The notes beneath the pieces are model-generated. The model saw only the letters and a list, made by a program, of their open reading frames with translations. It searched no databases and had not been told where the DNA came from. Position numbers and translations under genes: made by a program. From a virus, in the IMG/VR virus record IMGVR_UViG_3300027413_000012, positions 1 through 44,485 of that record: a DNA stretch of 44,485 nucleotides; one strand, 5' to 3'. This document shows positions 1 to 44,485 of this stretch, piece by piece; within the stretch, counting starts at the first letter, position 1, and the number at the start of each line of letters is the position of its first letter.

Positions 1-756
1 TAGTATGCTTACGCCGAAAGGCCATGAATGATCCATGCCTTCTGTTAAACTTAATTGTACAACGTGTGTTGCATCAACTGGCATTCCTTGACTTGCACCT
101 TGACTTGGATCGTTTTGTATTTTATAATTACCGGCACTGGCTCCTATGTTTCCACCTGCTAACATTCCGCCGCCTGCGCCATATGGTCTGGAGTGAATAG
201 CCGCGGCTGATGTTGCCGCTAATTGTTCAAAGTTTGCTTCTAAGTTTTTAACATAGTAAGTTTCAATTTTCTTACCTTTGCTTTCGTTAACCACAACCTT
301 TTCAATGTTTGCTGGATCTGTCCAATATAACTTATAAGTTTCTGGATCTCTAATCATAAACTGGTCGCCGTACTTTAACGTACTTCTTACCATTTTAAAC
401 GCTCTGCGACTAAAATCATTTAGGTTGTTCCACTGGTCTAGTGTTTTACTTAAAATTTTCATTTCAGTTTCACTAGGGTCTTCAGTAAATTTAAACCTAA
501 ACGGAGTTTTTGTTGTGTCATCCTCTTGAGTGGAAAATTCTGCAAGAATGTCTAGTGCCGCATTAATTTCTAAATCGTTGTCCATTTGGTCATACTGCAT
601 ATATCTCATTAACCTGTTAGGACTGCCAGCATAGACTTCTGGAAGCCAACTGCTGTATCTCGAATGTGTTGCACTATATCCATCGGAGTTATTGCCTGTT
701 ACATTTACAGGTAATCCACCGTTTGAACTGTTAAAATATTTTCGCCAAGTAGCCAT
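1..756 (-). CDS. gp20: Portal vertex protein gp20 (5' part, runs off left edge)
   Basis: The first 252 codons of a minus-strand gene are present; its 3' end lies outside the window. The translation begins MATWRKYFNSSNGG and contains SPNRLMRYMQYDQMD followed by EINAALDILAEFSTQ. This is the conserved early portal region of T4-like phages, in which a tyrosine-rich segment precedes a helix ending in ALD-IAEE-like residues. The portal is the dodecameric ring at the head vertex through which DNA is packaged and which nucleates head assembly. The start is the ATG at 756, with AAAGAGGA just upstream as ribosome binding site. A late-promoter motif (GATAAATA, 785 to 778) lies 22 bp upstream, as expected for a virion gene. 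The tape-measure gene ends just upstream on the same strand. The identity comes from recognised family patterns, not from alignment. Confidence 0.85.
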   Translation of the reverse strand, partial: MATWRKYFNSSNGGLPVNVTGNNSDGYSATHSRYSSWLPEVYAGSPNRLMRYMQYDQMDNDLEINAALDILAEFSTQEDDTTKTPFRFKFTEDPSETEMKILSKTLDQWNNLNDFSRRAFKMVRSTLKYGDQFMIRDPETYKLYWTDPANIEKVVVNESKGKKIETYYVKNLEANFEQLAATSAAAIHSRPYGAGGGMLAGGNIGASAGNYKIQNDPSQGASQGMPVDATHVVQLSLTEGMDHSWPFGVSIL

Positions 757-777
757 AAAATCCTCTTTATATGTGTA

Positions 778-806
778 TATTTATCACTTCGTTGGAATAA
801 TGTCAA
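778..806 (-). promoter_or_regulatory. Late promoter of the portal gene, with an upstream TTGACA
   Basis: On the minus strand GTGATAAATA (787 to 778) sits 22 bp before the portal ATG and matches the T4 late consensus TATAAATA at seven of eight positions. TTGACA (806 to 801) lies 17 bp upstream of TAAATA, so a sigma70-type reading is also possible. The gap 757-826 otherwise shows no gene and no clear terminator after the tape-measure stop. Confidence 0.65.
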
Positions 807-826
807 GCAAAACGGAAAAGGTTTTA

Positions 827-3800
827 TTAAACTTCTATGGCTTCAGTAATTCTGTTGCCTTTCTTGAGTAAGTTAGTGTTAATTTGTGTTAATCTAACTA
901 ACTCTGCAAGTAATTCTTCTTGCGACATGCCGGCACCAATGTCGCCGGACATTGCGTCTTTTTCAACCACTGGAGGAGTAGTAGTGTTTTGCGGTTTTGT
1001 TGCTTCTGTAACTTCGGCTAATGGTTGTGCTGTGGTAGGAACATTGTCTGCAACAACACCAGTTCGTTCTTGCATCTTGTATGCGTCTATCATTGTGCCT
1101 AACTGTCTTGTGATGTCTGCTATGGCAGATTGTGCTGTTTCGCCACCTGCTATAATTGCTTCTCTATCAACGCCAACACCATACGACTCTAACTTAGTAG
1201 CTTGTGCTAGAGCATAAGTATTAGTTTGAGCGCCAGAAAACATTTCTGATTCTCTAACACCTTTTCCATCAATATGGTTTAACCCTTTTAACAATCTTGT
1301 TAATCCGCCATCGCCATCAAATCCTTGTCCGCCATACAATTTTTCTTCCGCTGTGTCTTTGATTGCTCTTGTTTTGGTGGCGGCGGCTTGTTCTTCTGCT
1401 TTTTCTTCTTTGCTTGGTCCGAACAGTTTCATGGCTCCGAGTTTAACCATGTCTCCCATGTTGAGTTCGTCTAACTGATCGACCATATATTGAATACTGT
1501 CGCCTATCGTATAGAATTGATCGCCCACATATTCACCGTCAATGGCATCCAGTGCTTTAGTAAGTTGTTCCGCGCTTGTGGCAAATGTTGTCATACCTTC
1601 TGCGTGAGTACCTAATGTATTAAATGGTTCAAATGGATCTTTACCCATTAGCAATAAACTATTGGACAAACTGTACATTTGTTCAACAAACGGTTCAGTG
1701 TACATAGAAACAACTGCAAGGTTAGTACCAAATTCTTGTAGCCTGTCACTTGATGTTAGTAACAAATCAAATGCGTATGCTGTTGATAGAAGAGGCCCTA
1801 TATCTAAATTAGATAATTCGCTAATGAATACTTTAAGTTTGTCAACTGGACTTTCTGCTCCAAACAATGAGCCAATGCCATCACTAATACTGCTCATTAA
1901 TGATCCGCCACTCATTGCCGCCATTCCTGCACCTAGAGCCGCTAGTGCTTCTCCTGCCATTGACAAGTTATTAAAATCAACCAAGTTCATTACTAATAAC
2001 GATTCACCTAATGCACGAATTGACGGAGCCGCTAGTGCTCCTAACATCATGAATGGCAATAGTGGTGCCATTAGTGCCATTGCTCCACCCATTGCTAACA
2101 TTCCGCCGGATGCTTTTAATAATCCCATACCATCGACTTCTGCCATCTTTGCCATACTGTCAGTGAATGCCGGTAATGCGTTAGCAACTAAATTAAGTGC
2201 TAAGCCGAACGGTATAAGTGCAAGTCCTAGTGCCGCTATAGCAACTGAACCTGTTATTATAAACGGTGATGCAAAACTAAGTATTGCCGCCGCCGCACCT
2301 AGCGTAATAAGTCCTGCCGCCAATACACCAATAGTTCCAAGACCAACGTCTTTCATTAAGTTAAGACCAAATGCTAATGGTACTACTGACGCACCTAATA
2401 GCAATATTGCCGCGGCACCTTTTATCATTGCTGTTGAACCGTTGCCTAGTGTTTGTGCCAGCAAGGCTAATCCACCTAACGCTAATGTGCCTTTTATCAA
2501 TGATGAGAAATTTACTTCATTAAATTGTTTAAGTCCGATACCTGCTATACCAACTGACGCACCCAACAATGCAATAGCCGCCGCACCTTTAAGAACTTTG
2601 TTATCGCCGAATTTTTTAACTGCATCTGCTATTGTTTGTAAGAAGCCGCCGCCTTTGCCCATTGGCATTGTGGCTTTGTCTGCATTGTCAGACGCACCTT
2701 TTAACATGCCTGATACTTTGCCGCCCATGTTACTTACTTTGTCACTCAATCCTTTTGGCACAAGTGATTTTGCTTTTGCACCTAAACTAGACACCAGGCC
2801 GCCAGCTTTTGACACGCCTTTACCTACAATATCAGGTGCACCACCTTTTGTAAGTTTGCCCATAAACCCGGAGGCCATGCCGGCAATTTTACCTGCTAAG
2901 TCTTTTCCGCCACTGAATATTGCTTTACCGTATGTCGATGCATACCCGCTCATTTTACTTGCTACGCCTTTTGCACCGCTACTGTTGAATACATTTTTTG
3001 CATAAGCCATAGAATTATTGAGAATATTTTTGCCTGCTGTGGCGCCTTGTGCGAACATACCTTTAGAGAAGTTAAGTGCATTTTTTGCGGCGTCAGTAGC
3101 GGCTGTTCCATGTTTTGCGAACATACCTTTAGAGTAGTTAAGTGCATTTTTAGCCAGTTGCATTGCGGCAGGTCCATGTTTTGCAAACATACCCTTAGAG
3201 TAGTTAAGTGCATTTTTAGCCAGTTGCATTGCGGCAGGTCCATGTTTTGCAAACATGCCTTTGGCAAAAGTTAATATTTGAGGTCCTAATACAGTTTTTG
3301 CATAGTGTGTGGCAATTGTTGCACCAAGCCATACACCCACAAAGGTTACTAAACCTTTAAATAATAATCCAGTGGCTTTACCTATAAGACCATCAATCAT
3401 TCCACCAAAGTCGAAACCTTCGTCTGTTTTAAATTGTGCAAAAAAACCTGCTATATCTTTACCTATGTCTACAACAAACCCTACAAAACTTTTAATAGCT
3501 GGTATCATACCACTGACCATATCAGCTGAACCCATAGCCGCACCACTAAGGTCATCTACGCCCATTCCGAACATGCCGAATATTTCACTCATACCCTCTT
3601 CAATAACTTTCATTACTTCTGGGTTAGCAAACAAACTGTAGAACGCATTCGAGGCTCCACCTGTAATGTTTGTCATGATTTTGTTAAATTGGTTTGTACC
3701 TTTTTGCACCGTATCCATATCAAATGCTGTGCCAAACTTTTTGTTAACTTCTTTTAAAGCATCTTCACTTTGTTCAAACTGCGTTATTGCCTGCGCCATC

Positions 3801-5086
3801 TGTTGTGCAGATGCATCGCCAATTCTCGCCATTTGGAATACACGGTCTTTTTCACCGGCACTTAAATTTCCTAATTGACTGGTTAAACTGTTAACCATGT
3901 CTTTTGATTGTTCTTGAGTTAATGTGCCGGCTTGCATTGCGTCAGCAAATTCATTCATTGGGCCTGCTAAACTAGGTAATGCTCTCACAAATCCAGTTGC
4001 CGCGTCACTCATGCCGATTGCACCTTTGGAACCTGCATCAAGGAATGCCGCCGCAATATCTTGTCCTGCTTTGCCTCCCATACCTGCTAGACCACTAGCA
4101 AAAACTTCAATACCGGCTGTTACATCTGAACGTACTGTGTCACTGAATCCTATCAATGACGCCGTTAGTGCCTCTGTATTATCAAACAAACTTTCCACAA
4201 ACGCCGCCATCTCTTCTGTAGACACACCAATTGCAGTAGCATACGCCATCTGCATTTTTGTTGTTTTGGCAATTTGTGAGTTCATTCGGCTTTGGTTTAC
4301 ATTACCGACATCCATAAATCTTTGACGTCTATTAAGAGATTCACCGAATGTGCCTAAACTATCTTCTAAGCTCAGACCCAATTCTTCGGATATATCAGCC
4401 GCTTCTCTCATTGTTGCACTGAACTTTTCAAAGCCTTGTGTTGCAACAACTTTAGAATTCTTACCTATAAGGTCAGCCGCTCCAGCGAAACTACCTGTTA
4501 AACCTGCTAATTGACTAACACCTAGGCCGGCACTATCTGCCATGCCTTGATATGTTTCGTTAAAGCCAACACCAACTTTGGACAGATCATTTAATGATTC
4601 GCCTGCTCCTAGTATGGATTGGCCTAGTGCGACACCGTACTGCTTTACTGCGCCGCCTAACCATGCGGCACCTTTGTACATGTGTTCAGCAGTAACCATA
4701 ATAGCCTTGCCGACATTCTCACCTTCACTTTCAAATGAGTTTTTGAGAGTTCCTAAAAAACTAGCATCAAACTCTTTGTCCAGCTTGTACTGTTCTAATG
4801 ACTTTCCAACTTCTCGGATATCTTTACCAAACGCTTTTGTCTCTTTTAATAGTGTTTCATCACGTTTCTTTTGCTCGTCATCAGACTGCCCTGAACTATC
4901 ATTGCCTTTCTTGATTTCGGCAAGTACACGTTTTGCACTGTCTGTTGCTTTTGCTTGGTCTTTCTCAGATGCACCCGATTGTTTAGCCATCGTTTTTAAG
5001 ATGTCTAACATTTGCTCCGCGGTGGCTTCACTAGCCCAATCAGGGAATGTAAGTGCTTGTCCGTCTAAATTAAATGATACTGCCAA
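827..5086 (-). CDS. Tail tape-measure protein
   Basis: This is a 1419-residue protein. The start is taken as TTG at 5086 because AGAGG lies 8 bp upstream on the minus strand. An ATG reading from 5236 would add 50 residues and run through the promoter region. The layout is typical of tape measures: a charged helical N-terminus (about 1-130), a long Ala/Gly/Met-rich helical middle, a hydrophobic helix near residue 580, and three near-identical 22-residue repeats (about 607-680, core KGMFAKHGPAAMQLAKNALN). Then comes a long block of hydrophobic repeats of the type GAAxIxLLGAS (about 830-1050) and an acidic, Pro/Thr-rich tail. Tape measures fill the tail tube, set tail length and pass into the host envelope. 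T4 gp29 has 590 residues, so this one is much longer. It is divergent from gp26, the likely chaperone gene. The assignment rests on architecture and context; sequence identity to gp29 was not tested. Confidence 0.75.
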   Translation of the reverse strand: MAVSFNLDGQALTFPDWASEATAEQMLDILKTMAKQSGASEKDQAKATDSAKRVLAEIKKGNDSSGQSDDEQKKRDETLLKETKAFGKDIREVGKSLEQYKLDKEFDASFLGTLKNSFESEGENVGKAIMVTAEHMYKGAAWLGGAVKQYGVALGQSILGAGESLNDLSKVGVGFNETYQGMADSAGLGVSQLAGLTGSFAGAADLIGKNSKVVATQGFEKFSATMREAADISEELGLSLEDSLGTFGESLNRRQRFMDVGNVNQSRMNSQIAKTTKMQMAYATAIGVSTEEMAAFVESLFDNTEALTASLIGFSDTVRSDVTAGIEVFASGLAGMGGKAGQDIAAAFLDAGSKGAIGMSDAATGFVRALPSLAGPMNEFADAMQAGTLTQEQSKDMVNSLTSQLGNLSAGEKDRVFQMARIGDASAQQMAQAITQFEQSEDALKEVNKKFGTAFDMDTVQKGTNQFNKIMTNITGGASNAFYSLFANPEVMKVIEEGMSEIFGMFGMGVDDLSGAAMGSADMVSGMIPAIKSFVGFVVDIGKDIAGFFAQFKTDEGFDFGGMIDGLIGKATGLLFKGLVTFVGVWLGATIATHYAKTVLGPQILTFAKGMFAKHGPAAMQLAKNALNYSKGMFAKHGPAAMQLAKNALNYSKGMFAKHGTAATDAAKNALNFSKGMFAQGATAGKNILNNSMAYAKNVFNSSGAKGVASKMSGYASTYGKAIFSGGKDLAGKIAGMASGFMGKLTKGGAPDIVGKGVSKAGGLVSSLGAKAKSLVPKGLSDKVSNMGGKVSGMLKGASDNADKATMPMGKGGGFLQTIADAVKKFGDNKVLKGAAAIALLGASVGIAGIGLKQFNEVNFSSLIKGTLALGGLALLAQTLGNGSTAMIKGAAAILLLGASVVPLAFGLNLMKDVGLGTIGVLAAGLITLGAAAAILSFASPFIITGSVAIAALGLALIPFGLALNLVANALPAFTDSMAKMAEVDGMGLLKASGGMLAMGGAMALMAPLLPFMMLGALAAPSIRALGESLLVMNLVDFNNLSMAGEALAALGAGMAAMSGGSLMSSISDGIGSLFGAESPVDKLKVFISELSNLDIGPLLSTAYAFDLLLTSSDRLQEFGTNLAVVSMYTEPFVEQMYSLSNSLLLMGKDPFEPFNTLGTHAEGMTTFATSAEQLTKALDAIDGEYVGDQFYTIGDSIQYMVDQLDELNMGDMVKLGAMKLFGPSKEEKAEEQAAATKTRAIKDTAEEKLYGGQGFDGDGGLTRLLKGLNHIDGKGVRESEMFSGAQTNTYALAQATKLESYGVGVDREAIIAGGETAQSAIADITRQLGTMIDAYKMQERTGVVADNVPTTAQPLAEVTEATKPQNTTTPPVVEKDAMSGDIGAGMSQEELLAELVRLTQINTNLLKKGNRITEAIEV
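3051..3266 (-). repeat. 66-bp tandem repeat inside the tape-measure gene
   Basis: Three full 66-bp units begin at 3051, 3117 and 3183, and a partial fourth begins at 3249. The two units from 3117 and 3183 are nearly identical in DNA; the unit from 3051 has diverged in its second half. Each unit encodes 22 residues in frame, so copy-number changes would lengthen or shorten the protein without breaking it. Confidence 0.9.
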
Positions 5087-5111
5087 TTTGGTTATCCTCT
5101 TTTGATAATCA

Positions 5112-5119
5112 TATTTATC
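5112..5119 (-). promoter_or_regulatory. Late promoter of the tape-measure gene
   Basis: Minus-strand GATAAATA (context GTTGATAAATATGA) lies 26 bp upstream of the TTG start and matches the late-promoter motif found at the other virion genes here. It faces away from the gp26 promoter about 65 bp to the right, so the intergenic region is a divergent late-promoter pair. Confidence 0.7.
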
Positions 5120-5182
5120 AACTATTATTAAAACTGCTTTTAATAAGGTTTCAATAAAACTATTAAAACTATTGTTAATGAA

Positions 5183-5190
5183 GATAAATA
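5183..5190 (+). promoter_or_regulatory. Late promoter of gp26
   Basis: GATAAATA in the context GAAGATAAATAAGT, 39 bp before the gp26 ATG. It fits the T4 late class (consensus TATAAATA), which is read by the gp55 sigma factor. Confidence 0.7.
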
Positions 5191-5228
5191 AGTACATAGT
5201 TAATTCAAAAGAATTATATGGAGCAAAC

Positions 5229-6098
5229 ATGAGCAAAGATATAAACCAAAGTAATCCGTTAAGTGCTTACTTTAGAGCACCTAAGATGTATTTAGACATT
5301 CCTAGTAGTGCTAAATTTTACAGCGATGACATTGTAACTGTGCCTGAAAGTGGCGAGTTTGCAATTTATCCTATGACAACAAAAGACGAACTTATGCTTA
5401 AGAATCCGGACGCATTGCTGAATGGAGAAGCAGTATCTAATCTAATCAAGTCATGTGTTCCTGAAATTAAAAAGCCAAAGTTACTGTTTAGTGCAGACGT
5501 AGACGCAATACTAATTGCTATACGTGGTGCTAGTGGTGGCGACGAAGTTGAGGTTAATGCAGAATGTCCTAAATGCAAGGAACTAAGTACAGTTACAGTT
5601 AGCATTGACAGTTCATTGTCCACAATGGAATCACTAGATAGCGAATATACCAAAGAACTTTCAAACGGACTTACACTAGTATCATTACCGTTTACATATG
5701 GTAGTACAATTAAGGCTGGTTTAGCCAGTTTCCAAAGTACTAGAAGTATGCAGGCTATTTCAGAACTAGATGACGACATGGAAAGACTAAAAGCATTCAA
5801 CACTAGTTTTGTTAAACTAGCAGACTTAAACTTCGAGATGATTATCGATAGTATTAAAGAAATTAGATATACAGACGGTGAAGGCAACGAAGGCGTTGTT
5901 AGTGACTCTAGTCAGATTAGACAATTTTTAGAGAATACCGATAATGAAACAGGTAAGCAAATTGAAGCGTTTACTAATGAGATTAATTCTAAGGGAGTTA
6001 AACAGCAAATTCAAATAGAGTGCCAAAATGAAAAATGTGATAACACATTTGAAGCACCTATTAACTTTGATCCTGTAAATTTTTTCACGGGTTCCTAG
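5229..6098 (+). CDS. gp26: Baseplate hub / tail assembly protein gp26
   Basis: This is a 289-residue protein of the T4 gp26 baseplate family. The ATG at 5229 (MSKDINQSNPLSAYF) is preceded by ATGGAG. Longer readings from 5172 add residues encoded by the promoter region. Two cysteine pairs suggest a zinc-binding module: ECPKCKEL near residue 117, and ECQNEKCDN near the C-terminus, followed by the family's ending (APINFDPVNFF). T4 gp26 is needed for hub assembly and is not abundant in the virion. The gene ends with TTT TTC ACG GGT TCC TAG. The T TTT TTC heptamer at 6080-6086 is a canonical -1 slippery site and leads into an open -1 frame (see the next entry). The position beside a divergent tape-measure gene fits a tail-assembly chaperone role, which is inference. 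Confidence 0.85.
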   Translation: MSKDINQSNPLSAYFRAPKMYLDIPSSAKFYSDDIVTVPESGEFAIYPMTTKDELMLKNPDALLNGEAVSNLIKSCVPEIKKPKLLFSADVDAILIAIRGASGGDEVEVNAECPKCKELSTVTVSIDSSLSTMESLDSEYTKELSNGLTLVSLPFTYGSTIKAGLASFQSTRSMQAISELDDDMERLKAFNTSFVKLADLNFEMIIDSIKEIRYTDGEGNEGVVSDSSQIRQFLENTDNETGKQIEAFTNEINSKGVKQQIQIECQNEKCDNTFEAPINFDPVNFFTGS

Positions 6099-6135
6099 GA
6101 TCAGCAGAGCCTGATCAAATTGCAGGCTACCTAGG
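6080..6135 (+). promoter_or_regulatory. Programmed -1 ribosomal frameshift site
   Basis: The slippery heptamer T TTT TTC (6080-6086) is in the gp26 frame. The only interval where slipping can work runs from the last -1 frame stop (TGA, 6068-6070) to the gp26 stop (TAG, 6096-6098), and the heptamer lies inside it. Downstream, CCTAGG at 6094-6099 can pair with CCTAGG at 6130-6135, starting 7 nt after the heptamer. Inside it, ATCAG (6100-6104) can pair with CTGAT (6111-6115). Slip site, spacer and nested stem have the usual arrangement for stimulated -1 frameshifting. Confidence 0.8.
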
Positions 6136-6391
6136 CAGACTCGATAAAGAACAGAAATTAATCAATCGTCAAGTTGCAGAGCTGGCAATATTTAGCGAGG
6201 GTGCTGTGTCTTACAGTGAGGCATGGCAACTTAGCCCTGTTGAACGAGAAATACTAATCAAAACTCTTAATAGATATAACAAAATTAAAAGTGGAGATAA
6301 GAGTGCTAGTTACGATGGCGATGATTGGGGAGAAAATGAGGGCGGAGAAGCAAATTGGGGCGGTGATGTTCCAAACATGCCGCCCGAGTAA
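6086..6391 (+). CDS. gp51-position C-terminal extension of gp26, made by -1 frameshift
   Basis: After slipping at 6086 the -1 frame adds 101 residues, giving a fusion of about 387 residues. The extension starts HGFLGSAEPDQIAGYLGRL and has two helical stretches, one around EQKLINRQVAELAIF and one around SYSEAWQLSPVEREILIKTL. It ends in an acidic, Gly/Asn/Trp-rich tail (DDWGENEGGEANWGGD). No ATG, GTG or TTG occurs in this frame between 6071 and the GTG at 6206, and the GTG has no ribosome binding site and would cut off the first 40 residues. In T4, gene 51 (hub assembly catalyst) directly follows gene 26, so this may be its counterpart. A start at GTG 6206 (61 residues) is the alternative. Homology to gp51 is inferred from position only. 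Confidence 0.75.
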   Translation, partial: HGFLGSAEPDQIAGYLGRLDKEQKLINRQVAELAIFSEGAVSYSEAWQLSPVEREILIKTLNRYNKIKSGDKSASYDGDDWGENEGGEANWGGDVPNMPPE

Positions 6392-6415
6392 AAGTGTAAT
6401 ACCAAGTGTAATACC
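6392..6415. repeat. Direct tandem repeat 2 x 12 bp between convergent genes
   Basis: AAGTGTAATACC occurs twice back to back and fills the gap between the stop of the frameshift product (6391) and the stop of the convergent lipoprotein gene (6415-6417). The 10-base core GTGTAATACC recurs at 6499-6508 inside the lipoprotein gene. No hairpin terminator is seen between the two genes. Confidence 0.8.
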
Positions 6416-8790
6416 TACCAATTAAGCAAGAATCCTATTTCAAAAGTGTTATACTCTTCTGTATTCATAGACGCTCTTGCATAAAAAGAGTTATACCGGT
6501 GTAATACCGAAAACTTACCTAAGTCTAATTCACGTGATGAATCATACTCTAATACATCTGCAAATCCTACAGTAGTACTGTCTAAACTACGATACAAATC
6601 ATAACCTAAACTCACATAAGTTGTGCCAAGTTTAGAATTAAACTTGCCTGTGATATCTGCAAACAATTTTCCATCTACCATACTAAACGAATCAATAGTA
6701 ACATTGTGCGTACTATTTTGTTCTGTGAATCCGTTTACATCTGTGTGGTATGCTTCTGCACCGTAGGACGTATACCATGTGTCATTTATATATGTTACTT
6801 GCTCTACAAAAATACTAACTGTACTGTAATCAACATCAGCTGAACCTGTGCCGTAGTGCTTTGTAGGGTTCAGTAAAGACATAGTGTTGTCCACATAATT
6901 AATACCAAAATGTATATTGTCATCCACATAATCAAATCCAACAAAACTGCCATTGTTGTCACCGGTGAGTTTTCCTGCACTAAATCCAAATGTATCTGTT
7001 CTATGAGTGTAGCCTGCCATACCGAATGTTTCCATATCCGTAGCAAACAAAGATGTTGAACGTTGATTCTGTCGTAAGTCAGTAAACAACATTTTGCTTT
7101 TAAATATTTCATCAACGTATGCTTTAGGCTTGTTAGTAATTTCTAACATCATTTCTATTAATGGTGGATCTAATACTTGGAAGAATGTTTGCACACTTTC
7201 TGTATCACTAAAAGTTGTTGTTGATGCAATAAAGTCGTAAAAGTACTTGTTGTCTATTTCTACTGGGAAGTAAGGAGCATAGTCATCGAACTTAGGAAAG
7301 TCATCATATATCGAGAATGTACCATCTTCGTTAATCAGTGCATAAGTACCAAACACAGTGTCTACAATATCTAAATCTCCGTCACCGTCAAAGTCTAATA
7401 TTTCTAAATTACCTTCACCATTCCAATAACAAGGTCCATCTGAATTGGGGCATAATCCGTTAACATACTTTGTGTCTGGATTAACAGTACTTGTGACATC
7501 GCTAAATGTTTCGTCTCCGTTGTTTAAGAAAAACTGTACAGCTCTGCCATCATAATAAGGATCATGTTTAGTAGATGCAAGTATGATGTCTAGTAAACCG
7601 TCCCCATTAAAATCAAATGCTTTTATATCATTTGCATTTCCGTTTGTACCATAGTAGTTGTCTGGTAATTCAGTCCAGCCTCTATTACGCCAATCGTTAT
7701 TTCCATCATTCCAAAATACTGCACCCGAACTGTTTTCGTATGTTTCAGCAAATCCGTTTGCGGCGGCTTCTTCTGTTTTAAACCATCCAACTGCTACATC
7801 ACCGTGCCCGTCATTGTCAAAGTCACCGATTGTAGCCGCTGTGGCAAACACATTTGCCGCCTGTGTTGGAAACTTTTTGTTTGCAGTAAAATTACCTGCA
7901 CCGTCATTAATAAGCATTGCCCAACCCATAGGGTAGTTGTCAACATGAGCCGATGAAATTGCAGTAAATATATCCATATCTCCGTCACCGTCAGCGTCAC
8001 CGAAATCTGCATCATGTGAAAAACATCCACTATTATAACTACCTACCATACACTGGTCAAATAGTTCTTCCATAGGTAGATGTGTATCACCCTTGTCATA
8101 AAACTTTCCGTTGTCGCTTAGTACAAGTGTAGTGCCTTGATACAAGTCATCAATACCATCGCCATTAAAGTCTGCAACTATTAAACCTTTTTGATGTTCA
8201 GTATTATTGTCGCAGTCTGATCCTCTAAAACAAGGATTGCCTTCTGGAAACAAATCATTACTTAATACAAAGTTACCATCACCGTCATTTAAAAACGCAA
8301 ACAAGAAACTGTTTGGCTCAAATTCTAACCTGTCATTGCCTGTCCACAACGCCATATAAAAATCTTGCCATCCATCACCATTCAAATCTGCTCTAATAAC
8401 TTGTCCAAATTGTGGGAAAGTATTAGCAACATCTGTGTCGTTGTATTCATAGCCTACATGTGTTCCAGTAATAGTAGAACGGAAAAATCCATAGTCTGCT
8501 ATTTTATATTTTTCTGTAGGAGCAGGTAGACCAGTAGTAGTGTAATTAGTCATGTCAAATTTGTGTGTTACACTAGATGTATATCCCGACAAGTTTGTAG
8601 AATACGTTTTAGTCCACGAATCAAACTCATGTCGTTGGTCAGTGGGTGTGGATTGCGTAGGCGCCGGCGCGACAGCAGTTTGAACTTGCGGCGCGGCGGA
8701 GCCGCCACCGGAAGCACAAGATACTAATGCGAGACCTACTATTGCAATTATACTTACGTCTGCTACGGTTTTAATTATTTTACTTAACAT
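6415..8790 (-). CDS. Surface lipoprotein with FG-GAP/VCBS repeats and a barrel-like C-terminus
   Basis: This is a 791-residue protein. The ATG at 8790 places a lipoprotein signal peptide at the N-terminus: a positive start, a hydrophobic stretch, then lipobox LVSC with Cys25 as the lipidation site. Residue +2 is Ala, not Asp, which favours the outer membrane. A Pro/Ala/Thr linker follows. Residues about 135-475 carry repeated FG-GAP/VCBS calcium-binding motifs, such as ADLNGDGWQDF, ADFNGDGIDDLY, GDADGDGDMDIF, GDFDNDGHGD, FDFNGDGLLDI and LDFDGDGDLDI. Such repeats usually form a beta-propeller. From about residue 560 the sequence turns into alternating amphipathic strands ending EIGFLLNW, with a terminal aromatic residue as in outer-membrane beta-barrels. 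It is the last gene of a sigma70-type operon and overlaps the SWIM gene by 11 bp. No enzyme motif was found. It may modify the host surface (for example receptor masking or exclusion); that role is inference. Confidence 0.8.
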   Translation of the reverse strand: MLSKIIKTVADVSIIAIVGLALVSCASGGGSAAPQVQTAVAPAPTQSTPTDQRHEFDSWTKTYSTNLSGYTSSVTHKFDMTNYTTTGLPAPTEKYKIADYGFFRSTITGTHVGYEYNDTDVANTFPQFGQVIRADLNGDGWQDFYMALWTGNDRLEFEPNSFLFAFLNDGDGNFVLSNDLFPEGNPCFRGSDCDNNTEHQKGLIVADFNGDGIDDLYQGTTLVLSDNGKFYDKGDTHLPMEELFDQCMVGSYNSGCFSHDADFGDADGDGDMDIFTAISSAHVDNYPMGWAMLINDGAGNFTANKKFPTQAANVFATAATIGDFDNDGHGDVAVGWFKTEEAAANGFAETYENSSGAVFWNDGNNDWRNRGWTELPDNYYGTNGNANDIKAFDFNGDGLLDIILASTKHDPYYDGRAVQFFLNNGDETFSDVTSTVNPDTKYVNGLCPNSDGPCYWNGEGNLEILDFDGDGDLDIVDTVFGTYALINEDGTFSIYDDFPKFDDYAPYFPVEIDNKYFYDFIASTTTFSDTESVQTFFQVLDPPLIEMMLEITNKPKAYVDEIFKSKMLFTDLRQNQRSTSLFATDMETFGMAGYTHRTDTFGFSAGKLTGDNNGSFVGFDYVDDNIHFGINYVDNTMSLLNPTKHYGTGSADVDYSTVSIFVEQVTYINDTWYTSYGAEAYHTDVNGFTEQNSTHNVTIDSFSMVDGKLFADITGKFNSKLGTTYVSLGYDLYRSLDSTTVGFADVLEYDSSRELDLGKFSVLHRYNSFYARASMNTEEYNTFEIGFLLNW

Positions 8791-9076
8791 GTTTACAGTT
8801 TCCCCTAAATGTATATCCCGGACAACTACACTTGCCATCTTCGATAGTGTATACTTTGCCATTCGAACCTTGAACAGTAATAACACCTGGCGCAAGTTCT
8901 TCCGCACGTTCACCGATCTTCTTAAACTTTCTACGTGATTTGCTAAACTGCTTCATTGGATTTTTAAACACAGTATCGTTGTGTTGTACAAGTTGTCCTG
9001 CACCATTCACATGATAAATGCCATTAGCAATTTTAAGATTACCCCAATCGGTTACTTCTTGTAATATCTCAATCAT
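8780..9076 (-). CDS. Small SWIM zinc-finger protein
   Basis: This 98-residue basic protein ends in a SWIM-type zinc motif: C83-S-C85-P-G-Y-T-F-R-G-N-C94-K-H96, that is CxCx(n)CxH. SWIM fingers bind DNA or proteins and occur in helicases, transposases and MEKK1-type proteins. Here the finger sits at the extreme C-terminus of an otherwise short protein with a Lys/Arg-rich centre (KSRRKFKKIGERAEEL). The ATG overlaps the stop of the upstream gene (ATGA) and its own end overlaps the lipoprotein start by 11 bp, so it is translationally coupled on both sides. A nucleic-acid-binding or host-takeover role is plausible, but the partner and function are unknown. Confidence 0.75.
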   Translation of the reverse strand: MIEILQEVTDWGNLKIANGIYHVNGAGQLVQHNDTVFKNPMKQFSKSRRKFKKIGERAEELAPGVITVQGSNGKVYTIEDGKCSCPGYTFRGNCKHVK

Positions 9077-9297
9077 GATTGGCTCAACTTGTCATGCATT
9101 AATAAGTTCTCAACTTCGCTTGGATCGTGCAAGAACACTTTTTCCATTTCAGTTATTTCCTTAAGATGTGTTTTGCCTTCATCGTACTCAGTACGCACAA
9201 AAAGAATCTTATCTGCGACACGTTCAAACACTTCAAGGGGCATCAGCAAATCACTGTACCCGTCGATGCGAACATATTTTTTAGTTTTCGTTGCCAT
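9073..9297 (-). CDS. Hypothetical protein, 74 residues
   Basis: Not recognised. It is a charged, soluble, probably mixed alpha/beta protein beginning MATKTKKYVRIDGYSDLL, with no membrane segment and no cysteines. It is credible as a gene because AGGAG lies 9 bp before the ATG at 9297. It also follows the upstream gene by only 4 bp and shares ATGA with the SWIM gene downstream. It is the second gene of a four-gene minus-strand operon. Confidence 0.65.
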   Translation of the reverse strand: MATKTKKYVRIDGYSDLLMPLEVFERVADKILFVRTEYDEGKTHLKEITEMEKVFLHDPSEVENLLMHDKLSQS

Positions 9298-9301
9298 GCA
9301 T

Positions 9302-9715
9302 TTATGCTCCTATTTTTGCAAGACGCTCGTCTCTGTAATTAAGAGCTCCTTCGCCTAAGTAAATGTTACCATCGTCTGCTCTAAACAGTGTGTCCAACGA
9401 TGATGAAGCATCTTTCTGCTTTTGCAACACAGAAAACTCTGCTTGTTCAATAGTGATAGCACCAATTTGTACAAAATCCAACAACATGTCTGCAAAAGGA
9501 ACCTCGCCATTTGACTTCCAAACAGTAAGTCCGTCTACTTGAGCAGTATCTTGAAACTTCTCTTCGATACTCTTTGAAAAGTTGTTGCCTTTTTGTGACG
9601 TATAAAGTACATCACCAGTGAATGTTTTGTGATCATCGTTCATAGATGCCATACCAAAACGCTCTTTACGAACAGTTTCACCAGCAATTTCAACAATATC
9701 TTCTAATTTAAGCAT
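9302..9715 (-). CDS. Hypothetical protein, 137 residues, first gene of operon
   Basis: Not recognised. It begins MLKLEDIVEIAGETVRKERF and has mixed composition with an acidic middle, no signal peptide, no transmembrane segment and no cysteines. A good ribosome binding site (AGGAG, 6 bp before the ATG) and a near-consensus sigma70-type promoter 36 bp upstream make it a confident gene. The promoter type and the position among a SWIM protein and a surface lipoprotein suggest expression before the late genes. No function is proposed. Confidence 0.7.
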   Translation of the reverse strand: MLKLEDIVEIAGETVRKERFGMASMNDDHKTFTGDVLYTSQKGNNFSKSIEEKFQDTAQVDGLTVWKSNGEVPFADMLLDFVQIGAITIEQAEFSVLQKQKDASSSLDTLFRADDGNIYLGEGALNYRDERLAKIGA

Positions 9716-9750
9716 AAAAACTCCTACCTTTTTGTTAACTTATGCATACT

Positions 9751-9778
9751 ATTATACTGGTTTTTCCGGCAAAGTCAA
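9751..9778 (-). promoter_or_regulatory. Sigma70-type promoter of the 9715-6415 operon
   Basis: On the minus strand TTGACT (9778 to 9773) and TATAAT (9756 to 9751) are separated by 16 bp, one mismatch from the bacterial consensus. The site lies 36 bp upstream of the ATG at 9715 and should be read by the host polymerase early in infection. Confidence 0.75.
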
Positions 9779-9809
9779 CCTTTTTACCACAAATATTGGC
9801 ATCTTTTTT

Positions 9810-9817
9810 GTTAAATA
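9810..9817 (+). promoter_or_regulatory. Late-type promoter motif at the oxygenase pair
   Basis: GTTAAATA differs by one base from the GATAAATA motif of the other late genes. It ends 5 bp before the ATG at 9823, so a start 6 bp after the motif would give a leaderless transcript. No Shine-Dalgarno sequence precedes this ATG, which agrees with that reading. Confidence 0.45.
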
Positions 9818-9822
9818 CAAGT

Positions 9823-10263
9823 ATGGATATTAATGAATTTGTGGCGTTTTTGCGTCAAGATAAGCAGTTAAGCAGTGTGGTACAACTAAAGAAGATACAC
9901 CAAAAACTGTACTCTGCAAGCCAGTTATGGGACAGAATGCCCGCGGATTTCATCGAAAAGTACCATATACAGCCTGAACATTTTATAGGCTTGGAGTTTG
10001 TTAGACCAGGAGATTACCTAGCATTACACACAGATATTGGTGGTAGACGCAGTAATATACTTGTTAATGTAGGTGACCATCCTGCTACTATACAGCACAC
10101 TAATAATGATGTAACAGAGAATTATACCATACAGCCAGGTGATTTCTTTGTGTTAGATACTACTAAAGAACACGGCTGTGATAACCGACAATGTAGCACT
10201 ATTGCGGAGTTTGTAACAATTAATAATAGGAAACACTACAGCGAATGTATAGCACAGTTTTAA
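9823..10263 (+). CDS. 2OG-Fe(II) oxygenase-like protein, copy 1
   Basis: This 146-residue protein has the double-stranded beta-helix signature of 2-oxoglutarate/Fe(II) oxygenases: H69-x-D71 (LALHTDIGG) and a distal histidine H117 in DTTKEHG, with strands between them (RRSNILVNVGD, IQPGDFFVLD). The distal 2OG-binding Arg is not certain. Substrates in this fold are proline or asparagine side chains, nucleobases or small molecules, and none can be chosen here. ATG 9823 is preferred over an upstream ATG at 9742 because the earlier reading would translate both promoters. The gene is paralogous to the next one and overlaps it by 19 bp. Oxygenases of this type are common in marine T4-like phages. 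Confidence 0.65.
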   Translation: MDINEFVAFLRQDKQLSSVVQLKKIHQKLYSASQLWDRMPADFIEKYHIQPEHFIGLEFVRPGDYLALHTDIGGRRSNILVNVGDHPATIQHTNNDVTENYTIQPGDFFVLDTTKEHGCDNRQCSTIAEFVTINNRKHYSECIAQF

Positions 10264-10763
10264 AATGGAATTATGATGTTGTTGCAATGCGCCAGCTCGT
10301 AAAACCTATCAGAGAGTTCAAAGAAGCAAGTGCGTTCAACGTAATAGAGGATCGTGTGGATATGGATCAACACATATTTTTACTCCGCGACATGCCTCAA
10401 AGCCTACAACAACAAATCGTAAATGCTACTCCTTTACCTTTAGACATTGCGGAACACAGTGTGGCAATAGAAACAGTAAAGCAAGGATCAATGGTTAAGT
10501 TGCATCAAGACTGGTTAATGGGTTGGAATAATCCGTTAACTAGGAAAACTAATGTTATGTTTAACCTAGAAGATTCTCCATTAGAAATAATCCACAAAGA
10601 CAGTGAACATAACAAAATGTTAAATCCAGGAGAGGTATGTGTATTAGACGTTACTAAGTTCCATGGAGCATCCAAACATAGTTTGGAGAAAGACTTTTAT
10701 CTTTACACAGTTAATTTACGTTTGTCTTACACAGATACTGTTGCATTGTTAAACACTTTATAG
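10245..10763 (+). CDS. 2OG-Fe(II) oxygenase-like protein, copy 2
   Basis: This 172-residue protein is a diverged paralogue of its upstream neighbour. It shares H87-x-D89 (VKLHQDW), a strand with TNVMFNLEDSP matching SNILVNVGDHP, and LNPGEVCVLDVTKFHG matching IQPGDFFVLDTTKEHG, with H140 as the distal metal ligand. It has about 20 extra N-terminal residues. The ATG at 10245 lies inside the upstream gene (19-bp overlap), which suggests translational coupling. Retained iron ligands in both copies argue that both are active and may act on different substrates or together. The oxygenase fold call is by motif; the reaction is unknown. Confidence 0.6.
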   Translation: MYSTVLKWNYDVVAMRQLVKPIREFKEASAFNVIEDRVDMDQHIFLLRDMPQSLQQQIVNATPLPLDIAEHSVAIETVKQGSMVKLHQDWLMGWNNPLTRKTNVMFNLEDSPLEIIHKDSEHNKMLNPGEVCVLDVTKFHGASKHSLEKDFYLYTVNLRLSYTDTVALLNTL

Positions 10764-10778
10764 ATACTTCGTATCTTT
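10762..10778 (+). terminator. Weak hairpin after the oxygenase pair
   Basis: AGATAC and GTATCT form a 6-bp stem around a TTC loop directly at the stop codon, followed by only three T residues. It could be a weak factor-independent terminator or an mRNA 3' end stabiliser. Confidence 0.3.
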
Positions 10779-11255
10779 ACTACTGCTAACTTCAATCATT
10801 TCATTCATTTCAGTTCTTGTAGTAATTTTTTATTAATTAAGAAGTTATCAAGAAAGTTGAGCCATAATTCACCCGTCTCCGGGTGAATAAAAAAAATGTC
10901 ATCAAGATGAGCATCGCCATCTCAAACTCGGGTGCTATTAGGAAGCGGTGAGCCTTTTCTCCCCATACACTACCGTCACTGTCTTTCGACCTCACGGAAA
11001 TTAATATAGTCTTGTCGAGTTCAACTATATTAACTTTCAGGTTGCTTTTTCTCATTGCCTGAATCATTTTAATACTGTATCGTGTTTGTATCTTGCCGTC
11101 TACAGTCCAGTATCTCGCACCGGGATTACCGGATTGTCAAGGACAGCGAATTTCAGCCTCGCCAGGGTGGTGTAGAACCTATGTAGTTGACTTGGTGTCT
11201 GTGATGTTTTTATTAGCGTGACTGGGTGTCTATGTGTGCCATGTTCGATATATAG
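10764..11255. other. 490-bp stretch without an intact gene, locally GC-richer
   Basis: By eye the part 10865-11180 is richer in G and C than the neighbouring genes. It holds a perfect 9-bp inverted repeat with a TCTC loop (10867-10888) next to eight A residues (10889-10896). On the minus strand, pieces of coding-like sequence lie in shifted frames (see the pseudogene entry). No tRNA, promoter of the two classes seen here, or clear terminator was found. Confidence 0.5.
10805..11136 (-). pseudogene. Possible frameshifted gene remnant
   Basis: One minus-strand frame reads GARYWTVDGKIQTRYSIKM and continues through KVNIVELDKTILISV to HRFLIAPEFE. From there a neighbouring frame gives DGDAHLDDIFFIHPETG and LWLNFLDNFLINKKL before a TGA at 10807-10805. 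Joining them needs one inserted base near 10921, giving EFEDGD, so a single-base deletion is a simple explanation. The unshifted frame instead runs into an unlikely MAMLILMTFF segment and stops at 10837. Upstream, a TGA at 11139-11137 blocks extension, and the first ATGs (11067, 11055) lack a ribosome binding site. The product is not recognised. It could be a decayed gene, a sequencing or assembly error, or chance. Confidence 0.35.
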
Positions 11256-11681
11256 TTATATCTTTTTAAAATGTTCCTTAAGGATTTGTGATCCGCCTAC
11301 TCTAACGTTTATTATACCATTATAATATTCATCTGTCAAGAGAACATTTCGTTCAAATTGTTCTTGTGCTTCTATGTAACTTGCAATACCTCTAGTTGGA
11401 CAATAGTGTAGTATTTCTCTTGTAAACTTGTCTTCGCCTAACGTAATCACGTCCTCGTTTAAGTGATCCGAGCTACCCCAATAAGTACGCCAGTCGCTTT
11501 CTTTAGTTCCACGGCGTTTATTCTTTCTTCCCTTTAAGGGCGGCTTGGTTGTTTTGAACTTTGCAAGTTTTTTACCAATGTATTTCTTATCGCTTGTTGT
11601 GTTTGTAATTAAGTACACAAATGCTTCACAATCTTCCGGAAGTGTGTCTACTTTTTTACCTTTATATGTCCATTGGCTCAT
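11256..11681 (-). CDS. GIY-YIG-type endonuclease (SegE-like)
   Basis: This is a 141-residue basic protein. The GIY-YIG core is visible as FVYLITNTTSDKKYIGKK (residues about 21-38), followed by a Lys/Arg-rich segment (PPLKGRKNKRRGTKESDW). Next come YWGSSDHL, a REIL motif with candidate Arg88, and SYIEAQEQFE with candidate metal-binding Glu104. This pattern is known from short GIY-YIG nucleases of T4-like phages related to SegE. They may act as free-standing homing nucleases or DNA-processing enzymes. It is the last gene of the gp55-gp47-gp46 operon, and its start overlaps the methyltransferase end by 20 bp. Residue assignments are by eye. Confidence 0.75.
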   Translation of the reverse strand: MSQWTYKGKKVDTLPEDCEAFVYLITNTTSDKKYIGKKLAKFKTTKPPLKGRKNKRRGTKESDWRTYWGSSDHLNEDVITLGEDKFTREILHYCPTRGIASYIEAQEQFERNVLLTDEYYNGIINVRVGGSQILKEHFKKI

Positions 11682-12303
11682 TTATTAATCTCGCAGTTTT
11701 GTCAAACTCATTACTTGGGTCTGCATCAACATACTTATAACCAAGTTGTTCACTGATATGTTTTATTGCGGACGGACTTATGTAACTAATACTTCTAGTT
11801 TGGAATTCTCTATTACGCATTAGTCTATCAGTGTGGTCTAAAAATAAAGGATCATTAACATCAAGCAAATCTAAATTTTTATATGTAAAAATCACTTCGC
11901 CTAGTTGTGCTAATATACTTTTAAATTGTTTTAGATAATAAACAACCTCAGGTATTTCTAAATGTACAAAAACTGCATGTGATATTATTTTTGTAAAAGT
12001 GTAATCATGTAATGCAGATAAATCATTACGACCTATTTCTACATGTTCAACATCTGCAGGAATTCTAGATAACATAGACTGAGAAATGTCTGCACAAACA
12101 TATTTTGAAACTGTAAATGCTTCTGAGCCAAATCCTAATCCACTACCAAAGTCTAATACAACGTCTCTGTCACATATAAATTTATCAAATCTATATTTAT
12201 ATGCTTCTATTGTTCTTGTTTTTAAACTTTCTAAGTCTTCGTTTATATCTCCGCCAACAAGTTCTATTAGTCTAGGGGTGTTATCACCTTCCCACCCGCT
12301 CAT
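11662..12303 (-). CDS. SAM-dependent class I methyltransferase
   Basis: This 213-residue protein has a Rossmann-type SAM-binding motif I, VVLDFGSGLGFGS (residues 48-60), and an acidic residue at the end of the next strand (YVCADIS). It also has an ARNDLSAL-like motif region (GRNDLSALHDYTFTKI) and a strand-loop HAVFVHLEIPEVVYYL typical of small-molecule or protein methyltransferases. The DPPY motif of DNA adenine/cytosine-N4 enzymes and the PC motif of C5 enzymes are absent, so it is probably not a DNA methylase of those classes. The ATG overlaps the gp46 stop (TAATG). The substrate is unknown. Nucleoside, cap-like, lipid or queuosine-type targets cannot be told apart here. Confidence 0.75.
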   Translation of the reverse strand: MSGWEGDNTPRLIELVGGDINEDLESLKTRTIEAYKYRFDKFICDRDVVLDFGSGLGFGSEAFTVSKYVCADISQSMLSRIPADVEHVEIGRNDLSALHDYTFTKIISHAVFVHLEIPEVVYYLKQFKSILAQLGEVIFTYKNLDLLDVNDPLFLDHTDRLMRNREFQTRSISYISPSAIKHISEQLGYKYVDADPSNEFDKTARLINEPMDI

Positions 12304-14075
12304 TAAGTCTCATCGAGGATTTCTATGTCATTACTGTAACTAGTGAATCCTCCTTCTTTAACAACATAAAGAACGTTATTAACACGCCCTTGTAGTTCCT
12401 CTTTGTGCGAAATAAGGAACACATTTTTATTTGATTCTCTTCCCATCTTTTTAAGAACTGCCAATGCATTTTCAACACCAGTGGTATCCATGCCACTGTC
12501 TACCAGTTCATCTATACACATCAAATTCATTGGTTGGTTGAGACTTTCATATATGTCTCTAAATGCCCAACTCATACCAAGTATAAGTCTATTACGCTCT
12601 CCTCGGCTTAAATTATCGAAGTCTAAGTCTCTGCCGTACTCGGTGATGTCAACAGATAAGTCACTGTTAAATTTAACATCATGTGGCAAGCCTAACTTTT
12701 CTAAGTAATGTCCTAGTCTATAGTTTAAGTACTGCAAATTTTGGTCAATAATTTTCTTTCTAATAAAACTGTCTTTGCTTGTTAACAGTTTGTGTAAAAA
12801 CTCTTGATGCTCTTTTAAACTAGTGTAGTCATTAATAAGTTCGTAACTAATCTCTTCTATGCCTGTTTCCCTTAGTTGGTCAACTTGTTCGACATACGGA
12901 TTTTCTTCTTTGATCTTTTCTTCAATTTGCTCTTGCAATGTGTCAACATTATGTTTATGCTGTAAAGCATCTTCCATGTTATTGTAAAAAGTAATTGGTG
13001 TTTCTGGAATATTACCCAGTTGTTTAATACCGCTAGTAATATCTCTAATCTTATCCACTAACTCAACGTTGTACCGTTGTTCTTCTTTAATTTCTTCTTC
13101 TAAGTCCGCTGTGTACTTTTCATGAGTGTCTAAATGTGCAGTACCTTGTTCGCATGTAGGACATACTCCAGACTTTGCACTCTCTAAGTTAGCCTCCAAC
13201 GTAACAAGTTTACTATCACTACGATTCATTGACGTTGTTCTAGTTGACAAGTCTGTTTTAAGTGTAGTAAGTTTGTTTTGCTTGTCGTTTATGTCTATAA
13301 TTTTTCTATGACTGTCTAACTCTTCCTTAATGTTTGTGTGTTCCAACGTGTCCAAACTGGTCTGCAATCCTGCAACCTTGTCTCCTTTATTTCTAGTCCA
13401 TGCTTTACTACGGCTTTCGATATCCTTAATACTAGACTCTACACGTTTATTAGCATTAGCAACTGCTTGTATACGCAACTCTTCTTCTTTGATGTTGTCT
13501 TTGGTTTGCTTTAACAACTCTTTCAGCACATCTGCTTTGGCACTAATTTCAGTAATACCTAACAACTGCTCAATCATATCTCGTTGATCATTTGTTTTCA
13601 TACTGAGGAAAGGTTCGGTATATGTGTTTAATGCAATCAAATGCTTAAACATATTATGCGGGAACCCAATTACACGTTCGATATCTTTTTGTGTCTCACG
13701 CATGTCGCCTTGCTGTTCGTTGTCAGCTGATTCGTTACCATCGATATAAAACTTTAGTACGTTAGGTCGTCTGCCACGCTCAATGCGATACTCTGTTCCT
13801 TTAATCTCAAAATCAACAGTGGTAATCATTCCTTTACCATTTGTTTTGTTAATAAGATTATCCTTTCTGATGTTTGTTAATGCTTCACCATAAAGTGCGT
13901 AACTGAGTGCATTAATAATTGTAGTCTTACCTGTACCGTTTCTACTACCATCGCCGCCAAGGTCTAAGTTATGCCCTAATACCAATGTTAACGAATCAGT
14001 GTCAAACGTTACTGCTTGTAAGTTGTTACCTACACTCATAAAGTTCTTGGCTGTTACATTTTTAATTTTAAGCAA
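12303..14075 (-). CDS. gp46: Recombination exonuclease subunit gp46 (Rad50/SbcC-like ATPase)
   Basis: This 590-residue protein has the SMC/Rad50 order of parts. Walker A is NGTGKT (46-51) and is followed by a first coiled coil. A zinc hook CPTC (305-308) is followed by a second coiled coil. The ABC signature is LSRGER (489-494), Walker B is LMCIDE (518-523), the D-loop is SGMD, and the switch histidine is H557 in LISHKEE. With gp47 it forms the nuclease-ATPase that resects DNA ends for recombination-dependent replication and helps degrade host DNA. T4 gp46 has 560 residues. Its start overlaps the gp47 stop by 8 bp, which fits stoichiometric co-translation. All catalytic motifs are present. 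Confidence 0.95.
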   Translation of the reverse strand: MLKIKNVTAKNFMSVGNNLQAVTFDTDSLTLVLGHNLDLGGDGSRNGTGKTTIINALSYALYGEALTNIRKDNLINKTNGKGMITTVDFEIKGTEYRIERGRRPNVLKFYIDGNESADNEQQGDMRETQKDIERVIGFPHNMFKHLIALNTYTEPFLSMKTNDQRDMIEQLLGITEISAKADVLKELLKQTKDNIKEEELRIQAVANANKRVESSIKDIESRSKAWTRNKGDKVAGLQTSLDTLEHTNIKEELDSHRKIIDINDKQNKLTTLKTDLSTRTTSMNRSDSKLVTLEANLESAKSGVCPTCEQGTAHLDTHEKYTADLEEEIKEEQRYNVELVDKIRDITSGIKQLGNIPETPITFYNNMEDALQHKHNVDTLQEQIEEKIKEENPYVEQVDQLRETGIEEISYELINDYTSLKEHQEFLHKLLTSKDSFIRKKIIDQNLQYLNYRLGHYLEKLGLPHDVKFNSDLSVDITEYGRDLDFDNLSRGERNRLILGMSWAFRDIYESLNQPMNLMCIDELVDSGMDTTGVENALAVLKKMGRESNKNVFLISHKEELQGRVNNVLYVVKEGGFTSYSNDIEILDET

Positions 14076-15087
14076 TTTCTATATCCCTGTAAATTTCAAT
14101 TAATCTGTTTGTGTCTACCAGTTGACTTTCAATTGTTTCTAATTGACTAATCACAATTTGGTCAACACTCTCAAAGTTAATTTCTTCTCCGTCAAAAACC
14201 TCGTCTTCTTCTTTTACAACAATAAGTTGAAGTTCTCTAACATTATATTTTTCAGCAAAAGTCTCTCTCAAGAAGTTTGCTTCTTCATAACTGATAGAAA
14301 CATCTAGTTTAATTCTAGCATGTGTTGTATCATCTAAAAATTTATCGGGTGCTTCGAGTAGTTCTCTAAGTCCCATAGTGACATACTTAGGACACTGGTC
14401 CCAATTAACATAAACAGGTTCTTTGTCCCATTCTAAGAACATAGCACCACGCTCGTTGTCTTGTGCATCAGCATAGTTGTGTGGGAATGCATTGCCTATG
14501 TAATGTATGTTACCTTTATATTGGCGTTTATGAAAGTGACCACTAAACACATATTCTGGATTAGACAAGTCAGATGCTTTTACACCGCCATGGTCTGGCA
14601 TCTCTACCATTGCATTCATTTTAAAGTATGGGAGTTCAAAGTGTCCAAACATATACTTACAATCTAACTTGTTAAGTTTTTTATGCTCTTCGCCTACTAG
14701 CCACGGAATAATTGCAACACCATCTTCACAGAAGTGTTCGTCTACCATTACAAAGTTTTCTAAATCTCTAGCAAACTCTACACTGTTAAGATCACGTTTT
14801 TCTCTGTAATAGAGATCGTGATTACCAGTAATAAAATAAACTTTACTAAAGTTGTCGTTTAACTTTTTAAGGTCCTTAATTGTAGCATTCATAGTAGCAA
14901 TATTAATACTTGCTCTGTGATGATGCCAATCGCCTAGGAAGATACAAGTCTCGCAGTCTCGTGCTTTTGCTTCTGCTATAAACCAATCTACATAGTTGTG
15001 ACAGTCTTTAAGATGCTGTCTACTGTTTTGTTTTAAGCCGTAATGTATATCTGTAAAACATGCGGCCCTTTCAAAAAGGTTTGCCAT
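14068..15087 (-). CDS. gp47: Recombination exonuclease subunit gp47 (Mre11/SbcD-like)
   Basis: This 339-residue metallophosphoesterase has all the expected motifs: FTDIHYG (D13, H15), LGDWHHH (D53), ITGNHD (N89, H90), MFGHFEL, and SGHFHKRQ. These supply the two-metal site of Mre11-family nucleases. T4 gp47 has 339 residues as well. The gene lies between gp55 and gp46, 8 bp after the gp55 stop, an order also seen in marine T4-like phages. The product partners with gp46 for end resection and replication restart in the cytoplasm. Confidence 0.95.
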   Translation of the reverse strand: MANLFERAACFTDIHYGLKQNSRQHLKDCHNYVDWFIAEAKARDCETCIFLGDWHHHRASINIATMNATIKDLKKLNDNFSKVYFITGNHDLYYREKRDLNSVEFARDLENFVMVDEHFCEDGVAIIPWLVGEEHKKLNKLDCKYMFGHFELPYFKMNAMVEMPDHGGVKASDLSNPEYVFSGHFHKRQYKGNIHYIGNAFPHNYADAQDNERGAMFLEWDKEPVYVNWDQCPKYVTMGLRELLEAPDKFLDDTTHARIKLDVSISYEEANFLRETFAEKYNVRELQLIVVKEEDEVFDGEEINFESVDQIVISQLETIESQLVDTNRLIEIYRDIEIA

Positions 15088-15095
15088 ATGATTAC

Positions 15096-15971
15096 CTACT
15101 TAGTTGTATTACCGGTATTTTCCAATTCAGCTTCTGCACTTTCTCTCATTTCTCTTAAAGAGTTTTCGTGTGCAATCTGTCTGCCGTAACTTGGTAAATG
15201 TCCTTGCTCGATTAAAATATCGTCTCTGATTGTTTGGTTGCGTTTTTCTAAGTTTAACACTCTTGTGAAACTGTTATTAACTGTAGCAGTATAATATGCA
15301 AACGGATTATCCGATTTTGCTTCGTTAAACTGCAAACCAATTTGTGCAAGTTGCACTAATGCTTGTCCACGCATCTCGTCTACATAAGTGTAACCTCTCC
15401 AGTTACCCCTTTGACTGTAACGCTCAACAAGTTTCATAAACATCTTGCCTAGTTCGTTTGTGATTGTACCATGTGTACAACTGAAGTGTCCATTGTGTAG
15501 ACCACCTACCCAATGACTTCTTACGACTTCCCTAGGATTTGCTCCAGCACTATCTAAAATATAATGCTTGAACGGTGGAAAGTTTACTTTTGCTTTTGTA
15601 TCAGCAACTGTTTTCGTTGTTTTCTTCCTGCCTGGCTCTAGCGGTATATGATCATAGCCCATAACTCTAAATACTAATTCGTCTACTGCTAAACTATCAG
15701 GATCAACTGCAAATTCTTTTTGCTTAGGCTTCTTAACCCAATCACCTTCTTTAATGGCTTTTTCGTATGCCGCCCTAGACATGCCATGTGCTTTGTTTAC
15801 TTGAGCCTGCTTGATTGTTGTTTTATTAATTTGTGTAACATCATCTATGATAATGTCTTGCTGTATGTACTTGTCGTCAGTTACATAACAGTAACTAAGT
15901 TTACTTTTGTGAATTTCTTTTAAAATATCTTTATTGTTAAGATAATTTACTTTTCTGCCTGTCGTAGTCAT
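15096..15971 (-). CDS. gp55: Late-transcription sigma factor gp55
   Basis: This 291-residue protein has in its C-terminal half the gp55/sigma region 2-like core. It reads GKMFMKLVERYSQRGNWRGY, then YVDEMRGQALVQLAQIG, then FNEAKSDNPFAYYTATVNNSF, and RVLNLEKRNQTIRDD. This matches the gp55 pattern (D-SNNPFAYFT with helices binding the -10 element). The first 130 residues are a lysine-rich extension not found in T4 gp55 (185 residues); it includes a segment like a small DNA-binding helix (HGMSRAAYEKAIKEGDWV). gp55 directs RNA polymerase to late promoters, and the GATAAATA motifs in this window are its likely targets. A sigma70-like promoter lies 36 bp upstream, so it would be made before late genes. 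Confidence 0.9.
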   Translation of the reverse strand: MTTTGRKVNYLNNKDILKEIHKSKLSYCYVTDDKYIQQDIIIDDVTQINKTTIKQAQVNKAHGMSRAAYEKAIKEGDWVKKPKQKEFAVDPDSLAVDELVFRVMGYDHIPLEPGRKKTTKTVADTKAKVNFPPFKHYILDSAGANPREVVRSHWVGGLHNGHFSCTHGTITNELGKMFMKLVERYSQRGNWRGYTYVDEMRGQALVQLAQIGLQFNEAKSDNPFAYYTATVNNSFTRVLNLEKRNQTIRDDILIEQGHLPSYGRQIAHENSLREMRESAEAELENTGNTTK

Positions 15972-16006
15972 TATGTCTCCTCAAAACTATAATTCGTTTA
16001 TATTGT

Positions 16007-16034
16007 ATTATACATAGATTCTACTAGAAGTCAA
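16007..16034 (-). promoter_or_regulatory. Sigma70-type promoter of the gp55-gp47-gp46 operon
   Basis: On the minus strand TTGACT (16034 to 16029) and a perfect TATAAT (16012 to 16007) are 16 bp apart, 36 bp upstream of the gp55 ATG. The spacing and distance to the start codon equal those of the promoter at 9751-9778. Confidence 0.75.
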
Positions 16035-16082
16035 TGTTTATTCTAAAGGTTTTTAGAATTAAAATACGTTTTTATTTATTAT

Positions 16083-16090
16083 GATAAATA
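16083..16090 (+). promoter_or_regulatory. Late promoter of the gp48-gp5 baseplate operon
   Basis: GATAAATA in the context TATGATAAATAATAG, 17 bp before the ATG at 16108. The leader carries a strong ribosome binding site (CAGGAGAGAG). It is divergent from the gp55 promoter 50 bp to the left. Confidence 0.7.
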
Positions 16091-16107
16091 ATAGCAGGAG
16101 AGAGATT

Positions 16108-16836
16108 ATGGCAGACGTAACAATCAACGGAAATAGTGCAGGGCAAACGCCCGGACAAACGGCTGACGGTAGAAAAGATATAGGAAACTTTGACTGGCGA
16201 GCAAGAATACGACCAAAAAGAGGTGGCGAAGATCAAGCCTATGGTACAAAAAACCACAAAGGCGAAGATCAGAACAGTATATTAAGTCCTCTTAAAGAAC
16301 GCGGTGGCATTGTATATCCATATACTCCAAACTTATTTTTGCAAGGCTCAGTTGATTACGACGAACACAGTCAGCATGGTTCTAACTATCCGTTCTATAC
16401 ATACATTAACAGTAAGCCTGCAACACTTCCTGTACAAGGACAATTTACAGCAAACACACTAGAAGAAGCACAATACCTATTGTCTATATTTCATTTTTTA
16501 AGAACTATAACAAAAGGTTACTATGGTGACTCAGCAGTAGAGCAAGGGTACTACGGTACTCCACCTCCTGTGATGATTTTTGAATACCTGGGTGCATTTG
16601 GCTTTAACAAAGTACCAGTTATTATTAGAAGTTTTAACATACAATTACCCGACGGAGTGGATTATGTACCAGTTGAGTACAATCACCCTACTATGGGCAA
16701 TACAGTAACTTACATGCCTACTGAAACAGATATCATGATAGAAATGGTACCTCAGTATACGCAAAAGAAACTAAGAAGTCGATTTGATTTAAATGCATTC
16801 ACAAGCGGTGCAGACTTTAATAAAGGATTTATCTAA
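16108..16836 (+). CDS. gp48: Baseplate tail-tube cap protein, gp48-like
   Basis: This is a 242-residue protein beginning MADVTINGNSAG. The ATG at 16108 has GGAGAGAG upstream; the alternative at 16081 lies in the promoter. Useful landmarks are RIRPKRGG, GGIVYPYTPNLFLQGSVDYD, NYPFYTY, a helix LEEAQYLLSIFHFLRTITKG, GTPPPVMIFEY, and the beta-rich end MPTETDIMIEMVPQYTQKKL. The helix followed by strands and an IxMEMxPxY-like ending resembles the C-terminal half of T4 gp48 (364 residues), which caps the hub and starts tube polymerisation with gp54. It is first in a tight operon and shares TAATG with gp53. A gp54-type assignment cannot be excluded. Confidence 0.65.
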   Translation: MADVTINGNSAGQTPGQTADGRKDIGNFDWRARIRPKRGGEDQAYGTKNHKGEDQNSILSPLKERGGIVYPYTPNLFLQGSVDYDEHSQHGSNYPFYTYINSKPATLPVQGQFTANTLEEAQYLLSIFHFLRTITKGYYGDSAVEQGYYGTPPPVMIFEYLGAFGFNKVPVIIRSFNIQLPDGVDYVPVEYNHPTMGNTVTYMPTETDIMIEMVPQYTQKKLRSRFDLNAFTSGADFNKGFI

Positions 16837-17132
16837 TGGCCGGTTTTCATGATAATGACAGTTTTTTAAAAGGCGCACCAGTTACGAAGTTCTATTTGGA
16901 TGTTAACACATTACCTAAAATGCCACGGTCACCTATGGATCAACTCTATGCTATTGAAAGCAGGTTTGACAAAAGACCAGATCTTTTGTCTGATAAATTA
17001 TTTGGTACTACCAAATTATGGTGGGTGTTTGCGTTAAGAAATCCAGATTTATTAGTAGACCCGCTTGAAGATTTTACTTCAGGATTAGAAATTTATATAC
17101 CTTCAACTTCAGCAATAGATAGACTCAGATAA
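16836..17132 (+). CDS. gp53: Baseplate wedge protein gp53
   Basis: This 98-residue protein has the diagnostic gp53 core: RFDKRPDLLSDKLFGTTKLW, WVFALRNPDLLVDPL and GLEIYIPS. That is a LysM-like fold in which a Tyr/Phe-Asp-x-Arg-Pro segment precedes LWWVFA. T4 gp53 has 196 residues and joins wedges in the inner baseplate, so this is a minimal version retaining only the core domain. Start and stop are coupled to both neighbours by TAATG overlaps. Confidence 0.85.
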   Translation: MAGFHDNDSFLKGAPVTKFYLDVNTLPKMPRSPMDQLYAIESRFDKRPDLLSDKLFGTTKLWWVFALRNPDLLVDPLEDFTSGLEIYIPSTSAIDRLR

Positions 17133-19537
17133 TGGCAAAAACTAAAGATAAAAAAGCGGCAGTAGAAAACGTATACCTAGACGCAGTGATGGGAAATATA
17201 CTTGACCATTATGAAAATACTAGTTACAACCTTAAACTGTATATGATAGGCGAAGAAGAATGGCTTCGAGGACAATATGCCGCTGAACCTGGTCGTACAG
17301 TTATACTTGCACAAACAGGTGTGACAGGTGTACAGATAGACAACTTAAATATAGAGATAGTTGGCTCTCCTAAAACAGGAAATGCATTAGCAGTTAATAC
17401 ATCATTTCAATTATTTCAGCCCGGAGCGGCAGATTTATTAGACCAAATACAAGCCGCAAAGTTGGCTCTAGGTCACAAATATATGTTTGCAGATGTTCCG
17501 CTATTTTTAGCAATAGAATTCAAAGGTTACGAGGCAAATGTTGAAGACGATATCGATGACCAAGGCAAACCAGTTCAGAGTTTCGATGATGTGTTAAGCC
17601 CAATAGGTGGCCCATACATTTATAAATTAGTTCTTGCAAAAGTTGGTATATCAATTGACAGTACTGGCAGTACTTACGACTTCGAATGTCCAGTAGGATC
17701 ACAAGTGGCTTACGCAGATGAATATTTTAAATTACCAAAAGATCTAAAAGTACAAGGCAACGATATCGAAGAACTAACAAATGACTTACAAGACCAATTG
17801 AAGACGTTTAGAGAAGAGAATTTAAAAGCAGAAGGTATCCATGATGAGATTATTTTTGATTTATCACAAGTTAAAAAAGAACTAGATTCACTTACAGTAA
17901 CAAGAGCAGGTGCTAATGCGGCAGAAGAAGTAAACAGATTAATTAACTCACAAGAAAAGGGTGTTAAGTCCTTAGACGATTATAAAAAGGCACTTGAAGA
18001 TGATCCGGAAAGTTTTGACGGCGGTGTTGAAGCTGGTACTACTATATTCGGAAACCAAAATATAAACATGAAAGAAGGCACAGACTTAAACCAGTTCTTT
18101 ACAACACTGTTTGTGATGTGTGATTCGTTTTTAGACAAGTCGTCAAGAAAGAAAGTGTTTAACGATCCTGTTGTTAATGAGGACGGTTTCGATCTAGCAC
18201 AAACATTTACTAAGTGGTATAAAATTGAAGCAAGTATATCGCATGAACTTGATTCCAGTGGTGCCGCGGTGTTTGACACTAAACGTAACAAATATCCTAA
18301 GAAGGTAATTTTCAAACCTATAATTTATGATAAAGCAGATATGCCCGAAGCGGCGGCACAAGATAATCTTAATAAAGAGCAGACCACAAAACGTGTAAGA
18401 GAAATGAATATAAAGAAAGCATACAACTATCTTTACACAGGACTGAATGATCAAGTACTAAGTGCTGATATTTCATATGACGCTGGTCAATTATTACTTG
18501 CTGTGCCCAATGGCGGCACAATGGGCGACATGTCCACGAATGCAAATAATCCAACAATGAACCAGGATGCTACAACAGATTTAGACGGCAAAGACAGAGA
18601 TGCAGAAATTGCCGCAAAAGTACAAGACCCTGCAGGTGTAAAAGCCGCATTAAGCGATCCGGCATTTTCTGCCAGAGTGCAGACTGAATTAGGGTTAACG
18701 AGCCAACAGTATAGAGACATAATGAATGACGATGCTAGAAAAAACGATCTAGCAGAAACTATATTATATGTGAACAACCAAGGTTCAGATCCATTAGGCT
18801 ATAGAAAAACACAACAAGGAAATGAGGACTTCCCTATAGAAGGAGGAGTTCCTAATCCAAACGCACAAAAATACAAACCCGAGGCAAGCGGATACTTATA
18901 TGGTGCTGACCTATTAGAATCATACGGTGGCGCGACTACTGTTATAGGAGAACTTTCAGGATATCAAGCACTGCAACAACTTAAGAACAGTGCAAACAGA
19001 ACTAAAGAAGAAATAGATACAACACCTAAGCCAAAATATTCATACAGTAAAAGTATTGTAGCAACTTCAAACCAAACGAACGATGGTACAGCAAGTGCAA
19101 CACTGTTTGGCTATATGTATCAAAACGTAAACGATGCTAGTATTCTAGTTGACCTAAATTTAAAAGTACGAGGAGATCCTTGGTACTTAGGAAAACCTAT
19201 GACCTATGCAGAAGCCAGAGCATTGCGTAATCCTGGCAATGTTGGAGCGGCACAAGAAGAAAGTAAGTCCACGGATGACTATGCTGTGTTCGGTGGCAGT
19301 GATAACTACTTTTTATTTACTATGCAGACACCACGTGTTAGAGATCCAAATATGGACGATGAAGATGAGAATACTGGATATATGACACGACAAGGCACAG
19401 CATTTTTTATAAGTGGTGTATATGCAATATACGGACTACAAGCCAGTTTCAGTGGAGGCTTATTTGAAATTGAAATGACTAAAGCACCTAAACAAACATC
19501 ACTTAGTTTATCTAAGATAGATATCACAGGAAACTAG
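17132..19537 (+). CDS. Large baseplate/hub-associated structural protein, unassigned
   Basis: This is an 801-residue soluble acidic protein with no signal peptide. The first 200 residues look beta-rich (PLFLAIEFKGYE, IYKLVLAKVGISID) and a charged helical stretch follows (about 210-300). KAYNYLYTGLNDQVLSADIS (near residue 430) and LNLKVRGDPWYLG (near 680) recall hub-type proteins of large myoviruses, in which a YxYTGxN segment and a GDPxWLG motif occur. A region of low complexity rich in Asn, Asp and Ala lies between them (about 455-520). It is placed between gp53 and gp5, starts in TAATG overlap with gp53, and is followed by gp5 after one base. A gp27-like hub ring that holds the gp5 spike is the leading guess from position. 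No named homologue was recognised with confidence. Confidence 0.6.
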   Translation: MAKTKDKKAAVENVYLDAVMGNILDHYENTSYNLKLYMIGEEEWLRGQYAAEPGRTVILAQTGVTGVQIDNLNIEIVGSPKTGNALAVNTSFQLFQPGAADLLDQIQAAKLALGHKYMFADVPLFLAIEFKGYEANVEDDIDDQGKPVQSFDDVLSPIGGPYIYKLVLAKVGISIDSTGSTYDFECPVGSQVAYADEYFKLPKDLKVQGNDIEELTNDLQDQLKTFREENLKAEGIHDEIIFDLSQVKKELDSLTVTRAGANAAEEVNRLINSQEKGVKSLDDYKKALEDDPESFDGGVEAGTTIFGNQNINMKEGTDLNQFFTTLFVMCDSFLDKSSRKKVFNDPVVNEDGFDLAQTFTKWYKIEASISHELDSSGAAVFDTKRNKYPKKVIFKPIIYDKADMPEAAAQDNLNKEQTTKRVREMNIKKAYNYLYTGLNDQVLSADISYDAGQLLLAVPNGGTMGDMSTNANNPTMNQDATTDLDGKDRDAEIAAKVQDPAGVKAALSDPAFSARVQTELGLTSQQYRDIMNDDARKNDLAETILYVNNQGSDPLGYRKTQQGNEDFPIEGGVPNPNAQKYKPEASGYLYGADLLESYGGATTVIGELSGYQALQQLKNSANRTKEEIDTTPKPKYSYSKSIVATSNQTNDGTASATLFGYMYQNVNDASILVDLNLKVRGDPWYLGKPMTYAEARALRNPGNVGAAQEESKSTDDYAVFGGSDNYFLFTMQTPRVRDPNMDDEDENTGYMTRQGTAFFISGVYAIYGLQASFSGGLFEIEMTKAPKQTSLSLSKIDITGN

Positions 19538-19538
19538 A

Positions 19539-22301
19539 ATGGGTTACAAAGCAAACGAATATAAAGTAAGTAGAAAGAATCCAGTCGAGAAATCACGTGA
19601 AGAAGCCAACTTGGATCATGGTATCTATGTAGGCGAAGTAATTGTAAGACCAAAAGACGAAAGTCACAGTGGTCGTATACCTGTGTATATTCCAATGCTA
19701 TCTAAAGACAGAAACGATCCTAGAGGTTATTTCAACTGTTTTTGGAGCAGTCCTTTTGCAGGCACAACACCAAGTGCGGCAGTAGGCAAAAACAATCGTA
19801 GCCACGCAGACACAATGAAAACTTATGGTATGTGGATGGTTCCACCTGATCCAGGTAATTTTGTGTTAGTAATATTTGGCGACGGCAAAAAGAAAAATCC
19901 AATTATAATCGGTTGCATGTTCCCAGATCAAATGCAGAGCATGGTGCCCGGTAATCCTGCAGGCAAAACGTTTGGCACTGAAGTGCCTGTACCGGTAGCA
20001 GAGAAGAATAGATTCGATCCAAACAAAAGTCACGGAAAAGGAGTTCAACGTCCATTCAATCCGTTTATTGCTATTCCTATAATAAATCAAGGTTTAATAA
20101 ATGACCCTGTAAGAGGAACAACAACCAGCGGTGCAAGACGTGAAAGCCCTTCACAAGTATATGGTATATTAACACCAGGACCGGAAAACATAAATCTAGA
20201 AACTGGAAAACGAGACGGTACAAACAGATTAGGCGGTCATAGTTTTGTTATGGACGATAATTTGAAACAACGCCACATTCGAATGAGAACGGCAGGCGGC
20301 GGACAAGTATTAATCGACGACACAAACGAATTAGTATATGTTATTAATAGTCCAGGCACAGCATGGGTAGAATTATCTTCAGACGGTAGTATTCAAATAT
20401 TCAGTGACGAAGACATAAACATGAGGTCCACAAATAATATTAATATCAGAGCTGACCAAATACTAAATTTAGATGCAGGAGTTAGAGTAAACATAAATGC
20501 AGGATTGATGGAAGATCAAGGTGAAGAAGTGGATCCTAAATTAGACGGCCCAATTGGCGGCGATGTTTACATACAATCAGGTAACAGCATTAACCAATTA
20601 ACAAACACAGCAATTAAATTAGAAACCAAAAAAGGCGGTAGTGTTATATCTACAAACTCTGCAGGTAAAACATTGTTGTACGGAGCAAGTGGTGTAGAAA
20701 GTTCAACGCCAATGGCTACAGTAATAAAATCAGGTGGAGACACATTTGTGACATCAGGTGGTAGTGGCCATGTTGTGTCTGGAGGTCAAAGTTTTGTTAA
20801 AGGTTCAACAGTTCATCTCAATGATGGTGGCACAAACGGAACAGCAGATTCGCCGGTACCAGTAACACCATTGGCAGTAAATGTATTCCATGACGAACCT
20901 ATGAGTATTCCTGTTGTAGATTATGACCCAACAAATGTTGACGGTAGAAACCCTATGCCAACTGGCGGAATAAGACAAGTAGACCCAGCCTTACCAGCAT
21001 CTATTCCACCATCAACAACAGGCAATTTTAGTGACGCTAGAGGCAAAAAAATAAAAGTTGCTTCAACAACCACAATGATTACAACTAGAGAACCGTGGTT
21101 TGGTCACAAGACTAAAGACATAGTACTACCAACAACTGACGAAGTTGGTCTCAATCAGAAGGCTACAGACGACAAGGCCAATAAAGCATACCCACCCGGT
21201 GCAAGTGATCATGGTTACATAGGACCAGACACTATTGTTAAACCAGACGGCACTGTACTACAAGGTAAAGGTTATGACGGTGTTAGTGGCCCGGCTTTAT
21301 ATCCTTATATGGCGGCAAAACAAGATTCTAATTATATACCCGTACCAGGGGATCCTAATGCATACACTAATGTTGATTCTGGGCAGATACGAGAATCAGT
21401 TCCAGATTATAAAGAAGAACCTCTACTGAAATGTAGCACACTATCAGGCGAGTCACTAGCGGCACAACTAGAAGAATCTGGTGTACTCGACGGGTGTGTA
21501 AATACTATTGTTGGTGCTACTGATCCTTCGTTGACAGAAACAAATTTGATTGATCAGGACGGATTCTTATTTGATGCTGGTGACAAAACAGCAATAGGGT
21601 ATAAACATGTTATAGAAGAAAAAGAAAAAGAAGCAGGTGCAATTATGTTTGGTGACGGTAAAAACTTTGACCCAACATCAGTGACAACAATAATTGATAC
21701 AGGCAAGTCGAAGATATCGGCGGCTGACATATCATCAATTATTAAAGACGCTGGACCAGGACAAGACTTAACATCACAAGGAATATTTAAAGCAAGTGAC
21801 ATAAGCAATAATTTCAAAACAGGCGATGCCGCATACGCTATTGTTCCAGAAGGTGGCATATACAAAGAACCAATATTCATAAACCAAATAGCGGCTGGTA
21901 TGAGTAAAGGTGCAAGTAAGCAATTGTTAAAGAATGATTTCAGACAAGTGTCTAAATACGCCGTAAATCGTGCTAACAGACCGATGACAGTACAGCAAGG
22001 TATGTCCCTTACATTGTTAGCACAAAGATTAGGCAAAGATAGATTTGATCAAACTCCGGCTCTAAGAGCCATACAATCAGGTCAATATGACCAAATTGCT
22101 AGACAGATGAAACTGACCGATGAAGCAGGTTCAAGATCCTTGTATACACCATTTGGCGATGTAATATCATTTTTGTGGCAAGCAGATGATTCGATGCTCT
22201 CAGAGATATTAGATATAACTAAAGAAGATACAATGGGAATGGGATTGTGGAATATGCAGTCGAGACTATATAATTTGCACAAAGCGTCTAAAGGTTTTTA
22301 A
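19539..22301 (+). CDS. gp5: Baseplate hub spike protein gp5
   Basis: This is a 920-residue protein. Residues about 25-130 form an OB-fold like gp5/VgrG, with GIYVGEVIVRPKDE, GRIPVYIPM, MVPPDPGNFVLVIFGDG and NPIIIGCMF. A linker follows, then GGHSFVMDD and RMRTAGGGQVLIDDTN, leading to short repeating strands (about 245-430; examples DGSIQIFSDEDINMRS, NINIRADQILNLDAG). This fits the gp5 C-terminal triple-stranded beta-helix. T4 gp5 (575 residues) carries a lysozyme between OB fold and helix; here no lysozyme-like segment is visible there. After the helix come a Pro-rich linker, a TTREPWFGHKT motif, and a helical C-terminus (about 790-920) of unknown role. The product would form the membrane-puncturing spike. 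The gene ends in a 4-bp convergent overlap with the next cassette. Confidence 0.8.
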   Translation: MGYKANEYKVSRKNPVEKSREEANLDHGIYVGEVIVRPKDESHSGRIPVYIPMLSKDRNDPRGYFNCFWSSPFAGTTPSAAVGKNNRSHADTMKTYGMWMVPPDPGNFVLVIFGDGKKKNPIIIGCMFPDQMQSMVPGNPAGKTFGTEVPVPVAEKNRFDPNKSHGKGVQRPFNPFIAIPIINQGLINDPVRGTTTSGARRESPSQVYGILTPGPENINLETGKRDGTNRLGGHSFVMDDNLKQRHIRMRTAGGGQVLIDDTNELVYVINSPGTAWVELSSDGSIQIFSDEDINMRSTNNINIRADQILNLDAGVRVNINAGLMEDQGEEVDPKLDGPIGGDVYIQSGNSINQLTNTAIKLETKKGGSVISTNSAGKTLLYGASGVESSTPMATVIKSGGDTFVTSGGSGHVVSGGQSFVKGSTVHLNDGGTNGTADSPVPVTPLAVNVFHDEPMSIPVVDYDPTNVDGRNPMPTGGIRQVDPALPASIPPSTTGNFSDARGKKIKVASTTTMITTREPWFGHKTKDIVLPTTDEVGLNQKATDDKANKAYPPGASDHGYIGPDTIVKPDGTVLQGKGYDGVSGPALYPYMAAKQDSNYIPVPGDPNAYTNVDSGQIRESVPDYKEEPLLKCSTLSGESLAAQLEESGVLDGCVNTIVGATDPSLTETNLIDQDGFLFDAGDKTAIGYKHVIEEKEKEAGAIMFGDGKNFDPTSVTTIIDTGKSKISAADISSIIKDAGPGQDLTSQGIFKASDISNNFKTGDAAYAIVPEGGIYKEPIFINQIAAGMSKGASKQLLKNDFRQVSKYAVNRANRPMTVQQGMSLTLLAQRLGKDRFDQTPALRAIQSGQYDQIARQMKLTDEAGSRSLYTPFGDVISFLWQADDSMLSEILDITKEDTMGMGLWNMQSRLYNLHKASKGF

Positions 22302-22486
22302 GCTCGTACTTTTTGTAAATCTGCTATTTTAATGTATGCTCTGTATTTTGCTTCTTGCTCATCTGCGATATTTTGTTTGAGCAGTTTGATATGTTCCTTA
22401 AGTGAATTACACTCTTCGTTTTTTTCAACAAGCATAATTCTTAGTTCTTCCTCGAGTGTATTATTCAGTGAAGTATTCTGTGCCAC
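22298..22486 (-). CDS. Small coiled-coil protein, 62 residues
   Basis: Not recognised. It is a short, charged protein that is almost wholly coiled coil (LEEELRIMLVEKNEE, SLKEHIKLLKQNIADEQE). The start is placed at GTG 22486 because GGAGA lies 5 bp upstream; TTG at 22498 would add four residues but has no ribosome binding site. It overlaps the end of the hydrolase gene by 26 bp in another frame, and its stop shares TTAA with the convergent gp5 stop. It may be a small regulator or chaperone. Confidence 0.5.
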   Translation of the reverse strand: MAQNTSLNNTLEEELRIMLVEKNEECNSLKEHIKLLKQNIADEQEAKYRAYIKIADLQKVRA

Positions 22487-23111
22487 CGGTGTCTCCAAAT
22501 ATGTGTTGCTTAATTATATTTATAGTGTCGAATGACAAAAGCACTTCATTATGGCTCAAAGGAAGCTCAATGGATTCTGCGTAAATAAAGTTAGTGGGAA
22601 GTTTTTTCTGTGTCTCAACTGTGAGCAGTCCATCGTTGTGTTGACTGCCCAATCCAGCAAGATCGTTTGCAGAACCATTTGATCCTGTTGTTATAATATT
22701 AGCAACAGGAAAGTCTAGTTGTATATTCTGTATATCTTGCAAGAACGCACTGTTAGGTTTAACATTAGCAAACAACTTACTTTGCCTGAACACCATTGAA
22801 ATCCAACGTGCGGCATGACTTCCGCCCCATGGGGCACTCATAGTCACCATGGACAACACTCGCTTTGTTTTATCTGCTAATAATGTAGACAACAAGCAAC
22901 CATAACTGTGTGCTATGATATGATAATGCTCGTCGCCAAACGATTCGTTAATTTCTTTATCAAAGCGTTCTAGTATATCATCTGGATTTTCTTGAACAGC
23001 ATACTCTAGTGTTAATAGATTGCACTCAGGAAGAAATACTTGAAGATAATTTACACTTAGTCCGCTTTGACCTGATCCGTGTACAAATAATACATTAGGC
23101 AATTTTGGCAT
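22461..23111 (-). CDS. Alpha/beta-fold hydrolase
   Basis: This 216-residue protein starts with the strand-oxyanion segment NVLFVHGSGQSG (HG at 11-12). The nucleophile elbow is A-H-S69-Y-G, an AxSxG variant of GxSxG. A DG loop holds candidate acid D160 (SQHNDGLL), and the catalytic histidine is H187 (LSHNEVLL). The triad order Ser-Asp-His and spacing fit small lipases, esterases or thioesterases. There is no signal peptide, so it should act in the host cytoplasm. Its start overlaps the 94-residue gene upstream by 17 bp. It sits in a minus-strand cassette inserted between late genes gp5 and gp25. Substrates could be host lipids, thioesters or signalling esters; this is not decided by the sequence. 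Confidence 0.75.
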   Translation of the reverse strand: MPKLPNVLFVHGSGQSGLSVNYLQVFLPECNLLTLEYAVQENPDDILERFDKEINESFGDEHYHIIAHSYGCLLSTLLADKTKRVLSMVTMSAPWGGSHAARWISMVFRQSKLFANVKPNSAFLQDIQNIQLDFPVANIITTGSNGSANDLAGLGSQHNDGLLTVETQKKLPTNFIYAESIELPLSHNEVLLSFDTINIIKQHIFGDTGGTEYFTE

Positions 23112-23379
23112 CTAATATCAGTCTCTCCATTTGACGCAACTCTTTTGGTATCGAGTGCTTCGACTGACCAACCATGTTTACCATCTCGAAAAGTACATAC
23201 TTCTTCTCATGGTAATCGTATATACCAACTGAGTGTACTCGTCTGTTATTAAAATGCATCATTTTTCTGAACCTAGGTCCGTAACCAGTAGTCCAATTGT
23301 AGCCATTACTTGCAATGACCTTATTTGCCTTATCGGCAAGCTCAACGATGCTGTTAAATTTGTCTAAAACGTTTTTCAT
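23095..23379 (-). CDS. Hypothetical protein, 94 residues
   Basis: Not recognised. The ATG at 23379 (MKNVLDKFNSIVELADKAN) is chosen because AGGA lies 7 bp upstream; a reading from 23463 would start inside the promoter. The sequence is basic, with a helical first third and a strand-rich middle (RRVHSVGIYDYHEKKYVLFE), and ends in a helix. It is the promoter-proximal gene of the hydrolase cassette and overlaps the hydrolase start by 17 bp. The size and promoter suggest an early host-interaction protein, but no function can be named. Confidence 0.6.
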   Translation of the reverse strand: MKNVLDKFNSIVELADKANKVIASNGYNWTTGYGPRFRKMMHFNNRRVHSVGIYDYHEKKYVLFEMVNMVGQSKHSIPKELRQMERLILDAKIA

Positions 23380-23434
23380 TAACTGTCCTATATTTCGTAG
23401 TGAAAAAATTACATAAAAAGTTTTATGCTCCAGT

Positions 23435-23463
23435 ATTATGTATTCTATTATACTCAAAGTCAA
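23435..23463 (-). promoter_or_regulatory. Sigma70-type promoter of the hydrolase cassette
   Basis: On the minus strand TTGACT (23463 to 23458) is followed after 17 bp by CATAAT (23440 to 23435), 56 bp upstream of the ATG at 23379. The 11-base stretch GGTTGACTTTG is shared exactly with the promoter at 9751-9778. A TATAAT lying only 5 bp from the TTGACT is too close to be its -10 element. Confidence 0.65.
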
Positions 23464-23516
23464 CCGTTTTTTTGGTGCCTTTTTAGGCTCTATTAAAACT
23501 AGTTTTAACTAAGTGT

Positions 23517-23524
23517 GATAAATA
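23517..23524 (+). promoter_or_regulatory. Late promoter of gp25, probably leaderless
   Basis: GATAAATA in the context GTGTGATAAATATTGAT ends only 5 bp before the gp25 ATG at 23530. Transcription starting about 6 bp after the motif would begin at the A of the ATG. No Shine-Dalgarno sequence is present. Confidence 0.65.
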
Positions 23525-23529
23525 TTGAT

Positions 23530-23901
23530 ATGGCAAACATATATAAAGGCTTTAGTACAATAGGAAAAATTAGACCTCCTTACACCGTTACTAATGGTGA
23601 AGCAGTGAAGATTGACCTTTTGAACGAATTGTACACTAGACGAGGCGAGAGAGTAATGCGTCCTAAGTTTGGTACTACTATTTATGATATTATTATGAAT
23701 CCGCTGGATTCATATGTAGAGCAAGAAGTTAAAGACGAAGTTATAAGAATATGCACTAAAGATCCTAGGATCAATATTCAAGAAATTTTTACTACAGTGC
23801 TTGATCATACGATTAGAGTGCAAGTCCAATTAACTCTTAAGCCTTTTCTAGATGAAGAAACCCTGCTTGTGGAATACACACAGGATAGCAGAGAGATTTA
23901 A
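23530..23901 (+). CDS. gp25: Baseplate wedge protein gp25
   Basis: This is a 123-residue protein of the gp25/lysozyme-like baseplate family (T4 gp25 has 132 residues). The family pattern is seen in NGEAVKIDLLNELYTRRGER, then RPKFGTTIYDIIMNPLDS and a closing strand set (RVQVQLTLKPFLDEETLLVEY). gp25 forms the sheath-initiation site and wedge core with gp6 and gp53. Despite the old name it is not expected to be an active lysozyme. ATG 23530 is used because the GTG at 23515 lies within the promoter. gp6 starts 2 bp after the stop. Confidence 0.9.
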   Translation: MANIYKGFSTIGKIRPPYTVTNGEAVKIDLLNELYTRRGERVMRPKFGTTIYDIIMNPLDSYVEQEVKDEVIRICTKDPRINIQEIFTTVLDHTIRVQVQLTLKPFLDEETLLVEYTQDSREI

Positions 23902-23903
23902 AC

Positions 23904-26900
23904 ATGGCAACTAGCAACAGACAAAACAACTTATTTGCGGCGGAAGATTGGGATATAGCCTACAAGGCATACAGTAATGTAAACTTCCAAGCATATGATT
24001 TTGAAACTATTCGTACAGCAATGGTAGAATATATCAGAACTAATTTCCCTGAAAACTTCAACGATTATATTGAAAGCTCAGAGTTTATTGCTATTATAGA
24101 ATTACTTGCATACTTGGCTCAAAGTATCGCATTTAGAATGGATGTTAACACCAGAGAAAACTTTTTAGAAACAGCAGAGAGAAAAGATTCTGTTTACAAA
24201 CTTGCAAGACAGTTAGGATATAATCCTAAAAGAAATATTGCCGCAAGTGGATTACTAAAAGTTGTAAGTATTAGCACCACACAGCCATTAACGGATAGTG
24301 CAGGCACACAAATAGGTAACAGAGCTGTTACTTGGAATGATGCTAACAATCCGGACAGTTACGAGCAGTTCATTACAATAATGAACAATGCCTTTGGCAA
24401 TGTCAACAGATTCAGTAAGCCAGTTAAAACTGGTTCTATTAACGATATTATTACCGACTTATATGAAATTAACACTCAAATAAATGCGCCATTTGTTTAC
24501 AAGTTTAAAAAGAATATAAACGGTGTAAGTAGGGATTTTGAAATTGTAAATGCAGATTTCGAAGATAATAATTTTTTCTTCGAAAAGCATCCTGACCCTT
24601 CAGACAACTTTGGTATAATCCATCGAAATGACGGGATGGGTCTTTCTAGTGCAAATAACGGATTCTTCTTGATGTTCAAACAAGGAGTATTGCAAACAGA
24701 GAGTTACGATTTTGAAACTCCAGAAGAAAACAGATCGCAAACAATTGCGGTCGACGGTATTAATGAAAATGATGTATTTTTTCAACAAGTAAGTACAATC
24801 GGTGGTGTTTTGTCCAAGTGGAAAAGAATTCCTAACACAGTTGGACAAACACTTCAGTACAATACTTTAGCAAAAAACTCGCCCAACTTATATGCTGTTC
24901 AAAACTTAGGCACAGGCGGTATTAAATTACAGTTTGCTGATGGTAACTTTGCAAATGTTCCAGTAGGAAACTATAGAGCATTTTATAGAGCAAGTGCTGA
25001 CGAAAGGTATAGTATACAGCCAGATGATATCGGCAATGTTTCAACTGACATTACTTATGAGACACCCACTGGTGAAAAATATGTGTTAACTATTACTGCT
25101 AGACTACAAACTAGTATTAATAATGCATTACCTTCAGAGACATTAGCAGGCATAAAAGAAAGAGCACCACAGGCATACTATGCCCAAGACAGAATGGTGT
25201 CAGCACAAGATTATCAAGTGTTACCTTTAGCAAAAAGTAGTAACATTAGAAAACTAAAAGTTACTAATAAAACACATGCTGGACATAGCAGGTATATCGA
25301 TATTACCGATCCTACTAGCACGTTCCAGACGACAACAACTATTGCTGAAGATGGGGCATTGTACAAAGAAGATTCCCCACAGAGCTACTCATTTATCATT
25401 GATGGGAACAATACAGCATCCGAACAAATTGAAAAAGTATTCACAACTTATTTGAAGAATTTAGAATTGAGAGATTTTATTTACAGTGATTTTAGAAATA
25501 AGTGGGTTGAAACACAACCAAATAAATTTAAGTTAGATCAGTACGGCATAGTATGGAAGACTTTGCCTAAGACAACTGAAAACGACACAGGGTATATGAC
25601 AGAAACATTTACAACCACTGGCACAATAAGTGATGTAAATATTTCCAAAGTAGCCTTGGCGCTTATACAACCAGGACACATGATAAAATTTGTAGATCCT
25701 GAAGATATTACGAAATACAAATGGGTTAAAATTGTTTCTGTTAGAGATAACGGCAGACGTGTTAGCTCTAGTACTACAGCAAACGGTCCATTTGCATTAA
25801 GCGAAAATGTAAGAGACGGTTGGGTTGGAAAGGAAATTATTACTACATTAAGAAGTAAGTTCTACGAAGTTGAAGCAACAAGAATTGCTACGGCAATTGG
25901 CAAAAAACAATCATTTGGTATTGGATACAATGCTACTACTGATACATTTTATGTTGTCAATAACAACGACATTGATTTGAGCAGAACATTTGATATAGGT
26001 AACGCAGAAGACACTTCAGGCAACAACAGAGATAGAAGTTGGATTATGAAGTTTTCATATGAGCCAGTCGATACATTGTCATTTAGATATAATGTGGAAT
26101 TAAGAGGCACAAAATATATATTTGAAAGTTATGAAGATTGTAGATTTTATAATATCAATCAAAACAGAATTGTAGACAGTTTTACAGGTAGAGCAAAATA
26201 CGACACATTGGAACTAACAACTCTTAACAGTCAAGGTCAAACACAAGAAGGGTTTGAATGGAGAGATACTACAACGCCTACACCAGACTACATCGGTGAT
26301 AAATGGTATTCAACAAAAGACGGTGTTAACTTTAATGATATTCCATTAAAATCTAGAAGTGTAAATTACAGTCAAGTTGAGTTTACATTGAACTCAAACT
26401 TTGGTATATTCAAAAATGGCGATTCTAGTGGTAATACTTTTGTACACAACCTAACTATACCTTTAGGCTCTAACTTCGATACATCAGATCTGACAAGTAA
26501 CATCAATGTTACTATTGCAAACAGTACAGGTGTTGTACACTCACTGCCTAGCAAGTTAGACATAGACTTTAATAGTACAACATTTGGATTTCCAATATTA
26601 AATGCTAGTGGTAACATTGTATATAAACATAACACTGCATTGTTTGAATCCAATATAGAATCAAATGCAGGCGGAGGTCACATTTATGTTTCTAACGCAA
26701 ATGCTTCTGCACAAACAGGTACATTAACTATTACTAACTTTGATAGTACTAGACACTATGCTATTGACAGTTCAGGCTTATCAAGTAAAGATATTATTAA
26801 TGTAGACTATGTGAGATCAAAAGATAGGCTAGAATCGCCTATTGTGTGGAGTGCTGTTAAGAACTTTATATATGCAGATGGTCATACAGATGCAAGAAAA

Positions 26901-28313
26901 GTACAAGTAACTCCATTTAATTCAACCAATGACGATAGTCCAGATAATCCTGTTCAATTCGATGAGTTTGTTGGACCAAACGATATTGTTATTTTTGAAG
27001 ACTTTGATAGTTTTGACGGCTACACATATACGAAGCCTGTTAAGACAGGCATATTGGACTTACGCAGAGAGCCAGGTGTAAACTTTAGTGCAACAAGAGA
27101 TAAAATTGCAGGTAATTCTACTGGCAGTGCGTTGAATTTAACAGGCACATATTATTCCCTAGCAGACTATGATATTATTTTAGTTAAGACAAAAGCCATT
27201 GTGGATACATTTAATAATACACAAGGTAAATTACATAACAAAAAAGTTTATGCAAAAGATACAGGCAAAATTTACCTACTATCTTATAGCAGTACAAACC
27301 TAGACGTAGTCAATAACTACGAAAGCTCAAAACACAGAGCTAAAGTTGGTAAAAGTTTTACACAAGATACAAATAATTCTACGCAAGAAAGTGTAGTATT
27401 TAAATGGAACCACATAGCAAATAACGATATGCGAATAGATCCTAGTATTAGCAATGTACACGAATTTTTCGTGCTAACAGACAACTACTATGACCAAGTA
27501 CTTTCGTATGTTAATGTTCCAGGAACACCATGGCCAGAAGAGCCATCCACATTAGAACTTGAAACAGAGTTCCAAAATTTACAAACTTACAAAGCGGCTA
27601 GTGATCAAATTTTATTCAAGAGTGGCAGATTTAAGTTATTATTCGGTAACGATGCATTAGCAGAGTTACAAGCAAGATTCAAGGTAGTAAGATTACCAGG
27701 TACCTCGTTAAGCGACAACGAGATTAAAACCAAAATTGCTTCTGCTATTACTAAATATTTCAGTATAGATAATTGGGAATTTGGCGATACATTTTACTTT
27801 ACAGAATTAAGTAGTTACATACATCAACAAGTAGGTAACTCAATTGGTAGTATTGTTATTGTGCCCAAGAAAACATCAGGCGTATTTGGAGATTTATTTC
27901 AAGTGAAAAGCGACAGTGACGAGTTATTCTTAAGTACAGCATCTGTCGACGACATTGACATAGTTGACAAAATTACTAAAGACAATATTAAACCTGCAAG
28001 TGGTACTCCAACATTTACTTCATATGAAAATCCAGAAAGTGAAATTGGCCCGTTTGCAATCAACGGTTACTATCCGTTGTATCCAACTAAAGAAGCATCA
28101 GACTTTGTGGGTAACGGAACATCTCATACACATGAATTCTTTGGAAAGACATTTTATATGCCTAACGGCATAACAACGTACATGGGCAACTATGTAGCAG
28201 AAGAAGGTACGAATACAGCAACTACTACAACAGACAATGTAATCAATAATCAGATTACAGGTTCTAGTGCAAGTAGTTCAAGCAATAACTCAAGCGACTC
28301 AAGTGGATATTAA
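23904..28313 (+). CDS. gp6: Baseplate wedge protein gp6, oversized
   Basis: This is a 1469-residue protein. The N-terminus (DYIESSEFIAIIELLAYLAQ, then AFRMDVNTRENFLETAERKD and ARQLGYNPKR) is the gp6/J-like wedge signature. The C-terminal conserved part lies around residues 1240-1370 (RFKVVRLPGTSLSDNEIK, SIDNWEFGDTFYFTEL, GSIVIVPKK). T4 gp6 has 660 residues; the extra length lies in a beta-rich central insert (about 440-1230) with Asn/Ser/Thr-rich strands. gp6 dimers tie the wedges into the continuous inner ring of the baseplate. The last 30 residues are a Ser/Asn/Thr-rich tail (SSASSSSNNSSDSSGY). AGAGAG precedes the ATG. The giant ORF begins 5 bp after the stop. Confidence 0.9.
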   Translation: MATSNRQNNLFAAEDWDIAYKAYSNVNFQAYDFETIRTAMVEYIRTNFPENFNDYIESSEFIAIIELLAYLAQSIAFRMDVNTRENFLETAERKDSVYKLARQLGYNPKRNIAASGLLKVVSISTTQPLTDSAGTQIGNRAVTWNDANNPDSYEQFITIMNNAFGNVNRFSKPVKTGSINDIITDLYEINTQINAPFVYKFKKNINGVSRDFEIVNADFEDNNFFFEKHPDPSDNFGIIHRNDGMGLSSANNGFFLMFKQGVLQTESYDFETPEENRSQTIAVDGINENDVFFQQVSTIGGVLSKWKRIPNTVGQTLQYNTLAKNSPNLYAVQNLGTGGIKLQFADGNFANVPVGNYRAFYRASADERYSIQPDDIGNVSTDITYETPTGEKYVLTITARLQTSINNALPSETLAGIKERAPQAYYAQDRMVSAQDYQVLPLAKSSNIRKLKVTNKTHAGHSRYIDITDPTSTFQTTTTIAEDGALYKEDSPQSYSFIIDGNNTASEQIEKVFTTYLKNLELRDFIYSDFRNKWVETQPNKFKLDQYGIVWKTLPKTTENDTGYMTETFTTTGTISDVNISKVALALIQPGHMIKFVDPEDITKYKWVKIVSVRDNGRRVSSSTTANGPFALSENVRDGWVGKEIITTLRSKFYEVEATRIATAIGKKQSFGIGYNATTDTFYVVNNNDIDLSRTFDIGNAEDTSGNNRDRSWIMKFSYEPVDTLSFRYNVELRGTKYIFESYEDCRFYNINQNRIVDSFTGRAKYDTLELTTLNSQGQTQEGFEWRDTTTPTPDYIGDKWYSTKDGVNFNDIPLKSRSVNYSQVEFTLNSNFGIFKNGDSSGNTFVHNLTIPLGSNFDTSDLTSNINVTIANSTGVVHSLPSKLDIDFNSTTFGFPILNASGNIVYKHNTALFESNIESNAGGGHIYVSNANASAQTGTLTITNFDSTRHYAIDSSGLSSKDIINVDYVRSKDRLESPIVWSAVKNFIYADGHTDARKVQVTPFNSTNDDSPDNPVQFDEFVGPNDIVIFEDFDSFDGYTYTKPVKTGILDLRREPGVNFSATRDKIAGNSTGSALNLTGTYYSLADYDIILVKTKAIVDTFNNTQGKLHNKKVYAKDTGKIYLLSYSSTNLDVVNNYESSKHRAKVGKSFTQDTNNSTQESVVFKWNHIANNDMRIDPSISNVHEFFVLTDNYYDQVLSYVNVPGTPWPEEPSTLELETEFQNLQTYKAASDQILFKSGRFKLLFGNDALAELQARFKVVRLPGTSLSDNEIKTKIASAITKYFSIDNWEFGDTFYFTELSSYIHQQVGNSIGSIVIVPKKTSGVFGDLFQVKSDSDELFLSTASVDDIDIVDKITKDNIKPASGTPTFTSYENPESEIGPFAINGYYPLYPTKEASDFVGNGTSHTHEFFGKTFYMPNGITTYMGNYVAEEGTNTATTTTDNVINNQITGSSASSSSNNSSDSSGY

Positions 28314-28318
28314 TAAAC

Positions 28319-31300
28319 ATGGCTGATAAAAAATATACAAAACTTCCCGTAATTCACCAGACTCCTGTAATAAAGAATTTTTTCGATACTACAGTAGAGC
28401 AACTTTTTAGTAAAGCAAACGTTGAGTCAATGTCTGCTTATGTGGGCAGGCGCGAAGAAGACTTATTGGATGCAAGAGATACATATATTTTGCAACCAAC
28501 TGCTGATAGGGATAAATTTAGTTTAGAACCAGCAGTAAGCTCAATTGACCAAACAACAGGTAAAAGTACAAATATCATGTTCTATGAGGACTATATTAAT
28601 GTACTTAAAAGTTATGGTGTTAATACACTAAATCAAAATAGTATCTTTGATACTGAAGCGTATACGTTTTTACCACCAATAAGTATTGATAAATTCGTTA
28701 ACTATCAAGAGTATTTTTGGAGCCCAAACGGCCCAACACCAGTTATTGTAGAAGGCACAGATACAAACCCTATAAACATTGAAAAAGATATTGTAGGTAA
28801 AAAGTCATTTACAACACCGAGCGGAGTTGAACTTAAATCAGGAATGGTTGTTACCTTTTCTGGAAACTATGTTATACCAAATAAATTCAAGAACGAAAAA
28901 CGATTTATTGTAGAAGGTGTAGGCGAGAGTATTATACTGCATGACAAAGAACAAAACTTTGCAACTGTGTTCAGTACTGAAGACTATATACCGTTTGACC
29001 AAACTATAATTGATAGTGATGATGACCTCGTTGCAACAGTACCAGACGGCACAACAGAATTTAATAGTGGCGGCTTAGCAGGTGTTGAAAACTATGTTTC
29101 AACAGCAGGACAAAATAATTGGCCTACTTCGGACTATGCATTTGATCAAACAGATCCAGATACAGGCATTGCACTGTGGGGAGGATATGTTGCACCCTTA
29201 GGCACACAACTTGTATATACTGTAGGCGGAGAAGGCGCTTATGATATCGAGCCTTTTGACAGTGATAACACTCAGGAAAATCCAGACTATATTATTATGG
29301 AGCGTGGAGCAACTGATAACAACGTATGGAGCAGAATTAACTTTTGGCATCATAAGAATAATTTCTTAGATGTTGGAGACCAATTACCTCCAAAAGGCAA
29401 ACGTGCAGTAAGACCTATTATAGAATTTGACAGAAATATCGAATTGTACAACTTTGGTACTACAGGTAAATTTTCAGTAGACATGAGTACAGAAGGTTAT
29501 CTGCAATCAGAAGTAGTTGGGCGTCCAACAGGAGCGTCAATTGATTCGGTAACATTACAACCTGGTAATACAATACTACTTGCAAGTGACGATGCGTCTG
29601 TTTCCCAACATGCATACATCATTAATGATGACGGTGCAGGCAATGTAGCATTATCTAAACTAGCAGACGAAAGTAGCCCTGCAGGATTATTAGACGGTGA
29701 TGCAGGTTTTATACCTTACGTTGCACAAAAAGGTGACGTAATCACAATTAAATTTGGTGCTAGATATCAAGGTATAGAATACTACTGGTCAGGCACTGAA
29801 TGGATAGCAGGACAGCAAAAGACAAAAATTAATACACCAATTGAATTTGTTATGTACGACTCTAACAAAGTTAGACTTGACAATGATGCATTGTACCCTA
29901 ACAGCACATTTACAGGTAATAATATCTTTGGATATACACCAGCAAACGCAAATAGAACAGCAGATCCTATTTTAGGATTTCCTTTAGAGTATAAAAACTT
30001 TAATAACTTTAGTGAAATATCCTTTACAAACCATCTAGATGATTATTTTGAATCGTATGTTCCTTTCGGTGGAACATCTAAGTCTCAAATTAAAGGCTAC
30101 ATATATTATAAGAAAAATAATAATGATGTAACATACGATACAGCATGGAGACCACTAGAAGACAAACTACAGCAACGTGTAGAAGACAGATATGTCATAA
30201 GCGATAGTGATTTTGAAACGGCTAGAAGGTTGTATCATATATCAGCAGTACCTACAAATTCAGATAGTGATATTGCAGGCTTAGTAGAGAAAAGTATTAG
30301 AGTGTATGTTAACGGTATTAGAACAGAACTGTTCTCGTACGACAGCGAACAAATTGCTATTAAGTTTAGCAGTTTTACATTTAGCAGATTAGATATAGTT
30401 GATATATTTACTGAAACAAAAACTGGTTACTTTATTAATGCAAAAACAGATGGCAGATATCACGTACCAGGTAGTTGGCATTCGAACTTAGACAATGCTG
30501 ATATTCTTTCGATATCGCAACCTGAATATTTAGAGCATTTTAAAAACTTAATGGAGTTTCAAGAAGATGCAAAAGGTGATTCTCTAGGTGCAAACAACTC
30601 TGCAGACATAAAAACAGAATTAAAATATGCAGACAAGATTTTACAGACTGATGATGATTTAAGATTGTCAGCATTCTTATTCAGCAACGATAAATTTAAT
30701 ATCAAAGACAGTATGGATTTTGTTGCTGAGGAATACGTTAAATATAAAAACAGATTAAAGAAAGAGATTGTTAACTTTGTAAACAGTAATGATTACAGTA
30801 CTATGTCTTACGGTGAAATGCTAGAGCTAGTAATAGAAAATGTTATAGCATATAATCAAGGTAAGAATGTATTCGACGATACATTCATGATAGCATTCGG
30901 TGACAAGTATATCGAAGAAAAAATTATTATTAACAATGTGCTAACAAAAGAATACACTTGTTCGCATTACTTGGATTTATTAAAAATTGATAACACCGTT
31001 TATGTATACGAAACAGACGGTACAACACCCGACAAACTGTTGTGTGCTGATATCGACTATGCTGTAAGTTCTAGCAACGGTGTTGTTACAATTACATTTA
31101 CAAACGGTTACACGCCAACACTAGGCAACACTATTAAAGTTAGACTATATGATGCTAACAGAGAAAGTGCCCAAGTACCGGCAACACCTAGTGCATTGGG
31201 AATGTACCCTATCACATATCCAGAGATTGTAACTGATGCATCATTTGTTAGTCCTATAAAGATGGTAGTAGGACATGATGGCAGTAAGTCTGTTGCACTA

Positions 31301-34300
31301 GATGATGTACACGACTTTATATTGTTAGAATTTGAGAAAAGAGTTTACAATGCCACACTACAACAGTTTAGGAATTCTGATAGTTTACCTGACTTAAATG
31401 TTACAGACATTAGACCAGGTAGATTTAGAACAACAGGCAGAAACAGAGACGAATTTTATGCATTGTTACGTTCTAACTTCAACAACTACATCACAAGAAA
31501 CAACGTAGATTTTGTTAAGAATGAATTTTACAAAGAAGACAACTTATGGACTTGGAATTATAATGCTGGGACGCCTAAGCCGGCTTACTGGAGAGGAATA
31601 TTTGAATCATGCTATGATACAGAACGCCCTCATACACATCCTTGGGAAATGATAGGATTTACTAGAAAACCTACATGGTGGGAAACAACATACGGCACAG
31701 ATTATAGTTCAACTAATGTTAATTTATGGGCTGACTTAGAACAAGGTATTATTAGACAAGGCAACAGAGAAAATGTAACTAACAGTAGATACAAAGAAAA
31801 TAATCCATACAGACGTATTGGATTGGCGTATGAGCTACCTGTTAACGCAAGTGGCGAGTTGATTGCACCTGCTAATATTATTAGCACAACAGCAACAACA
31901 AAATCGATTAATTGGGCCTCGACCACAAGCGGTACTTCATCTGCAGATGCAGATACAATTTTAGATGTTGACGGTTTAAGTGTTTGGGAAGTAGGCACAG
32001 TGATGAACATAACAACACATAATGTTATGAATCATCCAGTAGGCAACTTTCCTACATCTGACAATGCTAACACAATAGAAGATAAATCTTATTCGTACAC
32101 AATAGAATCGTTTGTAGGACGAGTAGATCCTAGTAGTTTAGGAACAAATTATGCAAACGCAACTTCAACTAGCAACACTGCAATTGGTCTAGCAACTAAC
32201 GGTGCATTAATTACTAATGCTAACTCAGGTATAGCACACAGCGATAGCACTAACTTTACTTACAACAACATGTTTAGAAATGAAGTTAGCAGAGATACAG
32301 CCGGCGGCGCACCTGACAATAACGGCATTTACGGATATATTCAACCTAGCCCACAGGCAGTTGGATTGGACAACTGGAATACAACTGCTCATTCACCTAT
32401 AGTAGGTTGGGCATTTGATGGTTTCCCAATTTACGGACCGTACGGATACTCAGACAGAGCAAATGCTTCGAGTAGCATTAAAAGAATAGAAAGTAGTTAC
32501 AGTTTAAAAACAACAGCGAGGTCAACAATAGGTGGCTTGCCTACCGGAGAGTTTGTAGAAGACTACGAGTACAATTCTGCAACTGGTGACCTTGATGCAT
32601 ACAATGGCCGTCACGGCATAACTCCTGAATTTCCTGGAGGCACATATTACTATGTTGCAACTATAGATACTGACAGCAAGCCAGCATATCCATACACAAC
32701 AGGACCAAGTTTTGCATCAATACCGAGAACTGTTAGTACAAATAATAACGGTACTGCTACTACCCAGGATCAGACTCTTGCAACGTTTACTGCTTTAAGT
32801 ACATTAAGTACAGCATACTCAGTAAACACAGAACTTACAAATAAAAATTGGAAATTTGGAGACAATGCTCCTGTAGAAAATGCATGGAGAATCTCAGAAG
32901 GTTATCCATTTGCGGTTATGCAGGCGCTATTATTAGCACAGCCTGGTAAGTTTGCCAGTGTGTTCTCTGATCCAAGAAAACCGTTTAGAGGTCTTGCTAA
33001 CTCTAAACAATTATTAGATAGAGATACAAAGAGACGAATTAAAACTAAATTAGCAGACATACATGGCGAAGTTACTGCATCAGAACAAACAGTTTATACT
33101 GTGGGCTTTACGCAGTTCATCCATGCATTTATGAAATTCCAAGGTCTTAACACAACAGCAGAATTTGTTAAACCTTACAGATCAATTATAAGCAAACTTG
33201 GTCATAAATTTGCTGGCTACATAGACAAAGATACTATGACAGTGTTCAGTGATAGTTACAGTTCAACTGGTAACAGTTCAAGTTTAATATTACCTCAAGA
33301 AGATATTGAAATAAATGTGCATGTAGGACCTTACAGCACAACAAACGATTTTACTGGTGTATTAATTACTTACACAACAGACGGCAAGTACAAGATAGAC
33401 GGCTATAACTCAGTGAAACGTTTCTTTGAAATAGAAGAAAGTAATATTAATGGCCCACAATCAGAAGTTTCTGTTGGCGGAGAACCTGTTGCATTTGGAA
33501 ATTATAGCAACAGTACAAATTACCAAATAGGCACAGTAGTAAAATCCGGTTATAACTTTTATAGAGCAAAAGAGTTTGCTGGAGCAGGCAGTGTTGTAAC
33601 AGACACATCAGTTTGGCAGAGACTACCTTCATTGCCAATGACTGGTGCCGCCGAAGCAACATTATACTTAACAGGCACAGGTACAATTAAGAAAGTTGAA
33701 TATGGCACAGTGTTTGATACTGTTGACGAAGTATTTGACTTCTTAAATAGTTTAGGCAGAAAGCAAGAAGCAATGGGTTACGACTTCGGCGAGTTTAACG
33801 GAGATATTAATGATGTTAACAACTGGCTATATAGCGGAAGGCAATTCCTGTTCTGGAGCATAGGCAAATGGGCCGCAGGTAACACATTAAGTTTAAGTCC
33901 ATTAGCATCTGGAGTCAAGTTTACAGCACCAATTGGTAGAGTAAGCAAAATTATTGACGTTGACCAAAGTCAATACAGCATATTGGATCAAGAAGGCAGA
34001 TCAATAAAAACTTCCGAGTGTGAGATTATTAGAGATACAAATAAGATTACTATTAATCCACCTGAAGGCAAACAGATTTACGGTGTAATATTATACACAA
34101 ATGAAATTGAACATGCAATGGTATTATCAAATAAAACTATATTTGGTGATACAATATTTGACAACGTTTTAAGTCAAAGACAACGTAGAATAAAAATTAA
34201 AGGTAAACGTACTGCTAATTGGAACGGCACATTAACAGCAGACGGCTACATTATCACAGACAATGGCTTAAAGCCAAACTTTGATACACTTGCAGGCGAC

Positions 34301-37300
34301 ATGGGCAAATATAATGAGATTGGACATGTACCAGTTGAGAAACAACTATACGAAGCAAGTAGAAGACAATACGGATATGAAGAAAGAAAATATTTAAGAG
34401 AATTTGAACTTACGCAAGATGACCAGTATGATTTTTATTCTGGCATGATTAGAAGTAAAGGTACTAAGAATAGTATCGAAGTATTACTTAACAGCGACAA
34501 AGTTCTTGTTCCAGGTAGTGTCGCAGTTTATGATGAATGGGCTCTTAAAGCGGGCGACTTCGGTGACATAGAAAACTACCAAACAATAGATTTAAAAATT
34601 ACAGAAAGTGAAATAACAAACGAAAGACAACTTATACAAGTTGCTTACCCAGAAGACATTGTTAGTAAAGTTAACGAAGTGGAAGTACTTGATAGAACAA
34701 CTAAATTCTACCAAAGACCATTCTTAGAAATTGAACCGCCTCCTGCAGACATTCCAGGAAGTTTTGAATATGGTGGCGGCACAACTGCTAAAGCAACAGT
34801 TAATATCGGAACAGATGGAAGAATATCTGATGTTACTGTAGATGAACCAGGATACGGATATACTATTAATCCTAGTGTAACAGTAGTTGCGGCACAGTTG
34901 TTTACAGCAAATATTACTACAACATTCTTGAAACCATATGCTGTTTCTACAAGCAATATAACAGTTGCAGATTTAACTTCAGCTGGTAATATTTTAATTA
35001 CAGATAATTTTAGTTCTAATGTAAACACTGTTATTGATCTAAGTTCAGTTACTACTGTAGAAGATGTTGCTAACGCAATTAATTCAACAAACGATATTAG
35101 TGCAAATATTTCAGCAACGTTTACTAGAACAGCAGGTGCAGGAATTGAAGAATTCTACTTAACAATTAAGGGCAGTGACTTTACACTAGCAGAGCAAGGT
35201 GCCGGCACAACGTTAGAAAGCACATTAAACTTACCTGCAAAACGGTACCAGCCGAGACAACGTTACAGTTTCGAAACTGCAAACAGCACAACGTTTAGTG
35301 ATATTATTGTTTCTGTTGACGGCGCAACTACAACAGGTAATGTTGTAGGCTCAGCGGGTTCGCATGATTGGGAGTTTGACGAAGGTAGCAGAACAACCAT
35401 TGTTACTAACTCATTATTATCAGGTAACGTTTCACAGAGCTTTACATTTACACCAGTAAGTGTTAGTGACGGTATAACAACAACAAATGAAATAGCCGCA
35501 GACAATTTACAAATTATTAACGGCAGTTATCCTCATGTCGATGTAGAAATTAATGGTATTAAACTACCAGAAACTAGCGAAGAAGCATTATACACAATTA
35601 CTAGTAATGTTTCCTCAGGGGAATCTACTATAACATTCCTAGACTGTGGTGCTATTCCTGGTTCACCCATACAGCCTAATTCAACTATAGAAATTATTGA
35701 ACGTGGCACAATTGATTTAGAAGACTCATATCAAGGTGACTTACCTGGTTCATCGATGAACATTAAAGTATTCGCCAACGATGCATTAGCGGCTAAGTTA
35801 ACGCAGATAAGAACATTTGAAATTTATCCAGATTCCAAAGATGATGCAACAATATTAATTGATGTTGATGATCCTCAGAGATTGACAGTAAGACCTTCTG
35901 ACATGGCAGAGAAAGGCTTATGGCCTATGACATCAAGTGTTAGTTATGTAGGCATGGTAGACAGCAAGTATGCGCCTTTACCTAACTCAGGTTATGTATC
36001 AAAGTATAATGTACAGTACCAAGCATTCGACATTTATGATTTTGAAAACTTGTTTGATGTTACTAAAATTACTAAAACATACAAATTGCCAAAAGTAAAC
36101 GACATGGTTCACTTTGCAAAAGGCGAGCATGAAGAATTTGAAGTTTATAAACTTACAGACACTGGTGCAAATATTTCGTATGTAGAATACGACAACACTG
36201 TTGGGACATCGTTCCTTTGGGCAGACGTTAAGTTGTCCGATATTATTCTAGACAACAATATGATGCCTGCCACTGCTGGAACATTTGTAACAGGTGAGCA
36301 ATACATAATTGTAACAGAAGGTTCAACTGACTTCACACTAATTGGAGCCGCAAACAGTATTCCAGGCACAACATTTACTGCAACAGGCGTTGGAGCTGGT
36401 AACGGTACAGCATCTTTAAGCACAGACTATGACCACACTAAATGGTTTGATCAGGTATTAGCACTTAAAGGCGACAACGTTATATCGGACTCGTATAAAG
36501 ACTTAGTATCATTTGACGGCAACCCGATATATGTAACAGAACAAGCAGAAGTAGACCATCCTGTAACAAGATTTATAAGCGAAGAAAAAGTTGCTGAACA
36601 ATCGGTTGAGATGGGCAATATCCAATACACAATTCCAGCAGTTAATTCAATTCTCGAGATTAGACCGCAACTAAGTGGTAATATTATAAGTGCTGAACCA
36701 GTTGCATTACAACATGCATACCAGTTTGCTAGAGCAACAGTCCCTACAACAACAGACATAACAATCTTTAGAAGTGTAGATGCTGTACCTGATATGAGAG
36801 TTGTTAACAACCAATTAACGTTTACAATTAATAACGGTCACACAACTGGAGTTGCAATTGGGCATTATTTAAAGTTTAACGACAACAGCGGATCAAATTT
36901 AAACGGAAACATATTCCAAGTTGCAAATCTAACAGGTGCTGGCGATGTACAATTATATGCTAACACAACAGTATTAGGCGGCATGACTAACACAGTGCCT
37001 AAAGCAAACATTAGTTTTATAAACTTTGGTAAAAACAAAACAGGCAATACAAGTATTGATTATGATGTACAAATGTATTCACCTAAACATGAGTTTAGAA
37101 CAGGCACCGAGATTGTGTTTGATGTCGATAATATGGGTGGTAGTGCAGGCGAAGTATTTACAGTTAAAGCAACTACTGACGACACATTTACAGTTGGCTC
37201 TAGACTATATGGCACTAATTCATCATTGAATGTAATCACAGATAGTGCAAATGTTTCATTAGCAAAAACAACACTAAAGATTACAGCAGTTCCAAACAGC

Positions 37301-40300
37301 CTTTCAACTATGGGCCATAGTAACGAAGAAATATCAGACGCCTTAATTAACGGCATAACAGTTAGATTCAAAGATTCTTCAGGTACTGAGTTAGCAGATG
37401 CCAGTTTTGCTCCAAAGAATATTAGAGCAGAGAAAGTTCTTAATAAAGATTTGATATCAGACAGTGTAGGTAAATTAGGAAACATATCTGTTCCTGTACA
37501 AGGCACTGTTGAGAGTAGTGTTACAAGCGGCACAATAGTAGATGTAACAACACCTGCAATTGTTGAACCGGGAATGTATTTGTTCCATGAAAGTATAGAG
37601 GAACCAGTAGAGGTTCTAAGTGTTAATTTCGATCTTGATAACGAAGGTTCTGAACCTGTAAAGTTAATTAAAAGTGCTAACGCAACAACTAATACACTTA
37701 CATTATCAAGTACATCAAATATCCGTGTAGGCGACTTTATTACACTAACAGGTGTAATAGATGCCGAAGAGGACACAGTAACAGTAGCAAGTATATCAGG
37801 AAGAGACATAACGTTGTCACAGGGCATTACATCAGTTACAACGGTGGGTATAACACCAGAAGGCGAACCGTATAATATTTTATGGGACGAAACACAATTT
37901 GATTATTACGATATTACTCTAGCTGATGGCAGAGTAATTAATAATAACGATACGTTGAAGTTTAGGCATAAAGGCGATGGTCAAGTTGCTAATGTTACAG
38001 TTAAGAACACAGTAACATTGTCCTCAAACGACACAATAGAATTTGCAAAAGCGATTCGCGAAATAGTTCCAGGTATTCCTGCAGAGATGGTAGACCTTGT
38101 TGTGTTCGATATTGAACCTGATACTTACACAGGCGGTAACTTAGACGAAACAAACTTATCGTTCACAATCAACGAAGCAACAAAAATTACAACAGATGCA
38201 GATCTATCTACACTTGAAAATTTAGATTACGTGAAAATTAATAAACTGTCGCCTGAACTTATTATACAAAAAATAAGAAAGGTCGACACTACAACAAATA
38301 GTTTTGTTGTACTAGATACAATGTTAGCACCTATAGAAGATGAATTTACTGTGGCAACTGGTGTTACAGCAGATACGAGTGTAAGCATAGTAGGTACTAC
38401 TAATAGACTAGTTATTGGAATGAATGTTAGTGGCACAGGTGTTCCAGCAAATACAAAAGTTGAGGCTGTATCCGACAACGAAACAGATATTACATTAACA
38501 AATGCAGTTACATTGAGTGCAGGTGACATAATACAAACTACAATGACAATGTATGAAGAAGCAACATTTATGAGTGCAAACACAGTTATTACAACTAGAG
38601 AAGACCACTCATTTGCAATAGACGGATCAGACAAGTTAATAGGAAAAGAAATAACAGTAAATGCGTTTGAACCTGATTATTATAATAATACATTCACAGT
38701 AGTTGATATTCCAACAGCAAATACAATAGTTGTTGACTACCCTGGATTTGCACACCCATACGAAATAGGCGGCGAAACATATAGTTCTAAATTCGGATAT
38801 CTTATGTGGGGAGAAGATGCTGGAAAATTAACAGGTAAAGACGGCTTTATTCCGTTCTTGGTTGCAGACCATTTAGGTGATATTAAAATGAATGGGGCAG
38901 ATGTTGTTAAGGGTGTTTACCCGTGGCACAGTGTAGAACAATATGCCAATGACATCAGAGATACTATGTACAGCAAAGCTGGTTCAGTAGTTAAGAAAGG
39001 CTCCATGGGTATTCGAATTGATTTTATGAACATAAAACAAGCAGTAGCGGCATACCAAGCGGCAGGTGGCAAACCTGGTGCACGACCTGGTGCAAAGGCG
39101 GCACCATTGCCAGTCGGAACAAAGAAAACAAGTACAGCAAAAGCTACACCGCCTGTAACAGCAAAAGCAGGACCTAGTGCTCCACCGCCTGAGCCAGCAA
39201 AAGCCGGTAAACCACAAAATCAATTTACTGATCAGGCTGATGTTATTAACACAGTCCGCGGGCAATGTGGCGTAACTACAGACAAAGAACCTACACTAAC
39301 ACCACAAGAAATTGCAAATTCGGCATTGTTAGAAGGGCTAACAAATCTTGTAGATAATATATTGCCTCACCAACAAGCAATGGTACAACCACAAGCACAG
39401 AATTACTTAAACACTAAACAAATGGGATATTCGTTAGGCGGCGGACAACTTACAAACGACAGCATTACTTACGGTGACGGTGGCAGTAAGTGGGGCACTC
39501 AGCAATCTGTATATAATTACAGTACAGGTGCATGGGAGTCGGTAGACGTAGGAACATCTTGGACACGAGACGGCGTAACATATACAATGAAGGGCGACGG
39601 AACAATTGAGGGTGACGATGGTACAATATGGGTAACATCAGCAACAAGAACTCAGAAAGGATCAATGGGTGCATTAGGAGATCAGTACGCCAATTACGGT
39701 AAAAAATACGGCGGCTCCGATGGGTTGACATTTGGTGGTGGTAGCAGTACTCCATTGACAGGTAAAATTGCATTGTTTAATGACGTAGCGTTAGGCGAAA
39801 CGGTTCAAGACAGACCGGGACTTAGCATCGAACATGCAGATTATAATTGTGCAGAATTAATAACACATACACATAATTATGAACTGCAAAGCGAGACATG
39901 TTGGCTAGATGCAAATGGCAAGAATCCGACAGGCAAACAAAGGCAAGTATGGAAGTGTACGACAGCTGATCAACCTCATTTAGGTATATGTGATAAAAAG
40001 ATAGATACACGATATGTAGAAGGTATCCAAAGTTGCTACAGCCCTTATGCAGACGCCTTTAAAGCTACATGGGATAAAGACGTTGCTAATGAAGGTACAT
40101 CTGCAACATTTACTGTAACTGCTGACAACGTTGTAGCAGGTGAAACAGTTGAAGTTGATGCAACTGGTTCTGTGAATCTAGCAAACAATATTTCGCGAGA
40201 TATATCAGGTGGATTAGTAACTCCATTTACTATGACATTCAGTGTAGATGGGAACGGTAAAGGTACTGCAACAAAAACAGTAACATTTGTTAATGATAGT

Positions 40301-43300
40301 ACAACAGAAGGACAAGAAACATTAAGATTCCAACTACGAGCAACAACAAACAAAAACAGTAATACTGGAAGACCGGCTGATACTGTTGCAGTAGGAGATA
40401 CAAGTCTAGATCCAATACCAACATATACACTTATAAGTGCAGATAAAACCCGAGTAAGTGAAAACGGCGAGAGAATACAGTTTATAGTAGAAGGTAAAAA
40501 TTTATCACCAAATGCATCTCTAACAGCCACAATGACAGGCGTACAACGTTCTGACTTTGATAGTGGCGGCGATTTATCTAACTCAATGACACTAACATTT
40601 AACATGGTTTATATCGGTGCCGCAGGAATATGGCGTGGTGTTGCAGAAGTAATGACAAAACAAGATGAGACAACAGAAGGTGCAGAAACATTAACACTAA
40701 CACCAGCTGGAGCAGACTCTAACGGAGCAAGTGTAGGATTAACAGGTAGTGCTTCTATAGGAACAGTGAGTGTTGTGATTGACGATACTTCGCTAAGTCC
40801 AGTGCCTGATTTCGAAGAAGTAGATTACTACTTGTATCATTTAAATGGTCCTACAACTGAAACCACAAGTTTCCACTTAGCGGCAGATACTAGTATTAAC
40901 AAAACATTAAACATATTCTTTAACATGTACGGTGCGGCTGATAGAATGGATGTGTACCAAGGTACTACTAAAGGTAACAAACAAAGACTTGTTGCATCAA
41001 CATCTACTAACCCAAACTGTACTACACTGACAACAGCAGAAAGAAATAGATTTGACAATATAAAAACAAACCTAAGTGGTGAAGGCACCACCGGATCAGT
41101 TGATATGGGCGGCGTCACAAGCGGTGGTGGTAGAAAGAATGTAGGTAAATGCTTCTTTAACTACAGACCCGGTAACGGAAGATGGATAACAGTTGTAACT
41201 AAAAGAGCTGTAGGTGGCTCAAATTCTTCTGTATTCCTTTGGGCCGCAGATAGATTCTTAATAGACAGAGGACAAAATCCTTGGTACTTCGAAGCATCAA
41301 ATAGTTCCAACGGTGCCGGTGCTCCATCTGGTACTGGATCATCTGGCGGAGCATCTAATCAAGGCGGTGGCAGTAACTCTGGCGGTAATACTCATCAAAG
41401 AAAAAATAGCAACACAAATAACCAGGGCTGTACATCAGTACAGTATAATACAGTAAATAGTGCCAAAACTGGTAGTACTACACATAAGGTTAATCAGACT
41501 GGACAGAACACCGCAGTAAATCCAGTAGCACTGGCACAATTTAACGGACTGACACTCCCACTTTTAGGTTTCCATATCGGCATGGTAGGTAATGGCCCGG
41601 GATTAGGTACTAAGCCTAATATTCGAAGTGCAGGACAAACTACCACAGTTAAACGTTTTGATAACCAGGAATCATTTTTTAAAGGTAGTATAACAGCAAG
41701 TGCAACTAACTTTAATAATACAGGAAATCAGCCTACAGGTCCACTAAGTGGCAGACCGTCATTTGCGGCGGCAGATGGTTCGTTTGTGCCAAGCACAAAA
41801 TCACCGATACCAGATAACAGTGCGTTTAATCCGCATAGTAATCCTCAAAAGCCTAAGCCACGTGTAATGACAATTTCACTATTAAAGAAAAATAGTACAG
41901 GAATGTATGGACCTCTTATCGCAGGAGCGTCACAGGCGGCATTGGATATACCGATGGACGAATACTGTATGGGTAAGAAAGTTAAGTTCTGTGCAACTAA
42001 TAAATGGATAGACCCAGGTAGTAATGGTCCGAATGGTGTTGCTACAGGGCATTCTATATATAGTGTGAGAGCAGGTGACTCGTTTTGGATTAATAGCACA
42101 CAAATAACATTAAATGGTGTAACAGATACGGCAAGTATGAGAGCGGCTATTGAGCAATCATCACTTGGAGGAACAGTCGACGTAACAGAGGTAGATGACG
42201 GTTCCGGCGGTCGCTGTGTTGAAGTTAGAATGAGAGACAATACTCCAGACCCAATAATTTTAAGAAATGGTTGTAAAGGCGGAGAATTAAAAGAAGTACT
42301 AGACTATACTGTTAATAATAAAAAGAATTACGCCTATAGTGAGTCAACAACACTTGCAGGCACTAGAACAAGCACAACAAATGTAAGTACAGATATATCA
42401 GCTGATACAGATTCAAATGCTAACACGGCTGACGTAAAAGTTGGTTCGGTTTCAACAACAGCATCAGGCACTGATTATATTACAAATACTATAACAGCAC
42501 AACAACGTCTGCAGAGAAAAGTTCCTTCTACTATAACGCAAGGATTTAATGGCTCAGGTTACGTCTTCGGCGATATTTTAAGAGCTGTAGGTGGCGTAGC
42601 AGTAAGTCAGCAAAGTAATCCAGCATTTAGTGGAGGCGAAGGACTTGGTATATACGGAATAAGTTTTGCTAAAGGCGGTTTTGGATACGGAAAAATGAAT
42701 CCAGCAACAGGCGAATATGAGAATGATGGCAGTACAAGAATTATTGTTGGCGGGCCTGGACAGAGTGGTTATGGATTTGAATTTGACGAACGTGATATTA
42801 AAGTTGATCCGGTGACAGGTGCACTAATTGGAGTTAGCTGGACTGACGGCGTTACTAATTACAATGGTCTACCAGCTATCCCTACAGGAAATAACAACGG
42901 TACAGGCTTGTTTGGTCAAGGTTATGTATATAATAATCCTCCGAGTGTGACTATTATTGGCAAAGGTAGAAAAGCCGTAGGCAGAGTAATTTTTAATTCC
43001 GATGCACCTTCTTCAGCTGAAGAAGTAGCAGTATTTAAAGTTACAAGAGTAGATGATGACGGTGCTATTGTAGATTTAAAAATACTAAACAGAGGACTAT
43101 ACCAAACATTCCCAGGTGACCTTAATAGTGGTGTTCCGTTAGAATACCATATTCAAAAAGAAAATTCAGATAGTTCCGGTGGTGGCGGCCTAAGTTTTTC
43201 CCCGGCGGCACCTGGAACAGTTGCACCAACTAACCGTAACGCAGGTAAAGGCGGAAGAGTATTCTTAACAGGAAGATTAATAGGCGATTGCACACAAAAA

Positions 43301-44485
43301 GGCACAGCAATCCAAGACATGGGTTTAGAAGAAGGCGAACAAAAAGGCAGGAATTACGAACAATCCTTAGTAGATTATATTAATGATCACAGTACTAAAG
43401 ATCCAAATGGCTTTCCATACTTTAGTGCTTCATTAGATGATGAGGCCGGTATTCCGGGTATTATAATAACCAGTGAACAAGGTGACGGTTTTGATATTGA
43501 AGGCAGTTTCCCTGGTATGCTAGAGGATATGAACCTACCGGTAGGAGCAATTATACCAGAGATACCACCAATCATCGACGTTGTTGCAGGTGGTCCTGCA
43601 TGGTCCGGAAATAGGGACAAGACAGGTGGCCCTAACGGAGACGGACTCGACATAAATGGTAATGCAATTGCTTCAGGAACAGGTCCTGATGCTAATAAGA
43701 GTATTAGGTTCAAGAGCACAAACCCATTTGGCATTAGCAGTGCTATAGGCGACTTAGTGGCATCCGGCGAGTTATACAAATACGAATTAAGAAGATTAGA
43801 TGGTTCTTCGCCTATCAATATTACTGCAACAGGTGTTAGTGCAATGCATGTTAATGCTTATGCATTACAAAGTCAACGTATCGGTAATGACTTACATGCA
43901 AACGGAGCCATTAACGTTGATGTTTCAAATTTAAGTAACGTATGGATTGACGATTATCAAAACACAGGTAAGTGGGCATACTTAGAAAATAATACTGTAA
44001 TAAGACAGCAAGAGAAATTAGTAGATACTAAATTTATCAGAGACGTATTCACATACGATGAAGTAAGTGCTGAAAAAGAATTTGATGTAGACTTATACGA
44101 TCCGTTTAAAGGTATACTACCTGGATTTATTGGTAAAGAAATTGACTTTAAGACAGAAAGAGATCCTGTTGTATACGATCCTCGTAAAGTAAAATACGGC
44201 AAAAAAGATGTAGGTCTGAGATGGTGGGACACATCATCATTGCGTTATACATGGTATGAGCAAGGTGCAGGTGCATATGGTTCATTGGGCTATAACAATT
44301 ACGAACGCTCACAGAATTGGGGAGAGATGTTCCCAGGTAGTAAAGTAGTAATTTATGAGTGGGTCGAAAGTTTAACTGCACCTACAACAACCAGTGACTA
44401 TATAACGGAAGTACATCCAAATGCAAACGGAAAACCGCAAACGTTCTACTACTTCTGGCAAACAGACTTAACAGTTATTTCTGAT
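28319..44485 (+). CDS. Giant baseplate-region structural protein (runs off right edge)
   Basis: The frame from ATG 28319 was read in sections and shows no stop to the window end, which is 5389 codons. Large virion proteins after gp6 are typical of marine T4-like phages, and T4 has gp7 (1032 residues) here. Landmarks are the N-terminal block with WSRINFWHHKNNFLDVGD (about 340), HTHPWEMIGF (about 1107) and a YHYH domain (about 1300-1465). FLFWSIGKWAAGN is near 1843, and a GTTFTATGVGAGNGTA module ends near 2700. A Pro/Ala/Lys linker (about 3575-3636) precedes two Calx-beta-like domains (about 3918-4011 and 4038-4155) and a Gly/Ser/Asn-rich stretch (about 4326-4371). A conserved WWDTSSLRYTWYEQG...VIYEWVES block lies near 5300. 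It probably forms the outer baseplate or fibre-attachment parts. No enzyme site was seen apart from these binding-type domains. Confidence 0.85.
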   Translation, partial: MADKKYTKLPVIHQTPVIKNFFDTTVEQLFSKANVESMSAYVGRREEDLLDARDTYILQPTADRDKFSLEPAVSSIDQTTGKSTNIMFYEDYINVLKSYGVNTLNQNSIFDTEAYTFLPPISIDKFVNYQEYFWSPNGPTPVIVEGTDTNPINIEKDIVGKKSFTTPSGVELKSGMVVTFSGNYVIPNKFKNEKRFIVEGVGESIILHDKEQNFATVFSTEDYIPFDQTIIDSDDDLVATVPDGTTEFNSGGLAGVENYVSTAGQNNWPTSDYAFDQTDPDTGIALWGGYVAPLGTQLVYTVGGEGAYDIEPFDSDNTQENPDYIIMERGATDNNVWSRINFWHHKNNFLDVGDQLPPKGKRAVRPIIEFDRNIELYNFGTTGKFSVDMSTEGYLQSEVVGRPTGASIDSVTLQPGNTILLASDDASVSQHAYIINDDGAGNVALSKLADESSPAGLLDGDAGFIPYVAQKGDVITIKFGARYQGIEYYWSGTEWIAGQQKTKINTPIEFVMYDSNKVRLDNDALYPNSTFTGNNIFGYTPANANRTADPILGFPLEYKNFNNFSEISFTNHLDDYFESYVPFGGTSKSQIKGYIYYKKNNNDVTYDTAWRPLEDKLQQRVEDRYVISDSDFETARRLYHISAVPTNSDSDIAGLVEKSIRVYVNGIRTELFSYDSEQIAIKFSSFTFSRLDIVDIFTETKTGYFINAKTDGRYHVPGSWHSNLDNADILSISQPEYLEHFKNLMEFQEDAKGDSLGANNSADIKTELKYADKILQTDDDLRLSAFLFSNDKFNIKDSMDFVAEEYVKYKNRLKKEIVNFVNSNDYSTMSYGEMLELVIENVIAYNQGKNVFDDTFMIAFGDKYIEEKIIINNVLTKEYTCSHYLDLLKIDNTVYVYETDGTTPDKLLCADIDYAVSSSNGVVTITFTNGYTPTLGNTIKVRLYDANRESAQVPATPSALGMYPITYPEIVTDASFVSPIKMVVGHDGSKSVALDDVHDFILLEFEKRVYNATLQQFRNSDSLPDLNVTDIRPGRFRTTGRNRDEFYALLRSNFNNYITRNNVDFVKNEFYKEDNLWTWNYNAGTPKPAYWRGIFESCYDTERPHTHPWEMIGFTRKPTWWETTYGTDYSSTNVNLWADLEQGIIRQGNRENVTNSRYKENNPYRRIGLAYELPVNASGELIAPANIISTTATTKSINWASTTSGTSSADADTILDVDGLSVWEVGTVMNITTHNVMNHPVGNFPTSDNANTIEDKSYSYTIESFVGRVDPSSLGTNYANATSTSNTAIGLATNGALITNANSGIAHSDSTNFTYNNMFRNEVSRDTAGGAPDNNGIYGYIQPSPQAVGLDNWNTTAHSPIVGWAFDGFPIYGPYGYSDRANASSSIKRIESSYSLKTTARSTIGGLPTGEFVEDYEYNSATGDLDAYNGRHGITPEFPGGTYYYVATIDTDSKPAYPYTTGPSFASIPRTVSTNNNGTATTQDQTLATFTALSTLSTAYSVNTELTNKNWKFGDNAPVENAWRISEGYPFAVMQALLLAQPGKFASVFSDPRKPFRGLANSKQLLDRDTKRRIKTKLADIHGEVTASEQTVYTVGFTQFIHAFMKFQGLNTTAEFVKPYRSIISKLGHKFAGYIDKDTMTVFSDSYSSTGNSSSLILPQEDIEINVHVGPYSTTNDFTGVLITYTTDGKYKIDGYNSVKRFFEIEESNINGPQSEVSVGGEPVAFGNYSNSTNYQIGTVVKSGYNFYRAKEFAGAGSVVTDTSVWQRLPSLPMTGAAEATLYLTGTGTIKKVEYGTVFDTVDEVFDFLNSLGRKQEAMGYDFGEFNGDINDVNNWLYSGRQFLFWSIGKWAAGNTLSLSPLASGVKFTAPIGRVSKIIDVDQSQYSILDQEGRSIKTSECEIIRDTNKITINPPEGKQIYGVILYTNEIEHAMVLSNKTIFGDTIFDNVLSQRQRRIKIKGKRTANWNGTLTADGYIITDNGLKPNFDTLAGDMGKYNEIGHVPVEKQLYEASRRQYGYEERKYLREFELTQDDQYDFYSGMIRSKGTKNSIEVLLNSDKVLVPGSVAVYDEWALKAGDFGDIENYQTIDLKITESEITNERQLIQVAYPEDIVSKVNEVEVLDRTTKFYQRPFLEIEPPPADIPGSFEYGGGTTAKATVNIGTDGRISDVTVDEPGYGYTINPSVTVVAAQLFTANITTTFLKPYAVSTSNITVADLTSAGNILITDNFSSNVNTVIDLSSVTTVEDVANAINSTNDISANISATFTRTAGAGIEEFYLTIKGSDFTLAEQGAGTTLESTLNLPAKRYQPRQRYSFETANSTTFSDIIVSVDGATTTGNVVGSAGSHDWEFDEGSRTTIVTNSLLSGNVSQSFTFTPVSVSDGITTTNEIAADNLQIINGSYPHVDVEINGIKLPETSEEALYTITSNVSSGESTITFLDCGAIPGSPIQPNSTIEIIERGTIDLEDSYQGDLPGSSMNIKVFANDALAAKLTQIRTFEIYPDSKDDATILIDVDDPQRLTVRPSDMAEKGLWPMTSSVSYVGMVDSKYAPLPNSGYVSKYNVQYQAFDIYDFENLFDVTKITKTYKLPKVNDMVHFAKGEHEEFEVYKLTDTGANISYVEYDNTVGTSFLWADVKLSDIILDNNMMPATAGTFVTGEQYIIVTEGSTDFTLIGAANSIPGTTFTATGVGAGNGTASLSTDYDHTKWFDQVLALKGDNVISDSYKDLVSFDGNPIYVTEQAEVDHPVTRFISEEKVAEQSVEMGNIQYTIPAVNSILEIRPQLSGNIISAEPVALQHAYQFARATVPTTTDITIFRSVDAVPDMRVVNNQLTFTINNGHTTGVAIGHYLKFNDNSGSNLNGNIFQVANLTGAGDVQLYANTTVLGGMTNTVPKANISFINFGKNKTGNTSIDYDVQMYSPKHEFRTGTEIVFDVDNMGGSAGEVFTVKATTDDTFTVGSRLYGTNSSLNVITDSANVSLAKTTLKITAVPNSLSTMGHSNEEISDALINGITVRFKDSSGTELADASFAPKNIRAEKVLNKDLISDSVGKLGNISVPVQGTVESSVTSGTIVDVTTPAIVEPGMYLFHESIEEPVEVLSVNFDLDNEGSEPVKLIKSANATTNTLTLSSTSNIRVGDFITLTGVIDAEEDTVTVASISGRDITLSQGITSVTTVGITPEGEPYNILWDETQFDYYDITLADGRVINNNDTLKFRHKGDGQVANVTVKNTVTLSSNDTIEFAKAIREIVPGIPAEMVDLVVFDIEPDTYTGGNLDETNLSFTINEATKITTDADLSTLENLDYVKINKLSPELIIQKIRKVDTTTNSFVVLDTMLAPIEDEFTVATGVTADTSVSIVGTTNRLVIGMNVSGTGVPANTKVEAVSDNETDITLTNAVTLSAGDIIQTTMTMYEEATFMSANTVITTREDHSFAIDGSDKLIGKEITVNAFEPDYYNNTFTVVDIPTANTIVVDYPGFAHPYEIGGETYSSKFGYLMWGEDAGKLTGKDGFIPFLVADHLGDIKMNGADVVKGVYPWHSVEQYANDIRDTMYSKAGSVVKKGSMGIRIDFMNIKQAVAAYQAAGGKPGARPGAKAAPLPVGTKKTSTAKATPPVTAKAGPSAPPPEPAKAGKPQNQFTDQADVINTVRGQCGVTTDKEPTLTPQEIANSALLEGLTNLVDNILPHQQAMVQPQAQNYLNTKQMGYSLGGGQLTNDSITYGDGGSKWGTQQSVYNYSTGAWESVDVGTSWTRDGVTYTMKGDGTIEGDDGTIWVTSATRTQKGSMGALGDQYANYGKKYGGSDGLTFGGGSSTPLTGKIALFNDVALGETVQDRPGLSIEHADYNCAELITHTHNYELQSETCWLDANGKNPTGKQRQVWKCTTADQPHLGICDKKIDTRYVEGIQSCYSPYADAFKATWDKDVANEGTSATFTVTADNVVAGETVEVDATGSVNLANNISRDISGGLVTPFTMTFSVDGNGKGTATKTVTFVNDSTTEGQETLRFQLRATTNKNSNTGRPADTVAVGDTSLDPIPTYTLISADKTRVSENGERIQFIVEGKNLSPNASLTATMTGVQRSDFDSGGDLSNSMTLTFNMVYIGAAGIWRGVAEVMTKQDETTEGAETLTLTPAGADSNGASVGLTGSASIGTVSVVIDDTSLSPVPDFEEVDYYLYHLNGPTTETTSFHLAADTSINKTLNIFFNMYGAADRMDVYQGTTKGNKQRLVASTSTNPNCTTLTTAERNRFDNIKTNLSGEGTTGSVDMGGVTSGGGRKNVGKCFFNYRPGNGRWITVVTKRAVGGSNSSVFLWAADRFLIDRGQNPWYFEASNSSNGAGAPSGTGSSGGASNQGGGSNSGGNTHQRKNSNTNNQGCTSVQYNTVNSAKTGSTTHKVNQTGQNTAVNPVALAQFNGLTLPLLGFHIGMVGNGPGLGTKPNIRSAGQTTTVKRFDNQESFFKGSITASATNFNNTGNQPTGPLSGRPSFAAADGSFVPSTKSPIPDNSAFNPHSNPQKPKPRVMTISLLKKNSTGMYGPLIAGASQAALDIPMDEYCMGKKVKFCATNKWIDPGSNGPNGVATGHSIYSVRAGDSFWINSTQITLNGVTDTASMRAAIEQSSLGGTVDVTEVDDGSGGRCVEVRMRDNTPDPIILRNGCKGGELKEVLDYTVNNKKNYAYSESTTLAGTRTSTTNVSTDISADTDSNANTADVKVGSVSTTASGTDYITNTITAQQRLQRKVPSTITQGFNGSGYVFGDILRAVGGVAVSQQSNPAFSGGEGLGIYGISFAKGGFGYGKMNPATGEYENDGSTRIIVGGPGQSGYGFEFDERDIKVDPVTGALIGVSWTDGVTNYNGLPAIPTGNNNGTGLFGQGYVYNNPPSVTIIGKGRKAVGRVIFNSDAPSSAEEVAVFKVTRVDDDGAIVDLKILNRGLYQTFPGDLNSGVPLEYHIQKENSDSSGGGGLSFSPAAPGTVAPTNRNAGKGGRVFLTGRLIGDCTQKGTAIQDMGLEEGEQKGRNYEQSLVDYINDHSTKDPNGFPYFSASLDDEAGIPGIIITSEQGDGFDIEGSFPGMLEDMNLPVGAIIPEIPPIIDVVAGGPAWSGNRDKTGGPNGDGLDINGNAIASGTGPDANKSIRFKSTNPFGISSAIGDLVASGELYKYELRRLDGSSPINITATGVSAMHVNAYALQSQRIGNDLHANGAINVDVSNLSNVWIDDYQNTGKWAYLENNTVIRQQEKLVDTKFIRDVFTYDEVSAEKEFDVDLYDPFKGILPGFIGKEIDFKTERDPVVYDPRKVKYGKKDVGLRWWDTSSLRYTWYEQGAGAYGSLGYNNYERSQNWGEMFPGSKVVIYEWVESLTAPTTTSDYITEVHPNANGKPQTFYYFWQTDLTVISD

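What the first reader, a model, noticed from the sequence alone, without database searches (positions are those of the whole stretch)
6415..8790. Phage-encoded outer-membrane-type lipoprotein with FG-GAP propeller and barrel-like C-terminus
A clear lipobox (LVSC, Cys25), six or more DxNGDGxxD calcium motifs and an amphipathic-strand C-terminus ending in Trp are unusual together, and more so in a T4-like phage. The gene is in an operon with a sigma70-type promoter, away from the late promoters, so it is probably made early and displayed on the infected cell. It could block superinfection, alter adhesion or aggregation, or mimic a host surface protein.
Basis: partly seen in the sequence, partly recalled or inferred. 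Interest (0 to 1): 0.7.

Follow-up and report, generated by a model that had tools for sequence, protein, structure and literature searches.

The report
Marine phage's surface propeller-barrel lipoprotein
An uncultured group of large marine phages carries, in every close relative examined, a gene for a lipid-anchored protein predicted to plant a calcium-binding propeller on the outer membrane of the infected cell; marine bacteria that are probably their hosts carry relatives of it, so it probably lets the phage remodel the cell surface, for example to keep rival phages out.

Summary
Window 6415-8790 (-) encodes 791 aa: lipobox LVSC with invariant Cys25, six DxDxDGxxD calcium motifs in a Pfam FG-GAP propeller, then a helix plus a 12-strand barrel. 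The helix-barrel model (pLDDT 89) matches autotransporter translocators best (EspP, EstA, NalP, Hbp), although Pfam does not recognise the sequence as one. The gene is last of four in an operon behind a conserved, near-consensus sigma70-like promoter. It is a core gene of an uncultured marine jumbo-phage clade: beside the gp26-like hub gene in 32/32 close relatives and 0/33 distant ones, under purifying selection. Full-length chromosomal homologues occur in 10 of 199 small-genome marine gammaproteobacteria (probably SAR86); one is a single-gene match (78% DNA identity) to a phage of the clade, so phages and bacteria exchange it. Propeller and barrel are shuffled as cassettes at a QVLDPP linker, and one phage lineage lacks the barrel. 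Best reading: an early-made, autotransporter-like lipoprotein that remodels the infected cell's outer membrane. Superinfection exclusion or receptor masking is the favoured role but was not shown. New variant of a known kind.

The parts
6415..8790 (-). Lipoprotein gene, 791 aa: lipobox, FG-GAP propeller, helix, 12-strand barrel
8716..8790 (-). Signal sequence and lipobox LVSC, residues 1-25 (Cys25)
   Evidence: Cys25 invariant in alignment A2; no signal-peptide predictor was available
7171..8514 (-). FG-GAP propeller, about residues 93-540, six calcium motifs at residues 135, 207, 265, 323, 393, 466
   Evidence: Pfam PF13517, motif count, model
7066..7161 (-). Helical linker after QVLDPP, residues 544-575; recombination junction lies at its start
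   Evidence: models, identity switch at residue ~543
6418..7053 (-). 12-strand barrel, residues 580-791, autotransporter-translocator-like
   Evidence: pLDDT 89.3, Foldseek
8780..9076 (-). SWIM zinc-finger protein, 98 aa, overlaps the lipoprotein gene by 11 bases; motif found in 28 of 30 related loci
   Evidence: Pfam PF04434
9073..9297 (-). Operon gene, 74 aa, unknown
9302..9715 (-). First operon gene, 137 aa, unknown
9751..9778 (-). Sigma70-like promoter TTGACT-16-TATAAT, conserved upstream of the same operon in 13 related loci
5232..6098 (+). gp26-like baseplate hub gene that converges on the lipoprotein gene; used as anchor for the slot comparison
   Evidence: PHROG 150

Best explanation
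The gene encodes an autotransporter-like outer-membrane lipoprotein. Supported by sequence or model: an export signal with lipobox, a calcium-stabilised FG-GAP propeller, a helix and a C-terminal 12-strand barrel, encoded behind a host-type (sigma70-like) promoter together with a SWIM protein. Inferred: it is exported early in infection, the signal peptide is cut and Cys25 lipidated, the BAM machinery folds the barrel into the outer membrane, and the propeller is held at the cell surface. There it remodels the surface of the infected cell, most likely by binding or masking the phage receptor or a related surface protein, so that the cell and its debris no longer absorb the same or competing phages. 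The phages share the family with chromosomal surface proteins of marine gammaproteobacteria (probably SAR86), which suggests that it works by imitating or displacing a host surface component.
For: Anatomy. Barrel best matches autotransporter translocators EspP, EstA, NalP, Hbp, BrkA. Conserved sigma70-like promoter in 13 loci, the same type as at the operon of the late sigma factor and gp46/gp47. Core gene: 32/32 close relatives, 0/33 distant. Purifying selection, dN/dS about 0.07-0.11. Bacterial chromosomal homologues and a single-gene phage-bacterium match at 78% DNA identity. Barrel cassettes swapped at residue ~543, as expected of a surface part under changing pressure. Precedent: T5 makes an outer-membrane lipoprotein, Llp, for superinfection exclusion (PMC9586334).
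Against: No functional data at all. The role of the bacterial homologues is unknown. One phage lineage (L153, L154) and many bacterial relatives lack the barrel, so the barrel is not always needed and the propeller may be periplasmic there. Known exclusion lipoproteins such as Llp are small and periplasmic. Pfam autotransporter models do not match.
Confidence: 0.45

Rival explanations
1. A host-fitness (auxiliary) gene: the phage copy keeps up or boosts a host surface function, for instance binding polysaccharide, calcium or nutrients at the outer membrane, so that the infected cell stays productive.
For: Bacterial chromosomes carry full-length homologues and exchange the gene with phages; early-type promoter; strong purifying selection.
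Against: Present in every close relative and at a fixed slot, more like a core infection gene than an optional fitness gene; only 10 of 199 bacterial genomes of the order have the full-length form.
Confidence: 0.25
2. Adhesin or debris decoy control: the propeller makes infected cells stick to each other or keeps progeny phage from binding the debris after lysis.
For: FG-GAP propellers act in adhesion (integrin alpha-V is the PDB sequence match); surface placement predicted.
Against: No adhesion motif or ligand identified; the integrin match is the generic propeller.
Confidence: 0.15
3. A virion part, such as a baseplate or tail protein, misread as a membrane protein.
For: It neighbours a baseplate hub gene, with other structural genes near.
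Against: Conserved lipobox and membrane barrel; opposite strand to gp26 and a different promoter type; in L014, L016 and L017 it sits away from gp26; a bacterial chromosomal family.
Confidence: 0.05

Closest known systems
Classical (type Va) autotransporters: EspP, EstA, NalP, Hbp, BrkA
   Same: N-terminal passenger, helix, C-terminal 12-strand barrel; NalP is, from general knowledge, also a lipoprotein. Foldseek probability 1.00.
   Different: No Pfam autotransporter match; propeller passenger rather than beta-helix or enzyme; about 11-13% identity; encoded by a phage.
Phage-encoded proteins in BFVD: A0A6J5L9S5 ('Repeat domain in Vibrio, Colwellia...') and 'Autotransporter beta-domain' proteins of uncultured Caudovirales
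   Same: Fold match E 2.3e-21 over 961 columns for A0A6J5L9S5, and barrel matches to others: phages with such parts are already in databases.
   Different: Low identity (13%) and modest TM-score (0.40); no record of lipobox, operon or host link was available here.
T5 Llp and similar superinfection-exclusion lipoproteins
   Same: Phage-encoded outer-membrane lipoprotein; early expression likely.
   Different: Llp is small, periplasmic and jams FhuA (PMC9586334); this one is 791 aa, with a propeller and its own barrel, and no demonstrated target.
Chromosomal FG-GAP autotransporter-like lipoproteins of marine gammaproteobacteria (L025, L112-L121)
   Same: Same whole architecture; 34-46% identity to the window's protein, up to 74% between L112 and phage L105.
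   Different: Barrels differ strongly (17-20% identity to most of them); neighbours are ordinary bacterial genes.

Membership tests
Classical autotransporter (type Va) | C-terminal 12-strand barrel preceded by a helix | tested here: met
   Model pLDDT 89.3, 12 strands, helix 47-68 of the segment; best PDB matches are autotransporters
Classical autotransporter (type Va) | Sequence match to Pfam autotransporter barrel families | tested here: not met
   None of 28 barrels matches such a family; hence filed as autotransporter-like only
Classical autotransporter (type Va) | Passenger crosses the outer membrane through the barrel | not testable with these tools
   needs surface-exposure experiments
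FG-GAP beta-propeller proteins | FG-GAP repeats above Pfam cut-off, calcium motifs | tested here: met
   PF13517 82.1 bits against cut-off 26.9; six motifs
Bacterial-type lipoprotein | Signal sequence with lipobox and invariant Cys | tested here: met
   lipidation itself not testable
Superinfection-exclusion lipoproteins | Phage lipoprotein that blocks a receptor | not testable with these tools
   no receptor or phenotype known
Superinfection-exclusion lipoproteins | Early expression | tested here: inconclusive
   conserved sigma70-like promoter; no transcripts

The most novel reading that the evidence does not exclude
A clade of uncultured jumbo phages of SAR86-type bacteria depends on an early-made, self-inserting surface protein, traded with the bacteria, whose barrel is swapped like a cassette to change which phages the infected cell admits: a modular superinfection-exclusion system built on an autotransporter.
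Probability: 0.15. Interest if true: 0.8.

Novelty: new variant of a known kind. Interest (0 to 1): 0.6.

Why it matters
[quoted passage not shown] A surface gene that every member of the clade carries and that bacteria share gives a host link, a marker for the clade and a concrete candidate for how these phages alter the infected cell. It also joins a propeller, a lipid anchor and an autotransporter-type barrel in one phage protein, an arrangement I did not find described in the papers I could search.

Tried and rejected
Tc-toxin relation: the PF12256 hit is below cut-off and lies in the FG-GAP repeats; rejected. DDB1 and spliceosome fold matches of the full model are generic propeller matches with rmsd above 25; ignored. 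PHROGs and NCBIfam gave no family. No match in 50,697 phage records. T4-type TATAAATA late promoter: fewer than chance. TATTAAAACT as a late motif: 19 one-mismatch sites against 11.8 expected, weak, not pursued. Paper searches for phage-encoded autotransporters or FG-GAP lipoproteins gave nothing on this family. The FG-GAP-only bacterial hits (about 29 genomes) may be a wider, looser family and were not counted as homologues of the whole protein. The tree puts the G146 bacterial copy inside the phage clade, suggesting phage-to-bacterium transfer, but the root is at the midpoint and some branches are long.

Full report
What is there. The reading frame at 6415-8790 (-) gives 791 aa. It starts with a signal sequence ending in LVSC; Cys25 is invariant among twelve relatives down to 34% identity, and a lipobox is found in all 30 complete relatives at the same slot. 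Residues 93-540 form an FG-GAP propeller: Pfam FG-GAP_3 E 4.5e-23, six calcium motifs against a shuffled mean of 0.04, and a distant match to integrin alpha-V. Then come the conserved QVLDPP, helices and twelve strands. AlphaFold with 12 relatives gave pLDDT 76.5 for the whole protein; with 28 diverse phage and bacterial barrels the helix-barrel part gave 89.3, pTM 0.79. Foldseek against the PDB puts autotransporter translocators at the top, though none of the 28 barrels matches a Pfam autotransporter model. I therefore call it autotransporter-like, not a member by sequence.

Whose gene it is. The window is a 44,485-base uncultured virus record with a T4-type module: gp5- and gp6-like baseplate proteins, gp26-like hub, gp46/gp47 and a gp55-like late sigma factor. 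The nearest cultured phages for the two proteins tested are PA5oct-like jumbo phages. Relatives of the lipoprotein were found in some twenty viral contigs and in none of 50,697 phage records. A search with the neighbouring gp26 protein, which does not presuppose the lipoprotein, gave 32 close relatives (63-98% identity), all with the lipoprotein gene on the opposite strand 216-373 bases away; 33 more distant ones that were checked (30-38%) have none. Several of the 32 contigs are near-copies of each other, so the number of independent lineages is smaller. It is a core gene of one clade. In other contigs of related phages it sits elsewhere (L014, L016, L017). Two contigs, L153 and L154, have the propeller but no barrel.

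Expression. The gene is last of four on the minus strand and overlaps a SWIM zinc-finger gene by 11 bases; the SWIM motif is found in 28 of 30 relatives. A TTGACT-16-TATAAT promoter precedes the operon. Such sites are no commoner than chance in the region as a whole, but this one recurs at the same place in 13 related loci, and the same type precedes the operon of the late sigma factor, gp47 and gp46. Upstream of gp26 lies GATAAATAAGTA, which recurs in relatives and may be the late promoter. Early or middle expression of the lipoprotein is therefore likely but not shown.

Bacterial relatives. A scan of 84,980 species found L025, 36% identical, in a gammaproteobacterial contig with DEAD-box helicase and peptidase genes. 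Among 199 genomes of its order, 10 have a full-length homologue with 646-864 bits; the three neighbourhoods I listed are bacterial. The copy of G146 is 74% identical in protein to that of phage contig L105, and 78.3% identical in DNA over a stretch that begins 15 bases before the phage gene and ends 28 bases after it, with no match in the rest of the two loci. That is a single-gene transfer. The tree places the G146 copy among the phages.

Evolution. dN/dS against L011 is 0.069 for the propeller, 0.11 for the barrel and 0.08 for gp26. Identity along the protein switches sharply at residue about 543: L009 is 86% like L013 in the propeller but 37% in the barrel, where it is 74% like L016; L016 is 84-88% like L015 and L017 in the propeller but 41-42% in the barrel. 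The barrel is thus exchanged as a cassette at the linker.

How it probably works. Export, lipidation, barrel insertion and surface placement of the propeller follow from the anatomy by established knowledge of such proteins. That it serves superinfection exclusion or receptor masking is inference, by analogy with T5 Llp (PMC9586334) and from early-type control, universality in the clade, homology to bacterial surface proteins and barrel swapping. I put 0.45 on it; host fitness 0.25, adhesion or debris 0.15, virion part 0.05.

Noticed in passing
window 28319-44485 (+): One open frame of at least 5389 aa that runs off the end of the record, just downstream of the gp6-like gene; a YHYH domain (PF14240, E 2.3e-36) lies in the piece 31319-34318. 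Possibly a giant tail-associated protein.
   Followed up: partly
window 15096-15971 (-): gp55-like late sigma factor (PHROG 12791, E 2.9e-91) heads the gp47-gp46 operon behind its own conserved sigma70-like promoter.
   Followed up: partly
window 5183-5194 (+): GATAAATAAGTA upstream of the gp26-like gene recurs at that place in ten of eleven gp26 loci examined; a candidate late promoter that differs from T4's TATAAATA.
   Followed up: partly
window 11256-11681 (-): Small GIY-YIG/homing-endonuclease-like protein (PHROG 447 'NAD synthetase' and PHROG 7363 homing endonuclease) kept in the same place in relatives.
   Followed up: no
L020 7905-16892: A 130 kb marine viral contig has a barrel-less FG-GAP lipoprotein near what look like ClpS, SufC and SufS-type genes, judged by eye from the sequences.
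   Followed up: no
G-handles, e.g. L122 and L123: About 29 genomes of the bacterial order have a shorter protein (roughly 600-650 aa) with the propeller match but no barrel match, beside the 10 with the full-length form.
   Followed up: no
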